From Bordetella genomosp. 7 (lineage in GTDB: Bacteria > Pseudomonadota > Gammaproteobacteria > Burkholderiales > Burkholderiaceae_B), in assembly GCF_002261265.1 (NCBI RefSeq), contig NZ_NEVK01000004.1:124001-188000 (forward strand): a DNA stretch of 64,000 nucleotides. Reading direction: 5' to 3'. A program made the position numbers and the translations under genes. Every line of letters starts with the position of its first letter. Within the stretch, counting starts at the first letter, position 1. The notes beneath the pieces are model-generated. The model saw only the letters and a list, made by a program, of their open reading frames with translations, was not told where the DNA came from and ran no database searches. This document shows, in pieces, positions 1-64,000 of this stretch.

Positions 1-1
1 G

Positions 2-472
2 CATTACGGCCTCGACGCGCAACCGCTGATAGAAGGCGAGGGCGTACAGGCGCGCGTGGTGGCCGGTTCGATATTCGGCCAGACTTCCGCAGTACGCACC
101 CTGTCGCCGCTGTTCTTCGGAGATATCGTGCTGCAGCCGGGCGCCACCGTGGTCGTGCCCGCCGAACATGAAGAGCGCGCAGCATACCTGAGCAGCGGCG
201 TGGTCGAAGTCGATGGCCAAAGCCATCAGCCGGGGCAGCTGCTGGTTTTCGCCGCTGGAAAACCGGTCGAAATCAAGGCACGGGAAACGGCGCGATTTGC
301 AATACTGGGCGGCGAGCCCCTGGACGGGCCGCGCTTCGTCTGGTGGAACTTCGTGTCCAGCAGCAAAGACCGCATCGAGCAAGCCAAGCTCGACTGGGAA
401 CGCAGCCGCTTCAACCAGGTCGTGCCTGGCGATGAAACCGAATACATCCCGCTGCCACCTCCGCGGCAATAA
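2..472 (+). CDS. Pirin family protein, 3' part only
   Basis: The open frame runs in from the left edge, so the N-terminal cupin is missing. What remains is about 156 residues of a C-terminal pirin cupin. It reads AEHEERAAYLSSG, then GQLLVFAAGKPVEI, then GGEPLDGPRFVWWNFVSSS, and ends in IPLPPPRQ. The GGEPL..PR..WWNFVSS block is a hallmark of bacterial pirins. These are metal-binding bicupin proteins with varied roles (quercetinase-like oxygenase, redox or transcription cofactor); the specific role here cannot be told. The gene is followed by REP-like palindromes and then converges with the fbp operon. Confidence 0.85.
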   Translation, partial: HYGLDAQPLIEGEGVQARVVAGSIFGQTSAVRTLSPLFFGDIVLQPGATVVVPAEHEERAAYLSSGVVEVDGQSHQPGQLLVFAAGKPVEIKARETARFAILGGEPLDGPRFVWWNFVSSSKDRIEQAKLDWERSRFNQVVPGDETEYIPLPPPRQ

Positions 473-504
473 GTGTCCGGCGTCACCGCGCTCGCCAACG
501 AACC

Positions 505-635
505 GGTGTCTGACTCCGATAGGTGTCAGACACCCTGCGGGAGTCAGACACCCGCCAAACCGCATCCCCGCCGCTCGCCAACGAATCGGTGTCTGACTCC
601 GACAGGTGTCAGACACCCTGCGGAGGTCAGACGCC
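505..635. repeat. REP-like palindrome cluster A (2 copies)
   Basis: Two copies, at 505-552 and 588-635. Each has three arms: GGTGTCTGACTCC, a central GGTGTCAGACACC, and a closing GGAGTCAGACACC. In copy 2 the last arm is degraded (GGAGGTCAGACGCC). The outer arms pair perfectly in copy 1. They lie between the convergent pirin and fbpC genes and belong to the family found at six other places in the window. Confidence 0.85.
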
Positions 636-666
636 TTCCCAAATGGCATTACTGTATTGCGGGCGG

Positions 667-1443
667 CTACATTCCGCGGGCGTAGGCCTGTTGCCGCTGG
701 GCCGCCAGCGTTTCGCGCCGCACGAAATCCCGTACGAAACCGTCCGCAGGGTGGTGGTGCAGGTTGTAGGGCGTATCCCATTGCACGATCTTGCCTTCCT
801 TCATGACCCCGATGCGGTCGGCGATGGCAAATGCTTCGGCCTGGTTATGCGTCACCAGAATCGCCGTATGTCCAGTCGATTTCAGGATTTCGCGTACCTC
901 GAACGCCAGGCGCTCGCGCGTATCGACGTCCAGGTTGGAGAAAGGCTCGTCCAGCAGCAACAGCTCGGGCGACGGCGCCAGTGCGCGAGCCAGCGCCACG
1001 CGCTGCTGCTGGCCGCCGGATATCTCGTGCGGATAACTGTCGGCCGAGGCCGCCAACCCTACCAGGTCCAGCATTTCACGTACGCGGGCGGTACGTTGGG
1101 CGCTGCCCATCCGGCGCAGGCCAAAAGCTACATTCTGCGCCGCGGTCAGGTGGGGAAACAACGCGTAGTCCTGGAACATCATGCCTACGCGGCGCAGCTC
1201 CGGAGCCACCTGCACCGTGGGCGACGAAATGATGGTGCCGTCCAGGGCGATGTGCCCCGCGCGCAGCGGCTCGAAACCCGCAATCGCGCGCAGGATGGTG
1301 GTTTTGCCACAGCCGGATTCGCCGAGCAGGCAGCCGATATGGCCGGCGGGCAGCGACAACGACAGGTCCCGCACCACAGACTTATGCCCCTGAGGGGTAT
1401 CGTATGCCAGGCAGATGCGGTCTAGTTCAAGCAGGTCGGGCAC
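667..1443 (-). CDS. fbpC: Ferric iron ABC transporter, ATP-binding protein
   Basis: 258 aa cytoplasmic ATPase. Walker A GESGCGKTT is near residue 41, the Q-loop follows, the signature ISGGQQQRVALARAL is near 141, Walker B LLLLDEP near 161 and the H-loop in LVTHNQAEA. It is shorter than the usual 340-350 aa FbpC because the C-terminal TOBE-like regulatory extension is missing after the core. It begins 4 nt after fbpB on the same strand, in an operon with the FbpA-type receptor. Iron as substrate is inferred from the FbpA/FutA-type partner and the upstream Fur-like site. Confidence 0.88.
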   Translation of the reverse strand: MPDLLELDRICLAYDTPQGHKSVVRDLSLSLPAGHIGCLLGESGCGKTTILRAIAGFEPLRAGHIALDGTIISSPTVQVAPELRRVGMMFQDYALFPHLTAAQNVAFGLRRMGSAQRTARVREMLDLVGLAASADSYPHEISGGQQQRVALARALAPSPELLLLDEPFSNLDVDTRERLAFEVREILKSTGHTAILVTHNQAEAFAIADRIGVMKEGKIVQWDTPYNLHHHPADGFVRDFVRRETLAAQRQQAYARGM

Positions 1444-1447
1444 GATA

Positions 1448-3118
1448 TCAATGTCCCATCTTCAAATTAGTGCGCGCCAGCAGGATGACGGGCAGCAGCC
1501 CGGCCAGCACAATGGCCAGCGCTGCGACCGCGCCTTCCTCGTATGTGCCGCGCGCGGCCTCGGCGTATAGCCAGGTCGCCAGTGTTTCGAAATTCAGCGG
1601 TCGCAGCAGCAACGTGGCCGGCAGCTCTTTCATGGCGTCCACGAAAACCAGCAGGGCGGCCGCGGCCAACGCGGGGCGCAGCAAGGGTAGATGCACACGG
1701 CGCAGCGTGCTGCCGGCGGATTCCCCCAGCAGGCGGGACGCCTGTTCCAACGAAGGCGGAATACGCGCCAGCCCGGCTTCGATACCGCCTACCGACACCG
1801 CCAGGAAGCGCATTGTGTATGCGCATACCAGGGCGCCCATCGAACCCATCAAAAACAGGCCTTGCGTGCCGAACACCGCGCCTATCTGGCGATCGATCCA
1901 GGTAAACGGCACCAGCAGCCCGATGGCCAGCACTGTGCCGGGCACGGCGTAACCCAGGCTGGCAATGCGGGCGCATGCACGTCCCGGGTTGAAACGCGCG
2001 CTTTCGCGTAACGTACGGCCGGACCAGGCCACGATCAGCCCGCAAATCAGGGTCACGATGGTGGCGGTAAACGCCACAGCCAGCGTATTGAACAGGCCAT
2101 TCAACAGTTGGCTGGACACGCCCCCCACAAGATGCAGGCGCTTGTAGGTTTCTACCACCAGGTATCCGGCCGGCGCCACAAAACCGATCAGGACGGGTAT
2201 CCAGCCCAGCACGATGGCGAGCAGGGCGGCCGCGCCGCGCAGCCGACGCGGCTGCATCGGGCGCATCCGCTGCGTATTGGCATAGCGTTGGCGCTTGCGC
2301 CCGTGCCGCTCCAGCAGGATCAGCCCCACCACGATGGCAAGCATCGTCAGCGCGATCTGGGCCGCGCTGGCAAGGTCTGAGCGGGTGATCCAGGTGGTGT
2401 ATACCGACACGGTCAGGGTCTGCACGCCCAGGAATTCGGACGCGCCGATGTCGTTCAGGGTTTCCAGCAGCGCCAGGCTTGCGCCCACGGCAATGGCCGG
2501 CCGCGCCAGCGGCAAGGCCACCCGCACGAACACGCCCACACGGCCGGCGCCCAGCGTGCGCGCGGCCTCGAGCAGGCTGGCCGCCTGCGTCATGAACATG
2601 ATGCGGGTGCTCAGGTACACGTACGGGTACAGCACGAAGCCCAGCACGAAAATGGCGCCGTAGATAGAACGCAGGTCGGGCAGGCGGAACTCTCGAGGGC
2701 TGTCGTAGCCAAGCACGGTGCGTATTGCGGTCTGGATCGGACCGATGGGGTGCAGCAGGTCCAGATAGGCAAAGGCAATGATGTAGGTAGGCACTGCCAG
2801 GGGCAGCAGCAGCGTCCAGGTCAGCGTGCGGCGGGTGGGAAACTCGTACGCCGTCACCAGCCAGGCGGCGCCGGTGCCCAGCATCGTGACCAATATGCCC
2901 ACGCCCAGCAGCAGCAGCGCGGTGTTGGCGAACGCCTGGGGCAATACGTACTGCGTCAGGTGCGACCAGTGAGATAGGTCCGCATGTGCCGCCTGCCAGG
3001 CCAGCGCGCCCAACGGCGCCAGGACAGCCAGCGCCACCAGCGCGGCGCCAGTCAGCCACCCCGCGCCGCGTTCAGGTCCGCGCAAACGCCATGGGCGAGG
3101 CAAGGTTTCTGTATGCAT
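1448..3118 (-). CDS. fbpB: Ferric iron ABC transporter, fused double permease
   Basis: 556 aa integral membrane protein made of two BPD_transp_1 halves, the normal architecture of FbpB. About twelve hydrophobic segments can be seen. EAA-type cytoplasmic loops occur near EAARTLGAGRVGVFVRVALP in the first half and EQASRLLGESAGSTLRRVHLP in the second, where the ATPase docks. The ATG at 3118 is used; no strong Shine-Dalgarno is visible, so the start is less certain than the frame. It lies 4 nt before fbpC and 134 nt after fbpA, and that gap holds one degenerate REP-like palindrome. Confidence 0.9.
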   Translation of the reverse strand: MHTETLPRPWRLRGPERGAGWLTGAALVALAVLAPLGALAWQAAHADLSHWSHLTQYVLPQAFANTALLLLGVGILVTMLGTGAAWLVTAYEFPTRRTLTWTLLLPLAVPTYIIAFAYLDLLHPIGPIQTAIRTVLGYDSPREFRLPDLRSIYGAIFVLGFVLYPYVYLSTRIMFMTQAASLLEAARTLGAGRVGVFVRVALPLARPAIAVGASLALLETLNDIGASEFLGVQTLTVSVYTTWITRSDLASAAQIALTMLAIVVGLILLERHGRKRQRYANTQRMRPMQPRRLRGAAALLAIVLGWIPVLIGFVAPAGYLVVETYKRLHLVGGVSSQLLNGLFNTLAVAFTATIVTLICGLIVAWSGRTLRESARFNPGRACARIASLGYAVPGTVLAIGLLVPFTWIDRQIGAVFGTQGLFLMGSMGALVCAYTMRFLAVSVGGIEAGLARIPPSLEQASRLLGESAGSTLRRVHLPLLRPALAAAALLVFVDAMKELPATLLLRPLNFETLATWLYAEAARGTYEEGAVAALAIVLAGLLPVILLARTNLKMGH

Positions 3119-3132
3119 GCTTCAAGAAAGAA

Positions 3133-3164
3133 GGTGCCTGATCTCCGGCCTGGAGTCAGACACC
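3133..3164. repeat. Degenerate REP-like palindrome B
   Basis: Imperfect inverted repeat with arms GGTGCCTGATCTCC and GGAGTCAGACACC. It sits between fbpA and fbpB, inside the presumed transcript. The right arm is identical to the family consensus and the left arm carries substitutions. It may stabilise or attenuate the fbpA message relative to fbpBC; that role is inference. Confidence 0.65.
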
Positions 3165-3252
3165 TGATTACGTTTGCGCCGCGCCGGCCGTCGCCGGCCG
3201 GCGCCGAACAACGCGAAGGCCGTTCAGGCCATGCGTCGCTTTTCACGCAGGC

Positions 3253-4293
3253 TTAGTTGTCAAAGCCCACTTTGTCGACGAGTTCGCTGGCCTGTTTGCG
3301 GTACTTGGCGACTTCGGCAACGGGCAGGGAGTCTACCTTCAATTCGCCAAAGCTGGCCACCACGGGATCCAATTTCACACCCTTGCGGACCGGGTATTCG
3401 TAGTTGGCACGGGCGTACAGCGTCTGGGCCGGCTCGGACACCAGGAATTCCAGCAGCTTGATGGCGTTGTCTTTGTTGGGAGCATGCTTGGCCACAGCCG
3501 CGCCGCTGATGTTCACGTGCGTGCCGTCGCCGCCGTTCTTGAACGTGGGACGCACAACCTTGATCGCATCACCCCATTTGCGGGCATCGGTACCCGGCTC
3601 GGCGTTCTTCATGTGGCCGACGTAATACGCATTGGCGATGCCGATGTCGCAAATGCCGCCCAGGATATCGCGCGCCACGTCACGGTCGCCGCCAGCCGCC
3701 TTGCGGGCCAGGTTGGCTTTCACGCCGCGCAGCCATTGCTCGGTGGCTTCTGCTCCGTCATGGGCGATCATTGCGGCCACCATGCCCGTGTTATAGGGGT
3801 GCTGGCCCGAGCGGATGCACACCTTGTTCTTCCATTTCGGGTCGGCCAAGTCTTCATAGTGGAAGCTGTCGAGTTCCAGATCATTGGCCGCATACAGCAC
3901 GCGGTCGCGCAGCGACAGCGTGTACCACTGGCCGTCCGCGCCGCGCAGGTTGGCGGGGATCACCGAATTCAGGGTTTCCGACTTGATGGGCTGGGTGACG
4001 CCGCCGTCGACCAGATCGATCAGGTTGCCGATGTCCACGGTCATCAACACGTCGGCGGGCGACTGCGCGCCTTCGGCTTTCACACGCTCCAGCAGGCCGT
4101 CTTTGACAAACACCGTGTTGACCTTGATGCCGCTTTCTTTAGTGAACGCATCCAGCATCGGCTGGATCAGCTTCGGTTCGCGAGTGGTGTACAGGCTGAC
4201 TTCGTCAGCAGCCGCCGCGGGCGCGGCGAAGATGCTGCCAGCCACCGCAAGCGCGCCCAGCAGGGGGGTCAAGGAAAGGCGTCGGATCGACAT
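3253..4293 (-). CDS. fbpA: Ferric iron ABC transporter, periplasmic binding protein
   Basis: 346 aa from the ATG at 4293, chosen because GGAG lies just upstream and a signal peptide follows at once (SIRRLSLTPLLGAL ... FAAPAAAADEV). A longer frame to 4344 would put a non-signal tail in front. The mature part is an FbpA/FutA-type class II receptor: VSLYTTREPKLIQPML, then DVLMTVDIGNL, then GGICDIGIANAYYVG, whose tyrosines are typical iron ligands. It delivers Fe(III) to FbpB/FbpC. Transcription probably starts downstream of the Fur-box-like site at 4362-4380. Confidence 0.92.
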   Translation of the reverse strand: MSIRRLSLTPLLGALAVAGSIFAAPAAAADEVSLYTTREPKLIQPMLDAFTKESGIKVNTVFVKDGLLERVKAEGAQSPADVLMTVDIGNLIDLVDGGVTQPIKSETLNSVIPANLRGADGQWYTLSLRDRVLYAANDLELDSFHYEDLADPKWKNKVCIRSGQHPYNTGMVAAMIAHDGAEATEQWLRGVKANLARKAAGGDRDVARDILGGICDIGIANAYYVGHMKNAEPGTDARKWGDAIKVVRPTFKNGGDGTHVNISGAAVAKHAPNKDNAIKLLEFLVSEPAQTLYARANYEYPVRKGVKLDPVVASFGELKVDSLPVAEVAKYRKQASELVDKVGFDN

Positions 4294-4602
4294 GGAGAGC
4301 TCCAGTGCAGGATAAAACGGACACAAAGCGGCATCCGCACGCACGCCGCAGCGCGTCCGTTAACGAAAATGATTATCAAGTAGGTGCGACAATAACAGGA
4401 AGCCGTTTGGCGTTCAACTTGAAGACGGCTTGGCGGCCGGACGCCTGATCTCTATCAAAAAGTTATAAAGGCATTACGGATTAATGAGAGCAGTTATCAA
4501 GCACTCGCGTTAAAATAGGGATAACCCTTAGCCCGTGCAGCGTCTTTTCTGCAGTACGGAAATCCATCCGGCGTACCTGGTGCGTCGTACCATTTCAGCG
4601 AC
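4294..4602. other. Divergent fbpA-fpr intergenic region
   Basis: 309 bp without a gene. It contains the Fur-like box, an AAGCCGT...ACGGCTT inverted repeat near 4401-4432 and an AT-rich stretch around 4455-4525 that probably carries the fpr promoter. I cannot assign -35/-10 boxes with confidence. Confidence 0.5.
4362..4380. promoter_or_regulatory. Fur-box-like operator upstream of fbpA
   Basis: The sequence AACGAAAATGATTATCAAG, reverse complement CTTGATAATCATTTTCG, closely matches the hexamer-repeat Fur consensus (GATAATGATTATC type). It lies about 70 bp before the fbpA ATG, in the divergent fbpA-fpr region, the right place for iron-dependent repression. Pattern match only. Confidence 0.7.
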
Positions 4603-5379
4603 ATGGCAGCTTTCAATACCGAGCGCGTACTGAGCGTGCGCCACTGGAACGATACGCTTTTTTCCTTCACCACCACGCGTGACGCGGCCCTGCGGTTCCA
4701 CAACGGCCATTTCGTCATGATCGGCCTGGAAGTCGAAGGCAAGCCCCTCATGCGTGCCTACAGCATCGCCAGCGCCAACTACGAAGAAAACCTTGAGTTT
4801 CTCAGCATCAAGGTCCAGAACGGGCCCCTGACCTCGCGCCTGCAACACCTGAAAGAAGGCGACACCATCCTGGTCAGCCGCAAACCGGTGGGCACGCTGG
4901 TGGTAGACGACCTCAAGCCGGGCAAGCACCTGTTCCTGTTCGGCACCGGCACGGGCCTGGCTCCCTTCATGAGCATCATCAAAGACCCCGACGTCTACGA
5001 GCGCTTCGAAAAGGTCGTGCTGGTGCACGGCGTGCGGTGGGTCAGCGAACTGGCCTACGCCGATTTCATCGAAAACGAGCTGCCCAACAACGAATTCTTC
5101 GGCGACGTCGTCCGCGAAAAGCTCATTTACTATCCCACGGTCACGCGCGAGCCCTTCCGCAACCAGGGGCGCATCACCGAGCTGCTTGAAAACGGCAAGC
5201 TGTGCCAAGACATCGGCCTGCCGCCCATCAATCCCGAGACCGATCGCGCCATGCTTTGCGGCAGCCCGCATATGCTGGCCGACATCAGCGCCATGCTCGA
5301 TTCGCGCGGCTTCACGGTGTCGCCGGGGGTTGGCGAGCCGGGTGACTACGTGGTCGAACGGGCGTTCGTCGAAAAGTAA
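4603..5379 (+). CDS. fpr: Ferredoxin/flavodoxin--NADP+ reductase
   Basis: 258 aa, the normal length for bacterial (subclass I) Fpr. The FAD-binding motif RAYSIASANYEENLEF is near residue 50. The NADP-binding stretch LFGTGTGLAPFMSIIKD is near 110. The protein ends in VVERAFVEK, the short aromatic-containing tail of this subclass. The enzyme exchanges electrons between NADPH and ferredoxin or flavodoxin, feeding Fe-S assembly and oxidative-stress defence. It is divergent from the iron-uptake operon and closed by a strong terminator at 5413-5442. Confidence 0.95.
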   Translation: MAAFNTERVLSVRHWNDTLFSFTTTRDAALRFHNGHFVMIGLEVEGKPLMRAYSIASANYEENLEFLSIKVQNGPLTSRLQHLKEGDTILVSRKPVGTLVVDDLKPGKHLFLFGTGTGLAPFMSIIKDPDVYERFEKVVLVHGVRWVSELAYADFIENELPNNEFFGDVVREKLIYYPTVTREPFRNQGRITELLENGKLCQDIGLPPINPETDRAMLCGSPHMLADISAMLDSRGFTVSPGVGEPGDYVVERAFVEK

Positions 5380-5412
5380 ACCGCCCCGCGTCGCCCGGGT
5401 ACCGCAGCGCAA

Positions 5413-5442
5413 GCCCTGTCCGTTTCGCGGGCAGGGCTTTTT
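5413..5442 (+). terminator. Rho-independent terminator after fpr
   Basis: Arms GCCCTGTCCG (5413-5422) and CGGGCAGGGC (5428-5437) pair over 10 bp with one G-U, around a TTTCG loop, and are followed by five T. Positioned 34 nt after the fpr stop. Confidence 0.9.
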
Positions 5443-5520
5443 CGCGTGGGCGTCGGGCATTGCGCGGGTTAGCAAGAATCGCCGTTATTGTTACGAAACA
5501 TAAAATATATGTAGAAAAGC

Positions 5521-5547
5521 TAAATCTTTGCGAAGCGCGGACGATAT
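5521..5547 (+). promoter_or_regulatory. Sigma-28 (FliA)-type promoter
   Basis: TAAA at 5521-5524, a 15-nt spacer, then GACGATAT at 5540-5547. This matches the flagellar sigma consensus TAAA-N15-GCCGATAA with two changes in the -10. It lies 30 nt upstream of the flagellin-like ATG, which supports it. Confidence 0.65.
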
Positions 5548-5577
5548 ACATCATGTCTACGTCGCAGTTGCAATCCT

Positions 5578-6885
5578 ATGTTGATAAATTTCAGCCCCTT
5601 CTCGGGGTGGGCCAACTCACATCTCAAGCGCTCGCAGGCCGTGCTGGGGTCGAGTGTGGAAAGGCTATCGTCCGGGCTGAGGATCAATTCGGCCCGCGAC
5701 GATGCGGCGGGGCTTGCCATCGCCAACCGCATGACAAGCCGGATCAAGGGCAACGCGGCCGCCATGCGCACCGTGTCTGACGCCATCGGTCTCCTGCAGA
5801 CCGTGGAGGGGGGCGCATCCGACATCAATTCGCTATTGCAGCGCATGCGCGAGCTCACCGTGCAGCACCGCAACGGCTCATTGTCTTTCCAGGATCGGGA
5901 GTTTATCCAGACAGAAATCGCGCAGATCCGCGACGAGATCAATCGCATCGGCGCAGAGCTGAACTTTGCGGGGCGAGGCCTGCTCGACGCCGAGCAGTCG
6001 CTGCGCTTCCAGCTGTCGAGCGAGGCATCCGATACGCTGGAGTTGAATCTGCAACCGCTGAATACCGATACGTTGGGCGTGAACGCTATCCGGCCTCCGG
6101 TGGGGCCGCCGCTGTCAGAGATTACGATCGCCAGCGGTGCCAATGCCGGCACGTGGAAGCTCGAGCTTGAAGGCATCATCAACCGGGACGGGGTGCTGCT
6201 GAAACCTGGCGAGGCGGAAGCCGCCTATCACGTGACACCGGGTTCTATCACCATCCACCAGGTCAGGAATCGCGATGGAAGCGCCCGGCCGGGCGAGTAC
6301 GCAGTCAAGGTGGGCGACGATTACTACCATCGGGCAGAAGGGGCCCTGGTGTTTGACCACGCATCCGGGGTGGCTACGTATCGCGTGCACAATGGCTACC
6401 AACAGGCCGACATCGAGGATCCCGCGCGCGGCGTGACCCTGGACGACCAGCCGATCGACAACGTAAAACTGGGCTGGGATAAAGACGGCAACTACGTGAA
6501 GTACCTCGAATGGCAGGGGCACTTCGTGGAATACGATCCGCTGGCGGGCCGGCTCAACAACAAGTTCTACCTGAGTGGCCCGAATGCGAACACGATCGAA
6601 CTTATGCAGCCGGATTCGCTGGCGCAGATCGACGCCGCCATCGCGCAGGTAGACGGGTATCGCACCTATCTGGGCGCGACTCAGAATCGGCTCGAATCTG
6701 TGCTCGAGGGCCTGTCGACGTCGCAGCTGGCCTTGAATTCGGCCCGATCGCGTATCGAAGATGCCGACTATGCCGTGGAAACGTCCAATATGATACGGAG
6801 CCAGATTGTGCAGCAGGCTGTGCAGGCCGTGCTGGCCCAGGCCAACCAGATTCCGCAGACAGTGCTCAGCCTGCTGCGCGGATAA
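5578..6885 (+). CDS. Flagellin-like protein, isolated gene
   Basis: 435 aa. The N-terminal D0/D1 domain (residues 1-140) contains ERLSSGLRINSARDDAAGLAIANRM, and the C-terminal D1/D0 domain contains SRIEDADYAVETSNMIRSQIVQQA, both strongly flagellin. The middle (about 165-335) has no sequence I recognise and is rich in G, D and Y. The start is unusual: MLINF replaces the common MAxVINTN, although from IN onward it aligns without gaps, so no frameshift is needed. No good Shine-Dalgarno precedes the ATG. There are no other flagellar genes nearby. The sigma-28-like promoter suggests co-regulation with late flagellar genes. It could be an accessory or phase-specific filament subunit. Confidence 0.85.
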   Translation: MLINFSPFSGWANSHLKRSQAVLGSSVERLSSGLRINSARDDAAGLAIANRMTSRIKGNAAAMRTVSDAIGLLQTVEGGASDINSLLQRMRELTVQHRNGSLSFQDREFIQTEIAQIRDEINRIGAELNFAGRGLLDAEQSLRFQLSSEASDTLELNLQPLNTDTLGVNAIRPPVGPPLSEITIASGANAGTWKLELEGIINRDGVLLKPGEAEAAYHVTPGSITIHQVRNRDGSARPGEYAVKVGDDYYHRAEGALVFDHASGVATYRVHNGYQQADIEDPARGVTLDDQPIDNVKLGWDKDGNYVKYLEWQGHFVEYDPLAGRLNNKFYLSGPNANTIELMQPDSLAQIDAAIAQVDGYRTYLGATQNRLESVLEGLSTSQLALNSARSRIEDADYAVETSNMIRSQIVQQAVQAVLAQANQIPQTVLSLLRG

Positions 6886-6939
6886 GTCCGTGTGGCAGGC
6901 TGGAAACCTCAGGTAGGCGCACTGAGGGCTGCTACGCCG

Positions 6940-7944
6940 TCATGCTCCGGGCGCCGACAGGCAGGCAGCCTCTTTATCGGACAGCGGATTGGCCTTCAGC
7001 CATGCCTGCGTTTCTTCATCCCCGGCGCGCTTGAGCGCCGCCATGATCGAATCAGACGGTTGTGTGGCGAGCGTCATTTTGTTTTCCCGCATGCGCGCAT
7101 AGTTGGCTTCAATGCGCTGTTCGACGCCAGCCCATGACGTGGCGGAGACTTTCTTCGCCGCTTCGCTCAGAATCGCCTGGTCGCCGGCGCCTAGCTCGTC
7201 CCAGGTCTTTTTATTGATGATGGTGTAGCTCAGCGGTATCGAATAGCTTACGGCGGTGAAATGGGGCAGGTGGTTCCACAGGTTGCGACCCGCGCCGCCG
7301 TCGCCCGAGGTCAGCACTGCGTTGACCTCGCCGGCAGCCAGTTTGTCGGCCAGCGCGGAATAAGGCATCTGCACGCTTTGCGCGCCCACTCTCTCGAACA
7401 CGGACTTGCTGGTGGCGTCGTAGGTGCGGATCTTCAAGGCCTTGATGTCGGCTTCGCTTTGCAGCGGCTGCACCGACCAGATCCCCGAAGGCGGCCAGGG
7501 CGTCACATACAGCAAGTGCGCGCCCAGCGCCTGCGCGCGCTGTTCCAGCGCGGGGCGGGCGCATTCATACAGAGTGCGGGCCTGCTTGAAATCCCTGGCG
7601 GCGAAGGGCAGGGACGACAGCAGGAACAGCGTATCCTTGTTGCCCAGTACCCCGCCGAACAGCGTCGCCATCTGGGTTTTGCCGTCGATCACCGCCGCCA
7701 CCTGCGCATCCCCTTTGTAAGGGTTCTGCTTTTCCTGGCGTGTCTCAATGACGATCCCGCCCGCCGACGCTTTTTTGACCAGATCGGCGAATTGCAGGTC
7801 GGCCGAGGCGGTGATCGACGTGGCCGGATACTCGTTGATCAGTTCAAGACGGGTCTGGGCTGTGGCCTGCGTGGCCATGCAGGCACCGGCCAGCATGGCG
7901 GCCGCGATCGCGCAGCGATGGGCCGAATGATTGGAAAGCTGCAT
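6940..7944 (-). CDS. TRAP transporter substrate-binding protein (DctP family)
   Basis: 334 aa from the ATG at 7944, which has AAGGGGA upstream and opens a signal peptide (AIAAAMLAGACMATQATAQ). The mature protein shows the DctP pattern: TSITASADLQFADLVKKASAGGIVIE, then LLYVTPWPPSGIWS, then the ligand-binding block ALKIRTYDATSKSVFERVGA and VNAVLTSGDG. DctP proteins bind carboxylates in the periplasm for a DctQM permease. No dctQ or dctM is adjacent, so it is an orphan receptor here. It lies 91 nt downstream of a Bug receptor on the same strand and may be co-transcribed with it. Confidence 0.87.
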   Translation of the reverse strand: MQLSNHSAHRCAIAAAMLAGACMATQATAQTRLELINEYPATSITASADLQFADLVKKASAGGIVIETRQEKQNPYKGDAQVAAVIDGKTQMATLFGGVLGNKDTLFLLSSLPFAARDFKQARTLYECARPALEQRAQALGAHLLYVTPWPPSGIWSVQPLQSEADIKALKIRTYDATSKSVFERVGAQSVQMPYSALADKLAAGEVNAVLTSGDGGAGRNLWNHLPHFTAVSYSIPLSYTIINKKTWDELGAGDQAILSEAAKKVSATSWAGVEQRIEANYARMRENKMTLATQPSDSIMAALKRAGDEETQAWLKANPLSDKEAACLSAPGA

Positions 7945-8035
7945 CTGTGTTTCCCCTTGCGCGGTATATCCGCCCGTCGGTTTTAGCACCGAGGCCGGGC
8001 CGCGGGTACCAGGGGGAAACACGGACTGCTGCGGG

Positions 8036-9001
8036 TCATTCCGGCTGTATGCCGGCCTTCTTGATAATGTCGCCCCACTTCTGCGACTCGTTGCGCTGGA
8101 ACTGCGCCAGCTCCTGGGGCGTGGACGTGGCGGGGGTGGTGCCCGTCGATTTGTAGAAATGCTGCGCCGCCTGCCGCTGCGTGGCTTTGATCAGCAAGTC
8201 ATTCAGCTTGGTGACCACGGCCTGCGGCGTGCCGGCCGGCACATAGGCGCCGAACCAGTAGCCCATCTCGTAGCCGGGCACGCCGGCCTCGGCGATGGTG
8301 GGCAGGTTGGGCGCCAGCGGCGACCGTTCGCTACCGGTAAAGCCCAGCCCCCGCAGCTTGCCGGCTTCGACCTGCGGCAGGCCAGTGGCGCTGTCCGTGA
8401 TCATCATGTCGATCTGCCCGCCCAGCAGATCGGTAATCGCCAGCGGATTGCTTTTGTACGGCACGTGCAGCAGCTTCACGTCGGCCATCTGCTGCAGCAG
8501 TTCTCCGGCGATACGGCTGCTAGAACTGCCGCTGCCGAAACTCAGCTTGCCCGGAGACTTCCTGGCCAACGCCAGGAAGTCCGACACGCTCTTGGCCTCG
8601 GAGGACGGGTTGACCACCATAAATTGCCCACCCTTGCCCAACAGCGTCACGGGGGAAAAGTCCTTTACCGGGTCGTAGGGCAGGCTTTTGTAAAGATGTT
8701 CGTTGGCCGCATGCGTGGTGTTCGTCGTAATCAGCACCGTATAACCGTCGGGCGCGGCGCGCGCCGCTGTCTGCGCCCCGATCATGGCGCTGGCGCCCGG
8801 CTTGTTCTCGATCACTACCGATTGGCCTGTCTGTTCGGCCACGCCTTGGCCGATGGCCCGGCCCAGCTGATCCGTGGCGCTGCCCGCAGTAAACGGAACA
8901 ATGAACGTGATGGGCTTGGCGGGAAAGTCCTGCGCGGCGGCTGCAACCATGGGCAGGCTGGCGAGCAGGGCGGCAAGTGATCGTAGCGGAGTGGTGCGCA
9001 T
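8036..9001 (-). CDS. Bug/TctC-family tripartite tricarboxylate receptor
   Basis: 321 aa. The signal peptide is SLAALLASLPMVAAAAQ. It is followed by the Bug signature FPAKPITFIVPFTAGSATDQ, then KPGASAMIGAQTAARAAPDGY, and KSLPYDPVKDFSPVTLLG. CAGGAGA precedes the ATG. These periplasmic receptors capture carboxylates, amides or aromatic acids for TctAB-type permeases and are hugely expanded in Bordetella. No tctAB genes are adjacent, so the ligand is unknown. Confidence 0.93.
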   Translation of the reverse strand: MRTTPLRSLAALLASLPMVAAAAQDFPAKPITFIVPFTAGSATDQLGRAIGQGVAEQTGQSVVIENKPGASAMIGAQTAARAAPDGYTVLITTNTTHAANEHLYKSLPYDPVKDFSPVTLLGKGGQFMVVNPSSEAKSVSDFLALARKSPGKLSFGSGSSSSRIAGELLQQMADVKLLHVPYKSNPLAITDLLGGQIDMMITDSATGLPQVEAGKLRGLGFTGSERSPLAPNLPTIAEAGVPGYEMGYWFGAYVPAGTPQAVVTKLNDLLIKATQRQAAQHFYKSTGTTPATSTPQELAQFQRNESQKWGDIIKKAGIQPE

Positions 9002-9263
9002 GAATGTCTCCTGTAGTTGTACACCGCACTATAGGCAGGGGCGCTTAATAAGTTAAATCGAAAATTAAGATAAATTCATCCAGCAGGCCGATCAATTCAT
9101 GGGGCAGGGATGGCTACGTCTCCGCTGGCCAAGCCGCTTTCGGCAGGTGCATGCGGCGATTTCGTGCGCAATGGGCAGGAACTTCTGTCTTTCGCAATTG
9201 CCTATTGATGAGTAAACTCCAATAGTGCAGTGTGTCTAACCGACTGACCCAAGGATACGGTCC

Positions 9264-9650
9264 ATGAGCAAGCAGATCATCCATACCGACGAAGCGCCTG
9301 CCGCCGTCGGCCCGTACTCGCAAGCGATTGCCGTTACCGGCACCAAGACGGTGTATTTGTCCGGCCAGATCGGGCTCGAGCCAGGCACCGGCGACCTGGT
9401 GTCCGAAAACTTCGAGGCCCAGGTACGCCAGGCGTTTGCCAATATGCAGGCCGTCATCAAAGAAGCGGGCGGCACATTGGACAATATCGTCAAGCTGACG
9501 CTGTTCCTTACCGACCTGAACAAGTTCACCGCCGCCAACGCCATCATGGCCGAGATCATTCCGCAGCCGTTTCCTGCGCGCTCGACCATTGGCGTGGCCA
9601 GCCTGCCCAAGGGCGCGCAGTTCGAAGTCGAGGCCATCCTGGTTCTGTAG
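9264..9650 (+). CDS. ridA: RidA family imine/enamine deaminase
   Basis: 128 aa, full length for RidA (YjgF/YER057c/UK114). It shows APAAVGPYSQAIAV near the N-terminus, VKLTLFLTDLNKF in the middle, and the C-terminal PFPARSTIGVASLPKGAQFEVEAI, which carries the active-site arginine. RidA hydrolyses reactive 2-aminoacrylate-type enamines released by PLP enzymes. AAGGAT precedes the ATG. It is followed 32 nt later by recG on the same strand. Confidence 0.95.
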   Translation: MSKQIIHTDEAPAAVGPYSQAIAVTGTKTVYLSGQIGLEPGTGDLVSENFEAQVRQAFANMQAVIKEAGGTLDNIVKLTLFLTDLNKFTAANAIMAEIIPQPFPARSTIGVASLPKGAQFEVEAILVL

Positions 9651-9682
9651 GCTGCGCGCACGCGCAGCAGCCAGGCGCCGTC

Positions 9683-11767
9683 ATGCCGGCCACCGCCGCA
9701 GCCCGCAAATCCGCTGGCGCTTCTGCCGCCGGAACATCGCTCACGGACGTGCAGCGCAAGCTGCACAGCCTGGGCCTGGTGACTGCTGACGACTGTATTC
9801 TGCATTTGCCGCTGCGCTACGAAGACGAAACGCGCATCGTGCCGATCGCATCGCTGCGCCCGGGCGAGCCCGCCCAGGTCGAAGGCGAGATCCTGCGCAG
9901 CGAAATCCTGTACCGGCCGCGCCGCCAGTTGACGGCCGTCATGGCCGACGAAACGGGCGAATTGCAGTTGCGCTGGCTGAACTTTTACCCCAGCCAGCAA
10001 AAGCAGGTGGCCGCCGGGCGTCGCCTGCGCGCGCGAGGCGAGGTTCGCGGCGGCCTGTTCGGCCGTGAAATGGTGCATCCGCGCCTGACCGCCGCCGACA
10101 CGCCGCTGCCCCAGGCCCTGACGCCGGTCTACCCCAGCACCGACGGGCTGTCGCAGCCGTCATTGCGCAAAGCCATCACGCAGGCGCTGCAGCAAGCCAA
10201 TCTGGACGACACCTTGCCCGCGGAGGCGCTCGAACGCTACGAGCTGATGCCGTTTGCGCCTGCCATTCGCCTGTTGCATGCGCCGCCGCCGGGGATTTCC
10301 GAAGACGATCTCGTCGAACGCGGCCACCCGGCCTGGCGTCGCATCAAGTTCGACGAGCTGCTGGCCCAGCAGTTATCGTTGGCGGCTGCGCGCGCGGCGC
10401 GCCGTTCGATTCGCGCCACTCCGTTGCCGCACCGGGACGAGCCGGGGGGGCTGGTGCAGCGCCTTTACCAGGCCTTGCCGTTTCGGCTGACCGGAGCTCA
10501 GCAAAGAGTCGTGCAGGAGATCTCCGGCGATCTGTCCCGGTCGCATCCGATGCACCGCCTGCTTCAGGGCGACGTGGGCAGCGGCAAGACAGTCGTTGCC
10601 GCGCTTGCGGCGGCCCAGGCTATTGCCTGCGGGGCACAGGTGGCGCTGATGGCTCCCACAGAAATTCTGGCCGAGCAGCATTTTCGCAAGCTGGTTTCGT
10701 GGTTGCAGCCGCTGGGCGTAAATGTGGCCTGGCTAAGCGGCAGCCTCAGCGCCAAGGCTCGTCGCCAGGCCGCCGCCAGTGCGGCCGATGGCAGCGTGCA
10801 GTTGGTGGTCGGCACGCAGGCGCTCATCCAGGACCACGTCGAATTCCACAACCTGGGGCTGTCGATTGTCGATGAGCAACACCGTTTCGGGGTCGGGCAG
10901 CGGCTGGCGCTGACGCGCAAGGGCGAAGCGCCCGAGGGGCGCACTGTTCCTCACCAGCTCAACATGAGCGCCACGCCTATTCCGCGCACGTTGGCGATGA
11001 CCTTCTTCGCGGACCTGGACGTCTCGGTTATCGACGAACTTCCGCCGGGCCGCACGCCGGTGGTGACCAAACTGGTCTCCGACGCACGCCGCGACGAGGT
11101 CGTCGCGCATGTAGCCGGCGCGGTGCGCGAAGGCCGGCAAGCCTATTGGGTGTGCCCGCTGGTCGAAGAAAGCGAGGCGCTGCAACTGCAAACGGCGGTA
11201 GACACCTACGAGGCCATGCGCGCGGAACTGCCCGATCTGCGGCTGGGCCTGGTGCATGGACGCTTGCCGCAAGCCGACAAGGCGGCCGTCATGCAGGCGT
11301 TTCGCGATGGCGACATCGACCTGCTGGTGGCGACCACGGTCATCGAGGTCGGGGTAGACGTTCCCAATGCGTCGCTGATGGTCATCGAACATGCCGAACG
11401 CTTCGGCCTGGCCCAGTTGCACCAGCTGCGCGGACGGGTAGGGCGGGGCAGCGCCGAATCGGTATGCGTGCTGCTGTACCAGACGCCGTTGTCACAAGTG
11501 GCGCGGCAACGTCTGCGAGCCATGTTCGAAACGTCGGACGGCTTCGAGATAGCCCGCCGCGACCTTGAACTGCGCGGCCCTGGCGAATTCCTGGGCACCC
11601 GGCAATCGGGCATGGCTTTGTTGCGTTTCGCCGACCTGGAATCCGACATCGGCATTGCAGAGCAGGCGCGCGAGGCGGCGGCCTGGCTAAGGGCCGAACA
11701 TCCCGCCGTGGCCGAGGCACACCTGGCGCGCTGGATGCGCGGCCGCGAAGACTTCCTGCGCACATGA
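9683..11767 (+). CDS. recG: ATP-dependent DNA helicase RecG
   Basis: 694 aa, the normal RecG size. It has an N-terminal wedge/OB domain (about 75-180), then helicase motif I GDVGSGKT near residue 295, a DEQH box near 396, motif III NMSATPIPRTLAMT, and motif VI QLRGRVGRG. It ends with the C-terminal TRG-like region (FLGTRQSG ... FADLESD). It remodels stalled replication forks and Holliday junctions. oxyR follows 54 nt downstream. Confidence 0.97.
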   Translation: MPATAAARKSAGASAAGTSLTDVQRKLHSLGLVTADDCILHLPLRYEDETRIVPIASLRPGEPAQVEGEILRSEILYRPRRQLTAVMADETGELQLRWLNFYPSQQKQVAAGRRLRARGEVRGGLFGREMVHPRLTAADTPLPQALTPVYPSTDGLSQPSLRKAITQALQQANLDDTLPAEALERYELMPFAPAIRLLHAPPPGISEDDLVERGHPAWRRIKFDELLAQQLSLAAARAARRSIRATPLPHRDEPGGLVQRLYQALPFRLTGAQQRVVQEISGDLSRSHPMHRLLQGDVGSGKTVVAALAAAQAIACGAQVALMAPTEILAEQHFRKLVSWLQPLGVNVAWLSGSLSAKARRQAAASAADGSVQLVVGTQALIQDHVEFHNLGLSIVDEQHRFGVGQRLALTRKGEAPEGRTVPHQLNMSATPIPRTLAMTFFADLDVSVIDELPPGRTPVVTKLVSDARRDEVVAHVAGAVREGRQAYWVCPLVEESEALQLQTAVDTYEAMRAELPDLRLGLVHGRLPQADKAAVMQAFRDGDIDLLVATTVIEVGVDVPNASLMVIEHAERFGLAQLHQLRGRVGRGSAESVCVLLYQTPLSQVARQRLRAMFETSDGFEIARRDLELRGPGEFLGTRQSGMALLRFADLESDIGIAEQAREAAAWLRAEHPAVAEAHLARWMRGREDFLRT

Positions 11768-11821
11768 AAGCCGTTTTATTTTCCGTCACCCACCGCCGAC
11801 CGTGGCAAGGTACGCACCAAC

Positions 11822-12763
11822 ATGACTCTGACCGAACTTAAATACATCGTCGCGGTCGCTCGCGAACGCCACTTCGGCCGCGCGGCCGAGGCATGTTTCG
11901 TCAGCCAGCCCACCTTATCGGTGGCCATACGCAAGCTCGAAGATGAACTGGGGGTCACCTTGTTCGAACGGGGCGGCTCCGAGGTGGGCGTTACCGCCAT
12001 CGGGCAGCGCATCGTGACGCAGGCGCAGAAAGTGCTGGAAGAAAGCGCCAGCATCAAGGAAATCGCCCGCCAGGGCCACGATCCGCTGGCGGGGCCGTTG
12101 CGTGTCGGGGTCATCCACACCATCGGCCCGTACCTGCTGCCGCGCCTGGTGCCCATGCAGATTGCGCGCACTCCACAGATGCCGCTGCTGCTGCAGGAAA
12201 ACTTCACCTTGCGCCTGGTAGAGCTGCTGCGCCAGGGCGAGATCGACTGTGCCATCATGGCCTTGCCGCTACCTGAGGCCGGCCTGGTCACCCAGCCGCT
12301 GTATGACGAACCGTTCGTGGTGGCCGTCCCGCGCGACCACGAATGGGCCGACCGCAAGGCCGTCAGTTCCGAAGACCTGAAGCAGCAAACCATGCTGTTG
12401 CTCGGGTCCGGACACTGTTTTCGCGACCAGGTGCTGGAAGTATGCCCCGAGCTGTCGCGCTTTTCGGCGGCCAGCGACGGCATCCAGCGTACGTTCGAAG
12501 GCTCTTCGCTCGAGACCATCCGACATATGGTGGCAGCCGGCATCGGCGTAACGGTGTTGCCGGTGACAGCGATACCGGAAGCCCAACCTCGCGCCCTGCT
12601 GAAATACCTGTCTTTCGAAGGGCAGCCGCCCGAGCGTCGGGTGGTGCTGGCCTGGCGCCGCAGCTTTCCCAGGCTGGCCGCCATCGAGGCCCTTGCCCAG
12701 GCGGTTTACGAATGCGGCCTGCCGGGGGTCAAAATGCTTGATAAAGAGGCCGTGGCCACTTAG
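11822..12763 (+). CDS. oxyR: Hydrogen-peroxide sensing regulator OxyR
   Basis: 313 aa LysR-type regulator. An N-terminal helix-turn-helix (residues 1-60, RHFGRAAEACFVSQPTLSVAIRKLE) precedes the redox effector domain. The peroxidatic and resolving cysteines are both present in GHCFRDQVLEVCPEL. By my count they fall at residues 199 and 208, the same numbers as in E. coli OxyR. It should activate peroxide defence genes; dps lies 96 nt downstream and is a classic target. Its position after recG is the arrangement expected in Bordetella relatives. Confidence 0.95.
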   Translation: MTLTELKYIVAVARERHFGRAAEACFVSQPTLSVAIRKLEDELGVTLFERGGSEVGVTAIGQRIVTQAQKVLEESASIKEIARQGHDPLAGPLRVGVIHTIGPYLLPRLVPMQIARTPQMPLLLQENFTLRLVELLRQGEIDCAIMALPLPEAGLVTQPLYDEPFVVAVPRDHEWADRKAVSSEDLKQQTMLLLGSGHCFRDQVLEVCPELSRFSAASDGIQRTFEGSSLETIRHMVAAGIGVTVLPVTAIPEAQPRALLKYLSFEGQPPERRVVLAWRRSFPRLAAIEALAQAVYECGLPGVKMLDKEAVAT

Positions 12764-12859
12764 GTTGATCGATGACCTGCCAACACGGCCTGCGATCACT
12801 CATTCGTTAGTCTACGGTGGTATTCTTGTTCAGTCGTTGTCCCAATAAAGGAGCTTTAC

Positions 12860-13363
12860 ATGGCCAAGTCTTCCAAAGCCGCCGGCACTGCTGCGGTGCG
12901 CATCAACATCGGCATTTCCGATAAAGACCGTACTGCTGTCGCCGCCGAACTTTCCAAGGTACTTGCCGACAGCTACACCCTGTATCTGATGACGCACAAT
13001 TTCCACTGGAACGTCACGGGTCCGCTGTTCAACACGCTGCACCAGATGTTCATGACCCAGTATTCCGAAGAATGGGCTGCGCTGGACGACATCGCCGAAC
13101 GCATCCGCGCCCTGGGCGTACATGCCCCCGGCACGTACCGCGAGTTCTCCAAGCTTTCTTCCATCGCCGAGCCGGCCAACGTGCCCGACGCCCTGGAAAT
13201 GGTGCGTTTGCTGGTCAAGGGTAACGAAGCCGTCTCCAAGACGGCGCGCGCGGCCTTCGAAAAAGCCGATGCCGCCAACGACCAGCCCACCGCCGACCTG
13301 CTGACCCAGCGTATGGACATCCACGAGAAAAACGCCTGGATGCTGCGCAGCCTGCTCGAATAA
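12860..13363 (+). CDS. dps: Dps DNA-binding ferritin-like protein
   Basis: 167 aa. The inter-subunit ferroxidase ligands are visible in THNFHWNVTGPLF (His) and EEWAALDDIAERIRALG (Asp/Glu). The family motif continues through VHAPGTYREF. A lysine-containing N-terminus (AKSSKAAGTAAVR) could serve in DNA binding. AAAGGAG precedes the ATG. It oxidises and stores iron with H2O2 and protects DNA. Placement behind oxyR suggests peroxide control, but I could not find a clear OxyR operator in the 96-nt gap. Confidence 0.95.
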   Translation: MAKSSKAAGTAAVRINIGISDKDRTAVAAELSKVLADSYTLYLMTHNFHWNVTGPLFNTLHQMFMTQYSEEWAALDDIAERIRALGVHAPGTYREFSKLSSIAEPANVPDALEMVRLLVKGNEAVSKTARAAFEKADAANDQPTADLLTQRMDIHEKNAWMLRSLLE

Positions 13364-13387
13364 CCCCTCTGCGCTCTGGTATTGGTG

Positions 13388-13410
13388 CCGGCTTCCCCTG
13401 GGGAAGCCGG
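13388..13410 (+). terminator. Hairpin after dps
   Basis: CCGGCTTCCCC and GGGGAAGCCGG form a near-perfect 11-bp inverted repeat 25 nt after the dps stop. The following sequence has only a short T run, so it is a weak intrinsic terminator or an mRNA-stabilising hairpin. Confidence 0.6.
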
Positions 13411-13480
13411 TGTCGTTTCAGCCCCGCTTCACCAGCGGCCGCGGGCCGCTTGTGTAAGCAATCGCACGGTGTCGACCTTT

Positions 13481-14260
13481 ATGACTACGCCACAGGCGCC
13501 CGCATGCGTCCTGATCACGGGCGCTACGGGCGGTATAGGCAGCGCCCTGGCCCTGGAGTACGCTCGCGCCGGCACCCGGACGCTGGTTCTGCATGGCCGC
13601 AATCGCATACAACTGGACAAGCTTGCTCAGGAATGCGCGGCGCTGGGCGCCCGTACAGTGCTGCATGCGCAAGACATCCGCGATCACGACGCCCTTATGC
13701 AGTGGCTGGCCGACATCAGCGCGACCATGGCCCCCGATCTTGTCATTGCCAACGCTGGCGTCAACATCAACACCGGGCCCGAAGGGCAGGGCGAATCCTG
13801 GGACGACATGCACCGCCTGTTCGACGTCAATATCAAGGCCGTGATGGCCACGGTGCATGCATGCCTGCCGGCCATGCGGGCGCGCCGAAGCGGGCAGATT
13901 GCGCTGATCAGCTCGCTGGCGGCATGGCGCGGCCTGCCCGAAACGCCCAGCTACAGTGCGAGCAAGGCGGCAGTCAAGGTCTACGGCGAAGCCATGCGCG
14001 ACCTGCTGGCGCAAGAAGGCGTCAGGGTCAACGTAGTAATGCCGGGGTACGTGGAATCTCAAATGTGTTTCGACATGCCGGGCCCGAAGCCGTTCTTGTG
14101 GAAGGCAGACAAGGCCGCGCGGGTAATACGCCACGGCCTGGAGAAAAACAAGGCGCGTGTCAGTTTTCCGTTTCCGCTGAATCTGGGGTGTTTTTTGCTG
14201 TCTGTGATTCATCCGGCGGTGTCGGGGTGGATCTTGCAAAGGCTGGGATACCGTGGTTGA
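13481..14260 (+). CDS. Short-chain dehydrogenase/reductase of capsule lipid module (RkpH-like)
   Basis: 259 aa from ATG 13481; an upstream extension to 13382 lacks family similarity. It is a classical SDR. The NAD(P) motif TGATGGIG is near residue 11, then NAGVN, catalytic Ser in ISSLAAW, and the YSASK Tyr/Lys pair. A hydrophobic C-terminus (LGCFLLSVIHPAVSGWIL) suggests membrane contact. It overlaps the sulfatase-like gene by 8 nt. Rhizobial rkp clusters encode an SDR (RkpH) beside RkpA/RkpG homologues. Here I infer reduction of the 3-keto group made by the PLP enzyme at 33077-34423, by analogy with 3-ketosphinganine reductase. Substrate unproven. Confidence 0.82.
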   Translation: MTTPQAPACVLITGATGGIGSALALEYARAGTRTLVLHGRNRIQLDKLAQECAALGARTVLHAQDIRDHDALMQWLADISATMAPDLVIANAGVNINTGPEGQGESWDDMHRLFDVNIKAVMATVHACLPAMRARRSGQIALISSLAAWRGLPETPSYSASKAAVKVYGEAMRDLLAQEGVRVNVVMPGYVESQMCFDMPGPKPFLWKADKAARVIRHGLEKNKARVSFPFPLNLGCFLLSVIHPAVSGWILQRLGYRG

Positions 14261-15749
14261 CGGTGGATGGCGCCTGCTGTGGGCTGTCGCTGTATCCGGG
14301 CTCTTGCTATCGTGGGCGATCGAGGCCGCATTGGTCCCGCGCTCGGCAGTTCCCTGGAAGCGGCCCTGGCGCGCCCTGGTGGCGCACACGGGTATTTTTG
14401 GCGTCGGGTTCGCAATAGAGCTGCTGATATTCAGGCGTCCCATATTCGGCGTCCTGAATCTCCTGCTGCTGCAGTTGCTGCTGGTGCTCGTGAGCAATGC
14501 CAAGCACCGTGCCCTGAGGGAACCCTTTGTGTATCAAGACATCGAGTATTTTCTGGATGCTTTGAAACACCCCAGGCTGTATTTGCCTTTCATCAACTTG
14601 TGGTTGATCGCTCTACTTGCCGCGGCGTATGCGGCCGCATGCGTGGTCGCCGTCCGGTACGAACCTGCCATCTTCGTATCTGCCGCGGACATGCTGCTTC
14701 TGCCGGGCGCAGTGCTCGTGGCGGCGCTGGGAATGCTGGCAAGCTGCAAGTCGGCCATTCTGCGAGGCCTGAGTTTCGATGCGGCCTCGGATTTGCGCCG
14801 GATCGGACAGCTCGCTTACCTGTGGGGCTATGCCGTCGCCGAAAAAGAAATCCCGACGCGGTCCGACAACACGGGGTGGGGACAGATCCCGGAGGGCCGG
14901 CGCCCCGATCTCGTGTCGATCCAGAGCGAATCGTTTTTTGATCCTCGCCGCTACGTTCCGCACTTAAACGCGGATATCCTGCAGCAATTCGATCGCCTTT
15001 GCGCGGAATCGGTCATGCACGGTCATGCGCAGGTACCCGCCTGGGGGGCGAACACGGTCCGTAGCGAGTTCGCATTTCTTTCCGGCCTGGGCGAGCACCA
15101 GTTGGGTGTGCACCGGTTCAATCCCTACCGCAGGCTTGCCCCGGCCGGCACTTCCTCGTTGGCGCGTCACCTTAAGTCCCAAGGCTATCGCACGATCTGC
15201 CTGCATCCTTTCCATGCGACCTTCTATCGCAGGGCCGACATCATTCCCATATTGGGGTTCGACGAGTTCATCAGCCTGGAAGATTTCGATCCGACCGACG
15301 CCAGCCACCCCTACTACGGAGACATTCCCCTGGGTCAACGCGTGCTTCGTGAACTGGATGCCCGCACGGACCAGCCCCTGTATGTGCACGTCATCACCAT
15401 GGAAAACCACGGCCCCCTGCATTGGGAGCGCGTTACCGACCAGGACAGGCAGGCGATCGCGGCCGGGCCGTTACCGCCCCAATACGACGAACTCGTGGCC
15501 TACGTGCGCCATCTGAAGAACGCGGATGCCATGTTCGGGCAAATGGCCGAAGCGTTCCGTGGCCGTGCCAGGCAGACCAGTCTTTGCATTTTCGGCGACC
15601 ATATCCCCATCATGCGCCATGTGTACGATACTTATATGCCCGATGGGAAAACGCCTTTCGTGATCTGGTCGAATTATGGCCAGGGCAAAGCCGTCAAGCA
15701 GGATCTCGTCCTGTCGGATCTGGCCCGCACATGGCTGGCGAGCCTGTAG
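14253..15749 (+). CDS. LTA-synthase-like sulfatase-fold membrane protein (capsule locus)
   Basis: 498 aa with a GTG start at 14253 that overlaps the SDR stop. The N-terminal half has about five membrane segments (LLWAVAVSGLLLSW, GIFGVGFAIELLIF, NLLLLQLLLVLV, LWLIALLAAAYAAACVV, MLLLPGAVLVAALGM). The C-terminal half is an alkaline-phosphatase/sulfatase domain. It has QSESFFD, a probable nucleophilic Thr in GANTVRSEFAFLSG near residue 268, ITMENHGP and FGDHIP, as in LtaS, OpgB and phosphoethanolamine transferases. It likely transfers a phospho-head group in the periplasm. The family is linked to rkp/wcb-type capsule loci, which supports a role in decorating or anchoring the capsule lipid. It converges with kpsS, leaving 6 nt between the stops. 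Confidence 0.8.
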   Translation: MVDGGWRLLWAVAVSGLLLSWAIEAALVPRSAVPWKRPWRALVAHTGIFGVGFAIELLIFRRPIFGVLNLLLLQLLLVLVSNAKHRALREPFVYQDIEYFLDALKHPRLYLPFINLWLIALLAAAYAAACVVAVRYEPAIFVSAADMLLLPGAVLVAALGMLASCKSAILRGLSFDAASDLRRIGQLAYLWGYAVAEKEIPTRSDNTGWGQIPEGRRPDLVSIQSESFFDPRRYVPHLNADILQQFDRLCAESVMHGHAQVPAWGANTVRSEFAFLSGLGEHQLGVHRFNPYRRLAPAGTSSLARHLKSQGYRTICLHPFHATFYRRADIIPILGFDEFISLEDFDPTDASHPYYGDIPLGQRVLRELDARTDQPLYVHVITMENHGPLHWERVTDQDRQAIAAGPLPPQYDELVAYVRHLKNADAMFGQMAEAFRGRARQTSLCIFGDHIPIMRHVYDTYMPDGKTPFVIWSNYGQGKAVKQDLVLSDLARTWLASL

Positions 15750-15755
15750 CCGCGC

Positions 15756-16979
15756 TCAGTAGTCGGCGAGCGGGTGAGTCGCGCGGGCCAGGCGGGGCAA
15801 AGCGCCGCGCACTGCCATATCGATGCTCTGTCGGGTATAAAAACCACCGTTGACCTGCGTGAGGTGGATCACGGCGTTGCGGAACTGTTTGAACAGCATG
15901 GCGTCCGGACGCGGCGGATTGGTCCAGAACTCGTCCAGGCGGCCCTGGAAGGTGAGGCCAGGCAGGTTGTAGATGGGGTCGGCCAACGTGAAGAGCGGGC
16001 GATTGTGTATCAGTGCCGAGCCGCCCACAGTGCTGTTCACCGTGACGACGCCACGGGCATGGCTGAGCAATATCGGCAATGAGCCACTTTCCAGATAAAT
16101 CACATTCTGGCAGGGAACACCATATTCCGTGCATAAGCGCCGGATGACCGCGCGATAGTTGATAAGCCCGCTGTCCAACGGATGGTTCTTGATCACCATC
16201 AGATCCGCGCCGTTTCCAAATCGGGAGAAAGACGCGAAAACGTGTTGCAGGAATTCGGGCATGTCTTTGATGGGCGAATGATCACGGATCTGTGCATCCG
16301 TATTCAGCTGCAAAGGAACCAGCCAGAACGGCAACTTTTCGGCGACGATCCGGTCGATTTGTGACGCGTCGTATCGGCGACGAGAAATAAGCGAAATTCC
16401 CCTGCGCAGATACGCAGGGTATTCCAGCCAGGCAGGCACGGGGCTGTGACCGCGATAATGGGGAAAATATAGGCGGTTGCGCATACCGGCCACGTTATAG
16501 GCGATATCGTGCCAGGCGCGCGCGCTGAATGACGACGAAAATGCCTCGCCGTTATCGTAGTCTGGTATGCGTGGGGCAGTGCGTCTGTACCAATCGGCAT
16601 CGCGCGGCAGAGACGAGTGTGCATTGACGCCATCACGTTCCAGCGTGATCCAGTACGGGCGGAAGTAACCTTCCTCGAACACATGAACCGGCAGGTTCCG
16701 CGCCCGAGCCACGGAAATACAGGCGCGGTGCAGCGGCCGGCGATCACCGAACAACACTACATCGGTAATCTCTCTGGTGTCGATCAGGGTGCTATAGAAC
16801 TGGCCGAGTTCCTCGATCGGACCTTTGTAGTCTAGGCGTTGCAGGCCACGGCTGTACCAGGCGTCGCCACAGTTGAAATTGACCTTCAGCACGTCGTGGC
16901 CGTCGTGCATGAGCGCCTGGCCCAGGCGCTGGAAAAAGGGCGAGTTCACGCCCTGCAGCATGAGAAAGTGCTTCTTCAT
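15756..16979 (-). CDS. kpsS: Capsule beta-Kdo transferase KpsS
   Basis: 407 aa from ATG 16979, which overlaps the kpsC stop as ATGA; an upstream extension to 17081 is rejected. It is a Capsule_synth-fold protein: FLMLQGVNSPFFQRLG at the N-terminus, then FEEGYFRPYWITLE near 120, KNHPLDSG and VNSTVGGSALIHNRP. Characterised KpsS adds the first beta-Kdo residue to phosphatidylglycerol, starting the linker on which group 2 capsules are built. It is the last gene of the leftward operon. Confidence 0.93.
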   Translation of the reverse strand: MKKHFLMLQGVNSPFFQRLGQALMHDGHDVLKVNFNCGDAWYSRGLQRLDYKGPIEELGQFYSTLIDTREITDVVLFGDRRPLHRACISVARARNLPVHVFEEGYFRPYWITLERDGVNAHSSLPRDADWYRRTAPRIPDYDNGEAFSSSFSARAWHDIAYNVAGMRNRLYFPHYRGHSPVPAWLEYPAYLRRGISLISRRRYDASQIDRIVAEKLPFWLVPLQLNTDAQIRDHSPIKDMPEFLQHVFASFSRFGNGADLMVIKNHPLDSGLINYRAVIRRLCTEYGVPCQNVIYLESGSLPILLSHARGVVTVNSTVGGSALIHNRPLFTLADPIYNLPGLTFQGRLDEFWTNPPRPDAMLFKQFRNAVIHLTQVNGGFYTRQSIDMAVRGALPRLARATHPLADY

Positions 16980-19033
16980 TTTTTGCGGCACGCCCTTGCG
17001 ATTGCACCGCGTATCAGCGATCTGGGTCTCGATTCGGGCGAGGCGCCTGCCAACTGCCGAACCGCTTGTTCCGGTGTACAAAATTGCCGGGTGGCCGGAT
17101 TGATATAACGGGGGTACAGTATCAAAGTCGCGGCGACCAGCTCATCCAGCGAAAGTCTGCGTCCACGGCGCTTCATGACTTCGGGGCTGAGCCCCCGGTC
17201 GTCGGTAAGGCCCCAGCCGGCATAAAAAGGCTGCCCCCAAACCACAACCGGTATCTGGCGCATTAGCGCCTCGAAACCCGCGAGAGACGTATTGACATGG
17301 ACTGCGTCCATTTCGGGGTAAAGGGCGTCGATCGCGACATCGTCGATGAGTTCGTCGCACCAGTCCAGGAGTTGTTCCTGGTGGGCGTCCGGTTCCCGCA
17401 GCCCTGCGACCATGTCGGGATGGGGCTTGAACAGAATCGTCGCGCCCGGTTCGGCCTGCCGCACGGCTTGCAGCAGCGCAAGGTTGGTGCGCAGGGCGCT
17501 CGCACCAAAATGGATGGAAGCGTCCGTTTCGACTTGCCCCACGACCAGCACCACCCTCTGGCCGCCTGGCCGTTGCCAGCGCCGCGGTGACTTGAGATTG
17601 TATTTGGTGATGCCGCGCCGGAGAATCTCGGCGCGCAGCATGCGAGCCCTGCAGCATAGGGCCTCGTCGAAGGCTGTGTCGGCAAGCAAGCGCTCCAGCC
17701 GCGAAGGCTGTGTTGCATCGTAGTAGATGCCGATATCATCGATCACCCATGATATCGGACGTATCAGTTGGGCTCCCAGTCCGACGGATCTGAGAAAGCC
17801 ATCTTCAATGCGGTACAGCGCACGAGCACCATGCATTTCCTGCCGGCCCGCTGCACCCCACATCGCCATCGGCAAGCCAGAATGACGGGCCCCTGGCGAC
17901 TTCACGAACTTGATCGTGCTGCCCGACAGAAATTCGCGCACGAAGCGCTTTTTCCAGTTCGAAAACCCCACGGCGATCATGGCGGGCGGCAGATCGTTGC
18001 GCAGGCGGCGTTGCAGTGCAAGCCAGGCGATCAAGGTTTCCACATTGCATCTTTTTCCCGTGTCGGGGTCAAGATAGCTGGCATAGTCGATCAGCGCGGC
18101 GTGCACCAGTTGCTCGAGCGTGCATGGCGTGCGCCGGCTGGGTGCGGGCTGGTAGTCATGCGTCAAGCCCCAGCCCGCATAAAACGGGGTTCCGAAAACA
18201 TGCGCAGGCTTTCCATATAGCAGCGCTTCGAAGCCCATTTGAGAGGTGGCCACGTAGACCGCCTGCGCATGTTCGAGCAGGGCGGCCGGATGCCGATCAT
18301 CCGCAATCACCGTCACGCGCGGCATGCCGGCCAGCCGGGCTACATCGAAATAGCCCTTCTTGCGACCCATCGCGACTTCGGGGTGGATCTTTACCAGCAC
18401 TTGCGCATCGGGATTATCGTCGAGCGCGGCGTGCAGCATCCGATCAAAGGTGCGTGCGTCGGCGTTGCCATACTGCACCGAAAGATCCTGGTAGGTCTGG
18501 TCCACCACGAGGACAAAGCGTGCCGGCAACCGGTCTGGTTCGATGTCTCGGCTACCGTTGTACTTGGACAAGCGGCCGTCCCGCCACATTGCCATCACGA
18601 GCCTGGCGCGCGCGCTTTGAGCGTCAGACAACGGTTTACGGATCAGGCGTTCCAGGCGCGAAGGGCAGGAGGCGTCATAGTAGATGCCTTCATCGTCCGA
18701 GACCAGGGAATACGAGCGTTGCCCGTTACCGCCGACTGAGCGCAGGAAGCCGTCTTCGAGCAGCAGGAAAGCGCGCGAGAATCGTTGCGCCGCCTTCAGC
18801 GCGCGCAGCCCGCTGCGCTTTCTGCCCCAGCCAAGGAATGCCGTGCCGGCTGATGGCCTGGCCGTGCCGGCATGAACCGAGATTGGCAGGCCCAGAAAGG
18901 CTGAAAGATCCGTTCTGCGCCAAAGCCCCCAGTCCAACCAGCCGATGCTTGCCCGGGAAATCCTGGTGCCTGCGCCTAGAAGGCCCTGGAAAGTATCAGC
19001 GTCTGGACAATCGGGGTAATGATCTTCTGCCAT
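16976..19033 (-). CDS. kpsC: Capsule beta-Kdo transferase KpsC (two modules)
   Basis: 685 aa with two repeated transferase modules. Module 1 has FLGWGRKRSG, LEDGFLRSVG, DDEGIYYDASCPSRLE, KIHPEV and GTPFYAGWGLT. Module 2 repeats these as IEDGFLRSVGLG, DDIGIYYDATQPSRLE, FKPHPDM and GQPFYAGWGLTDDRG. Known KpsC extends the poly-beta-Kdo linker with alternating linkages after KpsS. The ATG at 19033 lies 58 nt inside the end of the export lipoprotein gene. I saw no later ATG before conserved sequence, so the overlap seems real. Confidence 0.93.
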   Translation of the reverse strand: MAEDHYPDCPDADTFQGLLGAGTRISRASIGWLDWGLWRRTDLSAFLGLPISVHAGTARPSAGTAFLGWGRKRSGLRALKAAQRFSRAFLLLEDGFLRSVGGNGQRSYSLVSDDEGIYYDASCPSRLERLIRKPLSDAQSARARLVMAMWRDGRLSKYNGSRDIEPDRLPARFVLVVDQTYQDLSVQYGNADARTFDRMLHAALDDNPDAQVLVKIHPEVAMGRKKGYFDVARLAGMPRVTVIADDRHPAALLEHAQAVYVATSQMGFEALLYGKPAHVFGTPFYAGWGLTHDYQPAPSRRTPCTLEQLVHAALIDYASYLDPDTGKRCNVETLIAWLALQRRLRNDLPPAMIAVGFSNWKKRFVREFLSGSTIKFVKSPGARHSGLPMAMWGAAGRQEMHGARALYRIEDGFLRSVGLGAQLIRPISWVIDDIGIYYDATQPSRLERLLADTAFDEALCCRARMLRAEILRRGITKYNLKSPRRWQRPGGQRVVLVVGQVETDASIHFGASALRTNLALLQAVRQAEPGATILFKPHPDMVAGLREPDAHQEQLLDWCDELIDDVAIDALYPEMDAVHVNTSLAGFEALMRQIPVVVWGQPFYAGWGLTDDRGLSPEVMKRRGRRLSLDELVAATLILYPRYINPATRQFCTPEQAVRQLAGASPESRPRSLIRGAIARACRKK

Positions 19034-20055
19034 TCGTATACTGCTGCATTGGTTACATAGATGGCGTCTTCCGGTTGTATGGCGAATTGCCCAGCTATGA
19101 ATATGGATTCGGGATTGCGCATGTTCAGGCGAAACACCTGGGCGCGCGGTTCACCTGTATCGGTTTGGGTTCGCCGGAATATGAATACGCCGGAAGGGTC
19201 GGCAGCCTGTTCTTTCAGGCCGCCCACGACTCCCAGCGCCTCCAGCAGGCTGGGGCGCTCGGAGGGCAGATCGTGCAACCCCGGCTCGACCACCGAGCCC
19301 ATGGCCACAAAACGCTTGCGCGCCCGCTCAACCACGATCTCCGAGCGCGGCGCAACCGGCATGTTCTGACCGTTCAACACCTGGGCATAGTTCAGCGTCT
19401 TGACGCTCTTGCCGGTACGTATCGTCACGCTGGTCAGATGAGGTTCGAGCAACGGCCCTCCGGCCATGTTGATCGCATCCAGCAGCGTAAGAGGGCCTTG
19501 CAGTGCCGAATACCTGCCGGGCGTCTTTACAGCCCCGGCAACGAGCACGGAACCCGACAAGTCGCCCACCATTTCGATATGGACCTGCGGATCCATGGCC
19601 TTGCCCTCGAGCCGCTTGCGCACCTCGGCTTCCACCTGCGGCAGAGTCAGCTGGTTCACGTGAATCCGACCCGCATAGGGCAGGGAGATGCGCCCCTGGG
19701 CGTCGATGCGGACATTGGAAAACTTGGTGCCGCCCATGCTTAATGGCGCAAACAGGCCGCCTTCTGTGGCGCTGTCGGAGATCAGGACGGAAATGACGTC
19801 CCCGGGCACAAGCCGGACGGCGTAGGGCACCACTTTTGAAACCTTGTTGCTGGGCGACTGTGGTGCGGCCACGGCGTACGGCGCCAGCGTACTGGGACCG
19901 AGGTCAATGACTTCGTAGGGCAGCTGGCTGTTGCTGCCCGCCTCGGTCGTGATGCTGGAACTATAGGGGCCGGCGCCCGACAAGATGCCGCAGCCGGAAA
20001 GAACGGCGCACAAACACGCCGTGCCGATCAATCGAGTGGAAAACGTTAGGTTCAT
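18976..20055 (-). CDS. Outer-membrane capsule export lipoprotein (CtrA/KpsD type)
   Basis: 359 aa. The signal peptide ends in a lipobox, LSGCGIL, giving a lipidated Cys near residue 22. A Poly_export domain (VPYAVRLVPGDVISVLIS ... GRISLPYAGRIHV) is followed by SLBB beta-grasp domains (GSVLVAGAVKTPGRYSALQGPLTLLDAIN and FVAMGSVVEPGLHDLP). At 359 aa it resembles meningococcal CtrA more than the roughly 560-aa E. coli KpsD. It should form the outer-membrane channel contacting KpsE. It lies 65 nt after kpsE and overlaps kpsC. Confidence 0.9.
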   Translation of the reverse strand: MNLTFSTRLIGTACLCAVLSGCGILSGAGPYSSSITTEAGSNSQLPYEVIDLGPSTLAPYAVAAPQSPSNKVSKVVPYAVRLVPGDVISVLISDSATEGGLFAPLSMGGTKFSNVRIDAQGRISLPYAGRIHVNQLTLPQVEAEVRKRLEGKAMDPQVHIEMVGDLSGSVLVAGAVKTPGRYSALQGPLTLLDAINMAGGPLLEPHLTSVTIRTGKSVKTLNYAQVLNGQNMPVAPRSEIVVERARKRFVAMGSVVEPGLHDLPSERPSLLEALGVVGGLKEQAADPSGVFIFRRTQTDTGEPRAQVFRLNMRNPESIFIAGQFAIQPEDAIYVTNAAVYEWQKIITPIVQTLILSRAF

Positions 20056-20120
20056 GTTGCTTCCCCGATGTCATGCCGCAAGTGTAATGACCAACCTGTG
20101 TGTACCGTGTCGGACATTGT

Positions 20121-21239
20121 TCAATCCCGATGGTCAGCAATGGTCACAAGGACGAAGCGCAGTATTCCGTACAGCAAGCACAACAACACGAACAAGGTGA
20201 TGATGTTATACAACGACCTTGGATATTCTGCGGTGTCTGGCCGATTGGGCGACACGACCGTTACCAGCGAACGTATTTTTTTGTTGGCCTCGATCCGGGC
20301 GTTTTCCTGGGCCGACAGCGCAAGCTTGTAGGCTTCTTCGGCTACTTGGGCGTCGATCGACAGGTTGCGAAACTGTGCCGCGATGGTGTTCAGGCGCTCC
20401 GTTCCCGACGAGGAAGCGAGTTTCTCTTTTTCTTCGACCAGTTGCTTCTCCAGCGCGCGGATACGATTGCGCTGCTGCTGCGCCTGCGGGCTGGCCGGTT
20501 CCAGTTTGCTCAGCAGCGCGGTCAGCGTGGCGCGCTCGGTGGCGAGCTGGCTCTCGATATTGGCAATGATGCCCGCACGCGAGGTGGCCACGGCTTCGCT
20601 GTCGAGCATGCCGTGTTCATTCTGGAACTGGACCAGCTGGTCAGACTTTTCTTCATACGTTCGACGGGCGCGCACCAGTTCTTCAGCCGCAAATGCCACA
20701 TGGTCGCGCGCGATGCGATGCGATATTTCGTTAATGAAGTGTTCAGACTGCCGAAGAATCAAGGAGAGCATCTGCTCTGCGGTGGCGGCATCGAAGGCCT
20801 GGACTTCAACGCGCAACAGGCCCGTCAGATCGTCGAAATGCACCTGCACGATGCGTTGGAAAAATTCCAGGCGGTCTTCGCTGTCGGCGCCCTCGGGCAG
20901 CCAGTACAGCGGATCGCGGATGCGGCCGGCATACAGGGTAGGCCACTGCATTTGCTGATCCAGGTAATTCATCATGTCATTGGACCGCACATACTCGCTC
21001 AGAAACAGTGTTTCTTCGCGCGAGGTCGGGTTCAGCACCCCGGTGAGCAGCGATAGCCCGGGTACCGCCGCCGCCGGGCTTTCCTGGGCCTGGCGCACTA
21101 CCACGAGCGCCGTGCTGGCATAGCGATCATGCGCGAAGATCGCGAAATAGATCGTCGCCAGCAGGGTGGGGATGATGACGACCCATGCAAAGAGCGATTT
21201 CCGTAGCCCTGGGAGAGTGATGCCGGTTTTTATCTTCAT
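20121..21239 (-). CDS. kpsE: Capsule export inner-membrane protein KpsE/CtrB
   Basis: 372 aa from ATG 21239, which overlaps the kpsT stop as ATGA. It is a polysaccharide co-polymerase type 3 protein. A TM helix lies near the N-terminus (SLFAWVVIIPTLLATIYFAIF) and another near the C-terminus (LYNIITLFVLLCLLYGILRF). A long, probably coiled-coil, periplasmic stretch lies between (about 190-300, ELVRARRTYEEKSDQLVQFQ). The motif PNRPDTAEYPRS before the last helix is typical. It bridges the KpsMT transporter and the outer-membrane channel. Confidence 0.93.
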   Translation of the reverse strand: MKIKTGITLPGLRKSLFAWVVIIPTLLATIYFAIFAHDRYASTALVVVRQAQESPAAAVPGLSLLTGVLNPTSREETLFLSEYVRSNDMMNYLDQQMQWPTLYAGRIRDPLYWLPEGADSEDRLEFFQRIVQVHFDDLTGLLRVEVQAFDAATAEQMLSLILRQSEHFINEISHRIARDHVAFAAEELVRARRTYEEKSDQLVQFQNEHGMLDSEAVATSRAGIIANIESQLATERATLTALLSKLEPASPQAQQQRNRIRALEKQLVEEKEKLASSSGTERLNTIAAQFRNLSIDAQVAEEAYKLALSAQENARIEANKKIRSLVTVVSPNRPDTAEYPRSLYNIITLFVLLCLLYGILRFVLVTIADHRD

Positions 21240-21889
21240 TGTTGATAAGCCTTTATTCCTTCTTGCACGTCGTTGTATAACGTCGCCCGTCCTTCCTTCA
21301 GCAGCACGACGACATCGCACAATTTTGCAATCTGCCCCATGGAATGCGTGACGAGTATGATGTTCGATTTCTGCATTTTTTCCCGGAAGACGCGCGTGCT
21401 TTTCTCCCGGATGTGATGGTCGCCCACCGACAACACTTCATCGATCAGGTAGTAATCGAAGTCGAAAGCCATGCTCAGGCCGAATGCCAGGCGGGAGCGC
21501 ATCCCGGAGGAATACGATTTGACCGGCTCGTCGAACCATTTGCCGATTTCGGCAAACGCTTCCACGTATTGCACCTTCGCACGCATTTGCGCGCCGGTGG
21601 CGCCTTGCACACGGCAAACGAACTTGACGTTCTCGCGGCCTGTCAGTGAGCCCTGAAATCCGCCGCCCAGCCCGACAGGCCAGGAAATGTTCTTGTCGGT
21701 GATGATGCGGCCGCTGTCGGGCGTATCCGCGCCGCCGAGCAGGCGCATCAGCGTGGTCTTGCCTGCGCCGTTCCTGCCGATCAGTCCGATGTTCTTCCCG
21801 GCGGGCAAGACGAGATTGAGATTCTGGAAGATATATCGCCTGCCTCTGGGGGTCAGGAATGACTTGGTGACGTTGCGAAGTTCAAACAT
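21236..21889 (-). CDS. kpsT: Capsule ABC exporter ATPase KpsT/CtrD
   Basis: 217 aa, the short length normal for KpsT/CtrD. Walker A GRNGAGKTTLMRLL is near residue 38, and the unusual signature YSSGMRSRLAFG is near 125. Walker B is FDYYLIDEVLSVGD and the H-loop VTHSMG. It powers export of the finished lipid-linked capsule through KpsM. It is 21 nt after kpsM and overlaps kpsE by 4 nt. Confidence 0.95.
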   Translation of the reverse strand: MFELRNVTKSFLTPRGRRYIFQNLNLVLPAGKNIGLIGRNGAGKTTLMRLLGGADTPDSGRIITDKNISWPVGLGGGFQGSLTGRENVKFVCRVQGATGAQMRAKVQYVEAFAEIGKWFDEPVKSYSSGMRSRLAFGLSMAFDFDYYLIDEVLSVGDHHIREKSTRVFREKMQKSNIILVTHSMGQIAKLCDVVVLLKEGRATLYNDVQEGIKAYQQ

Positions 21890-21910
21890 GGCTGGGCTCC
21901 GTGGCGGCGA

Positions 21911-22690
21911 CTAGATCGCCATCATGCGATAACGGAGCAGCCGATATGCAGCCATGCCCAGAAACAGCAGCACCAGCGTGCATTCCAGTACGTAACTCAG
22001 CGACGTGCCGTCTGCCGGGCGGTAGTAGGGAAAAATATTCGACCTTATGAGCTCCAGCACATTCATGAACGGGTTGAGCATCAGAATGGGAAGCCATGTA
22101 GACGGATAGCTCGACGGCGGAATGATGACGCCGGATATCAGGTACAACGGCATGAACAACAGCCGGATGAGAAACTTGCTTTCCGGCATCAGGGTGGCGA
22201 TCGCGGCCAGTACGAGCCCCAGCCCGATGGCAAAGAACAGCCCGAGAAACAGCATCAGCACCCATTCCGCCGGCTTGGCAATCGTGGTGCTCATGCCTAT
22301 CCAGGTCAACGTCAGGTAGGCCAGGATGAAGACCGTGGTGCTGAGCACGCACTCGACGACGACCCGGCCCATAAAGCTGCTGAATGGCTGGATTTGCTTG
22401 TAGGCAAACAGTGCCTTGTTGGCCTCCATGCTCAGCATCATCCTGAGGGCGATGTTCTTGTACAGCAGGAAGGGTGTCAGGCTGACGAGCAGGAAGACGG
22501 GATAGTCGATGCCGGGGATGGTCCTGCCCCGGATGTACACCATGATCAGTGTCAGCGCCACCAAATGGGCGATAGGCTCGAAAAGCGTCCACATGGCACC
22601 CATGCGGGCGCGGCCGAAGCGGCCCTGCATTTCGCGCAAGGTGAGTGCATAGACGACTGCGCGGAACACCTGAATGGAAGTGCGTTTCAT
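21911..22690 (-). CDS. kpsM: Capsule ABC exporter permease KpsM/CtrC
   Basis: 259 aa from ATG 22690, preferred because GAGG lies just upstream and it falls after the stop of the preceding gene; ATG 22708 would add six residues. It is an ABC-2 type permease. REMQGRFGRARMGAMWTLFEP is the conserved N-terminal amphipathic motif. Six hydrophobic segments follow (HLVALTLIMVYI, YPVFLLVSLTPFLLY, and others), with MPLYLISGVIIPPSSYP late in the protein. It forms the inner-membrane channel for capsule export with KpsT. Confidence 0.93.
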   Translation of the reverse strand: MKRTSIQVFRAVVYALTLREMQGRFGRARMGAMWTLFEPIAHLVALTLIMVYIRGRTIPGIDYPVFLLVSLTPFLLYKNIALRMMLSMEANKALFAYKQIQPFSSFMGRVVVECVLSTTVFILAYLTLTWIGMSTTIAKPAEWVLMLFLGLFFAIGLGLVLAAIATLMPESKFLIRLLFMPLYLISGVIIPPSSYPSTWLPILMLNPFMNVLELIRSNIFPYYRPADGTSLSYVLECTLVLLFLGMAAYRLLRYRMMAI

Positions 22691-22694
22691 GGCC

Positions 22695-23744
22695 TCAGAA
22701 CATTCCATCTTCTTCGAGCATCTGCAGGCGATGCACCCAGAGGTGATTCTTGAACACGACTTCGCGTCCGTGGCTGATCAGCGCGGCATCGCGTGGCGAC
22801 CGCCCGCGGGATAGCCGTTCGAACAGTTGCACCGCGTCGCTCCTGCTGTGCACGACATGGCAGCAGTCCTTGAACAGGTGGGACACCGAAGCGCTGGGCG
22901 TCGTGATGGCCAGGCCGCCCGAGGCCATGATCTCCACCAGCCGCCGCGAGAACATCGTCCGGGAATCTTCCACGGTATTGACGTTGAGTGACCCGACATA
23001 TTCCTGATATATGCGCGGAGTACGCTCGTATGACACTGCGGGGTATATCTTGGTGCGGGGAAAACTGGGGTAGCGGTAGATATGGTTGCGGCGACGCGAG
23101 TTCCTGTCGAAGATATCCAGGCCCCATGCCGAGGCGGCCGAGAACAGCATTTCCTGCCGTGCCTTGCGCTCGAAATGCATGTTGCAGGTATAGCTGCCGA
23201 CGAAGCAAAGGCGGCTGACCGGGTTGGCACGGCGCTGGCCATCATGGATGCGCGGCTGCACAGCAAAGGGCAGCACCCCCAGCCTTGCCTGGCCGCGCGT
23301 GGCCTCGGCGTAGCGGGGCAGTGTGTTCTCGTCCACAGTGTAGATGGCGGAAAACCAGCGTGCGCTGTCGATGAAACGCTCGAAATGAACGCTGTCTTCC
23401 TTGTTCCAGAACATGCAGGGAATACCGGCGTCTCGAGCGGTGTGCACCAGCTCGATCAACGCCTCGTTAGTGCGATCCGGATGGCTAGGGTAGCTGGCGA
23501 TCTTGTATTGCCAGCTTTTCTTGTATCCCAGCCAGGCCGACTCCACGAAAACGAAATCAACCTGCCTGCGTGTCAGAATCGCGCGGAAGTTCTGCGGTGT
23601 GAGATGCACCGTCCGCACTTCGGCTGCCAGGGCGCTGCTGGTCAGGTCATCGCTGACCAGCCCGACACGAACGCTGGCGTACCGGGCCTGCGGATCGGGC
23701 CCCTTGGCAAGCCGCTGGCCCAGCCAGGTGAGCACACTTTGCAT
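22695..23744 (-). CDS. CgeB-like glycosyltransferase
   Basis: 349 aa. The C-terminal half has the glycosyl-transferase 1_2 pattern found in CgeB/DUF3880 proteins: VGSYTCNMHFERKARQEML, then SLNVNTVEDSRTMFSRRLVEIMASGG, and LFKDCCHVVHSRSDAVQLFE. The N-terminal half has FVFVESAWLGYKKSWQYKI and IPCMFWNKEDSVHFERF, as in spore-maturation CgeB. It probably transfers one sugar of the capsule repeat; donor and acceptor are unknown. It sits 20 nt after the double hydrolase-like gene and just before kpsM. Confidence 0.8.
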   Translation of the reverse strand: MQSVLTWLGQRLAKGPDPQARYASVRVGLVSDDLTSSALAAEVRTVHLTPQNFRAILTRRQVDFVFVESAWLGYKKSWQYKIASYPSHPDRTNEALIELVHTARDAGIPCMFWNKEDSVHFERFIDSARWFSAIYTVDENTLPRYAEATRGQARLGVLPFAVQPRIHDGQRRANPVSRLCFVGSYTCNMHFERKARQEMLFSAASAWGLDIFDRNSRRRNHIYRYPSFPRTKIYPAVSYERTPRIYQEYVGSLNVNTVEDSRTMFSRRLVEIMASGGLAITTPSASVSHLFKDCCHVVHSRSDAVQLFERLSRGRSPRDAALISHGREVVFKNHLWVHRLQMLEEDGMF

Positions 23745-23764
23745 ATTGATGCGGGCTGGCCGGC

Positions 23765-25588
23765 TCAGAAGATGGCATCCGTACGCTGGCGCGTACTGAC
23801 GACGACCCTGATGTCGCTCAGCGCAATCGACTTGGCAAGGATATCCGGCACCAGGGCAGGGGGCTCGCCCCGGTGCCCATGCGCATCTTTGTACGGCCAG
23901 GTTTCCAGGTGGCCATCTTTCACCCCGCCGTATATCGGCAGACCCAGTTTTTCGCAGAACGGCAGGTAGTGTTCCTCATAGTGATGGATGTCATTCACGT
24001 TCTGCAGATAAAGCAGCTTGGCCTTGGGCGCATCCCGGAACGCCCGGATGGCGTCAAACCGCTGGCTGACCATTGACGGCGGCAGTTCTTCGTATTCGGA
24101 GGTGCCGAAGTTCGAAAGCAACATGGTGCGCACGTTCTTGGGGTGGTACTGGAGCACGTGTGTCTGTGGATTGATCGCGACCGCCGTGGCGTCGCCCAGG
24201 CGGGCGGCCGTCATCAGGGCCGCGAATCCGCCGCCCGACGACCCATACGTGATCACGGAGTCGGTGCCCAGGCCCAGCTTGCCCGCCACGGCGCGCACCA
24301 TTTCTGCCAGCCCCGTGCCCCAGTCGTTATCGCGTGTGCCCACGTACCAGGCCAGCGAGAGTTTGCGGGTCACCCCCAGTGTGGGGTCGGCGACATAAAG
24401 CGTAGAGCCGGGAATTTCGGGCGCCCAGCTGACGCGGTGGAAATCCGGGTGGGCGAAGCGGCGGTTCGTCGCACCGCATAGCATCACGAACAGCTTGTTC
24501 GAATCCGGCTTGATGTTCAGCAGACATTGAAACTCGCCGCCGCGGTGGCGTACGACGAAGCGGCCATTCTGGATACTGGTCGAATCCAGTTCTTTGAGCG
24601 ATCCGCAGACTCCCCACGGGTGAGCCACGAGCGTATCCGGCGGCGCAAGCTTGGTCAGGAACGGGTTGGGGCCCGATCGCCGGGCGGCGGGTGCGACTTC
24701 TTCGACCGCCGTGCTTCGCACCGGTTTGGCCGCGGTGCGTTCCGCCAGTTTGATGGCCCGGGACATCAGTTGCCGGAACCCGACCGGTGCCTCCGCGGCG
24801 TCGTTCGAGCGAATGACTTGAAGCGTGCCGAGATCGCTCAGCTGTTCGTCTTCGTCAATGCCGAATTCGCGGCAAAAGTGCTGGAAATGCCGGTTGGGCT
24901 TGTCTGCATTGTGTTGGCCTTCGTAATACATCACGCGCGTTTCCTGAGAATCACGCAAGGCGTCGACGGCGGACAGGCGCGTATTGAACTCCAGGTCGGC
25001 CGATTGGACAGAAGGGTCGCTCACGGCCAGGTGGGCGAAAAAGTCGGCGACGTAGGCGCGGTTGTAGAGCCGGATATCGGTATGCGGGTTGATCGAAATG
25101 ACCGAGCAATCTCCTATCTTGCAGCCCAGTTGAATGGCGGCCAGCCCACTCGAGGCCTCTCCGACGATATAAATGCGATGCCTGTCGACTCCCAGTCGCT
25201 GCCGCAGGCTGTCGACCAGTAGCGACAGGGATACGATCCCTGACTGCTCGCGACTGCCGAAGAACCATCCGATAGCGTGCCTGGCCGTCAAGGCCAGTGT
25301 GGGGTCATTGACGAGGACTGTCGTGCCGGGAAGATTGGTGAATTTCCGCGGCAGTTGCTCCAGCGGCCATTCCGCGTCAGCCCGCTGTTGCCCCGCCAGA
25401 ATCACGAATAGACGTTTTGCCGCGTGGTCAGTCTGGGACAGAGTGAAGTCGATCTGCAATTCGCCGATGCGCGCCTGGTAGCTGCCTTCCTCGAGGCCGC
25501 CCAGGTCATCAGGCTCATGCCTCGCAGTGGCGTCGAACATTTGCGGAGCATAGCCAGGCTTGATGGGGCGAGTCGTAGTAGTAATCAT
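23765..25588 (-). CDS. Two-copy alpha/beta-hydrolase-like protein of the capsule locus
   Basis: 607 aa built from an internal duplication (about 35-270 and 320-590). Both halves share the frame fxC/QG..ixF, LFVxLxG, PGTTVLVNDPTL or PGSTLYVADPTL, and a nucleophile-elbow region ending in INPHTDIRLY or INPQTHVLQY. Copy 2 has a proper GSSGG elbow (G-x-S-x-G) and a late DGHLETWPY that could supply His. In copy 1 the aligned stretch is GEASSG, so the serine is replaced by alanine. Copy 1 therefore looks non-catalytic. The role could be capsule O-acyl transfer or removal, or glycan binding. I do not recognise a characterised homologue. Confidence 0.6.
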   Translation of the reverse strand: MITTTTRPIKPGYAPQMFDATARHEPDDLGGLEEGSYQARIGELQIDFTLSQTDHAAKRLFVILAGQQRADAEWPLEQLPRKFTNLPGTTVLVNDPTLALTARHAIGWFFGSREQSGIVSLSLLVDSLRQRLGVDRHRIYIVGEASSGLAAIQLGCKIGDCSVISINPHTDIRLYNRAYVADFFAHLAVSDPSVQSADLEFNTRLSAVDALRDSQETRVMYYEGQHNADKPNRHFQHFCREFGIDEDEQLSDLGTLQVIRSNDAAEAPVGFRQLMSRAIKLAERTAAKPVRSTAVEEVAPAARRSGPNPFLTKLAPPDTLVAHPWGVCGSLKELDSTSIQNGRFVVRHRGGEFQCLLNIKPDSNKLFVMLCGATNRRFAHPDFHRVSWAPEIPGSTLYVADPTLGVTRKLSLAWYVGTRDNDWGTGLAEMVRAVAGKLGLGTDSVITYGSSGGGFAALMTAARLGDATAVAINPQTHVLQYHPKNVRTMLLSNFGTSEYEELPPSMVSQRFDAIRAFRDAPKAKLLYLQNVNDIHHYEEHYLPFCEKLGLPIYGGVKDGHLETWPYKDAHGHRGEPPALVPDILAKSIALSDIRVVVSTRQRTDAIF

Positions 25589-25639
25589 CCGATTTGTCTC
25601 AATGTAGGTATCGGGCCAGGATTGGCGCTTTGCGGGGTC

Positions 25640-28600
25640 CTAGCCTTCCAGCTGGGGTACAGGAGACACGTTGGCCTCGTGCGCATGACGGACTTGGCTG
25701 CGTGCGGCAGGGGCAGCCTGTCCATCTAATTCGATGCCGACCAGCTCGTGCGCGCCGGCCGGCTTGCCGGTGTGGCCGTTGGCCCGGAGGGCCTGGGCGT
25801 CGGCAGCGGCGGGGGCCTCGTGGCGCTCCAGAGCCTGGCCGTATACGCGCACAGCGTCCGCGCCGGCACTGCGCCAACTGCGGTTGTCGATCACCCATTG
25901 GCGACCCTTTCGTCCATGCTCCCGCCGCAGGTCTGGGTTGTTGACATAGGTACGTATTTTTTCCGCCAGATCTTCGATGCTGCCCTTCTGGAAGATCAGG
26001 CCGGTGGAGCCGTCATGAATGATATTGGCAAGCGCGCGCACGCTAGAGGCGATGACGGCCTTTTCTTGCGCGAGCGCCTCGAAAGGCTTCATGGGTGACA
26101 CTGTTTCGCACACTTCCCAGGGTTTGCGCGCGTAGACGATGACGTCCAGGATCGAGTAATAGCGGGCGATGTCTTCATGAGGCACCCGGCCGGTCAGGAT
26201 GACGCTGTCGCCGAGTTCCTTGGCAAGTTCCTCATGATTGCCATTGCCATCGCCAACCAGCAAGACCTTGAAGTCGAGCCCTTGCTGCAGCAGGATCCGG
26301 GACGCGGAAAGCAGATCGTCGAGGCCTTCGTAGTCGACAAATGAACCGATGTATCCGATGACCGGTGTACCAGGTGAAATGCCGATGGCCGATGCCAGGG
26401 CCTGGTCGCGTTCGCAGGGCACGAACTTCTCGGGGTCTACGCAGTTCGGAATCAGGGTGATATGGCCGTCGGGCACTCCGCGTCCCGTCAGCTCGGTCAT
26501 CATGTCGTCGGTCAGGGTGATCAACGCCTGCGCCTTGGAGAAAGTGAAGTTCTCCAGTTCCCGGATGCGCTCGATCAGGTCGGTCTTTTCGCCGGAGGTG
26601 TCGCGCGACTGGTGTACCAGTTCCCAAAGCCCCGATACCTCGTAGACGAAAGGCAGGCCGGCCCGCGTGGCGGCCAGCATGGCGGGCAGCGCCGTCAAGT
26701 AGGTGGATCGGCCATGGACGAGGGTGGGGCGCTCCTGCACGAGCACCTGGTAGAACTCGTCCGCCATTGACAGCATGTATGCCAGTTCGCTGGCCCGCAT
26801 GCGGTCTTCACCATTGAAAATTCGTCGGTAATTCACGCCCTGGATAACATCGACGGCCGGAAACGTAAGCAGGCGGTTCGCCGATTTGATGTCCTTGGGA
26901 AACCCGGGGCGCGTATACGGCCGGATGTCCCAATCGCTTTGCGTGATCCCGGTGATGAGCCCATGTGCCCGCGTCGCATAGCCGCCGGACAGGTGCGGCA
27001 GACTGCTGTGCAGAAAGTACACGGAGCGTCGTTTCGATGTCGGCAGGATCGGGTTCTGCTTGCCCTGGTGGCGCGCAGCGTCGAAGAGTTCGCGGAATAT
27101 CGCGAGTTCAGTCGACAGCGGACGGTGGCGCGCGCGCAGGGCGGACGGATTGAGCGCCTGCAGGAAGGAGCCGTCCGAGGCCAGCTTGGCGCGCATCGTC
27201 TGGCGCCGTATCTGGCCGATGTCGGCAGCGAATTCCTTGACGGTGGTGTTCCAGGTGCGATTGTCCAGCACCCAGCGGCGGGCGTTTTCTCCGAGGGTAC
27301 GGCGCGCCTGCTCATCGGTCAGGTACCCTGCCAGTTTGCCAGCCAGGTCGTCCACGTTTCCGCTCTCGAACAGCACACCGTTGACGTCGGGCTGCACGAG
27401 ATCCGTCAGTCCGCCCACGTCGGCGGCGATCAGGGGCTTGCCCGCAAGCATGGCTTCGATCGGCTTGATGGGCGAAATCAGTTCGGTTACGGGCTGGGAA
27501 CGGCGGGGGAAGGCGCAGACGTCGATGGCTGTATAGATCCTGGGCACGTCAACATACGGAAGCCGGCCCGGCGTGACGAGCCAATCGGCGATGCCATGGG
27601 CTTCGGCGCTTCGGCGCAGTTCGGCGATGGCGGGGTCCGCATCGCTGGCCATTGTGTTGCTGCCCCCTACGAGCAGCAGCCGGAACTCATGGCCCAGGGA
27701 TTTCAGCCGCGCGCAGGCCACGACGAGATCTTCCAGTCCTTCGTAGGAGGCAAAGGTGCCCACATAGCCGATGACCAGCCGATCGACGGGGATGCCCAGG
27801 CGCAGTTTCATCGACGGGTCCACACCGCCGGAAGCGAAGGTCTCGGGGTTGCCGGCGCTGAGCAGCAGGCCGACATTCTCTTCGGCCACGCCGCGGTTCA
27901 CCAGTTCATGCTTCAGGCGCTCGGACAGCGCGTAGACGCGGTCGGCCGATTTCGCGAGCGTGGATTCGATTTCCCGGTCCAGCGCGTAATCGAAGGTTTG
28001 CGCATGGGCGGGGTCCTTGGAGGCCTTGGTGATCTCCCAGAAACCGCGGATATCGTAGAAGTAGGTCAGGCCGAGCGCTTTGGCCGCACGATAGGCGGGC
28101 AGGGCGGTGACATAATTGGACGCGGCAACCACGGTGGATGGCGCCAGCTCGAGCAGCTTGTCGATAATGGCATCCGTGGCGCGCTGCAGGTATTCGGCCG
28201 TCTGCAGCCCGGCCCTGTACTTGGCGCTCTTGCGCAGCGGCTTGGGAATCTGGTGATAGTGCACTCCGTCGATCTGCACGGCCTTGTCCGGCGCAGGGAT
28301 GTTGCCGTGCGACACCATGTCCCTGGGGTAACCCGGACGCGTCACAACGTGCACGTCGAAGCCTTCGCGCGTCAGCGCGCGGGCAATCTCGTGGGTGCGC
28401 ACGGCATAGCCGCCCGTAGACAGAGGAAGCGCGTTATGGGCAAAGTAGACTACGCGGTTCGGCACCGGCGAGACGGATGCCAGGCTTTGCTCTACCACGG
28501 GTACATCGTTGAACAGACCCAGCACATTGACCGGATGACGCTGGATATTGCGATAGAACGGCGTGCGGCGTACCGCCGCGTCGCCTTCGTAGCGTGCATA

Positions 28601-29824
28601 CAGGTCCTGCGCCACGCGGTACGCGGCGGAGACCTTATTGGAAAATATGGCGGCCCAGAAACACCCTCGCAACACTGGCTCGTCTTCCGAGATTTCGCGG
28701 GCCAGCCGACTTAGCTGGAACTCTTCTTCGTGCAGGCCCTGCGCCCGGAACACCTTGCCGACCAGCAGATAGTTCACTGCCTGCTGCATGCCGCGCGAGC
28801 GGGATAGCTTGCCAATTAAGTGGTGTACCTGGGCGTTGTCGTGGTTGGCCAGCGCGGCCTGCACCTTGGCCAGCCAATCGGGTTTGAGCTTGATGGGATC
28901 GATCGTGGCCAGGCTGGCCAGGCCGTCTTCCCAGTGCTTGCGGATGCCCAGCTTCTTCGAGGCACGCCGGCGGCGACCGTCGCGCAGGACCGCATAAAGC
29001 GCGAGCGGCAGCTTGAGAAAGCCTTGCCATGACTGGCTGGCCTGCACAAATGCGGCGCCGATGCGGTAGGAGTCTGTCTGGTACACCGAGTTCAGCGTGG
29101 TCTCGAGGCGCCAATTGCGGTCCAGCGCCGCATCCAGTGCCTTTTGCAGCTTGCTTTCCTGTGAGACGGCGCGCGAGGCGGCTGCCTCGACCAGCTGCAC
29201 TTCCGATGTAGCGGAGACCTGCGATTTTGCCCGTTGCCAGCTGCGCAGGGCCACGGTGATCTTTTGCTGGCGTTCGTCGAAGGCGGCGGCGGAAACCGCC
29301 GCGACACGATGCCAATCGATTTCACCGAGCTTGCCCTCGACGCCGCCGCCGATGCACAGCAACTCGCCTTCTTTATAGTCGAGGAAATGCAGAGCCTGCA
29401 GCGCAGCGAGGGACGCGCAGACAGGATAGGGTGAAATCGCAGGCAACCTGAGGAGCAGGAACGCGCTTTTTCGCACGCGTTCTGCCACCCGCATGATCTG
29501 TTGCGCGGCGACCTCGCTGTTGGGGTCGCTGCGCGTGATCACGACGGCGTCAAACTCGTGCAGAGGCTTGTCCGACTGGTCCAGGCTTTTGGTAGTGGTG
29601 AACTTGAGGGTTGCAGAGGTTCGGCTGAAGGCCTTGGCCAGCGGATGCGACTTCATCCCGACGAACAGAACGCGGGAGCCATCCAGTGCGGTTGCCACAC
29701 TGCGGTCGAACTCGGCCAACGCGCCGATGTGGGACAGTGCTAACAGCGCGTGGCAGTCCGATCTGCTTATATCCAGCAGGCCTGGATTTTCAATCGGCAT
29801 ATCATGCGAGGTAGTTCCGCTCAC
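25640..29824 (-). CDS. Giant bifunctional glycosyltransferase with two GT4 domains
   Basis: 1394 aa from a GTG at 29824 with GGAG five nt upstream; ATG 29800 is the alternative. The first 140 residues contain a Rossmann-like strand (SRVLFVGMKSHPLAKAF). An alpha-helical linker follows to about 450. GT4 domain 1 (about 455-840) opens with YFAHNALPLSTGGYAVRTHEI and carries GYVGTFASYEGLEDLV and SPIKPIEAMLAGKPL. GT4 domain 2 (about 935-1320) opens with YFLHSSLPHLSGGYATRAHGL and carries GYIGSFVDYEGLDDLL and SPMKPFEALAQEKAV. A tail rich in Ala and His ends the protein. Two retaining transferases in one chain could polymerise a two-sugar capsule repeat. One donor may be UDP-ManNAcA from wecBC. Confidence 0.85.
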   Translation of the reverse strand: MSGTTSHDMPIENPGLLDISRSDCHALLALSHIGALAEFDRSVATALDGSRVLFVGMKSHPLAKAFSRTSATLKFTTTKSLDQSDKPLHEFDAVVITRSDPNSEVAAQQIMRVAERVRKSAFLLLRLPAISPYPVCASLAALQALHFLDYKEGELLCIGGGVEGKLGEIDWHRVAAVSAAAFDERQQKITVALRSWQRAKSQVSATSEVQLVEAAASRAVSQESKLQKALDAALDRNWRLETTLNSVYQTDSYRIGAAFVQASQSWQGFLKLPLALYAVLRDGRRRRASKKLGIRKHWEDGLASLATIDPIKLKPDWLAKVQAALANHDNAQVHHLIGKLSRSRGMQQAVNYLLVGKVFRAQGLHEEEFQLSRLAREISEDEPVLRGCFWAAIFSNKVSAAYRVAQDLYARYEGDAAVRRTPFYRNIQRHPVNVLGLFNDVPVVEQSLASVSPVPNRVVYFAHNALPLSTGGYAVRTHEIARALTREGFDVHVVTRPGYPRDMVSHGNIPAPDKAVQIDGVHYHQIPKPLRKSAKYRAGLQTAEYLQRATDAIIDKLLELAPSTVVAASNYVTALPAYRAAKALGLTYFYDIRGFWEITKASKDPAHAQTFDYALDREIESTLAKSADRVYALSERLKHELVNRGVAEENVGLLLSAGNPETFASGGVDPSMKLRLGIPVDRLVIGYVGTFASYEGLEDLVVACARLKSLGHEFRLLLVGGSNTMASDADPAIAELRRSAEAHGIADWLVTPGRLPYVDVPRIYTAIDVCAFPRRSQPVTELISPIKPIEAMLAGKPLIAADVGGLTDLVQPDVNGVLFESGNVDDLAGKLAGYLTDEQARRTLGENARRWVLDNRTWNTTVKEFAADIGQIRRQTMRAKLASDGSFLQALNPSALRARHRPLSTELAIFRELFDAARHQGKQNPILPTSKRRSVYFLHSSLPHLSGGYATRAHGLITGITQSDWDIRPYTRPGFPKDIKSANRLLTFPAVDVIQGVNYRRIFNGEDRMRASELAYMLSMADEFYQVLVQERPTLVHGRSTYLTALPAMLAATRAGLPFVYEVSGLWELVHQSRDTSGEKTDLIERIRELENFTFSKAQALITLTDDMMTELTGRGVPDGHITLIPNCVDPEKFVPCERDQALASAIGISPGTPVIGYIGSFVDYEGLDDLLSASRILLQQGLDFKVLLVGDGNGNHEELAKELGDSVILTGRVPHEDIARYYSILDVIVYARKPWEVCETVSPMKPFEALAQEKAVIASSVRALANIIHDGSTGLIFQKGSIEDLAEKIRTYVNNPDLRREHGRKGRQWVIDNRSWRSAGADAVRVYGQALERHEAPAAADAQALRANGHTGKPAGAHELVGIELDGQAAPAARSQVRHAHEANVSPVPQLEG

Positions 29825-29965
29825 TTCGACTCCGTGTATGTCAACAACCGGTGAAACTGCGCAGCGCGGCCGGTTGGGCACTAAAGGCAAAAACGCTAAA
29901 GCGAGCCGACTGAGCTGATGCAGCTGAAGGCGGCTCGCGAATGTAATGAAAACAACAAATGCGGC

Positions 29966-31231
29966 TTACTTGTGCAGCAGCCCTACGGCGTCGATGACGA
30001 CCTTGTCTTCGTAGCGGGAAAAATCCACTTCCTTGAACGGCGAGTGCTTGACCAGCAATGCCACGACATCGGCGCGCTCTACAGCCGCTTCAGGTGACAC
30101 CAGTTCGCCAGCCAGGTTGGCAGGTTTTTCCTCGATATAGGGCTCGCACAGCAGGATCCTGGCTCGGGTCTTGGCATGCAGCCTCTCGGCAATATGCATG
30201 GCCGGGCTTTCGCGCAGGTCGTCGATATCCGGCTTGAATGCGAGTCCGAGCAGGGCGACGGTGACATCCTCTTCATCTTGGCCAGCCACGACTTTGCTGT
30301 GAATCGCCGCGAGGATCTGCGCGGCTACCCAGTCGGGCTTGCCATCGTTTACTTCACGGGCGGTGCGAGTTATTCGCGCCTGCTCGGGAGTTTTGCTGAC
30401 AATGAACCAGGGGTCTACGGCGATGCAGTGACCGCCAACGCCTGCGCCCGGCTGCAGGATATTGACTCTTGGATGGTGGTTCGCTAGCTGGATCAATTCC
30501 CAGACATTAATGTCAAGCTTGTCGCAAATGAGCGAAAGCTCATTTGCGAACGCGATGTTCACGTCGCGGAATGCGTTTTCCGTCAGCTTCGACATCTCAG
30601 CCGTGCGCGCGTTCGTTTCGAGCAACTGGCCCTGCACGAAAATCTGGTAGACGCTTTTGGCTTTCTGAGCCGAAATATGGTTGATGCCGCCGACGATGCG
30701 GTCGTTCTCGACCAGTTCCCGGACCACTTGGCCAGGCAGCACGCGCTCTGGGCAGTAGGCGACGTAGACGTCGCTTTCGACGCTGCCCTGCAATGGCAAC
30801 TTCAAGTCGGGCCGCAGCTCGGACAACCACTGGACCATTTGTTCCGTCGTGCCGACCGGAGATGTCGATTCCAGAATAATGATGTTGCCCGTGTTCAGCA
30901 CCGGCGCAATCGCTTCGACCGCGGCCCGGATATACGAAACGTCGGGCTCGTGATCATCCTTGAATGGAGTAGGGACGGCGATAAGAAAAGCGTCGGCTGG
31001 CTCCGGCTTGGTGGTCGCGCGCAGATAACCTTCTGATACGACCGATTGAACAATGCGTTCCAGACCGGGTTCGATAATGTGGATACGTCCACGGTTGATG
31101 GTGTCAACGGCGTGCTGATTGATGTCGACGCCGATGACCTTTACCTTGCGGGACGCGATCATCGCGGCTGTTGGCAGGCCAATGTACCCGAGTCCGATGA
31201 CGGACACCGTTTGGGTGGAGTTGTCATTCAT
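29966..31231 (-). CDS. wecC: UDP-N-acetyl-D-mannosamine dehydrogenase
   Basis: 421 aa, matching WecC (about 420). The N-terminal NAD motif is VIGLGYIGLPTAAMIA. Family blocks PTPFKDDHEPDVSYI and ESTSPVGTTE follow, then YCPERVLPGQ. The catalytic Cys near residue 267 is in GAGVGGHCIAVDPWF, and LLGLAFKPDIDDLRESPA is near 330. It oxidises UDP-ManNAc twice to UDP-ManNAcA. It lies 6 nt after wecB. In the capsule locus it most likely supplies a uronic-acid sugar to the repeat unit. Confidence 0.93.
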   Translation of the reverse strand: MNDNSTQTVSVIGLGYIGLPTAAMIASRKVKVIGVDINQHAVDTINRGRIHIIEPGLERIVQSVVSEGYLRATTKPEPADAFLIAVPTPFKDDHEPDVSYIRAAVEAIAPVLNTGNIIILESTSPVGTTEQMVQWLSELRPDLKLPLQGSVESDVYVAYCPERVLPGQVVRELVENDRIVGGINHISAQKAKSVYQIFVQGQLLETNARTAEMSKLTENAFRDVNIAFANELSLICDKLDINVWELIQLANHHPRVNILQPGAGVGGHCIAVDPWFIVSKTPEQARITRTAREVNDGKPDWVAAQILAAIHSKVVAGQDEEDVTVALLGLAFKPDIDDLRESPAMHIAERLHAKTRARILLCEPYIEEKPANLAGELVSPEAAVERADVVALLVKHSPFKEVDFSRYEDKVVIDAVGLLHK

Positions 31232-31237
31232 TTGTGT

Positions 31238-32377
31238 TCAACCTTGTTTACCAGGGGAGGAGGCGAGGATCGCTTCAACGATGCGTATCGCAGCGCGGCC
31301 GTCCCCATAGGGGTTATGCGCCAGCGCCATGCGTTTGTAACTTTCTGGGTGATCGGCCAGCTCGCTGACGCCGGCGATGATTCGTTCCACGGAGGTGCCA
31401 ACCATCCGAACCGTGCCCGCTTCGACGGCTTCTGGGCGTTCGGTGTTGTCTCGCATGACCAGCACCGGTTTTCCCAGCGAAGGAGCTTCTTCCTGTATGC
31501 CGCCCGAATCGGTAAGGATGAGATAGCTCCGCTGCATCAGGTACACGAATGGCAGATATTCCATCGGCTCGATCAGGTGCACATTGCCCAGCCGGTTGAG
31601 CAGGCGATGCACCGGTTCGCGAACGTTGGGATTCAGGTGGACCGGGTAGACAAAATCCATATCCGGGTATTTTTCGCTCAACGCGCGTATGGCTTCGCAG
31701 ATATTCTGGAAACCATCGCCGAAGTTTTCGCGACGATGCCCGGTAATCAGCACGATGCGGCTGTTCTTCGCAAGAAAAGGGTATTGCGCGTGCAGTTGTT
31801 CCTGCAATGCACGATCCTGGCTGGCCTTTTCCTGCGTGGCGAGCAGGGCATCGATGACTGTATTGCCGGTAACCCTGATCGTGGAGTCGTCCACGCCCTC
31901 GTCGAGCAGATTGCGCCGCGCCTGTTCCGTTGGCGCAAAGTGCACGCTGGCGAGCCGGCCGGTCAGTTGCCGGTTGGCCTCTTCGGGCCAGGGCGAGTAA
32001 ATATTGCGAGTGCGCAGACCCGCCTCGACGTGGCCGACCGGAATACGCGCATAAAAAGCGGCAAGCGAGGCCGCGAGGGTGGTGGTGGTGTCGCCGTGAA
32101 CAAGGACGTAGTCCGGCTGGAAATTCTGCAGGACGTCGCGCATGCCTTCGAGGACGGTGCTGGTGATACCGTACAGGTCTTGTCCCGGGCGCATGACGTT
32201 TAAATCGTAGTCGGCCTTGATGGAAAACAGGTCCAGTACCTGGTCAAGCATTTGCCGATGCTGACCCGTGACGCAAACCCGGGACTGAATGGCCTTTTCT
32301 GCCACCAATGCGTTTACGACCGGCGCCATTTTGATTGCCTCGGGCCGCGTGCCGAATACCGTTAACACCTTCGTCAT
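31238..32377 (-). CDS. wecB: UDP-N-acetylglucosamine 2-epimerase (non-hydrolysing)
   Basis: 379 aa, full length. The signatures are [16 protein letters not shown] at the N-terminus, [56 protein letters not shown] and [20 protein letters not shown]. It interconverts UDP-GlcNAc and UDP-ManNAc in the cytoplasm, giving the substrate for WecC. It is probably the first gene of the long leftward wecB-to-kpsS operon, with a 338-nt AT-rich leader region upstream. Confidence 0.95.
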
Positions 32378-32715
32378 GCTTTCTCACTGTAGGGGTTTAT
32401 TTTTAATTACCCGCAGAACGTCGTAGCGCGCGCAGATAATAAAAAGCTTCGACCGCCATAATTGGCCAACTGCGTTTCAGCAGCGTGACTGGCGAAAAAA
32501 GAAAAGGGCATAATGTGCCCATTCTGTTACGTAAAATATGTAAAAACTAAGCACTACATGTAGCTAAAAGCGTCCTCTGGGGCGTACTTGTTACTGCGTT
32601 GCGCGGGGTAACGATACGATTTGCAAATTTTCCCAATAAAACAGCGCTACAATAGAAATACAAAAATACATTAAGGGGTGCCGCGCGACTTGGGAAAATG
32701 CACCAAAGAGTGGCG
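32378..32715. other. AT-rich region upstream of wecB
   Basis: 338 bp with no convincing gene, markedly richer in A/T than its surroundings. It probably contains the promoter for the wecB-kpsS operon. I see no JUMPstart/ops element. It does contain a small hairpin followed by a T-rich tract on the minus strand (32494-32520), listed separately. Confidence 0.55.
32494..32520 (-). terminator. Possible attenuator/terminator before wecB
   Basis: On the minus strand GGGCA-CATTA-TGCCC (32520 to 32506) is followed by TTTTCTTTTTT. The stem is only 5 bp but the U-tract is long. It lies about 120 nt before the wecB ATG. It could end transcription from the upstream PKS operon or attenuate the capsule operon. 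Confidence 0.4.
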
Positions 32716-32961
32716 TTATGCGGCCGTAATTCCCGATTTTGGTTCATCGGCCTTTTCCAGGCGCTGCAACGTAAAAAAATACAGATTTGCAACGTAAGAG
32801 GCATCCAGGCGTGCCTTGCTCTGCAGTGACTTGTCTTTCCACTCGTCCCCCTCCCTGGTGGCGTCGAGTGCGCCACCTTCGAGCATGGCCTTTACCAGCT
32901 CCAGGGCGATATCCTTGTTGGATCGGGACGAAGGGATGGTTTGCTTGTTCCGAGCGATCAT
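32716..32961 (-). CDS. Small protein of unknown function in capsule locus
   Basis: 81 aa, strongly charged, ending in KSGITAA. No signal peptide or membrane segment. The ATG at 32961 is preceded by GAGGAG at good spacing, so it is very probably translated. It lies 115 nt after the PLP enzyme gene on the same strand, between the lipid-synthesis genes and wecB. I recognise no family. It could be a small partner of the synthase or a regulator; neither is supported by sequence. Confidence 0.6.
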   Translation of the reverse strand: MIARNKQTIPSSRSNKDIALELVKAMLEGGALDATREGDEWKDKSLQSKARLDASYVANLYFFTLQRLEKADEPKSGITAA

Positions 32962-33076
32962 TGCTTCTCCTCAAAATGATTGGGGTGTAGATTAAAGCAA
33001 TTCGGCTTGGAGAGGATTTACGCTTCGTTTGATATGTGTGGCGGTGTTACGGCGCCATTATGCAAACTACAGTTGG

Positions 33077-34423
33077 TTATATTATTTTGGATAATATTTC
33101 CAGCGTACGTGTCAGCTGGGATTCAGAATGCAGGCAACTGATAAAGAATCGCAGCCGCGCTGTCTGTTCCGGCACGGCAGGGTACAGAATCGGCTGCACA
33201 TTTATCTGGTGTTCGAATAACGCGGCCGACAGGCGCGCGGCTTTCAGCGAGCTGGCCGTAATCGCCGGCACGACTGCAAGCCCGGCGCTGCTTCCCGTAT
33301 CGATGCCCGCTGCTCTGGCGTGCTGCAGGAAGAACCTGCCGCGCGCCTGCAGGGCGGCCACCCGCTCCGGGACTTCCTGCATCCTGCGCAGCGCCGCCAG
33401 CGATGCGGCGGCGACGGCTGGCGGCATCCCTACGCTGTACAGGAAGCCGGGCGCCAGGAATTTCAGGTGCTCGACCAGGGCGGCTTCGCCGGCGATGTAG
33501 CCCCCGCAGCCTGCCAATGTCTTGCTGAGCGTGCCCATCCAGATGTCTACGTCCTTGCCGGCCAGGCCAAAGTGCTCGCGTATGCCGTACCCCCGCTTGC
33601 CCATGACGCCCAGTGAATGGGCTTCGTCCACCATCAGGAACGCCTTGTGGCGGCGCTTGATCTCGACAAAACGTGGCAAATCGGGAAAGTCGCCGTCCAT
33701 GCTGTAGAGACCCTCCAGCACGATCAGCACGCGCTCGAACTGATGGCGCTGCTCGTCGAGTATCGCGTCCAGGGCGGCCCAGTCGTTGTGGGCGAAGGGC
33801 AGGCGGCGTGCCCCGGATAATTGAGCGCCTTGTAATACGCTGTTGTGAATGAATTCGTCGTGTAGGATCAGGTCGCGAGGCCCGAACAGGTAGCCGATGA
33901 CCGACACATTGGTGGCGTGGCCGCTGACAAAAGCGACCGCGTCGTCGACGTCGTATAACTCGGCAAGCGCCTGCTCGAGCTCCCGGTGTATGGGCCTTTC
34001 GCCGGATACCAGGCGGCTGGCGGACACCGAAGTGCCATAACGCTCCATAGCCTCGCGGGCGGCGGCCTGTACGACAGGGTCGCCCGACATGCCCAGATAG
34101 TTGTAGCTGGCGTAATTGACGTAGCTCTTGCCGCCGATGCGGGTGTCGGCGCCGGCGGTACCTTCGTGCAGTTTGAAAAAGGGGCTGCGCACGCCCATGC
34201 GGGCGGCGCCCTCATTCATGATGCGCAGTTGGCGGTAGCCGGGGTGCATATCGAACCGATAGAACTCTTCGGAGATATTTCCCTTGCGTGCGGGTGCCAG
34301 CGGTACGGAACGGGAGCCCTGTTCCTGGCCCGCCTGGCGCAGTTTGCGCTGTAGCGCCTGCTGGATAAGTTTGTCCTTGAGGCTTGCGGATAAACCGGGT
34401 AGACCTTTTTTGGCTTGGCTCAC
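33077..34423 (-). CDS. wcbT: Alpha-oxoamine-synthase-like PLP acyltransferase (RkpG/WcbT-like)
   Basis: 448 aa fold-type I PLP enzyme of the AONS/KBL/SPT family, with an N-terminal extension of about 60 residues. Visible blocks are YVNYASYNYLGMSGDP, GTSVSASRLVSGERPIHRELE, DEFIHNSVLQGA, LMVDEAHSLGVMGKRG and GTLSKTLAGCGGYIAG. The Lys in the last block, near residue 300, should form the PLP aldimine. Such enzymes join an acyl-thioester to an amino acid with loss of CO2. The gene starts 5 nt after the polyketide synthase stop, which itself lacks a thioesterase. I infer that this enzyme takes the acyl chain directly from the synthase ACP and releases it as an aminoketone. RkpG (rhizobia) and WcbT (Burkholderia capsule) are the named relatives. 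Confidence 0.87.
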   Translation of the reverse strand: MSQAKKGLPGLSASLKDKLIQQALQRKLRQAGQEQGSRSVPLAPARKGNISEEFYRFDMHPGYRQLRIMNEGAARMGVRSPFFKLHEGTAGADTRIGGKSYVNYASYNYLGMSGDPVVQAAAREAMERYGTSVSASRLVSGERPIHRELEQALAELYDVDDAVAFVSGHATNVSVIGYLFGPRDLILHDEFIHNSVLQGAQLSGARRLPFAHNDWAALDAILDEQRHQFERVLIVLEGLYSMDGDFPDLPRFVEIKRRHKAFLMVDEAHSLGVMGKRGYGIREHFGLAGKDVDIWMGTLSKTLAGCGGYIAGEAALVEHLKFLAPGFLYSVGMPPAVAAASLAALRRMQEVPERVAALQARGRFFLQHARAAGIDTGSSAGLAVVPAITASSLKAARLSAALFEHQINVQPILYPAVPEQTARLRFFISCLHSESQLTRTLEILSKII

Positions 34424-34428
34424 GATGT

Positions 34429-37400
34429 TTAGTGGATCATGCGTTGCTGGACGTCAACCGCGCCCGATTTGAGTTCATCGGCGAATTTGGCCAGGGCCTC
34501 CGCAGGCACCTCATCGGTGTGCCGCGCGGCAACTTGCTCGACCTGGGCCAGTAAGTTGTCCTGACCCGACGGGGCGTCACCTTCGTTACGCAGCAGCTGG
34601 ACCAGTCGCGCCGCCAGCTTGGTCAGCGTCGGACTCTCGTTAAGGGCCATGACCGGCAGGCGGATCCCGAAGCGGCCTTCCAGCGCCACGACCAGCTCTA
34701 CACCCATCAGAGAATCCAGGCCCATGTCGTAGACCGAGACGTCGGCGTCGATCTTGTCGGCCGGTACCCGCAGGATTTCACCCACTTCGGCCTTGAGCAT
34801 GTCGACGAACAGGGGTTGCAGGGCATCGTCGTCCAGCGTGGCGAGCAACTGGGCAATGTCGTGCGCGCTGCCGTCATCTTCGCCGGTGTCGCTGGCGCGG
34901 CGGGCCAGCAGGCTGAACTTGGGCGTGCCTGCGCTGGGCAGGAAGCGGCGCAGGGCGCGCCAGTCCAGCTCGAGCACGGCCAGGTCACTGGCGTCGGCCA
35001 GCAACATCGCTTCCAGCGCCTGTAGTGCGGACTCCGACGCCAGGGCGGCGCCTCCCATGCGGCTTTGCAAGGCGTCCTTGACCTTCTTGTTGCGGGCCAG
35101 GTAGCCGACGTCGTCGATGGCGCCCCAGCGCACGCAAGTGGCGGGCAGGCCCTGCGCGCGCCGTTGCCGGCACAGCGCCTCGAGGAAGGCGTTGGCCGCA
35201 ACGTAGTTGGCCTGGCCGGGATTGCCGAACAGTGTGGTGGCGGACGAGAAGGTGATGAAGAAATCCAGCGGCAGGTGGCGCGTGGCCGCATCCAGCCGCA
35301 TGGCTCCGACGACCTTGGGCGCCAGGACGCGTTCGATTTGTTCGGCAGTCGCGCCACGTACCAGGCCATCGTCGATCACCATGGCGGCGTGTACGACGCC
35401 CTTCAGGGGCGGCATGTCGGCGGCGAGTTGCTGCATCAGGTTGGCCAGCGCCTGGGCGTCGGTGACATCGCACGCCGCGGCGTGGACAGCCACGCCGCGA
35501 GCCTGCAACGCGGCCAGGGCTTGCTGCGCGGCTTCGGACGCAGGGCCGCTGCGGCTGACCAGCGCCAGGTGGCGCGCGCCGCGGTCGGCCAACCATTGGG
35601 CGGTGCGCAGGCCGAAACCGCTGAGCCCGCCGGTGACCAGGTAGGAGGCCTCGGCCGACAGGGCCAGCTCCGCCGGGTTGTCGGCAGGCAGGGCTGCATC
35701 GTGTGCGCACTGGATGCCATTGCGATACGTGACGACTATCTTGCCTATCTGGCGCGACTGCTGCATGTAGCGGAACGCGTCCACGATGTCATTGGCGTCG
35801 AATTCCTGGTAGGGAAGCGGATGCAACGCGCCCTCGGCGAACAGGGCCATGACTTCGCCAAACAGGCGCCGCGTCAGGGCAGGGCGTTCGTGCATCAGCT
35901 GGTCGGCGTCAATGCCGAAATAGCTGATGTTGTTGCGGAACGGACGCAGGCCTATGCGCGTGTTCTCGTAGAAGTCGCGTTTGCCCAGTTCGAGGAAGCG
36001 TCCGAAAGGCTTGAGCACACGCAGGTTGCGATTGATGGCCTCGCCTGCCAAAGAGTTGAGCACGACGTCCACCCCTTTGCCGCCGGTGTCGGCCAGTATG
36101 GCGTCGGCATAGGCGAGCGATCGCGAGTCATAAATGTGCTGCACGCCCAGCAGCCGCAGGAAATCGCGCTTTTCGGCGGTGCCGGCAGTGGCATAGATTT
36201 CTGCGCCACGCCATTGCGCATACTGGATGGCGGCAATGCCCACGCCGCCTGCGGCGCCGTGTATCAGTACCTTTTCGCCTTCTTCGAGTTGGGCAAGGTG
36301 ATGCAAGGCATAGTAAACCGTGAAGAAAGTGCTGGGTATGGTGGCTGCCGCCTCGAACGAGATGCCCTGCGGAATGCGCGCGATGGCGTTTGCTGTGGTG
36401 TGCACGCGGTTGGCAAAGCTGGCGGGACCGAACCCCACTACCGCGTCGCCCGGCTGGTAGTCACCGCCGGCGTCCGGGCCTGCACGCAAGACTGTGCCGG
36501 CGAACTCGAGCCCCAGCGTCGGGCCCGCAAAGCCGCTTTCGATGGCTTCATCGGACAGCAGGCCCAGGGCGTACATCACGTCGCGGAAATTCAGCCCGGT
36601 GGCGTGGACGGCGATCTCGATTTCATGGGGGGCTAGTTCGGCCGGCTCGCAGGTCTCCCAGCGCAGGTTGCGCAACTGCCCCGGGAACTCGAAACCCAGG
36701 CGCATGCGGCCCACACTGCCGGGCGCGTCTTTTTCTGTTGCAGGGCGGGGGACCGTGCGCAGGCGCGGTGCGTAACGGTGTCCTTGGGGCGTGAGAGCGG
36801 CTTCTTGCTCGGCATCGGGCCACCTGAGCTCGCGTTCCAACGCATCCAGCACGGCGGCCGTGGGCCTCGCGTCCGGCAGGTCCAGCAGGCGCACGGCGAA
36901 CTGGGCTGCCTCATTGATCATGGTGCGGCCATATCCGCGCAGCGCCGCGTCGCCGGGCGTGGCGGTGGCGCCTCCGGGAGCCAGGTGCTGGGCAGCGCCC
37001 GCGGTGACGAGCCACAACGTCGCCGTACCGCCGTCACGTTCCAGCGCCTGCGCGGCGCCGGCAGCCAGCGCGCAACGGCGTACCTGCACAGCCAGCAAGG
37101 CCTGGGGGTCGGAGACATCCTGTGCGTGTGCCAGGCCATCCAGGTGCACAATGGCGTCGACCTGGCCCAATCGGGCCTTGGCCTGGCGGTAGGCCGAAGC
37201 AAATGCCGCGGGGTCTGTATCGCGTTGAATGTGGGTACGATGGCCCTGGGCCGCCAACCGCTCTGACAGGGCGTGAGCCAGCGCGGTTTCGGATTCGTCG
37301 GCGCTGGCCAGCAGCAGCAATCCGGAGGATGTCGTGGGCGAGGCGTCGGCGGTTGAAGTGCTGCCGGCTGTGGTCTGTGCGACGCCCACAAGCAGGTAGG

Positions 37401-40400
37401 GGCCACTGAGCGTGTCGGGGCTGAACTCGGCCAGCACAGTGACCGGGCACCCGTGTTGCGCCAGGGCCTCTTGCCAGAAGTGGGCCGTGTACTGGGACGA
37501 GGCTTTTCCGCCGTCGCTGGTGACGGCAGTCCACCAATCGGGCCGCGCGCCAGCCACCACGTCGAGCCAGCTTACCGGGTGTGCGCCGACCAGCACCAGC
37601 GTTGCGCCGGATTTCAGAAGGCCGCACGCATATTCGAGCATTTTCCGGGCATCGTCGGCGTATGCGGCGTCGGCGTGCAGGATGACCAGGTCGTGCCCGC
37701 GCATGGCAAGTTGGTCCGGAGTGCACGGCCGCGGTTCAAGCTGGCTGCAGCTCGCATCCGGGTAGCGTTCGAGCAGGCGCTGGGCGCGCTCGTGTGCTTC
37801 GGCACTGGGCGCGGCATAGTGGTAATCGGCTACGCCGAAGTCCAGGGCGCCGCAGCAGTCTTCGGCGAATGCCGGGGCATGGGCGCTGATTTCCAGGACT
37901 CCCAGGCGCGCGCCGGGCGGCAGGGCCGTTTGTGCGCGGGCGAGCAGCGTGCGCAGCGCGCCGCCAAGCTGTTCACGCGCCTGCGCCCCCAGAAGATGCC
38001 GCAACAGAGCAGCCGGAGAGGCCGTGGGAGGGCAGACGGCGTTCATGTCGGCGCGGCCTTGCAGCAGGTTCTCCAGGTGCAAGCCCACGCGACCGACCGC
38101 ATGTACTACGTGCGCGTAATCGGGGTATTCGCGCACCAGGCTGTTCCAGATATCGACGACATCTGGCGTTGCAGGCCCTTCTTCTGTGAATGTCCAACCG
38201 GTGGGCGCGCGTTCCAGCAGGCCTGCCTGGGCGGCGCGTTCCAACAGATGATCCAGCAGGGCGGATGCGTCCGGAGCAGTCTGGCGGCAACGCTCTACGG
38301 CTTTGTCATACAGGTGCGGGCCATTCTGCGCCAGCCCGCGCAAGGCGCGTACGGCGTAGCGGTCGCACAGGCTGTCGAGCAGCGGCTCGATTTCTTGCGC
38401 ATAGCATGCGTGCGTGCCCTGTTGCGCGGCCAGGGCAACGGCGCTGGCAAGCAGGTCTGACGCGGCGGCGGAGTCGAGCGTGCTGAGGGCGCTGCGAGGG
38501 TCGTGCGGATGCGGGCTGGGCACGCCCAGTTCGTCCAGGAAGTCGAGCGTTTCGCCGTAAGACTTGGCCAGGCGTATGCCGCGGAAACGCACGTCGTGCA
38601 CCGCCGCGATCTGTATGCCGGCAGCGTCGTACAGGGCAAACTCGGCAGTCAGCGAATGAGGGGCGCGCCGCAGCAGCCGGGCGCGCGCATAGGCGGGCGC
38701 GCCAGCGTCGGTGCGCAGCGAAACGCGGCCGATCTTGGCCGGCACGAAGGCCACGCCACGACTCATGGCAGGATCATCGCGCAACAACTGGATAATCAAC
38801 TGGAATGCATTGTCGAGCAACGCAGGGTGCAGGTGGCTGCGCTCCAGGTCGCGCTGCGGCATGTTGTCGGTTTGGAGCGCGGCCACGACGGTATCGTGCG
38901 ACAGCGTCCAGCCTTGCTTGATGGCCTGGAAGGCTGGCCCGTATTCCAGGCCCACGGCCTGCGTCAGCAACACATGACTGCTGGCAGTGAAGTCGGGCGC
39001 GCGCTCGGGGCATTCGATCGCCGGCTCGGCCAGCAGCGCGGGCCCGGCCTCGCGCAGAATGCGAGCCGTCGCGTGCAGCGTCCAGGGCTCGGTGCTGCCG
39101 ACATCCTTGGCCACGATGCGCAGGCTGCCATCCGCAGCATCGAGCGTGGTGCGCAGGCGTTTCGACGGACTGGCCGCCAGCAGCAGCGGTGCGCGTATTT
39201 CGAGTTCTTCGAGTTCCAGGTACTCGGCCGGTTGCCACTGCGCGGCGGCCGCCAGGGCAATCTCGGCAAAGCCCGTGCCGGGAAACACCGTAGCGTCGCC
39301 CACGACGTGGTCGGCCAGCCACGGGTACAGCGCCGTGTCGAGCTGGTTGTCCCAGACGCCATCGTGCTGGCGTACCGGATAGCCCAGCAAAGAGTGCACT
39401 TTGGCGCGCTGCAACTGGCCCAGCCCTTCGGGTGTGACGGGATGCCAGTGGCGCTCGCGCTGCCACGGATAGGCGGGAAGCGTGATGTGGCGGCCTTCCC
39501 AGGGAAAGAGATCTTGCCAGCTGATCTGCGCGCCGCTGCACAGGATCTGCCCGGCTGCGTCACGGATCTTTGCCGGCTCGTCATTGCCGCGGCTTGCGGT
39601 AAGCAGCACACGGCCCTTGCGGTCGGCGCCAGCCAGGGCGTCATTGATATACGAGCGCAATACCGGGTGCGGGCCGATTTCTACGTAAATGTTCTGGTCG
39701 CCTTGCACCAGGGCGTCGATTGCCTGCTGGAACTGCACGGGCTGGCGCACGTTGCGCCACCAGTATTCCGCATCCAGGCCCGTGCCGTCGATGGGCTGAC
39801 CGGTAACGGTGGAATAGAACGGTACGTAACCGCTTTGTGGCGCCAGGTTTGCCAGCGCCTTGCGCAAACCGGACCTGATGGGGTCCATCGCGGCGCTATG
39901 GAAGGCGTAGTCGAGGCCGAGCCGTTTGTAGAAAATCTGGCGTTCGGCCAGCACGGCCTCGATCGAGGCCATGGCCGCAGGGTCGCCGGCCAGCGTTGCG
40001 CCTCGACTGCTGTTGTAGCCAGCCACGCACACCGCTTGGGTCAATTGCAGTTCGGCAAGCAGCGCCTGGGCGGTCGCGCCGTCGACCCCGACTGCCGTCA
40101 TGCAACCCTGGCCTTTGGTGGTGCCTTGCAGGCGGCTGCGATGGAAAATGACCTGTACCGCGTCGGTCAGCGCAAGGGCGCCGCAGGCCCAACCCGCGGC
40201 GACTTCACCCACGCTGTGGCCCACCACGGCGGTGGGCTGGACGCCACGTTGCGCGAGCATCCGGGTAATGCCAACCTGGATGGCAAACAAGGCCGGCTGC
40301 GCAATTTCGGTGCGTTCGTACTGATTGGCAATGTCGGTGCGCGCCAATTCGTCGGCCAGCCGATAGCCGGCCAGCGGTTCAAAGCAGTTATCGATTTCGT

Positions 40401-42075
40401 GCACGGCTTCGGCAAAAACCGGCTCTGCCAGCAACTGGCGCCCCATGCCCGCCCATTGCGAGCCATTGCCGGAATACACAAAGACCGGGCCTTGGGCGCC
40501 GGGTATGGCGCTGCCCGTGGCCACGCTGTATTGCGCGGCGTCGCCGTCGGCGAATTGGCTCAGCGCCTGGGCGACGGTTTCGCTGTCGTTGCCATAGACG
40601 ACGGCGCGTTCCGCGTGCCATTCGCGGCGCATGGCGGAGTGATAGGCCACGTCGTACAGCGTGCGCGCCGGTTGGCCGCGCAGCACGCCGGCCAAGCTGT
40701 GCGCAGCAGCCTTCAAGGCCTCCGGCGTCTTGCCCGACACCACCACCGGCACTGCTGCGGTGCTTGCCAGCTTATCGGCCTGCTGGTCATTGCGCGCAGG
40801 AGGGCTTTGCAAGATGACATGGGCGTTTGCGCCGCCGAATCCGAAAGAATTCACGCCGATGGTGAGCGTGCCCGTGCGGCGCAGCGGGTAATTCTGTTGC
40901 GTGATCTCGATGTTCCAGTCCTGGAAATCGATGGCGGGATTGAGCGTGCGGATGCCTATGGTGGCCGGCACGGTGCGATGCTGCAGGCAGTAGATGGCCT
41001 TGACGAGCCCCGCCACGCCGGAGGCGGCTTCCAGATGCCCCAGATTGCTCTTGACCGACCCGATGGGCAAGGGGTTGCCGGGGCCACGAGGCTGGCCAAG
41101 CGCTGCGCCGATAGCGCGGGTTTCAATGGGATCGCCGACGGCGGTGCCGGTGCCGTGGGCCTCCAGGTAGTCGATCTCGGTCACGGGAATGCCCGCTTGC
41201 TCGTACACCTGGCGCATCAGCGCGATCTGGGCGTCGGCGTTGGGCACGGTGAGCCCCGACTTGCGTCCGTCAGTGTTGACGGCGCTGCCGGCGATCACCG
41301 CCAGGATGTTGTCGCCGTCGGCCAAGGCCTGGTCGTAATCTTTCAGCAGGAACAGGCCGCCGCCCTCGGACCGCACATAGCCGTCTCCAGATGCGTCGAA
41401 CACCTTGCAACGGCCGCCCGGCGACAGCATGGAAGCCTTGGAAAAGGTGATGAAGCCGTAGGGGTGCAGGTGCAGGCTGACGCCGCCGGCGATGGCCATG
41501 CTGGTCTCGCCGGTGACAATGGCCCGGCAGGCCTGATGCACGGCAACCAGTGATGACGAGCAGGCGGTGTCGACGGCCATGCTGGGGCCGTGCAGATCGA
41601 ATACATACGACAGGCGGTTGGCGGCAATGCTGGACGTATTTCCAGTTGCCATCGAGGCGTCGACGGCGCTCACATCGTCGGCCATGCGATAGGCGTAGTC
41701 GGCGCTGGCAATGCCGATATAGACACCGCAATCGCTGCCGCGCAGCGCCGAGGGACGCATGCCTGCGTGGTCGATGGTTTCCCAGCACAGCTCGAGCAAC
41801 AGGCGTTGCTGAGGGTCCATCAGCGCCGCTTCGCGCGGCGAAATGCCGAAGAAGTGCGCGTCGAAGCCCGACACGTCGCCGATAGACCCCGCAGCAAAGG
41901 TATATGCGGTGCCAGGGTGGTCTTTGGCCGGGTGCAGATAAGGGTCTTGCGCCCAGCGATCTGCTTCTACCTGCGTGACGAGATCACGACCGTTGAGCAG
42001 GTCTGGCCAATACCGTTCAGTATCGGTTTGCGGAAAACGGAACGAAAACCCCACGACGGCAACGCGCTTTGCCAT
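34429..42075 (-). CDS. wcbR: Iterative type I polyketide/fatty-acid synthase of capsule locus (RkpA/WcbR-like)
   Basis: 2548 aa. KS: active Cys in DTACSSS near 172, His in EAHGTGT and NLGHLEAA. AT: GHSVGE near 620 and YAFHS, a malonyl-like specificity motif. DH: DHVVGDATVFPG near 925, with the partner Asp in HPALLDNA. About 1290-1560 is a methyltransferase-like region whose SAM motif has degenerated to LEISAHAPA. ER: HGAAGGVG near 1942. KR: TGGLSGFG near 2150, Tyr in GQANYVAAN. ACP: DMGLDSLMG near 2454. About 70 residues follow, with no thioesterase. This full reductive set should make a saturated chain by repeated use, like fungal highly reducing PKS or animal FAS. AAGGAAG precedes the ATG. 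It forms a two-gene unit with the PLP enzyme. Confidence 0.92.
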   Translation of the reverse strand: MAKRVAVVGFSFRFPQTDTERYWPDLLNGRDLVTQVEADRWAQDPYLHPAKDHPGTAYTFAAGSIGDVSGFDAHFFGISPREAALMDPQQRLLLELCWETIDHAGMRPSALRGSDCGVYIGIASADYAYRMADDVSAVDASMATGNTSSIAANRLSYVFDLHGPSMAVDTACSSSLVAVHQACRAIVTGETSMAIAGGVSLHLHPYGFITFSKASMLSPGGRCKVFDASGDGYVRSEGGGLFLLKDYDQALADGDNILAVIAGSAVNTDGRKSGLTVPNADAQIALMRQVYEQAGIPVTEIDYLEAHGTGTAVGDPIETRAIGAALGQPRGPGNPLPIGSVKSNLGHLEAASGVAGLVKAIYCLQHRTVPATIGIRTLNPAIDFQDWNIEITQQNYPLRRTGTLTIGVNSFGFGGANAHVILQSPPARNDQQADKLASTAAVPVVVSGKTPEALKAAAHSLAGVLRGQPARTLYDVAYHSAMRREWHAERAVVYGNDSETVAQALSQFADGDAAQYSVATGSAIPGAQGPVFVYSGNGSQWAGMGRQLLAEPVFAEAVHEIDNCFEPLAGYRLADELARTDIANQYERTEIAQPALFAIQVGITRMLAQRGVQPTAVVGHSVGEVAAGWACGALALTDAVQVIFHRSRLQGTTKGQGCMTAVGVDGATAQALLAELQLTQAVCVAGYNSSRGATLAGDPAAMASIEAVLAERQIFYKRLGLDYAFHSAAMDPIRSGLRKALANLAPQSGYVPFYSTVTGQPIDGTGLDAEYWWRNVRQPVQFQQAIDALVQGDQNIYVEIGPHPVLRSYINDALAGADRKGRVLLTASRGNDEPAKIRDAAGQILCSGAQISWQDLFPWEGRHITLPAYPWQRERHWHPVTPEGLGQLQRAKVHSLLGYPVRQHDGVWDNQLDTALYPWLADHVVGDATVFPGTGFAEIALAAAAQWQPAEYLELEELEIRAPLLLAASPSKRLRTTLDAADGSLRIVAKDVGSTEPWTLHATARILREAGPALLAEPAIECPERAPDFTASSHVLLTQAVGLEYGPAFQAIKQGWTLSHDTVVAALQTDNMPQRDLERSHLHPALLDNAFQLIIQLLRDDPAMSRGVAFVPAKIGRVSLRTDAGAPAYARARLLRRAPHSLTAEFALYDAAGIQIAAVHDVRFRGIRLAKSYGETLDFLDELGVPSPHPHDPRSALSTLDSAAASDLLASAVALAAQQGTHACYAQEIEPLLDSLCDRYAVRALRGLAQNGPHLYDKAVERCRQTAPDASALLDHLLERAAQAGLLERAPTGWTFTEEGPATPDVVDIWNSLVREYPDYAHVVHAVGRVGLHLENLLQGRADMNAVCPPTASPAALLRHLLGAQAREQLGGALRTLLARAQTALPPGARLGVLEISAHAPAFAEDCCGALDFGVADYHYAAPSAEAHERAQRLLERYPDASCSQLEPRPCTPDQLAMRGHDLVILHADAAYADDARKMLEYACGLLKSGATLVLVGAHPVSWLDVVAGARPDWWTAVTSDGGKASSQYTAHFWQEALAQHGCPVTVLAEFSPDTLSGPYLLVGVAQTTAGSTSTADASPTTSSGLLLLASADESETALAHALSERLAAQGHRTHIQRDTDPAAFASAYRQAKARLGQVDAIVHLDGLAHAQDVSDPQALLAVQVRRCALAAGAAQALERDGGTATLWLVTAGAAQHLAPGGATATPGDAALRGYGRTMINEAAQFAVRLLDLPDARPTAAVLDALERELRWPDAEQEAALTPQGHRYAPRLRTVPRPATEKDAPGSVGRMRLGFEFPGQLRNLRWETCEPAELAPHEIEIAVHATGLNFRDVMYALGLLSDEAIESGFAGPTLGLEFAGTVLRAGPDAGGDYQPGDAVVGFGPASFANRVHTTANAIARIPQGISFEAAATIPSTFFTVYYALHHLAQLEEGEKVLIHGAAGGVGIAAIQYAQWRGAEIYATAGTAEKRDFLRLLGVQHIYDSRSLAYADAILADTGGKGVDVVLNSLAGEAINRNLRVLKPFGRFLELGKRDFYENTRIGLRPFRNNISYFGIDADQLMHERPALTRRLFGEVMALFAEGALHPLPYQEFDANDIVDAFRYMQQSRQIGKIVVTYRNGIQCAHDAALPADNPAELALSAEASYLVTGGLSGFGLRTAQWLADRGARHLALVSRSGPASEAAQQALAALQARGVAVHAAACDVTDAQALANLMQQLAADMPPLKGVVHAAMVIDDGLVRGATAEQIERVLAPKVVGAMRLDAATRHLPLDFFITFSSATTLFGNPGQANYVAANAFLEALCRQRRAQGLPATCVRWGAIDDVGYLARNKKVKDALQSRMGGAALASESALQALEAMLLADASDLAVLELDWRALRRFLPSAGTPKFSLLARRASDTGEDDGSAHDIAQLLATLDDDALQPLFVDMLKAEVGEILRVPADKIDADVSVYDMGLDSLMGVELVVALEGRFGIRLPVMALNESPTLTKLAARLVQLLRNEGDAPSGQDNLLAQVEQVAARHTDEVPAEALAKFADELKSGAVDVQQRMIH

Positions 42076-42172
42076 GTATTTCTTCCTTCGAACAAACAGC
42101 TGTCGAAATTTCTTGGTGTTATTTTTTACCGGGCGGGCGGCAAATCAGCCGGCTATTACGTAGGGCGTGCGG

Positions 42173-42201
42173 GATATACAGGCAATTGTTGAACAGACCA
42201 A
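42173..42201 (-). promoter_or_regulatory. Candidate sigma-70 promoter for synthase gene
   Basis: On the minus strand, -35 TTGGTC (42201-42196) and -10 TATATC (42178-42173) are separated by exactly 17 nt. They lie about 100 nt before the synthase ATG, within an AT-rich leader. Confidence 0.4.
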
Positions 42202-42574
42202 TAAAAAAGATAAATGGCGAGCAGGAAAGTGCTGGCGTAAGAAATGCTGGCTTCGCCGGAAAAAATAAAGGCGACTTGCTTCGAAAGCGAAGCGAGGCGC
42301 CTATTATCACCATTTCATGGGTCAAACCAGATGGCAAGATTTTACAGTTTATTGGGGTTGACTCAGGCAACTCTGCTGCGTCGCAAAAATCAGATACAAA
42401 ACAGCGAGGGTGTCCGCATCTCTAATCGTTGCAAATTAGCCTTAATAATCGAATTGTTAGGCTAATCAGGGCGCACCAGGTGAAAGCACGAGTTACAGAA
42501 AACTACGTGCCGTGAATGACGTTACCGCACTTGAGTTTCTGCGACGATTCAAAAATTAATTCTGTTGCTGCCAA

Positions 42575-42605
42575 AAATAAGGCCCCGCAACGCGGGGCCT
42601 TATTT
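42575..42605. terminator. Perfect bidirectional intrinsic terminator
   Basis: Arms AAATAAGGCCCCGC (42575-42588) and GCGGGGCCTTATTT (42592-42605) pair over 14 bp with a 3-nt loop. The A/T flanks give a U-tract in both directions. It lies 33 nt after the stop of the leftward amino-acid receptor gene and separates it from the capsule locus. Confidence 0.93.
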
Positions 42606-42637
42606 GCAATAAGACAGATCGGCGGTTCAGCTGATCA

Positions 42638-43765
42638 TTATTTGAACGCCGTCTTGCTTCCGTCTTTGTGCCACGTGAATACCTGGAACTCGAATTCATT
42701 CAGGTCGCCCTGTTTGTTCCAGGAAGTCTTGCCGATGGGGGTGTCGAAAGTATTGGCGTGCAAGTATTGCGCGACCTTGGTGGGGTCGGTGCTGCCGGAC
42801 CCCTTGATGGCGTCGGCGATGACTTGCGTGGCGGTGTAAGCGGTGAGCTGGAAGGCGCCGCTGGCATTGCGCTTCTTGCTTTCGAACGCCTTGACGATTT
42901 CGGCGTTGGCCGGGTTCTGGGTGAAGTCGGCCGGCAGGGTCAGCAGCATGCCTTCGGCGGCGTCGCCCGCAATGGCGTTGATGTCCGGATTGCCCACGCC
43001 TTCGGGACCCATGAACTTGGCCTTGACGCCCTGTTCGTTGGCCTGGCGCAGCAGCAGGCCCATTTCGGGGTGGTAGCCGCCGTAGTACACAAAATCCACA
43101 TTGTTGGACTTGAGCTTGGTAATGACTGCCGAATAGTCGCTGTCGCCGGCATTGATGCCTTCGAACACGGCGACCTTGACGCCGCCTTTCTCGAGGTTGT
43201 CCTTCACGGCGGTGGCAATGCCCTGGCCGTAGGATTGCTTGTCGTGCAGTACGGCGACCGCCTTGGGCTTGATTTTGTCGAGGATGAACTGGGCGGCGGC
43301 CGGGCCTTGCTGGTCGTCACGGCCTATGGTGCGGAAGATGAACTCGTAGTTCTTGCCGTCGGTAAGGGCGGGCGACGTGGCCGAAGGGGTGATCATGACC
43401 ACGCCTTCGTTGTTGTAGATGTCGGCGGCTGCGATGGTGGCGCCCGAGCACACGTGGCCTACCACAAAGCCGATTTCGTCGTTGACCACGCGGTTGGCGG
43501 CTACCGGCCCCTGCTTGGGTTCGCAGCCGTCGTCGATCACCACGGTTTCGAGTTTCTTGCCATCGACGCCGCCAGCGGCATTGATACGTTCGACGGCGGT
43601 GTCGACGCCTTCGCGGACCATTGCGCCGTACTGGGTAACGGGCCCGGTGGTGGGGCCGACCACGCCGATCTTGATGCTTTGCGCCTGCGCACCGGCCGAA
43701 ATGCCCAGGCCGACGGCCAGGCCTAGTGCGGCCAGCATCGGAGTAAGGCGAAACGATTGTGTCAT
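42638..43765 (-). CDS. Orphan branched-chain amino acid ABC receptor (LivJ type)
   Basis: 375 aa from ATG 43765, with AAAGGAGA upstream; the longer frame to 43918 is rejected. The signal peptide is MLAALGLAVGLGISAGAQAQ. The mature protein is a Peripla_BP_6 receptor: IKIGVVGPTTGPVTQYG, IDDGCEPKQGPVAANRVV, CSGATIAAADIYNNEG and FRTIGRDDQQGP. It is a clear paralogue of the LivJ at 52180-53295, sharing blocks such as AVLHDKQ.YG and GDSDYSAVITKLKS. No permease or ATPase genes adjoin it, so it may feed the Liv transporter encoded about 10 kb away. A perfect terminator follows. Confidence 0.92.
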   Translation of the reverse strand: MTQSFRLTPMLAALGLAVGLGISAGAQAQSIKIGVVGPTTGPVTQYGAMVREGVDTAVERINAAGGVDGKKLETVVIDDGCEPKQGPVAANRVVNDEIGFVVGHVCSGATIAAADIYNNEGVVMITPSATSPALTDGKNYEFIFRTIGRDDQQGPAAAQFILDKIKPKAVAVLHDKQSYGQGIATAVKDNLEKGGVKVAVFEGINAGDSDYSAVITKLKSNNVDFVYYGGYHPEMGLLLRQANEQGVKAKFMGPEGVGNPDINAIAGDAAEGMLLTLPADFTQNPANAEIVKAFESKKRNASGAFQLTAYTATQVIADAIKGSGSTDPTKVAQYLHANTFDTPIGKTSWNKQGDLNEFEFQVFTWHKDGSKTAFK

Positions 43766-43977
43766 GGGGAATCTCCTTTGCGTCGTTATATAAGCCGTCC
43801 GCGGATCGCGCGGCGCGTGGCTTGTGCCGGCAAGCATACCTGAAAGCCGGGCCGTTTTGCGGGGGACATCGGGGCAGAATGGGCGCCGGCACGCAATTGG
43901 CTTTATTCCCCCAGGCATATATGCAAAAGCCGATTTATTCGTTTGCGATCTTTAGCCGGCGGGGCATGATTGGCTGC

Positions 43978-44586
43978 ATGAGATTCCAACCGATCCTCGT
44001 TCCGGGCTGGAAGGACTCCGGCCCTGGCCACTGGCAAAGCCGCTGGGAACACTGCCTGCCGCATGCGCGACGCGTGCGGCAGCCCGATTGGGAAGCGCCC
44101 GATCCGGCAGTATGGAATGCCGCGGTGGCTTCGTATGTGGACTCAGCAGAGTGTCCTGTCCTTCTGATTGCGCACAGCCTGGGCTGCCTGGCCGTGGTCA
44201 ACCTGCCCGTGCCGCTGCATGCGAAAGTGGCGGGCGCGTTGCTGGTCGCGCCTGCCGATGTGGAACAGGCCGATATGCCTGAATGCCTGCGGGTGTTTGC
44301 CCCTGTTCCGGGGCATTCGTTGCGTTTTCAGTCTGTGGTGGTGGCGTCCGACAACGACCCGTACTGCAGTCTGGAGCGGGCGCGGGAATTTGCAGCTGCA
44401 TGGGGCAGTCGCTTTGAATTGGTGCCGGAAGGCGGCCACATCAATGCGGAAAGCGGATTCGGCGACTGGCCGCAGGGCTTGAAACTGCTGGCGGCGCTGC
44501 GTCGCCGCGCGGTCTGGCGCGTTACCCCGCCCTTGCCGCGCGTGCCGCCGGTGCCTGCCGTAGCCGAGGCCAGCTGGCCGCGATAG
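43978..44586 (+). CDS. RBBP9/YdeN-family serine hydrolase
   Basis: 202 aa from ATG 43978 (ATG 43966 is possible). N-terminal PILVPGWKDSGPGHWQSRWE is the family signature. The nucleophile is in AHSLGCLA near residue 60, Asp in ASDNDPYC and His in PEGGHINAESGFG. This is a small cytoplasmic alpha/beta hydrolase of unknown substrate. Its last 72 nt, including the stop, lie inside an 86-bp sequence repeated at 45704-45789 beyond the RAYT segment. Confidence 0.87.
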   Translation: MRFQPILVPGWKDSGPGHWQSRWEHCLPHARRVRQPDWEAPDPAVWNAAVASYVDSAECPVLLIAHSLGCLAVVNLPVPLHAKVAGALLVAPADVEQADMPECLRVFAPVPGHSLRFQSVVVASDNDPYCSLERAREFAAAWGSRFELVPEGGHINAESGFGDWPQGLKLLAALRRRAVWRVTPPLPRVPPVPAVAEASWPR

Positions 44587-44600
44587 GCGGGTCGGCCGGG
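44515..44600 (+). repeat. 86-bp direct repeat flanking the RAYT segment, left copy
   Basis: Imperfect direct repeat of 45704-45789: the same length with no gaps and, by my alignment, 12 mismatches in 86. It begins TGGCGCGTTACC and ends GGGTCGGCCGGG. The left copy covers the end of the hydrolase gene and 14 nt beyond. The right copy starts 2 nt after the last palindrome of cluster D. Confidence 0.85.
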
Positions 44601-44620
44601 CGAACGCTTTGCGAGGTGTT

Positions 44621-44795
44621 GGTGTCAGACACCCTTCGGGAGTCAGACACCTGACGTATATCCTACGGCGGTGTGCACGGGCAAGGTCTTGCGGTGTCTG
44701 ACTCCCGAAGGGTGTCTGACACCTGACGTATATCTTACGGCGGTGTGCACGGGCAAGGTCTTGCGGTGTCTGACTCCCGAAGGGTGTCTGACACC
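44621..44795. repeat. REP-like palindrome cluster C (3 copies, 72-bp tandem unit)
   Basis: Copies at 44621-44651, 44693-44723 and 44765-44795, exactly 72 bp apart. The first is in one orientation; the other two read as its reverse complement. Copies 2 and 3 each follow a shared 41-bp linker that contains GACGTATATC and GTGTGCACGGGCAAGG. The cluster abuts the 3' end of the RAYT pseudogene. Confidence 0.88.
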
Positions 44796-44835
44796 GTGTC
44801 GCGGGACGATGTTTCCCGACGCTTTTCGATGGGGC

Positions 44836-45411
44836 CTAAAGGTAACCGCCGGGGCTCGACGGCAGCCCGCTTTCGACGAAGTGACGATAAGCGGCGCGCC
44901 TGCCGGTATCGTCCCGGCCCATGGCCAGATATAGCGCATGGTGGTCCAGCATGTGCTGCGGAGTTACACCCAGTCGTTCCCGATAGCTCGACCACGGGTA
45001 GCTCGCCGGCGCTTTGACCAGGCCTGCGCGTACAGGGTTGAGCTCGATATAGCGGCAGCATTCCAGCAGGTATTTTTCCTCGTGTACCGCCCGTGCCTTG
45101 AATCGGGCTTCTCAGATCGAGCCGGTGGTGTGTTTTCGTGCGTTCCACCGGCAGGTAGCCGCTCTGGCAAGCCGCTGCATCAAGGCAGACAATGCGCGCG
45201 GATCTTGGGTAGGGCTCAGCAGCAGGTGTACATGATTTGGCATCAGGCACCACGCGTGTACGGCGATGCCGAAGTTGCGACTGAACAGGCGTAGGTTATT
45301 CAAGTAGGCGCGGTGATCGCCCGCCGACTCGAATACGATCTGGCGCCTGTGGCCGCGCTGAACGATGTGATAAGGAAGATTTGCGATGAGCAGGCGGGGA
45401 GGTCTCGGCAT
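44836..45411 (-). pseudogene. REP-associated tyrosine transposase (RAYT) with one in-frame stop
   Basis: The frame of 192 codons starts at ATG 45411 and ends at TAG 44836-44838. It is broken only by TGA at codon 100 (45112-45114). The protein is a Y1/IS200-like transposase. It begins MPRPPRLLIANLPYHIVQRG. The HUH metal motif is MPNHVHLLLSP (His60, His62). Past the stop come EARFKARAVHEEKYLLECC and RYIELNPVRAGLV, with the likely nucleophile Tyr121. In relatives the interrupted position is normally Trp (GSxWExRFKA), so one G-to-A change explains the TGA. It sits between REP clusters C and D. It may be inactive, or could be active if the TGA is read through. Confidence 0.85.
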
Positions 45412-45522
45412 GGGATGGCAACGGCGTGGACGAAGACCGACGATACCTATGCCAGTGGCTATAGCAAGACGAGGGATGGCGCTTTTGCCAGAGTGCAGTT
45501 GAGGCGCGTGGGTGCATGGGGT

Positions 45523-45701
45523 GGTGTCTGACACCCTTCGGGAGTCAGACACCGAGGGAAAGGGGGCGTGTTTGGGGGTGGTGCGGGCGGCGGTGGTGTC
45601 TGACACCCTTCGGGAGTCAGACACCGAGGGAATGGGGGCGTGTTCTGGTGTGGTGACGGGAGGCGAGGGCGGTGTCTGACTCCCGAAGGGTGTCAGACAC
45701 C
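45523..45701. repeat. REP-like palindrome cluster D (3 copies)
   Basis: Copies at 45523-45553, 45595-45625 and 45671-45701. The first two are direct and 72 bp apart; the third is inverted. The stem is GGTGTCTGAC with GTCAGACACC, an A-A mismatch, then CCC/GGG closing a TTC loop. The cluster lies just upstream of the RAYT start. Confidence 0.9.
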
Positions 45702-45703
45702 TG

Positions 45704-45789
45704 TGGCGCGTTACCGCGTCGTTGCCGCGCGTGGCGCGGGTGCCTGTTGTAGCCGAGGCCGGCGGGTCGCCATAGGTGGGTCGGCCGGG
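45704..45789 (+). repeat. 86-bp direct repeat flanking the RAYT segment, right copy
   Basis: Partner of 44515-44600. Read in the hydrolase frame it translates as WRVTASLPRVARVPVVAEAG then GSP and a TAG at the same place. It therefore looks like a duplicated hydrolase 3' end left on the far side of the RAYT-REP segment. Confidence 0.82.
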
Positions 45790-45802
45790 AGCCGGCCGGG
45801 GG

Positions 45803-46891
45803 TCAGGTGTCCTGGACGCGGCGGCCGGTGTCGGGTTCGAACCAATGCAGCGGGTGGCGGCCGTCGGGGCCTATGCTGATCTGGTCGCCGGGCCTGGCGG
45901 GCATTTCGGCCAGTTGGCGGGTAGAGCAGCGCACGACGACGGCGCTCTGGCCGCAACGGCAGTGCACCAACTGCTCGGAGCCCAGTGTCTCGACCATTTC
46001 GACTTCGGCCTTCAGGCCTTGCGCGTTGAGCAGCATGTGCTCGGGCCGCATGCCCAGGATGGCCGGGCGGCCCCGCACCTGGGCGGGCACTTGCAAGGGG
46101 GAAATATCCAGCGCGGCGCCGTCGGACGTCTGCAGGGTGCCGTCGCCGCCTACGTTGACGGGCAGCAGGTTCATGGGTGGCGAACCGATGAAGCCCGCCA
46201 CAAAAGTGGAGGCAGGCCGTTCGAACACTTCCATGGGCGTGCCGATCTGCTCGGGCACGCCCTGGTGCATGACGATCATGCGGTGCGCCAGCGTCATGGC
46301 TTCGACCTGGTCGTGCGTCACGTACAGGCTGGTGGTGCCCAGGCGGCGATGGAGCTTGAGAATTTCCAGCCGCATGGCGACACGCAGCTTCGCGTCCAGG
46401 TTCGACAGCGGCTCGTCGAACAGGAAGACCTTGGGTTCGCGCACGATGGCGCGGCCCATGGCGACGCGCTGGCGCTGGCCGCCCGACAATTGGCGCGGGC
46501 GGCGCTCCAGCAACTGGTCCAGTTCAAGAATCTGCGCCGCGGCCTGCACGCGCTTGCGGATGTCTTCTTTGGAAAACTTGCGGATCTTGAGCCCGTACGC
46601 CATGTTGTCGAACACGCTCATGTGCGGGTACAGGGCGTAATTCTGGAACACCATGGCGATGTCGCGCTCGGCGGGCTCGAGATCGTTCACGACCTTGTCG
46701 TCGATCAGGATTTCGCCGCTGGTGACGGTTTCCAGGCCGGCCACCATGCGCATCAGCGTGGATTTGCCGCAGCCCGACGGGCCCACGATCACGATAAATT
46801 CGCCGTCGCGGACGTCGGCGTCGATGCCGTGGATGACGGCTACGTTGCCGGCATAGGTTTTCTTGACGTTGCGAAAGCTGAGAGTAGCCAT
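45803..46891 (-). CDS. ugpC: sn-Glycerol-3-phosphate ABC transporter ATPase
   Basis: 362 aa, full length with a C-terminal TOBE domain, as in UgpC/MalK. Walker [17 protein letters not shown] is near residue 37, the signature [14 protein letters not shown] near 134, Walker [17 protein letters not shown], and the H-loop [12 protein letters not shown]. The C-terminal part has [10 protein letters not shown] and [10 protein letters not shown], the UgpC/MalK regulatory fold. It is the last gene of ugpBAEC. It energises uptake of glycerol-3-phosphate or glycerophosphodiesters. Confidence 0.93.
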
Positions 46892-46927
46892 GGATTGATC
46901 TTTTGCGTGGGCGAGGCGGCGAGGGCG

Positions 46928-47755
46928 CTACTTTTCAGTGTCGACCAGGCCCTTGACGAACCATTTCTGCATCAGGATGACGACCAGCGCGGGCGGAACC
47001 ATGGCCAGCATGGCCGTGGCCATGGTGATGTTCCACTCGGTGACGCTGTCGCCTCCGCTGATCATGCGCTTGATGCCGATGACCACGGGGTACATGTTCT
47101 CCTGGGTGGTGATCAGCAGCGGCCAGAGATACTGATTCCAGCCATAGATGAACTGGATGACGAACAGCGCGGCGATACTGGTGCGCGACAGGGGCAGCAG
47201 CACGTCGCGGAAGAAGCGCAAGGGGCCGGCGCCATCGATGCGGGCGGCCTCTACCAGCTCGTCCGGAACGGTCAGGAAGAACTGGCGGAACAGGAACGTG
47301 GCGGTGGCCGAAGCAATGAGCGGCAGCGTAAGGCCCGCGTAGCTGTTCAGCATGCCCAGGTCCGCCACCACTTTGTAGGTAGGGGCGATACGCACTTCTA
47401 CCGGCAGCATCAGGGTGACGAAGATCATCCAGAAAAAGAACATGCGCCCGGGGAAGCGAAAATACACCACGGCAAAGGCCGACAGCAACGAAATGGCGAT
47501 CTTGCCGATGGAAATCACCAGAGCCATGATCAGGCTGACATACAGCATGCGCCCCACGCCGGCGTTGGCGAGGGCGCGCGCATAGTTGTCGGCGAAGTGC
47601 GGCCCCGGCAGCAGCGACATCGGGGCGGCCGCGACTTCCTGCGCGGTTTGTGTCGACGCGACGAAGGTGACGTACAGCGGAAACGCCACCAGCGCCACGC
47701 CGCACAACAGGATCGCGTGAGCCAGAATATCGAGCCAGGGACGGCGTTCAACCAT
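46928..47755 (-). CDS. ugpE: sn-Glycerol-3-phosphate ABC transporter permease
   Basis: 275 aa MalG-like permease with six membrane segments ([22 protein letters not shown] at the start). It has the periplasmic UgpE block [22 protein letters not shown], and the EAA loop [23 protein letters not shown] near 195. It pairs with UgpA and docks to UgpC. It lies 36 nt before ugpC and 17 nt after ugpA. Confidence 0.93.
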
Positions 47756-47772
47756 GGTCGGGAGCCTTTGTA

Positions 47773-48654
47773 TCAGTACTGCACTTTGCGGTCGATGTAG
47801 CGGAACTGCGCCACGGTAAGGGTGACGACGATGGCCATCAGCACCACCGACTGCGCGGCCGACGACCCCAGATCCAGCCCGTGGAAGGCATCGCTATACA
47901 CCTTGTAGACCAGGATGGAGGTGGCCGTGCCGGGCCCGCCCTGCGTAGTGGTGTCGACGATGGCGAACGTATCGAAGAACGCATAGATGATGTTGACCAC
48001 CAGCAGGAAGAACGTGGTGGGCGACAGCAATGGAAACACGATGGTCCAGAAGCGCCGCGCCGGCGAGGCGCCGTCGATGGCGGCGGCTTCGATCAGTGAC
48101 CGTGGAATGGATTGCAGACCGGCCAGGAAGAACAGGAAGTTGTACGAGATCTGCTTCCAGATGGCCGCGATGACCACCAGGGTCAGGGCCTGGCCGCCAT
48201 CCAGCCGGGGATTCCAGCCCACCCCCACCTGGTGCAGCGCAACCGCCAGGATGCCCACGGACGGCGAGAACAGGAAAAGCCACAGCACGCCCACCACGGC
48301 CGGTGCGACGGCGTACGGCCATATCAGCAGCGTTTTATAGAGCCCGGCGCCACGCATGACGCGGTCGGCCATGACCGCCAGCAGCAGCGATACGGCCAGG
48401 CCCACGAAGGCCACCAGCACCGAGAAGACGGCCGTCACGCGGAACGAGTCCAGGTAATCGGGTTGCCGGAACAAATCGATGAAGTTGGCCAGGCCGACGA
48501 ATTCAGACGACAGGCCGAAGGCGTCCTGCAGTTGCATGGACTGCCACATGGCCTGGCCGGCGGGCCAGAAGAAAAACACCAGCGTCACGGCAATCTGTGG
48601 CGCAAGCAGCAAATAGGGCAGGGTCTTGTGCCGGAAGACAACGCGTTTTTCCAT
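47773..48654 (-). CDS. ugpA: sn-Glycerol-3-phosphate ABC transporter permease
   Basis: 293 aa from ATG 48654; the longer frame to 48747 adds an Arg-rich stretch without family similarity. It begins [20 protein letters not shown], typical of UgpA. Six membrane segments follow and an EAA loop [24 protein letters not shown] near 205. It heterodimerises with UgpE. It is separated by about 100 nt from ugpB, a spacing often seen between a highly expressed receptor and its permease genes. Confidence 0.93.
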
Positions 48655-48753
48655 GGATGTTCGCCGGTGTGAAACAGCGGCGGCGCGCCGCGCCGCCTTG
48701 CTGCATGCCGGGTGCAGCCGCCGCCCGGGACGGGGCCGGCGGCGCACCTTGGC

Positions 48754-50067
48754 TTACTTGATGCTCTTTTCGAACTTCTCGAGCAGTTCGTTACCGCGCG
48801 ACACCATGGTCTTGACGCTGTCCTGGGCGCTGGCCTTGCCGGACATGATGCGTTCGATCTCCTGGTCTTCGATTTCGCGGATCTGCGGCAAGAAGCCCAG
48901 GCGCAAGCCGCGCGATTGCGCGGTGGTTTCGACGTTGAGCTGCTGTACGCCCACTTCGGTGCCGGGGTTCTTGTCGTAGAAACCTTGCTTCTTGGTAAGT
49001 TCGTAGGCCGCCTTGGTGACGGGCACGTAGCCGGTCTGCTGGTGCCAGCGGGCGGCGATTTCCGGGCTGGCCAGGAAATGGAAGAACTTGGTCACGCCCT
49101 TGTAGACTTCGGGCTTCTTGTTGGCGAACACCCACAGAGACGCGCCGCCGATGATGGTGTTCTGCGGGGCGCCGGACACGTCTGCGTAGTAGGGCAGCGT
49201 GGACGTGCCGAATTCGAACTTGGCGTTCTTCGAGATATTGGCGCGCAAGCCGCTCGAGCCGGTGATCATGGCGCACTTGCCGCCGATGAACAGCGAGTTG
49301 GGCTGGTCGCCGCGCCCGCCGTACATGAAGATGCCTTCTTTGGCGAGCTTGGCCAGGTTGTCCAGGTGCCGTACGTGCAGGGGCGTATCGAAGGCCAGGC
49401 GCGCGTTGAGCCCGCCGAAGCCGTTGTCTTCGGTGGCGTAGGGCACGTTGTGCCAGGCCGAAAAGGTTTCGAGTTGCACCCACGACGGCCACGACGTGGT
49501 GTAGCCGCATTCCTGTCCGGCGGCCTTGAGTTTCTGTCCGGCTGCGGCCAGTTCTTCCCAGGTCTTGGGCGGTTTTTCGGGGTCGAGGCCGGCTTTCTTG
49601 AAGGCGTCTTTGTTGTAGTAGAAGACGACCGTCGAGCTGTTGAACGGCATCGAGATCAGCTTGCCGTCGCGCGACGAGTAGTATCCGGCCACTGCGCCGA
49701 TGAAGGCCTTGGGATCGAGCGGTTCGCCGGCTTCTTCGGACATCTGTTGCACCGGCTTGATGGCGCCCCGGGCGTACATCATCGTGGCGGTGCCCACTTC
49801 GAACACCTGCAGGATGTCGGGGGCGTTGCCGGCGCGGAACGCGGCGATGCCGGCGTTCATGGATTCGCCGTAATTGCCTTTATATACGGCGTTGATCTTG
49901 TAGTCGGAGTTTTTCTGGTTGAACTCCTGGACGAGCTCGTTGACGCGCTCGCCCAGCGCGCCTTCCATGGAGTGCCAGAACTGGATCTCGGTGACGGCCT
50001 GGGCGGATGTGGCGGCAAAAGCCGCGCACAGGGCTGCTACGGTCAAGGCTAAGCGGTGCGATCGCAT
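48754..50067 (-). CDS. ugpB: sn-Glycerol-3-phosphate periplasmic binding protein
   Basis: 437 aa from ATG 50067, with GGAGG upstream. The signal peptide is LALTVAALCAAFAATSAQA. The mature protein is UgpB: TEIQFWHSMEGALGERVNELV, VYKGNYGESMNAGIAAFRAG, and the ligand-site stretch GSSGLRANISKNAKFEFG with ASLWVFANKKPE. It captures glycerol-3-phosphate or glycerophosphocholine-type diesters. It is first in the operon and preceded by a recognisable promoter. Confidence 0.95.
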   Translation of the reverse strand: MRSHRLALTVAALCAAFAATSAQAVTEIQFWHSMEGALGERVNELVQEFNQKNSDYKINAVYKGNYGESMNAGIAAFRAGNAPDILQVFEVGTATMMYARGAIKPVQQMSEEAGEPLDPKAFIGAVAGYYSSRDGKLISMPFNSSTVVFYYNKDAFKKAGLDPEKPPKTWEELAAAGQKLKAAGQECGYTTSWPSWVQLETFSAWHNVPYATEDNGFGGLNARLAFDTPLHVRHLDNLAKLAKEGIFMYGGRGDQPNSLFIGGKCAMITGSSGLRANISKNAKFEFGTSTLPYYADVSGAPQNTIIGGASLWVFANKKPEVYKGVTKFFHFLASPEIAARWHQQTGYVPVTKAAYELTKKQGFYDKNPGTEVGVQQLNVETTAQSRGLRLGFLPQIREIEDQEIERIMSGKASAQDSVKTMVSRGNELLEKFEKSIK

Positions 50068-50155
50068 GGAAGGTCCTCCAGTTTGCGTTGCCACGGGCAG
50101 CGTATCTGCCATGGAAAACACGACACCTTATGTACGGTATATGACAAAGTCGTGA

Positions 50156-50195
50156 CTTTTACATCACAGGCTAGCGCTGTCAAATACTGACAGCG
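50156..50195 (-). promoter_or_regulatory. Promoter with overlapping inverted repeat for ugpBAEC
   Basis: On the minus strand, -35 TTGACA (50183-50178) and -10 TAAAAG (50161-50156) are separated by 16 nt, about 90 nt before the ugpB start. The -35 lies inside an 8-bp inverted repeat, CGCTGTCA-AATAC-TGACAGCG (50175-50195), that could be an operator. No clear PhoB box was seen. Confidence 0.5.
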
Positions 50196-50259
50196 TACGT
50201 CAAGCCTGCGGATTCAGGCGTGTTGGAAAGTATCGGGATCGGGCAGTGGCGGGGCCGGC

Positions 50260-50826
50260 TCAGCGGGCGGGGTGTTGCAGGGTGGCCGGGCGCGCCAGGT
50301 TCCACATCAACGCCCGGAACGGCGCCAGCATGCCGAGGTTGACGGCCAGCTTGATGGCCAGGTCGCCCAGCATCCAGGTGACCCACGGCGTGCCGGTGGC
50401 GGCGAAGGCCACGCTGAAGAATACGGCCGTATCGAGCACGGCACCCACAGTTCCCGACAGCAAGGGGGCCTGCCACCAGCGCCGCTCGCGAAGGCGGTCG
50501 AAAACCTGGATGTCGGCCAGTTGGGCGCAAATATAGGCCAGGCCCGATGCCATCGCGATGCGCGGCGAGGCCACCCATACCGACACCACCAGCGCGGCGC
50601 CGAAACCTACCCAGGCGACGCGCCGCGCCGCCGCAGGCCCGAACCGGCGGTTGAGCACGTCGGTGACAAGGAAGGCCACGGGATACGAAAGCCCGCCCCA
50701 GGTGAGCCAGTCGTTCAGCGGCACCTGGACCAGGATATTGGAGCCGACCACGATCAGCCCCATGCAGAACACCGCCACGGCATACTGCCGCGCGGTCATG
50801 GGCTGGAAGTCGTGGGATCGGGTCAT
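50260..50826 (-). CDS. Queuosine precursor transporter (YhhQ/VUT family)
   Basis: 188 aa, about six membrane segments. Family motifs are NILVQVPLNDWLTWGGLSYPVAFLVTDVLNRRFGP in the first third and GSIxD-like SGTVGAVLDTAVFFSVAF later. Characterised YhhQ imports 7-cyano/7-aminomethyl-7-deazaguanine for tRNA queuosine synthesis. The ATG overlaps the proC stop (ATGA), so the two are co-transcribed. Confidence 0.88.
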   Translation of the reverse strand: MTRSHDFQPMTARQYAVAVFCMGLIVVGSNILVQVPLNDWLTWGGLSYPVAFLVTDVLNRRFGPAAARRVAWVGFGAALVVSVWVASPRIAMASGLAYICAQLADIQVFDRLRERRWWQAPLLSGTVGAVLDTAVFFSVAFAATGTPWVTWMLGDLAIKLAVNLGMLAPFRALMWNLARPATLQHPAR

Positions 50827-51656
50827 TTGCCGAATTCGCTGGCCAGCTCGCGCGAGCGTTGCGCGGCCGCGTGCAAGGCGCGTTCTACCACGGCCGGCAG
50901 ATCGGCCTGCTGGAGGACTTGCAGCGCCGCTGCGGTGGTACCCCCCTTGGAGGTAACCCGTTCGCGCAGCAGGGAGGGCGGATCGTCGGATTGTGCGGCC
51001 AGCCGGGTGGCGCCCGCCAGGGTGCCCAGGGCGAGCTGGCGCGCCTGGTCGGGGGTCAGGCCCACGGAGACGCCGCCCGCGATCAGGGCTTCCAGGAACA
51101 GGAATACGTAGGCAGGGCCGCTGCCCGACAGGGCGGTGACGGCGTCCAGCGCGGCGTCATCCTGAACCCATACGACCTGGCCTACGGAGCCCAGCAGTTC
51201 TTCGGCCAGCTTGCGGCCGGCGCTGTCCACGCCCGGCAGGGCGGCCAAGCCGGTGACACCGGCGCCCACCAGGGCGGGTGTGTTGGGCATGCAGCGCACC
51301 AGATTGCGCCAGGGGTCGTCAGGCGTGCCCAGCCAGCCTGCGAGCGTGTCCGCGCGTATGCCGGCGGCCACGCTGATGACCAGGGTGCCGGGTTGCAGCC
51401 AGGGGCGGGTTGCGGCCACCGCGTCGCGCAGTTGCTGGGGTTTGACCGCGTATATCCATACGTTGCAGCGCTGCAGTGTTGCGTCCGGCGTTGCTGAGGC
51501 TGTGGCCCCACGGGCGCGCCAGCTTTCCTGCACGTCGGGGCTGGGGTCGAGGGCGTGCAGGTTGCCCGCCGGGCAGGTCCTGCCGGCCAGGCCGGCCGCC
51601 AGCGCCGTAGCCATATTGCCGCCGCCAATAAAGGCGATAGAGATCTGAGAGTCCAT
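50823..51656 (-). CDS. proC: Pyrroline-5-carboxylate reductase
   Basis: 277 aa from ATG 51656; the frame extends to 51971 only through palindromic repeats, which is spurious. The NAD(P) motif is IAFIGGGNMATALAAGL. Later blocks include AVKPQQLRD, SVAAGIRADTL and VRCMPNTPALVGAG. The proC signature ALSGSGPAYVFLFLEALI is near 165, and TSKGGTTAAAL near 235. It catalyses the last step of proline synthesis. Confidence 0.96.
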   Translation of the reverse strand: MDSQISIAFIGGGNMATALAAGLAGRTCPAGNLHALDPSPDVQESWRARGATASATPDATLQRCNVWIYAVKPQQLRDAVAATRPWLQPGTLVISVAAGIRADTLAGWLGTPDDPWRNLVRCMPNTPALVGAGVTGLAALPGVDSAGRKLAEELLGSVGQVVWVQDDAALDAVTALSGSGPAYVFLFLEALIAGGVSVGLTPDQARQLALGTLAGATRLAAQSDDPPSLLRERVTSKGGTTAAALQVLQQADLPAVVERALHAAAQRSRELASEFGK

Positions 51657-52179
51657 GGGACGCAATTGTAGCCGCCGGCAGCCGCGCGGCGTGGGTGGCC
51701 CGAGCAGCGTGTCGCCGGTTCGGTGTCTGACACCTTGGGGTGTCAGACACCCTTGTGGGGAGGGCGGTGCTGGGTCGGGCGGTGTCTGACACCTTGGGGT
51801 GTCAGACACCCTGGTGCGGAGGCGGTGCTGGTTCGGGTGGTGTCTGACACCTTGGGGTGTCAGACACCCAACTTCGGGGCAGGGACGGGGACGGTTTGCG
51901 GCGCTTGTTACGGGGGAAATCGTGTGTACGGGGCTGTGTACATGGAGCGCTGCGCCGGGCGGTTTTTGCAATTTTTGCGTCGACAGCGTCCCTATTTATT
52001 GATGGATCCCGAAATATTGGGGAATACACGCAGTGACACCGCAAGGTCGTGCTTTCAGAATACCGCCCACGCTGTACTTTTGCCCAAGAAGCCGGCAATG
52101 GTCGCATCGGGCCGCCAGGCACCCCCCAGCGCCTCCGCTACCGGCCAAAGCTGTCCATCCCTATCGCTGGAGAATCCGA
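51657..52179. other. Divergent proC-livJ intergenic region
   Basis: 523 bp. It holds palindrome cluster E near proC and an AT-richer part (about 51960-52080) that probably carries the liv promoter. GGAG precedes livJ. No gene is supported. Confidence 0.55.
51722..51868. repeat. REP-like palindrome cluster E (3 copies)
   Basis: Copies at 51722-51751, 51781-51810 and 51839-51868, 58-59 bp apart. Arms GGTGTCTGACACC and GGTGTCAGACACC pair perfectly over 13 bp with a TTGG loop. Confidence 0.9.
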
Positions 52180-53295
52180 ATGAAGCTTCTGCAACGCGTT
52201 ACCCCAGTCGCCATGGCTTTTGGGGCGCTGCTCCTGGCCGGCGCGGCCCAGGCGGCCGATACGATCAAGATCGGCATCCCGCAGCCCATGACCGGGCCCA
52301 ACACCCAATACGGGACGCAGATCCAGGCCGGCGCGCTGACTGCTATCGAAACCATCAACGCCCAAGGGGGCGTCAAAGGCAAGAAGCTCGAACCCATTCT
52401 TATTGACGATGGCTGCGAACCCAAGCAGGCCGTGCCCGCGGCCAACCGCGTGGTCAATTCGGGAGCCAAGTTCGCCGTGGCGCACGCCTGCTCGGGCGTG
52501 ACCGTGCCGGCGGTGAACGTCTACGAACAAGAAGGCATCGTGGCCATTACCCCGGGCGCCACCTCGCCGCTGGTTACCGACACCACCAAACCGCACTTCT
52601 TCTTCCGCACCATTGGCCGCGACGACCAGCAAGGCCCGTTTGCCGCGCGTTATATCGCCAACACGCTCAAGCCGCAGAAAGTCGCGGTGCTGCATGACAA
52701 GCAGACGTACGGCTCGGGCGTGGCCACCCAGGTGAAGGATTCGCTGGAAAAGAACAAGGTCAACGTCGTGATGTTCGAAGGCATCAACGTTGGCGACAGC
52801 GATTATTCGGCCGTGATCACCAAGCTCAAGAGCGCGGGTGTGGACCTGGTGTATTTCGGCGGCTACCACCCGGAACTGGGCCTGCTGCTGCGCCAGTCGC
52901 GTGAACAGGGCCTGGATGTGCAGTTCATGGGCCCTGAAGGCACCGCCAACCAGGACCTGGTTGCCATCGCCGGCCCGGCCATCGACGGCCTGCTGGTGAC
53001 GCTGCCGTCCGACTTCACCAAGCTGCCCGGCAACGAAGGCATCGTCAAAGCCTTCCGTGACGCCAAGCGCGATCCCGATGGCGCGTTCCAGATGCCCGCC
53101 TATGCCGCCGTGCAGATCCTGGCCAAGAGCATCGACGCCGTGGGCGAAGACCCCGCCAAGGTCGCAGACTACATGCACAAGACCGCCTTCGACACCGCCA
53201 TCGGCAAAGTCGAGTACGACGCCAAGGGCGACCTGAAGGACTTTGAATTCGCCGTCTTCAAGTGGGACAAAGACGGCAAGAAGACCCAGCTGTAA
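52180..53295 (+). CDS. livJ: Branched-chain amino acid ABC receptor
   Basis: 371 aa from ATG 52180 (GGAG upstream). The signal peptide is AMAFGALLLAGAAQAAD. It is a Peripla_BP_6 receptor: IKIGIPQPMTGPNTQYG, IDDGCEPKQAVPAANRVV, CSGVTVPAVNVYEQEG and FRTIGRDDQQGP. It heads livJHMGF. It binds Leu/Ile/Val or related amino acids; the exact range is unknown. The 42638-43765 gene is its paralogue. Confidence 0.94.
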   Translation: MKLLQRVTPVAMAFGALLLAGAAQAADTIKIGIPQPMTGPNTQYGTQIQAGALTAIETINAQGGVKGKKLEPILIDDGCEPKQAVPAANRVVNSGAKFAVAHACSGVTVPAVNVYEQEGIVAITPGATSPLVTDTTKPHFFFRTIGRDDQQGPFAARYIANTLKPQKVAVLHDKQTYGSGVATQVKDSLEKNKVNVVMFEGINVGDSDYSAVITKLKSAGVDLVYFGGYHPELGLLLRQSREQGLDVQFMGPEGTANQDLVAIAGPAIDGLLVTLPSDFTKLPGNEGIVKAFRDAKRDPDGAFQMPAYAAVQILAKSIDAVGEDPAKVADYMHKTAFDTAIGKVEYDAKGDLKDFEFAVFKWDKDGKKTQL

Positions 53296-53343
53296 ACTCG
53301 CGCCGTCCCGGCCATCCGCCGGGACTTGTTCGCACGCCCAGGT

Positions 53344-53376
53344 TTCCGGCTCCGGGTCGTTCTACCGGAGCCGGAA
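53344..53376 (+). promoter_or_regulatory. Intercistronic hairpin between livJ and livH
   Basis: TTCCGGCTCCGG and CCGGAGCCGGAA form a perfect 12-bp stem with a 9-nt loop (53344-53355, 53365-53376). No U-tract follows. Such hairpins often protect a receptor mRNA from 3' decay, so livJ may be made in excess over the membrane genes. Confidence 0.6.
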
Positions 53377-53402
53377 CCATTTGGAGCATAGGTATTCCAT
53401 CC

Positions 53403-54329
53403 ATGTCAGACCTTATCCCTCAACTTACCCAGCAGGTCTTCAATGGCCTTTCGCTGGGCGCGATCTACGCGCTGATCGCCATCGGCTACACGATGGTCTA
53501 CGGCATCATCGGTATGATCAACTTTGCCCACGGCGAGATCTACATGATCGGCGCCTACGTGGGCCTGGTAACCCTGACCGCCATCGGCACCAATAGCGGG
53601 TTGCCCCTGCCATTCCTGATCGCGGCGATGCTGCTCGTTGCGATAGCCGTCACGGGCGTGTATGGGTTCAGCGTCGAGCGCGTGGCCTACCGCCCCGTGC
53701 GCGGCAGCCAGCGTCTGGTGGCATTGATTTCCGCCATCGGCATGTCGATTTTCCTGCAGAACTGGGTGGCCCTGGGCCAAGGCGCGCGAGACATGGCCGT
53801 GCCTTCGCTGATTTCCGGCTCGCTGCAGTTCCAGATGGGCTCGGAGTTCGACGTGACGCTGCCGTATTCACGCATGATGATCATCGTGGTCACCGTGCTG
53901 CTGATGGTGGCGCTGTGGTTATTCATCAAGCATTCGCGCATGGGCCGGGCGTCGCGCGCCTGCTCGCAGGACATGCACATGGCGAACCTGCTGGGCATCG
54001 ACACCAACCGGGTGATTTCTTTCACCTTCATATTGGGCGCCATGCTGGCGGCCGTGGGGGGCGTGCTCATCGCCATCACGATCGGCAAGCTCAACCCGTT
54101 CATCGGCTTCCTGGCCGGCATCAAGGCGTTTACCGCCGCAGTGCTGGGCGGTATCGGCAGCATTCCCGGCGCGATGCTGGGCGGAGTGCTGCTGGGGCTG
54201 GCCGAGACGCTGGCCGCAGCATATATCTCGTCCCAATACAAAGACATTGTGGCGTTTTCGCTGCTGGTGCTGATCCTGCTGTTCCGTCCTTCCGGACTGC
54301 TCGGCAAACCTGAGGTGGAAAAAGTCTGA
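53403..54329 (+). CDS. livH: Branched-chain amino acid ABC permease LivH
   Basis: 308 aa with about eight membrane segments. N-terminal [33 protein letters not shown] is the LivH signature. [26 protein letters not shown] is the late cytoplasmic-loop motif. The first 47 codons of the open frame (from 53262) are rejected because they cover the hairpin. The stop overlaps the livM ATG by 1 nt (TGATG). Confidence 0.95.
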
Positions 54330-55564
54330 TGGCCAACCACACCCTAAAGAACGCGACGATGGCGGCCGTGCTGACGGCCATCATCGTCATGCCGGTGTTC
54401 GGGCTGCAGCTGGTTCGCCAGGGCGCTCGCACCCATCTGGAAGCCCACTGGGAGATGGTGGCCCTGGCTGCCGCAGTGGTGTTTGTTTTTCAACTGGTGC
54501 GCCCTTGGCTGGCCAAGCCCTTCCAGCGGCTCAAGACCAGCATTCCCGTGTTGCCGGCAGCGCCTGCCAAGGGCAATAAGTGGATCATCGCGCTGCTGAT
54601 CCTGGCGGCCGTGGTCTGGCCGTTTTTCAGCGGCCGCAGCTCGGTCGACATCGCCACCCTGGTGCTGATCTACGTCATGCTGGGGCTGGGCCTGAATATC
54701 GTGGTGGGCTTTGCCGGCCTGCTGGATCTTGGTTTTGTCGGCTTTTACGCGGTGGGCGCCTATACGTATGCGCTGCTGTATCACTGGGCTGACTGGGGGT
54801 TCTGGCAAGCCTTGCCGCTGGCAGGCGCCATGGCGGCACTGTTCGGGTTCCTGCTGGGCTTCCCAGTATTGCGCCTGCGCGGCGACTACCTTGCCATCGT
54901 GACGCTGGGCTTTGGCGAGATCATCCGCCTGCTGCTCATCAACCTGAACTTCATCACGGGCGGCCCGGATGGCATCTCGGGCATTCCCAAGCCCACCGTG
55001 TTCGGCATGGAAATGTCGCGCCGCGCCAGCGAAGAGGGCGGGCGTACCTTCCACGACATCATGGGATGGACGTTCGACAACCAGCACATGGTGAACTATC
55101 TGTACCTGATGGCGCTGGCGCTGGCCTTGCTGACGCTGTTCGTATCCACGCGGCTGATCCGCATGCCGGTCGGGCGCGCATGGGAAGCTTTGCGTGAAGA
55201 CGAGATCGCATGCCGCTCGCTGGGCCTGAACCCCACGCGCATCAAGCTGTCGGCGTTTACGCTGGGCGCGATGTTCGCGGGCTTTGGCGGCGCGTTCTTC
55301 GCGGCGCGGCAGGGCATGGTCAACCCCGAATCGTTCACCTTCATCGAGTCGGCGCTGATTCTGGCCATTGTGGTGCTGGGCGGCATGGGCTCCCAGGTGG
55401 GCGTGATTCTGGCCGCGATTCTGCTGACCGTGTTGCCGGAAGTGGCGCGCGAGTTTGCCGAATATCGGATGCTGATTTTCGGCCTGGTGATGGTGCTGAT
55501 GATGATGTGGCGTCCACAAGGGCTGTTGCCCATGAAGCGTCCCCATGTGGAGCTGGCCAAATGA
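54329..55564 (+). CDS. livM: Branched-chain amino acid ABC permease LivM
   Basis: 411 aa, longer than LivH because of an N-terminal extension with two extra membrane segments, as is usual for LivM. The core shows [50 protein letters not shown] and [16 protein letters not shown]. It pairs with LivH. It overlaps livG by 4 nt. Confidence 0.95.
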
Positions 55565-56328
55565 GCGAAGTATTGTTGAAAGTAGCCGGGCTGAGCATGC
55601 GGTTCGGCGGCCTGCTGGCCGTCGACGGCGTGGGGTTCGAGGTGCGCCGCGACGAAGTCTTCGCCATTATCGGCCCCAACGGCGCGGGCAAGACGACGGT
55701 GTTCAACTGCGTGGGCGGCTTTTATAAGCCCACCGCCGGCGAGATCGTCATGGACGATAAGCCGATCACCGGCTTGCCCAGCCACAAAGTGGCCCGCCAC
55801 GGATTGGTTCGCACCTTCCAGAACGTGCGCCTCTTCAAGCAGCTGACGGTGCTGGAAAACCTGCTGGTGGCGCAGCACACGCAGGTGGAGTCGCGCCTGC
55901 TGCCCGGCCTGCTCAAGCTGAAGTCGTACCGCGAATCAGAAGACGCGGCGTTGGCGCGGGCTGCGCACTGGCTCGATTTTATGGGCCTGCGCGAATACGC
56001 CAACCGCGAGGCAGGCTATCTGGCCTATGGCCACCAGCGGCGGCTGGAGATCGCGCGGTGCATGATCACCAAGCCGCGCCTGTTGATGCTGGACGAGCCC
56101 GCGGCCGGCCTGAACCCGCAGGAAAAACGCGATCTGCAACAGTTGATAGACCAGCTGCGCCGCGAATTCGGCGTGGCGGTTTTGCTGATCGAGCACGATA
56201 TGAGCCTGATCATGGGTATATCCGACCGGATCCTGGTCATGGAACATGGCAAGCCGATCACCACGGGCACGCCCGAGCAGGTGCGCAGTGACGAGCGCGT
56301 CATCAAGGCGTACCTGGGGGAAGAATGA
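55561..56328 (+). CDS. livG: Branched-chain amino acid ABC ATPase LivG
   Basis: 255 aa from ATG 55561. Walker [17 protein letters not shown] is near residue 39, followed by the LivG-specific [21 protein letters not shown]. The signature region [13 protein letters not shown] is slightly unusual: LAYGHQRR stands in place of LSGGxQR. Walker [14 protein letters not shown] and H-loop [11 protein letters not shown] are intact. An upstream frame from 55210 lies within livM and is spurious. Confidence 0.95.
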
Positions 56329-57029
56329 TGCTGAAGCTGGACAACATCCATACGTATTACGGCGCCATCCAGGCCTTGAATGGCGTGTCGGTAGAAGTCA
56401 ACAAGGGCGAGATCGTGACGCTGATCGGCGCCAACGGGGCCGGCAAGACCACGCTGCTGATGACGGTGTGCGGCAACCCGCGCGCGCGTGAAGGCACGAT
56501 CACCTTCGAGGGCGAAGACATTACCCGCAAGGAAACGCACCACATCATGCGTTCGGGTATTGCCATATCGCCAGAGGGCCGGCGCGTGTTCAAGGATCTG
56601 ACGGTGTCCGAGAACCTGATGATGGGCGGGTTTTTCGCGAGCCGCGATGCTATCCAGGCGGGCCTGGAGCACGTGTACGGCCTGTTCCCGCGCCTGAAAG
56701 AGCGGGCCAACCAGCGCGCAGGCCTGATGTCGGGTGGCGAACAGCAGATGCTGGCCATCGGACGCGCGCTGATGACGCAACCCAAGCTGCTGCTGCTGGA
56801 TGAGCCTACGCTGGGGCTTGCGCCTTTGATCATCGCGCAGATCTTCGACATCATCCGCACCATCCGCGAGCAGGGCGTCACCGTGTTCCTGGTGGAACAG
56901 AACGCCCACAAGGCGCTGCAGGTCGCCGACCGTGGCTATGTGCTGGAAAACGGCCGGGTGGTGCTGCAGGACTCCGGCGCCAACCTGCTGGCCAACGACG
57001 CGGTACGCAAGGCATACCTGGGCGGCTGA
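56325..57029 (+). CDS. livF: Branched-chain amino acid ABC ATPase LivF
   Basis: 234 aa. Walker A GANGAGKTTLLMTVCG, LivF-type SPEGRRVFKDLTVSENLMMGG, signature LMSGGEQQMLAIGRALM, Walker B LLLLDEPTLGLAPLI, and the H-loop FLVEQNAHKAL. It overlaps livG by 4 nt and ends the operon. Cluster F palindromes follow 23 nt later. Confidence 0.96.
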   Translation: MMLKLDNIHTYYGAIQALNGVSVEVNKGEIVTLIGANGAGKTTLLMTVCGNPRAREGTITFEGEDITRKETHHIMRSGIAISPEGRRVFKDLTVSENLMMGGFFASRDAIQAGLEHVYGLFPRLKERANQRAGLMSGGEQQMLAIGRALMTQPKLLLLDEPTLGLAPLIIAQIFDIIRTIREQGVTVFLVEQNAHKALQVADRGYVLENGRVVLQDSGANLLANDAVRKAYLGG

Positions 57030-57447
57030 CGGCGTCGGCCGCTGGTTCCTTTGGTGTCTGACACCCTTCGGGAGTCAGACACCTGGGGCGAGGGGGGTGA
57101 TGCCGTGTTGGTGTCTGACACCCTTTGGGAGTCAGACACCTGGGGCGAGGGGGGTGATGCCGTGTTGGTGTCTGACACCCTTTGGGAGTCAGACACCTGG
57201 GGCGAGGGGTGGTGAGGCCGTGTGGGTGTCTGACACCCTTCGGGAGTCAGACACCTGGGGCGAGGGGTGGTGAGGCCGTGTTGGTGTCTGACACCCTTCG
57301 GGAGTCAGACACCTGGGCGAGGGGGGATGCCGTGTTGGTGTCTGACTCCCGAAGGGAGTCAGACACCTGGGCGCGAGGGGCCTGGGGTCTCTGACACGTT
57401 TTGTCGCGCGATGTGGTGGGGGGCATGTAGTACAGTTTCAGGGCCCC
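57030..57447. other. Non-coding region between livF and sugar dehydrogenase
   Basis: 418 bp filled mostly by cluster F. The last ~80 bp contain the probable promoter of the downstream gene (ATGTAGTACAGTTTC, near 57425-57439), but I cannot assign boxes. Open frames through the repeats are spurious. Confidence 0.6.
57053..57367. repeat. REP-like palindrome cluster F (6 copies)
   Basis: Copies start at 57053, 57110, 57167, 57225, 57283 and 57337, each 31 nt, mostly 57-58 bp apart. The linkers are G-rich and near-identical (TGGGGCGAGGGG, then GCCGTGTTG). The last copy differs: its arms GGTGTCTGACTCC and GGAGTCAGACACC pair perfectly around CGAAG. Confidence 0.92.
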
Positions 57448-58653
57448 ATGCACGCTGCGAGGTGCTTCATGTCGAGATTTTCATCTTGCCGGGCCTGGCC
57501 CCGGTTCGTGGCGTCCGCCGCCGGATTGGCCGTGTTGCTGGCGGGCGGTGCGCCCGTCGGGGCCCAGACGCAGGCGCCCGAACCTGTGCGGGCCCAAGCC
57601 CGGGTAACCACCTTGGCCAAAGGCCTGGAACATCCGTGGTCGCTGGCGTTTCTGCCGGGCGGCGGCATGCTGATCACCGAGCGTGCCGGACGCTTGCGGC
57701 ATTGGGATGCCCAGGCCGGCCTGTCTCAGCCGTTGTCGGGCCTGCCCGAGGTTCATGCAAGCGGGCAGGGTGGCCTTCTGGATGTGGTGCTGTCGCCCGA
57801 CTTCGAGCAGGACCGCCTGGTGTATCTGTCGTACGCCGAGTCCGATGGCGACCGCAGCGGCACGGCGGTGGGCCGCGGCCGCTTGTCTGCCGATGCGCGC
57901 GGCCTGGAAGACTTCACGGTGGTTTTCCGCCAGGAACCCAAGTTATCCAGCGGCCAGCACTATGGCGGCAGGATGCTGTTCGGCAAGGATGGCCTGCTGT
58001 ACATCGCGCTGGGCGAGAACAACCGCCGGCCGACCGCGCAAGACCTGGACAAGTTGCAGGGCAAGATTGTGCGCATCCACCCCGACGGCCAAGTGCCGCG
58101 CGACAACCCGTTCGCGCGCCGGGCCGGCGCGCGCGCCGAGATCTGGACGTACGGCATGCGCAATCCGCAAGGTATGGCGCTGAACCCCTGGACGGGCGAA
58201 CTATGGGAACACGAGCACGGGCCGCGCGGCGGCGACGAAATCAATATCGTGCAGCCGGGCCTTAACTACGGCTGGCCGCTGGCCACGCACGGCATCAATT
58301 ATTCCGGCTTTGCCATCCCGGAAGCCAAGGGAACGAGCCAGCCCGGCATGCAGGGCCCGCTGTACTGGTGGAAGAAATCCCCGGCCATCAGCGGCATGGC
58401 TTTTTACGACGCCGACCGCTATCCCGAATGGCGGGAATCGCTGTTCATCGGCGCCCTGGGCGGCCAGGAACTGATCCGCCTGCAACTGCGGGGCGGCAAG
58501 GAAATCATCGCAGAGGAACGCTTGCTGCACGACCTGAACGCGCGCATACGCGATGTGCGCCAGGGGCCGGATGGCGAAGTGTACGTCTTGACCGACGCGG
58601 GTGACGGCGCGCTGTTGCGCGTGGCCCCCGCCACACAGGAAGGCAGGCAATGA
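57448..58653 (+). CDS. PQQ-dependent soluble aldose sugar dehydrogenase (YliI/Asd-like)
   Basis: 401 aa (ATG 57469 is an alternative start). The signal peptide is FVASAAGLAVLLAGGAPVGAQ. Beta-propeller motifs of the GSDH family: GLEHPWSLAFLPGGGMLITER, ASGQGGLLDVVLSPDF, GQHYGGRMLFGKDG, GMRNPQGMALNP and EHEHGPRGGDEINI. It likely oxidises aldoses in the periplasm with PQQ and Ca2+. No pqq genes are in the window. It overlaps the GST gene by 4 nt. Confidence 0.9.
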   Translation: MHAARCFMSRFSSCRAWPRFVASAAGLAVLLAGGAPVGAQTQAPEPVRAQARVTTLAKGLEHPWSLAFLPGGGMLITERAGRLRHWDAQAGLSQPLSGLPEVHASGQGGLLDVVLSPDFEQDRLVYLSYAESDGDRSGTAVGRGRLSADARGLEDFTVVFRQEPKLSSGQHYGGRMLFGKDGLLYIALGENNRRPTAQDLDKLQGKIVRIHPDGQVPRDNPFARRAGARAEIWTYGMRNPQGMALNPWTGELWEHEHGPRGGDEINIVQPGLNYGWPLATHGINYSGFAIPEAKGTSQPGMQGPLYWWKKSPAISGMAFYDADRYPEWRESLFIGALGGQELIRLQLRGGKEIIAEERLLHDLNARIRDVRQGPDGEVYVLTDAGDGALLRVAPATQEGRQ

Positions 58654-59288
58654 GCACCTACGAGCTTATCGGATCGCGCGGCTGTGGTTCGGCGATCATA
58701 GAAATGGCGCTGGACCTGGCCGCTATCCCGTACACAGTGACCGACTTGCCGTACCTGAAGCCCGGGCCCGGCCGGGACCGGTTGCTGCGCCTGAACGCGA
58801 CGGGGCAGGTTCCCACCCTGGTATTGCCCGGTGGAGAAGTAATGACGGAAAGCGCGGCGATGGTACTGCACATCAGCGATGTCGCGCCCGGAGCGGGCCT
58901 GGTGCCGCCTTCGGACAGCACCGACCGGCAGCGGTTCTGGCATTTGCTGATGCGCATCGTGGGCGCGGTATATCCCACGTTCACGTATGCGGACGAGCCA
59001 GCCAAATGGACGACTCCGGGCGACCCCGCGGAACTGCTGCGCACGCGCGTGCATACCCGGCGCGCCGAGCTATGGCAAGAAATAGACCGCCTGGCGGGGG
59101 CGCCCCATGCGCTGGGGCGCCGGTTCAGCGCGCTGGATCTGTATATATCGGTGATGATACGTTGGCGTCCGGGGCCGGCCTGGTTCAAGGAAAACTGCCC
59201 CGCGCTGTATGCGATTGCCGAGCAGGCGGCCGCGCAGCCCGACGTGGGCAAGGTGCTGGCGCGCCATTTCGACCCGCCCCTGGAGTAG
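58650..59288 (+). CDS. Glutathione S-transferase family protein
   Basis: 212 aa, normal GST length. The N-terminal thioredoxin-like half (ELIGSRGCGSAIIEMAL ... NATGQVPTLVLPGGEVMTESAAM) has the cis-Pro and the ES glutathione-binding pair. The C-terminal half is helical (RFSALDLYISVMIRW). Substrate unknown. Overlaps the upstream PQQ dehydrogenase gene (ATGA). Confidence 0.9.
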   Translation: MSTYELIGSRGCGSAIIEMALDLAAIPYTVTDLPYLKPGPGRDRLLRLNATGQVPTLVLPGGEVMTESAAMVLHISDVAPGAGLVPPSDSTDRQRFWHLLMRIVGAVYPTFTYADEPAKWTTPGDPAELLRTRVHTRRAELWQEIDRLAGAPHALGRRFSALDLYISVMIRWRPGPAWFKENCPALYAIAEQAAAQPDVGKVLARHFDPPLE

Positions 59289-59306
59289 CAAGGCCCCGCC
59301 CAGGCG

Positions 59307-59681
59307 TCAGGCGGACCGCCACGCCGCCCAGGCGACCATGCCCCAGGCCAGCAGAAATGCCACGCCGCCCAGCGGCGTGATGGCGCCCAGCCACCGCGTG
59401 CCGGTGCTTGCCAGCAGGTAAAGGCTGCCGCTGAAAAGCACGATGCCGGCAAACATGACCACCCCGGCGGTGGACAGCAGCGCCGAGCCGAAACGCGCAC
59501 CCAGCAGAACCACGACGAACAAGCCCAGTGCGTGGACCAGGTGATACAGCACGCCCGTCTGCCAGACAGCCAGCAAATCGGGAGACAGTACCCGCTTGAG
59601 TCCATGCGCCCCGAACGCGCCCGCGCCCACGGCGGCGATCATGTTCAGCGCGGCGAGGATGGTGAGTTGTCGGTCGGTCAT
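59307..59681 (-). CDS. DUF423 membrane protein (YgdD-like)
   Basis: 124 aa with four membrane segments. The signature NMIAAVGAGAFGAHGLK is at the N-terminus, WQTGVLYHLVHALGLF in the middle and TPLGGVAFLLAWGMVAWA at the end. Function is unknown across the family. Converges with the GST gene. Confidence 0.92.
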   Translation of the reverse strand: MTDRQLTILAALNMIAAVGAGAFGAHGLKRVLSPDLLAVWQTGVLYHLVHALGLFVVVLLGARFGSALLSTAGVVMFAGIVLFSGSLYLLASTGTRWLGAITPLGGVAFLLAWGMVAWAAWRSA

Positions 59682-59750
59682 GTGATTTCCTTGGTATGTG
59701 CGGTACAGGGGCGGGGCGGCATGCCGTACAGCGTGCCCGCGCCCGCGGGA

Positions 59751-60701
59751 TTATCGATTGCGCCGGATCAGGGTGGACTTGCCGAAGAGGCTTTGCGCGA
59801 GTTCGGTGGCCAGAACGGCGGTTTTGTTGCGCACGTCCAGCGCGGGATTGAGTTCGACGATATCCAGTGAACCCAGCAGGCCGGTGTCGGCGATCATTTC
59901 CATGCACAGCTGGGCTTCGCGATATGTGGGGCCGCCCGGAATGCTGGTTGCAACGGCGGGTGCGATTTCCGGGTCGAGAAAGTCGACGTCGAAGCTCACG
60001 TGCAGATGCGTGCCGGGGGCCAGGTCGCCAAGGGCGGCCTCGATGACGGCGCGCATTCCGAGCTCATCGATGGTGCGCATGTCGTATACCTGGATGCCGG
60101 CGGCGTCGATCAGTTGCTTTTCGCCTTCGTCGACGCTGCGGATACCGATCTGGCGTATCCAGTCCGGTTGCAGCGCGGGGGCATGGCCCGCCAGCGCAGT
60201 CAGGGCCGCCGGCCCGTGGCCGCACAGACAGGCGACCGGCATGCCATGCATATTGCCGGACGGCGTGTGCGCGTGAGTGTTGAAATCGGCATGCGCATCG
60301 AACCACAGCACGCGCAACGGTTTGCCCGCGCTTTGGCAATGCCGCGCCACGGCGCTGATCGATCCGATGGCCAGGCAGTGGTCGCCCCCCATCAGCACCG
60401 GCAGGCGGCCGCGTCGCAGTTCGGTATGCACGGCGTCATGTACCTGTCTGTTCCAGGCGATCACTTCGGGCAGGTGGCGATGGCCGTCGGCGGGGGGGAG
60501 CTCGGGGTTGGCCGGGCCGGGCAGGTTGCCGGCGTCTTCGACGTGGTGCCCCAGCGCGCGCAGCGCCTGGGCCAGCCCTGCGACGCGCAAGGCTTCCGGC
60601 CCCATCGACGCGCCGCGCGAGCCGGCGCCTACGTCGGTGGGCGCGCCCAGAAGCGTAATGGCGCGCGACGCGGCAGGGGCAGTCGGGTAGATGCTGGACA
60701 C
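59751..60701 (-). CDS. rocF: Arginase
   Basis: 316 aa, GTG start at 60701 with GGAG nine nt upstream. Manganese-ligand motifs are GGDHCLAIGS near residue 107, WFDAHADFNT near 133 and SFDVDFLDPEIAPAV near 237; SGNMHGMP and the final VELNPALD also match. It hydrolyses arginine to ornithine and urea. N-terminal LGAPTDVGAGSRGASMGPEALR is the typical arginase/agmatinase opening. No ornithine-pathway genes adjoin it. Confidence 0.95.
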   Translation of the reverse strand: MSSIYPTAPAASRAITLLGAPTDVGAGSRGASMGPEALRVAGLAQALRALGHHVEDAGNLPGPANPELPPADGHRHLPEVIAWNRQVHDAVHTELRRGRLPVLMGGDHCLAIGSISAVARHCQSAGKPLRVLWFDAHADFNTHAHTPSGNMHGMPVACLCGHGPAALTALAGHAPALQPDWIRQIGIRSVDEGEKQLIDAAGIQVYDMRTIDELGMRAVIEAALGDLAPGTHLHVSFDVDFLDPEIAPAVATSIPGGPTYREAQLCMEMIADTGLLGSLDIVELNPALDVRNKTAVLATELAQSLFGKSTLIRRNR

Positions 60702-60884
60702 GATGGCAGACTCCGGTTCGCCGCGGGGAAAGGCGGCTGGGCTACCGGTATCTTATCGATGTGGATGCGCAGCGCAAGCCGCGACGGGGGAGCCCAGGTC
60801 ATGCGCAGGGGCATCGGGCGGGTTGGGGCGGCGCTGCGGCACAATGACGGTTTCTGCTTTATCGTCCCGGGGCGTACCTGCATC

Positions 60885-61694
60885 ATGTTCCAGAAACTCA
60901 CGGCCGGCTTTGCCGCATTGTTGTTCCTGCTGTCGATGGGTGGCGCGGCCGGCGCCGCATCAGAGCGGCCGCTGCGCATAGGCGTCATTCCCAGTGTCGC
61001 AAACGAGGCAACGGAAATCGCCATTGCCCAGGCCGGCAAGCAGGGGCTGAAAGTAGAGCTGGTGGAGTTCAGCGACTGGGTCATGCCCAATATTGCCGCT
61101 GCCGAGGGTTCGATCGACGCGAATTTCTTCCAGCACGAGCCGTTCTTGCAACTGTTCAACCGCAGCCGGGGCACCAATCTCACGCCCATTGCTTACGGCT
61201 ATTCCACCACCATAGGTTTGTTTTCCAAGCGGCTGAAACGGGGCGACCCCGTGCCGCAGGGCGCGCGCATTGCAATCCCCAACGACCCGGTCAACGCGGG
61301 GCGAGCACTGCTGCTGTTGCAGTCGATGGGCTTGCTGGTGCTGCGCACCGGCGCCGACCATCAGGCCACGATGCAGGACATCGTCGCCAATCCGAAGCAA
61401 CTGGCGCTGATCCAGGTGGAAGGTTCGCAATCGGCGCGTACGTTCGATGACGTGACCGCGTCGGTGACCTACACGACCTTTGCCAAGCATGCGGGTATCG
61501 ACGAAAAGGACGGCCTGGCGTTTGACAACACTGACCCGGAAAACGTGCGGCGCTACGCCATCCGGTGGGTGACGCGGCCCGAACAGGCGCAGGATCCGCG
61601 TCTGCTTGAGTTCATCCGCATCTATCAGCAGTCGCCGGAGGTCAAGGCAAAGCTGCGCCAGCTGTACGGCGACCTGATTGATTTTCCGTGGTAG
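60885..61694 (+). CDS. MetQ/NlpA-type methionine receptor, orphan
   Basis: 269 aa from ATG 60885; the open frame upstream is antisense to arginase and rejected. The signal peptide is AGFAALLFLLSMGGAAGAAS, with no lipobox Cys. NlpA motifs follow: LRIGVIPSVANE, GSIDANFFQHEPFLQLFN, IAIPNDPVNAGRALLLLQ and FAKHAGIDEKDGLAF. It likely binds D/L-methionine or a relative. metN and metI are not adjacent. Confidence 0.9.
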   Translation: MFQKLTAGFAALLFLLSMGGAAGAASERPLRIGVIPSVANEATEIAIAQAGKQGLKVELVEFSDWVMPNIAAAEGSIDANFFQHEPFLQLFNRSRGTNLTPIAYGYSTTIGLFSKRLKRGDPVPQGARIAIPNDPVNAGRALLLLQSMGLLVLRTGADHQATMQDIVANPKQLALIQVEGSQSARTFDDVTASVTYTTFAKHAGIDEKDGLAFDNTDPENVRRYAIRWVTRPEQAQDPRLLEFIRIYQQSPEVKAKLRQLYGDLIDFPW

Positions 61695-61721
61695 CGGCCA
61701 GGCCGTGGCCCGGCCCAGCGC

Positions 61722-62585
61722 TCAGGCCGGCATGGCCATGAGTTCGCCCATGCGCACGGGCCCGCGCACCGACGGCGTGTCGGTCCAGCGGACGCGGTTG
61801 GGGCCGAACAGCACGATGACGGTGGAGCCCAGCTTGAACAACCCCATTTCCGCGCCTTTTTCCAGGTGGATGGGCGCCCGGGACGCGGCGTCGTAGCGCC
61901 AGTGGCGGATGCGCCGCTTGTACGGCGTGATCAGCCCGCCCCATACCGTTTCGATGGACGCCACGATCATGGCGCCCACCAGCACCATGGCCATGGGGCC
62001 GTATTCGGTGTCGAACAGGCAGGCGACCCGCTCGTTGCGGGCGAAGAGTTCGGGCACATGGGACGCCGTCAGCGGATTGACCGAGAACAGGCGGCCGGGC
62101 ACGTGCACCATTTCGCGCAGGGTGCCGGCGCAAGGCATGTGCACCCGGTGATAGTCGCGCGGCGAAAGATAGATGGTGGCGAAATCGCCGCCGATGAAAG
62201 GCGTCGCGCGCTCGGGCTCGCCGCCCAGCAGGTTGGTCAGACTGTACGAGTGCCCCTTGGCCTGGAAAATGCGGCCGTGCTCAATGGGGCCGAGCTGGCT
62301 GATGGCGCCGTCGACCGGGCAGATTACGCCGCCCGGTTCGGCATCCAAGGGGCGGGCGCCGGGCCTGAGCTTGCGGGTGAAGAACTGGTTGAAAGTTTCG
62401 TAGGCCAACGGATCCTGCAGCTGGGCTTCGCTCATGTCTACGCCGTATCGGCGCACGAAGCGCGAGATCATCCAGTTCTTGACGGCGGGCGTGCGGCAAT
62501 CTGCGGCATGGCCCATCAGGCGCGACACCAGGTGATGGGGCGCCAGATATTGGCTGGCAAGAAAAAGCTGGTCTTTGAAAAGCAT
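61722..62585 (-). CDS. psd: Phosphatidylserine decarboxylase proenzyme
   Basis: 287 aa, typical PSD-B length. The self-cleavage motif LGST is at about residue 252 (FKLGSTVIV); cleavage before Ser creates the pyruvoyl cofactor. Other hallmarks are FFTRKLRPGARP, CPVDGAISQLGPI and YLSPRDYHRVHMP. It makes phosphatidylethanolamine at the inner membrane. Converges with the MetQ-like gene. Confidence 0.96.
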   Translation of the reverse strand: MLFKDQLFLASQYLAPHHLVSRLMGHAADCRTPAVKNWMISRFVRRYGVDMSEAQLQDPLAYETFNQFFTRKLRPGARPLDAEPGGVICPVDGAISQLGPIEHGRIFQAKGHSYSLTNLLGGEPERATPFIGGDFATIYLSPRDYHRVHMPCAGTLREMVHVPGRLFSVNPLTASHVPELFARNERVACLFDTEYGPMAMVLVGAMIVASIETVWGGLITPYKRRIRHWRYDAASRAPIHLEKGAEMGLFKLGSTVIVLFGPNRVRWTDTPSVRGPVRMGELMAMPA

Positions 62586-62664
62586 GGAATCCGTTTGAAA
62601 GTACTGCCAAGGAGGGGGCTAGGAATGTTACTTGGTATAGCCACCTGGCGCCAGTTCGCCAGCT

Positions 62665-63135
62665 TCAGGCGCGCGGCAGAGGCGCTATCGCGATGCCGTC
62701 GGGGATGTGCAGCACGCGTTCCCGCTGTATCTGGCGCGAGGCAAAGCCGGTATGGCGGCTTGCGGCGTTGCGAAGCAGCACCGACAGCACGGAGCCCTTG
62801 TCCTGGATCCATCGCGTCTTGCCTTGCAGCAGCCGCATGGCGGCTTCGGGGGGGCCCAGGCGGAAGCTGGTGCCGTTGATGACGATGGTGTGCTTGCCGT
62901 CGAAATGCGACGCCGGCTGGTCGATGATGGCCGCGGCGTCAAGGTTGTTCGTGCCGTGGTCGACGCGATACAGGAAGGTGATCTGGTTATAAGGATCGCA
63001 GACGGCGACGAGCTTTTCGGAGCCCGACACGTCCGAAATCATGCCGAGCAGCGGCGACTCGACCAGGAAACTGCCGCGCTGTTCTTCGGTGTAGACCAGG
63101 ATAGTGGGTGGGACTTCGGCAGCAGATTCGGACAT
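62665..63135 (-). CDS. Conserved-looking protein of unknown function
   Basis: 156 aa from ATG 63135; a TTG at 63144 would add three residues. No signal peptide or membrane segment. Visible stretches are TILVYTEEQRGSFLVESPLLGM, DPYNQITFLYRVDHG and HTIVINGTSFRLGPPEAAMRLL. Codon use fits the genome. No family recognised. It is transcribed towards psd with an 80-nt gap. Confidence 0.65.
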   Translation of the reverse strand: MSESAAEVPPTILVYTEEQRGSFLVESPLLGMISDVSGSEKLVAVCDPYNQITFLYRVDHGTNNLDAAAIIDQPASHFDGKHTIVINGTSFRLGPPEAAMRLLQGKTRWIQDKGSVLSVLLRNAASRHTGFASRQIQRERVLHIPDGIAIAPLPRA

Positions 63136-63897
63136 GGCGGGCAAGGCAGGGACGCTAATCCGAGATTCTAGCCTACATGCAAACTTTTGTTACGGTTGGT
63201 GGGAGGGAATGGATTCGTTCATTCGGGGGGGGTCAGACACCTTTGGGTGTCAGACACCTGGCGCGGGGACGCGGTGGTATGGGCTGCGGTTGCGTTCATT
63301 TGGGGGGTGTCTGACACCCTTGGGTGTCAGACACCTGGCGCGGGTGTGCGGTGGTATGGGCTGCGGTTGCGTTCATTCGGGGGGTGTCTGACACCGTTGG
63401 GTGTCAGACACCTGGCGCGGGTGCGCGGTGGTATGGGCTGCGGTTGCGTTCATCCGGGAGGTGTCTGACACCGTTGGGTGTCAGACACCTGGCGCGGGTG
63501 TGCGGTGGTATGGGCTGCGGTTGCGTTCATTTGGGGGGTGTCTGACACCTTTGGGTGTCAGACACCTGGCGCGGGTGTGCGGTGGTATGGGCTGCGGTTG
63601 CGTTCATTCGGGGGGTGTCTGACACCTTTGGGTGTCAGACACCTGGCGCGGGGACGCGGTGGTATGGGCTGCGGTTGCGTTCATTTGGGGGGAGTCTGAC
63701 ACCTTTGGGTGTCAGACACCTGGCGCGGGTGTGCGGTGGCATGGGGTTGCGGTTGCGTTCATTCGGGGGGTGTCTGACACCTTTGGGTGTCAGACACCTG
63801 GCGCGGGGACGCGGTGGCATGGGGTTGCGGTTGCGTTCATTCGGGGGGTGTCTGACACCTTTGGGTGTCAGACACCTGGCGATCTGGCGCCGCGGTG
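63136..63897. other. Non-coding region dominated by tandem palindromes
   Basis: 762 bp between the unknown gene's start and the aldehyde dehydrogenase stop. Apart from about 90 bp next to the unknown gene (its promoter), it is all cluster G. Short open frames through the repeat occur in every frame because the unit is not a multiple of three. Confidence 0.75.
63229..63876. repeat. REP-like palindrome cluster G (9 copies, 77-bp tandem unit)
   Basis: Copies begin at about 63229 (truncated left arm), 63306, 63383, 63460, 63537, 63614, 63691, 63769 and 63847. The period is 77 bp, then 78 at the end. Palindrome arms GGTGTCTGACACC and GGTGTCAGACACC surround TTTG, CTTG or GTTG. The 47-bp linkers (TGGCGCGGG, GCGGTGG, GCTGCGGTTGCGTTCATT) are nearly identical. 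Confidence 0.95.
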
Positions 63898-64000
63898 TCA
63901 GGCCAGGCTGATCCAGGTGGTTTTCAGGTCGCTGTATTTGTCCAGGGCGTGCAGGGATTTGTCGCGGCCGAAGCCCGACTGCTTGACGCCGCCGAACGGC
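63898..64000 (-). CDS. Aldehyde dehydrogenase, C-terminal fragment (PuuC-like)
   Basis: Only the last 33 codons are in the window; the gene continues to the right. The peptide [18 protein letters not shown] followed by [15 protein letters not shown] matches the C-terminus of NAD-dependent aldehyde dehydrogenases, closest in memory to gamma-glutamyl-gamma-aminobutyraldehyde dehydrogenase (PuuC). Stop TGA at 63898-63900. Confidence 0.85.

Follow-up and report, generated by a model that had tools for sequence, protein, structure and literature searches.

The closest described system is that of Pseudomonas fluorescens, in which SgaA and SgaB make C24–C28 sphinganines and, by mass, phosphoglycerol-sphinganines, with a role proposed for SgaC (PMC12134224, drawn on here in part). 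Mutants in sgaA or sgaB lose the sphinganines, and PfSgaB has serine palmitoyltransferase (SPT) activity with acyl-CoAs that is almost wholly specific for L-serine as against alanine and glycine; strain MYb115 is reported to contain a lipid with the mass of phosphoglycerol-sphinganine. Because sphingoid synthesis by such a pair of polyketide synthase (PKS) and PLP enzyme is already published there, the pair is not new as a kind and was rejected as a candidate for new chemistry. Fungal fumonisin and sphingofungin pathways, a parallel drawn in the same paper, use a PKS and a KDSR-type SDR to make analogues of sphinganine and, by description, resemble our locus in their way of working.

We analysed a 64,000-nucleotide stretch of Bordetella genomosp. 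7 DNA (the window). Its genes very probably serve to make a sphingolipid out of a polyketide chain, a route shown in 2025 in another bacterium. Comparison across many genomes suggests a role for this sphingolipid as the anchor from which the sugar capsule is built. The capsule side is what is new here. The string 'capsul' occurs 0 times in the main text of PMC12134224, and the pathway proposed in the parts drawn on comprises SgaA–C only; our proposal extends it by the LtaS-like enzyme and KpsS/KpsC. Searches of the open PMC literature, outside which most subscription papers lie, turned up no earlier proposal that a sphingoid anchors a capsule.

On the capsule side, E. coli KpsS starts the group 2 polymer on (lyso-)phosphatidylglycerol (PMC7694667, PMC10148158), and the lipid-linked polymer is assembled at the cytosolic face of the inner membrane (PMC10433991), as described in the parts of these papers used. 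This ABC-dependent system shares KpsS, KpsC and KpsMTED with the window, whereas the window has its own sphingoid genes and a KpsS that groups apart from an E. coli plasmid KpsS. The rkp-1 locus (rkpAGHIJ) of Sinorhizobium meliloti (CP090106) has the order PKS, alpha-oxoamine synthase, SDR, LtaS-like gene and KpsS, the last four of which would, from this order, be rkpG, H, I and J, names that the CP090106 record does not use. All five kinds of gene lie in the window in an order unlike the rhizobial one, and the S. meliloti proteins are distant from those of the window (SgaB 47%, LtaS-like 26%, SDR 29%). The rkp-1 product is not termed a sphingolipid in the passages of the rkp-1 literature consulted. 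Burkholderia-type loci carry an LpxC-like gene between PKS and SgaB (LtaS-PKS-LpxC-like-SgaB in Burkholderia lata L170; SDR-LtaS-PKS-LpxC-like-SgaB-KpsDMTE in Caballeronia p2), which the window lacks; we take the wcbO-T gene order to be the same as in these two.

Sphingoid and capsule genes of the window

The two central genes lie 5 nt apart on the minus strand, as the earlier note had described: an SgaA-type PKS of 2548 aa (34429..42075) and, past its stop, an SgaB-type PLP enzyme with a GTG start (33077..34423). Pfam matched the KS, AT, DH, ER, KR and ACP domains of the PKS, and the expected motifs were all found (DTACSSS, EAHGTGT and KSNLGH in KS, GHSVGE in AT, GLDSL in ACP). The earlier reading of a complete reducing synthase thus stood for these domains and failed for the methyltransferase (MT): a SAM motif pattern is absent from residues 1200–1800 and likewise from 90 of 90 homologues longer than 2000 aa, so that a methylated chain was rejected and the MT is, judged by its motifs, only a degenerate relic. 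Just 57 residues follow the ACP domain, which leaves no thioesterase, again as had been noted. The PKS is therefore monomodular, fully reducing and ACP-ended, as in SgaAB-type clusters. The sponge-symbiont Swf synthase, which has altered DPQQR/HGTGT motifs and the partners swfB/swfC (PMC3908369, in the part consulted), was rejected as a counterpart, both motifs being intact in the window.

The PLP enzyme has the PLP lysine (TLSK) and a DEAH motif, and among solved structures it is closest to AONS/KBL-type enzymes and serine palmitoyltransferases. An sgaA-start primer for MYb115 (PMC12134224) matches a locus in our collection, L117, with 0 mismatches, and MYb115 was compared through this locus. 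It has the same PKS, PLP enzyme and SDR families as the window; SgaA is 53% and SgaB 69% identical between the two. Between SgaB and the adjoining WecB gene the window has a terminator-like site, in a region where such sites show no clear excess over shuffled sequence.

The SDR, a relative of the SgaC-position SDR and a candidate 3-ketosphinganine reductase, lies 19 kb from SgaB on the plus strand (13481..14260 from its ATG, in an ORF open from 13382), an arrangement that sets the window apart from the P. fluorescens cluster. With the L117 SDR it shares 59% identity; as to KDSR membership, NCBIfam returned general SDR models only, below cut-off. Its ORF overlaps by 8 nt that of an LTA-synthase-like protein on the same strand (14253..15749), so the adjacency seen in the earlier note is borne out. 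This protein, 43% identical to the L117 copy, has a hydrophobic N-terminal part followed by a sulfatase-fold domain (residues 218–496) with T..EF and GDHxP motifs. Its best solved relative is the phosphoglycerol transferase GacH, with which gantvrsef aligns to gggtanmef and gdhip to gdhlp. Enzymes of the LtaS/GacH type, in which the motif threonine has a role, transfer glycerol phosphate from phosphatidylglycerol, an activity that is a prediction for the window protein. The gene likely encodes the head-group enzyme of the lipid.

The capsule genes all lie on the minus strand. Two putative beta-Kdo transferases carry PF05159, KpsS with one module (15756..17081) and KpsC with two (16976..19033). 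They are followed by a KpsD/Wza-type export protein with Poly_export and SLBB domains (18976..20055), a KpsE-type protein (20121..21320), a KpsT-type ATPase (21236..21889) and a KpsM-type permease (21911..22708). The KpsE-type protein has no Pfam match and hydrophobic stretches near both ends, and is assigned by clustering only, with a family found beside KpsM/T elsewhere; with it the window holds a full group 2-like, ABC-transporter-dependent set. Further along are a glycosyltransferase (22695..23744), a large protein with two glycosyltransferase modules (25640..29890), a WecC-type UDP-ManNAc dehydrogenase (29966..31231) and a WecB-type UDP-GlcNAc 2-epimerase (31238..32377), the last two above curated cut-offs. 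We lean slightly towards reading the window as an ABC-transporter (KpsS/KpsC) capsule locus with a polyketide-derived sphingolipid as its lipid anchor, used in the pathway set out below.

Association of sphingoid and capsule genes across genomes

SgaB has a PKS no more than 1.5 kb away in 77 of 80 loci of one set and 29 of 36 of another, and in one more, G697, at 2 kb; this adjacency is not chance. Every predicted gene in 108 loci was clustered with no list set beforehand, and the commonest families were PKS (103), SgaB (94), LtaS (42), SDR (39), KpsS (39) and KpsC (29). Among 399 genomes of the window organism's order, PF05159 occurs in 19 of 26 with SgaB and 30 of 373 without (p=5e-14), and LtaS in 9 of 26 and 1 of 373, respectively (p=5e-11). 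One locus, G365, forms a single run KpsC-KpsS-SDR-LtaS-PKS-SgaB with ends touching within 5 nt. The Pseudomonas plasmid pL21564-1 carries, in order, PKS, SgaB, PhyH, KpsC-like, GNAT, LtaS, SDR, KpsS, KpsC, phosphotransferase, KpsF and KdsB genes; its SDR is the fifth gene past SgaB, consistent with the locus numbers given for PfSgaC (RS19775) and sgaB (RS19800) in the part of PMC12134224 drawn on.

The association extends to the sequence of KpsS itself. In a tree of 72 rows, rebuilt with two formerly left-out rows added, 13 rows from genomes without sphingoid genes, the E. coli plasmid KpsS among them, split from the other 59 (98/84), the separation recurring as a single branch in 98% of the 200 bootstrap trees; the 70-row version gave the same split (99/88). 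The one apparent exception in the first tree, G671, carries an SgaA-like KS sequence at 55–56%. The grouping holds where KpsS is distant from SgaB on the same contig (about 640 kb in G572, 126 kb in G517, 36–38 kb in G582 and G525). The window KpsS falls on the sphingoid-linked side; its Kdo acceptor is a prediction.

These data bear on the main alternative, that free sphinganine and phosphoglycerol-sphinganine are membrane lipids or secondary metabolites acting on hosts or the envelope, with the capsule genes mere neighbours or co-regulated. PMC12134224, in the part seen, reads the P. fluorescens system in this way, and two genomes, G332 (with only an SDR, at 162 bits) and G620, have a PKS beside SgaB with neither Kps nor LtaS genes in 40 kb. 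However, KpsS, KpsC and export genes dominate the neighbouring genes, the KpsS type tracks the presence of lipid genes even at a distance, and KpsS and KpsC are also present in L117, the locus with the MYb115 primer site. We regard the alternative as possible and rather doubtful. The capsule link made in the earlier note thereby gains support from gene order, co-occurrence and the KpsS tree, short of proof.

The association has gaps. In the window itself, the 19 kb and the change of strand between SgaB and the SDR-LtaS pair weigh against it, as does the terminator-like site. Twenty-one of the 80 loci show none of Kps, LtaS and SDR in the DNA available for them, 15 of them spanning less than 21 kb, so that 6 of 51 longer loci remain; some assignments of 'any Kps' depend on KpsT, a family that unrelated ABC ATPases may also match. 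PF05159 is absent from G427 and G472, which have SgaAB, LtaS and export genes, and both PF05159 and LtaS are absent from G620 and G697. The LtaS family is also wider than these loci: LtaS occurs in G574 and on a Roseomonas marmotae plasmid with neither Kps nor SDR genes beside it.

Proposed pathway and the LtaS-like step

In the pathway that we propose, the chain would pass straight from the ACP to the PLP enzyme, as also proposed for P. fluorescens. SgaB would condense serine with the acyl thioester to 3-ketosphinganine, a reaction assayed for its homologue with acyl-CoA (PMC12134224, in part), and the SDR would reduce this to sphinganine, likewise as proposed there. The chemistry that the earlier note had predicted, from an ACP-bound chain to a 2-amino-3-hydroxy lipid, agrees with what is published for the P. 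fluorescens homologues. The LtaS-like enzyme may then move phosphoglycerol onto sphinganine, giving a lipid with one long chain and a phosphoglycerol head that would mimic lyso-phosphatidylglycerol. On this lipid a KpsS of the sphingoid-linked group is predicted to set the first Kdo; KpsC would extend the Kdo linker, glycosyltransferases would add a polymer probably containing ManNAcA, and KpsMTED would export it.

LtaS-type enzymes work outside the inner membrane. Since the E. coli polymer is made at the cytosolic face, the lipid would need flipping back.

LtaS and SDR genes occur together in 37 of 116 loci (the sets of 80 and 36) and are adjacent on the same strand in all 37. Elsewhere the two genes are separated (Shinella, Methylobacterium, Acidisoma) or on opposite strands (Novosphingobium). 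The LtaS gene is missing, by search with the window protein (1e-3), from 12 of the 22 genomes of the order with a PKS within 1.5 kb of SgaB, and from G697 besides; 11 of the 12 were also searched with the S. meliloti LtaS-like protein (1e-5). Another head group or enzyme must therefore serve there. A divergent rhizobial-type LtaS was rejected, as the S. meliloti query matched, among 25 genomes, only G386, which the window protein also matches (6e-28). One of the 12, G690, belongs to the same genus as the window. RkpJ joins the KpsS branch that is mostly without LtaS, though S. meliloti has an LtaS-like gene.

GacH acts on a streptococcal polysaccharide. Its relationship to the LtaS-like protein, together with the 12 genomes lacking LtaS, favours a second alternative, in which the capsule lipid is again the PKS-derived sphingoid, yet KpsS adds Kdo directly to sphinganine or to another head group, and the LtaS-like enzyme puts glycerol phosphate on the Kdo linker or polymer. 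We consider this unlikely, given that LtaS adjoins the SDR in all 37 of the 116 loci that have both, that it accompanies KpsS and SDR on sphingomonad plasmids with no PKS in the stretch shown, and that MYb115 contains a lipid of phosphoglycerol-sphinganine mass (PMC12134224, in part). Least probable by far is that the PLP enzyme makes a non-sphingoid aminoketone from glycine or alanine for some other capsule-related lipid: BioF (TIGR00858) is its top NCBIfam model, at 334 bits against a cut-off of 426, yet PfSgaB is near-exclusive for L-serine (PMC12134224, in part) and the window enzyme is close to the L117 homologue.

With phosphoglycerol-sphinganine as the anchor, the proposal may extend beyond the window: the same lipid would be the product of the rhizobial rkpAGHIJ and Burkholderia wcb genes, the KpsS branch across Proteobacteria would start capsules on sphingoid phosphoglycerol lipids rather than lyso-phosphatidylglycerol, and the host-protective sphingolipids of P. 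fluorescens would be capsule anchors or their precursors. We hold the chances of this wider reading to be evenly balanced. If true, it would tell which lipid rhizobial K-antigens and Burkholderia-type capsules carry, a matter dating from the discovery of the rkp genes in the 1990s. PKS-made bacterial sphingolipids would then have a cellular job, and KpsS sequence would predict which bacteria make sphingolipids. It also supplies a candidate head-group enzyme for the published sphinganine pathway.

The sphingoid source would be a PKS chain in most members of the branch and an ordinary SPT in sphingomonads and Acidisoma, which would feed the same LtaS-KpsS step with SPT replacing the PKS. On two Novosphingobium plasmids, SDR, LtaS and KpsS stand beside a sterol-desaturase-family gene and the stretch shown contains no PKS; one of the two also has KpsF and a CMP-Kdo synthetase. 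In Acidisoma, Kps genes and LtaS occur with an SPT-like enzyme, an SDR and a sterol-desaturase-family gene, with no PKS there. By their gene content, these loci would represent a natural swap of the PKS.

A reducing PKS paired with an alpha-oxoamine synthase

The SgaA-type polyketide synthase (PKS) of the window (34429-42075, minus strand, 2548 aa) and the SgaB-type PLP enzyme (33077-34423, minus strand, 448 aa, GTG start) lie with the PKS stop and the PLP-enzyme start 5 nt apart. Pfam assigned KS, AT, DH, ER, KR and ACP domains to the PKS; a thioesterase is absent, and only 57 residues extend beyond the ACP domain. The coordinates and domains thus bear out the earlier note, which had described a PKS without a thioesterase and a PLP enzyme 5 nt downstream. 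The methyltransferase it had bracketed between DH and ER is degenerate: no SAM motif pattern occurs there in the window PKS or in any of 90 homologues longer than 2000 aa. These homologues end 54-128 residues past the start of the ACP motif; the AT motif GHSVGE is present in all 90, and 83 carry an exact KS motif DTACSSS.

Peters et al. (2025) reported that Pseudomonas fluorescens MYb115 makes C24, C26 and C28 sphinganines from a PKS gene (sgaA) and an alpha-oxoamine synthase gene (sgaB), the compounds being absent in both the sgaA and the sgaB deletion mutant (PMC12134224). In that report SgaB has serine palmitoyltransferase activity and uses L-serine near exclusively, an SDR (SgaC) is proposed for the ketone step, and +154 Da lipids, most likely phosphoglycerol-sphingolipids, are also present; 6101 homologous clusters were counted, Burkholderia being dominant (PMC12134224). 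The sphingoid chemistry of such a pair has therefore been known since 2025. The main text of the report does not contain the string 'capsul' (PMC12134224). An older link joins such PKSs to capsule genes (rkpA, wcbR), rkp-1 being described as producing a lipophilic molecule that may serve the K-antigen as carrier or anchor (PMC3557214, PMC4881576, PMC3908369).

The MYb115 sgaA-start primer matches a Pseudomonas putida locus (L117) exactly; its sgaA-end and sgaB-end counterparts match at the expected places with 4 and 6 mismatches, respectively. Identity between the window and L117 is 69% for SgaB, 53% for SgaA, 59% for the SDR and 43% for the LtaS-like protein, an LtaS/GacH-type phosphoglycerol transferase. 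Together, the primer matches and identities place the window genes in the SgaABC kind. Compared with PfSgaABC (PMC12134224), the window has SgaA, SgaB and SDR of the same kind, with LtaS-like and Kps genes alongside. Sphinganine production by the window genes is predicted with good confidence. Aligning SgaB yielded at least 525 relatives in 590 stretches, the best 80 being kept as named loci and the window's own records possibly omitted; among these best 80 of at least 525, the closest are from Bordetella genomosp. 4 and B. petrii (86%). The home genome is 4.13 Mb in 8 contigs.

Gene company of SgaB

Two sets of loci were compared: every SgaB match in the compared genomes except the own genome (36 loci; stretches of 4 to 40 kb, some cut short at contig ends or at the limit of the stretch taken) and the 80 named loci with 10-kb flanks, of which 51 span 21 kb or more. 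The distance from SgaB to a PKS is no more than 1.5 kb in 29/36 and 77/80 loci. LtaS and the SDR, each scored as present on a match over 200 bits, occur in 9/36 and 35/80, and in 10/36 and 34/80 loci, respectively; the beta-Kdo transferases (PF05159) KpsS and KpsC occur in 9/36 and 32/80, and in 9/36 and 21/80. Any Kps gene is found in 25/36 and 45/80, where matches to KpsT, which may come from unrelated ABC ATPases, are counted as well. The 51 long loci hold a PKS in 50, LtaS in 32, the SDR in 29, KpsS in 26 and any Kps gene in 31. When all predicted genes of 108 loci (27 of the 36, the 80 named and the window) were clustered, LtaS, SDR, KpsS and KpsC ranked directly behind the PKS and SgaB; gene calling was crude here and missed the window SDR, and the nine weaker loci set aside before counting include G289a and G620, both with a PKS beside SgaB.

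In one genome (G365), KpsC-KpsS-SDR-LtaS-PKS-SgaB form a single run on one strand with ends within 5 nt. The mobilizable Pseudomonas plasmid pL21564-1 (L187) has the sphingoid/Kps set together with KpsF and KdsB for Kdo supply, and its SDR is the fifth gene after SgaB. This position fits PfSgaC (RS19775) and sgaB (RS19800) if locus tags step by fives, and we infer that genes for a KpsC-like protein, a GNAT and LtaS also separate sgaB from PfSgaC in MYb115 itself. The plasmid, 99.7 kb and from poultry meat, carries sphingoid and Kdo-linker genes. In Pseudomonas paraversuta (L120:14577-17368), a KpsC-like gene directly adjoins an incomplete LtaS-like stretch, and the locus yielded neither an SDR nor a KpsS, which suggests a partial deletion of the set. 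S. meliloti Ak57 (L186:9267-10805) has an LtaS-like gene that is absent from the record's gene table, where pseudogenes are omitted, and whose product fails to align to the family over its first residues; the gene may be disrupted in that strain.

KpsS phylogeny and the distribution of sphingoid genes

Searches of 399 genomes of the order (E up to 1e-110 for SgaB and up to 1e-30 for LtaS) found SgaB in 26, PF05159 in 49 and LtaS in 10. PF05159 occurs in 19/26 genomes with SgaB versus 30/373 without, and LtaS in 9/26 versus 1/373; the overlap p-values serve only as a guide because the genomes are related. PF05159 is present in 19 of the 22 genomes whose PKS lies no further than 1.5 kb from SgaB. 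It was not found in G697, where the PKS is 2 kb from SgaB and hence outside the 1.5-kb counts, nor in the SgaB genomes G494, G685 and G710, where no PKS was seen either (G710 and G685 near contig ends).

A first tree of 62 KpsS sequences included 13 of the 30 SgaB-negative PF05159 genomes, namely those with a strong, whole, single-module match, the other 17 (weak or broken) being excluded before counting. Negative here means no SgaB at the cut-off; the best SgaB-type matches are ordinary family members (27-37%) in nine and none at 1e-20 in four. Twelve of the 13 fell on one side, and the 49 SgaB-positive rows plus G671 on the other. G671 has no SgaB-like match above 34% but does have two SgaA-like KS stretches (55-56%, open frames of 550 and 577 aa); the tree had thus singled out a genome whose negative label was mistaken. 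Adding RkpJ and sequences from Shinella, Methylobacterium, a Pseudomonas plasmid, two Novosphingobium, Acidisoma and an E. coli plasmid gave 70 rows, and adding G503 and G602 gave 72, with G386 counted as LtaS-positive. In the 72-row tree, 13 rows without sphingoid genes separate from 59 (support 98/84; a single branch in 98% of 200 bootstrap trees); the same split in the 70-row tree has support 99/88 and is present in 100%. The 59 rows comprise 55 with SgaB, G671 (PKS sequence only), Acidisoma (SPT-like) and two Novosphingobium (only SDR and LtaS beside KpsS). They include 18 of the 19 SgaB- and PF05159-containing genomes of the order, the exception being the weak match of G650. The negative G424, which has other PKS genes (40-47%), forms a long branch adjoining the split.

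The split is not explained by linkage alone. The distance between KpsS and SgaB is about 640 kb in G572, 126 kb in G517 and 36-38 kb in both G525 and G582. In G656, G445, G760, G645 and G447 the two genes are on separate contigs, which in broken assemblies may still be close to each other. Family f1 has members on both sides: G419 (without SgaB) lies opposite G503, G572, G602, G690 and the window. Within the sphingoid side, LtaS is common in one branch (29/35 rows) and rare in the other (4/21).

Some sets show no PKS in the stretch covered. On the Novosphingobium plasmids pLA5 and pP6W2, KpsS is accompanied by LtaS, an SDR and a sterol-desaturase-family gene, on pP6W2 additionally by KpsF and a CMP-Kdo synthetase, and no PKS was found in the 27 kb examined. 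Acidisoma has KpsS, KpsC, KpsD, T, M, E, LtaS, an SPT-like enzyme, an SDR and a sterol-desaturase-family gene, with no PKS in the 25 kb examined. Sphingomonads make sphingolipids with ordinary SPT. The constant part is thus sphingoid, LtaS and KpsS rather than the PKS.

A predicted capsule anchor and accessory genes

By analogy with the published homologue, the PKS would build the chain, SgaB would condense it with serine and the SDR would reduce the product; in that work, too, transfer from acyl-ACP and reduction by the SDR are proposed steps (PMC12134224). The LtaS-like enzyme would then add phosphoglycerol, as suggested by its family, by the fact that it pairs with the SDR and by the lipid reported for MYb115; each of the six solved sequences found is a GacH, an LTA primase or an LTA synthase (E 4e-8 to 3.5e-4). 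KpsS would finally put Kdo on phosphoglycerol-sphinganine, a step suggested by the KpsS tree and by the resemblance of this lipid to lyso-PG, which serves E. coli KpsS as acceptor (PMC7694667, PMC10148158). Several observations weigh against the chain as a whole. LtaS was not found in 12 of the 22 PKS-linked genomes or in G697, PF05159 was not found in G427 and G472 though LtaS is present, and neither was found in G620. The LtaS-like genes of G574 and Roseomonas marmotae have no Kps or SDR genes beside them, the LtaS and SDR genes are separated in Shinella, Methylobacterium and Acidisoma, and the topologies of LtaS and KpsS mismatch unless the lipid flips. We therefore favour the complete route from sphinganine through phosphoglycerol to capsule initiation only slightly. 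The new and testable element is the proposed function as capsule anchor, for which an enzyme of LtaS type would supply the head group and a KpsS group would match.

Small acyl-type transferases near SgaB differ in kind by lineage and may serve to cap the sphingoid's free amine. By Pfam on one representative per family, these are a formyltransferase (13/108 loci), a GNAT (5/108), another GNAT family (3/108) and a CAT-like acyltransferase (5/108); L145:11370-12143, L136, L140, L153, L163 and others carry such genes. An LpxC-like deacetylase (6/108) lies between PKS and SgaB in Burkholderia (L170:9013-9927) and Caballeronia (L188:17054-17980). A NusG-family gene, possibly RfaH-like, occurs in 9/108 loci (e.g. 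L136:15954-16475). A hairpin with T-rich sequence behind it (about 42270-42300), seen by eye and not listed by a terminator-type scan, lies upstream of the window PKS and is perhaps a site for a NusG/RfaH-like factor. The window also encodes a 607-aa protein in the capsule gene run (23765-25588; no Pfam match at 1e-5) and an IS200-like transposase upstream of the cluster (45112-45624). A Streptomyces gene annotated as bifunctional SDR/PLP-dependent enzyme (NZ_CP108162.1, 398667-399737; 41% to SgaB) is perhaps a natural SDR-AOS fusion, and an SgaB-like sequence (50%) under an annotated type I PKS on a Planktothrix agardhii plasmid (NZ_LR882937.1, 30551-31729) perhaps a PKS-AOS fusion.
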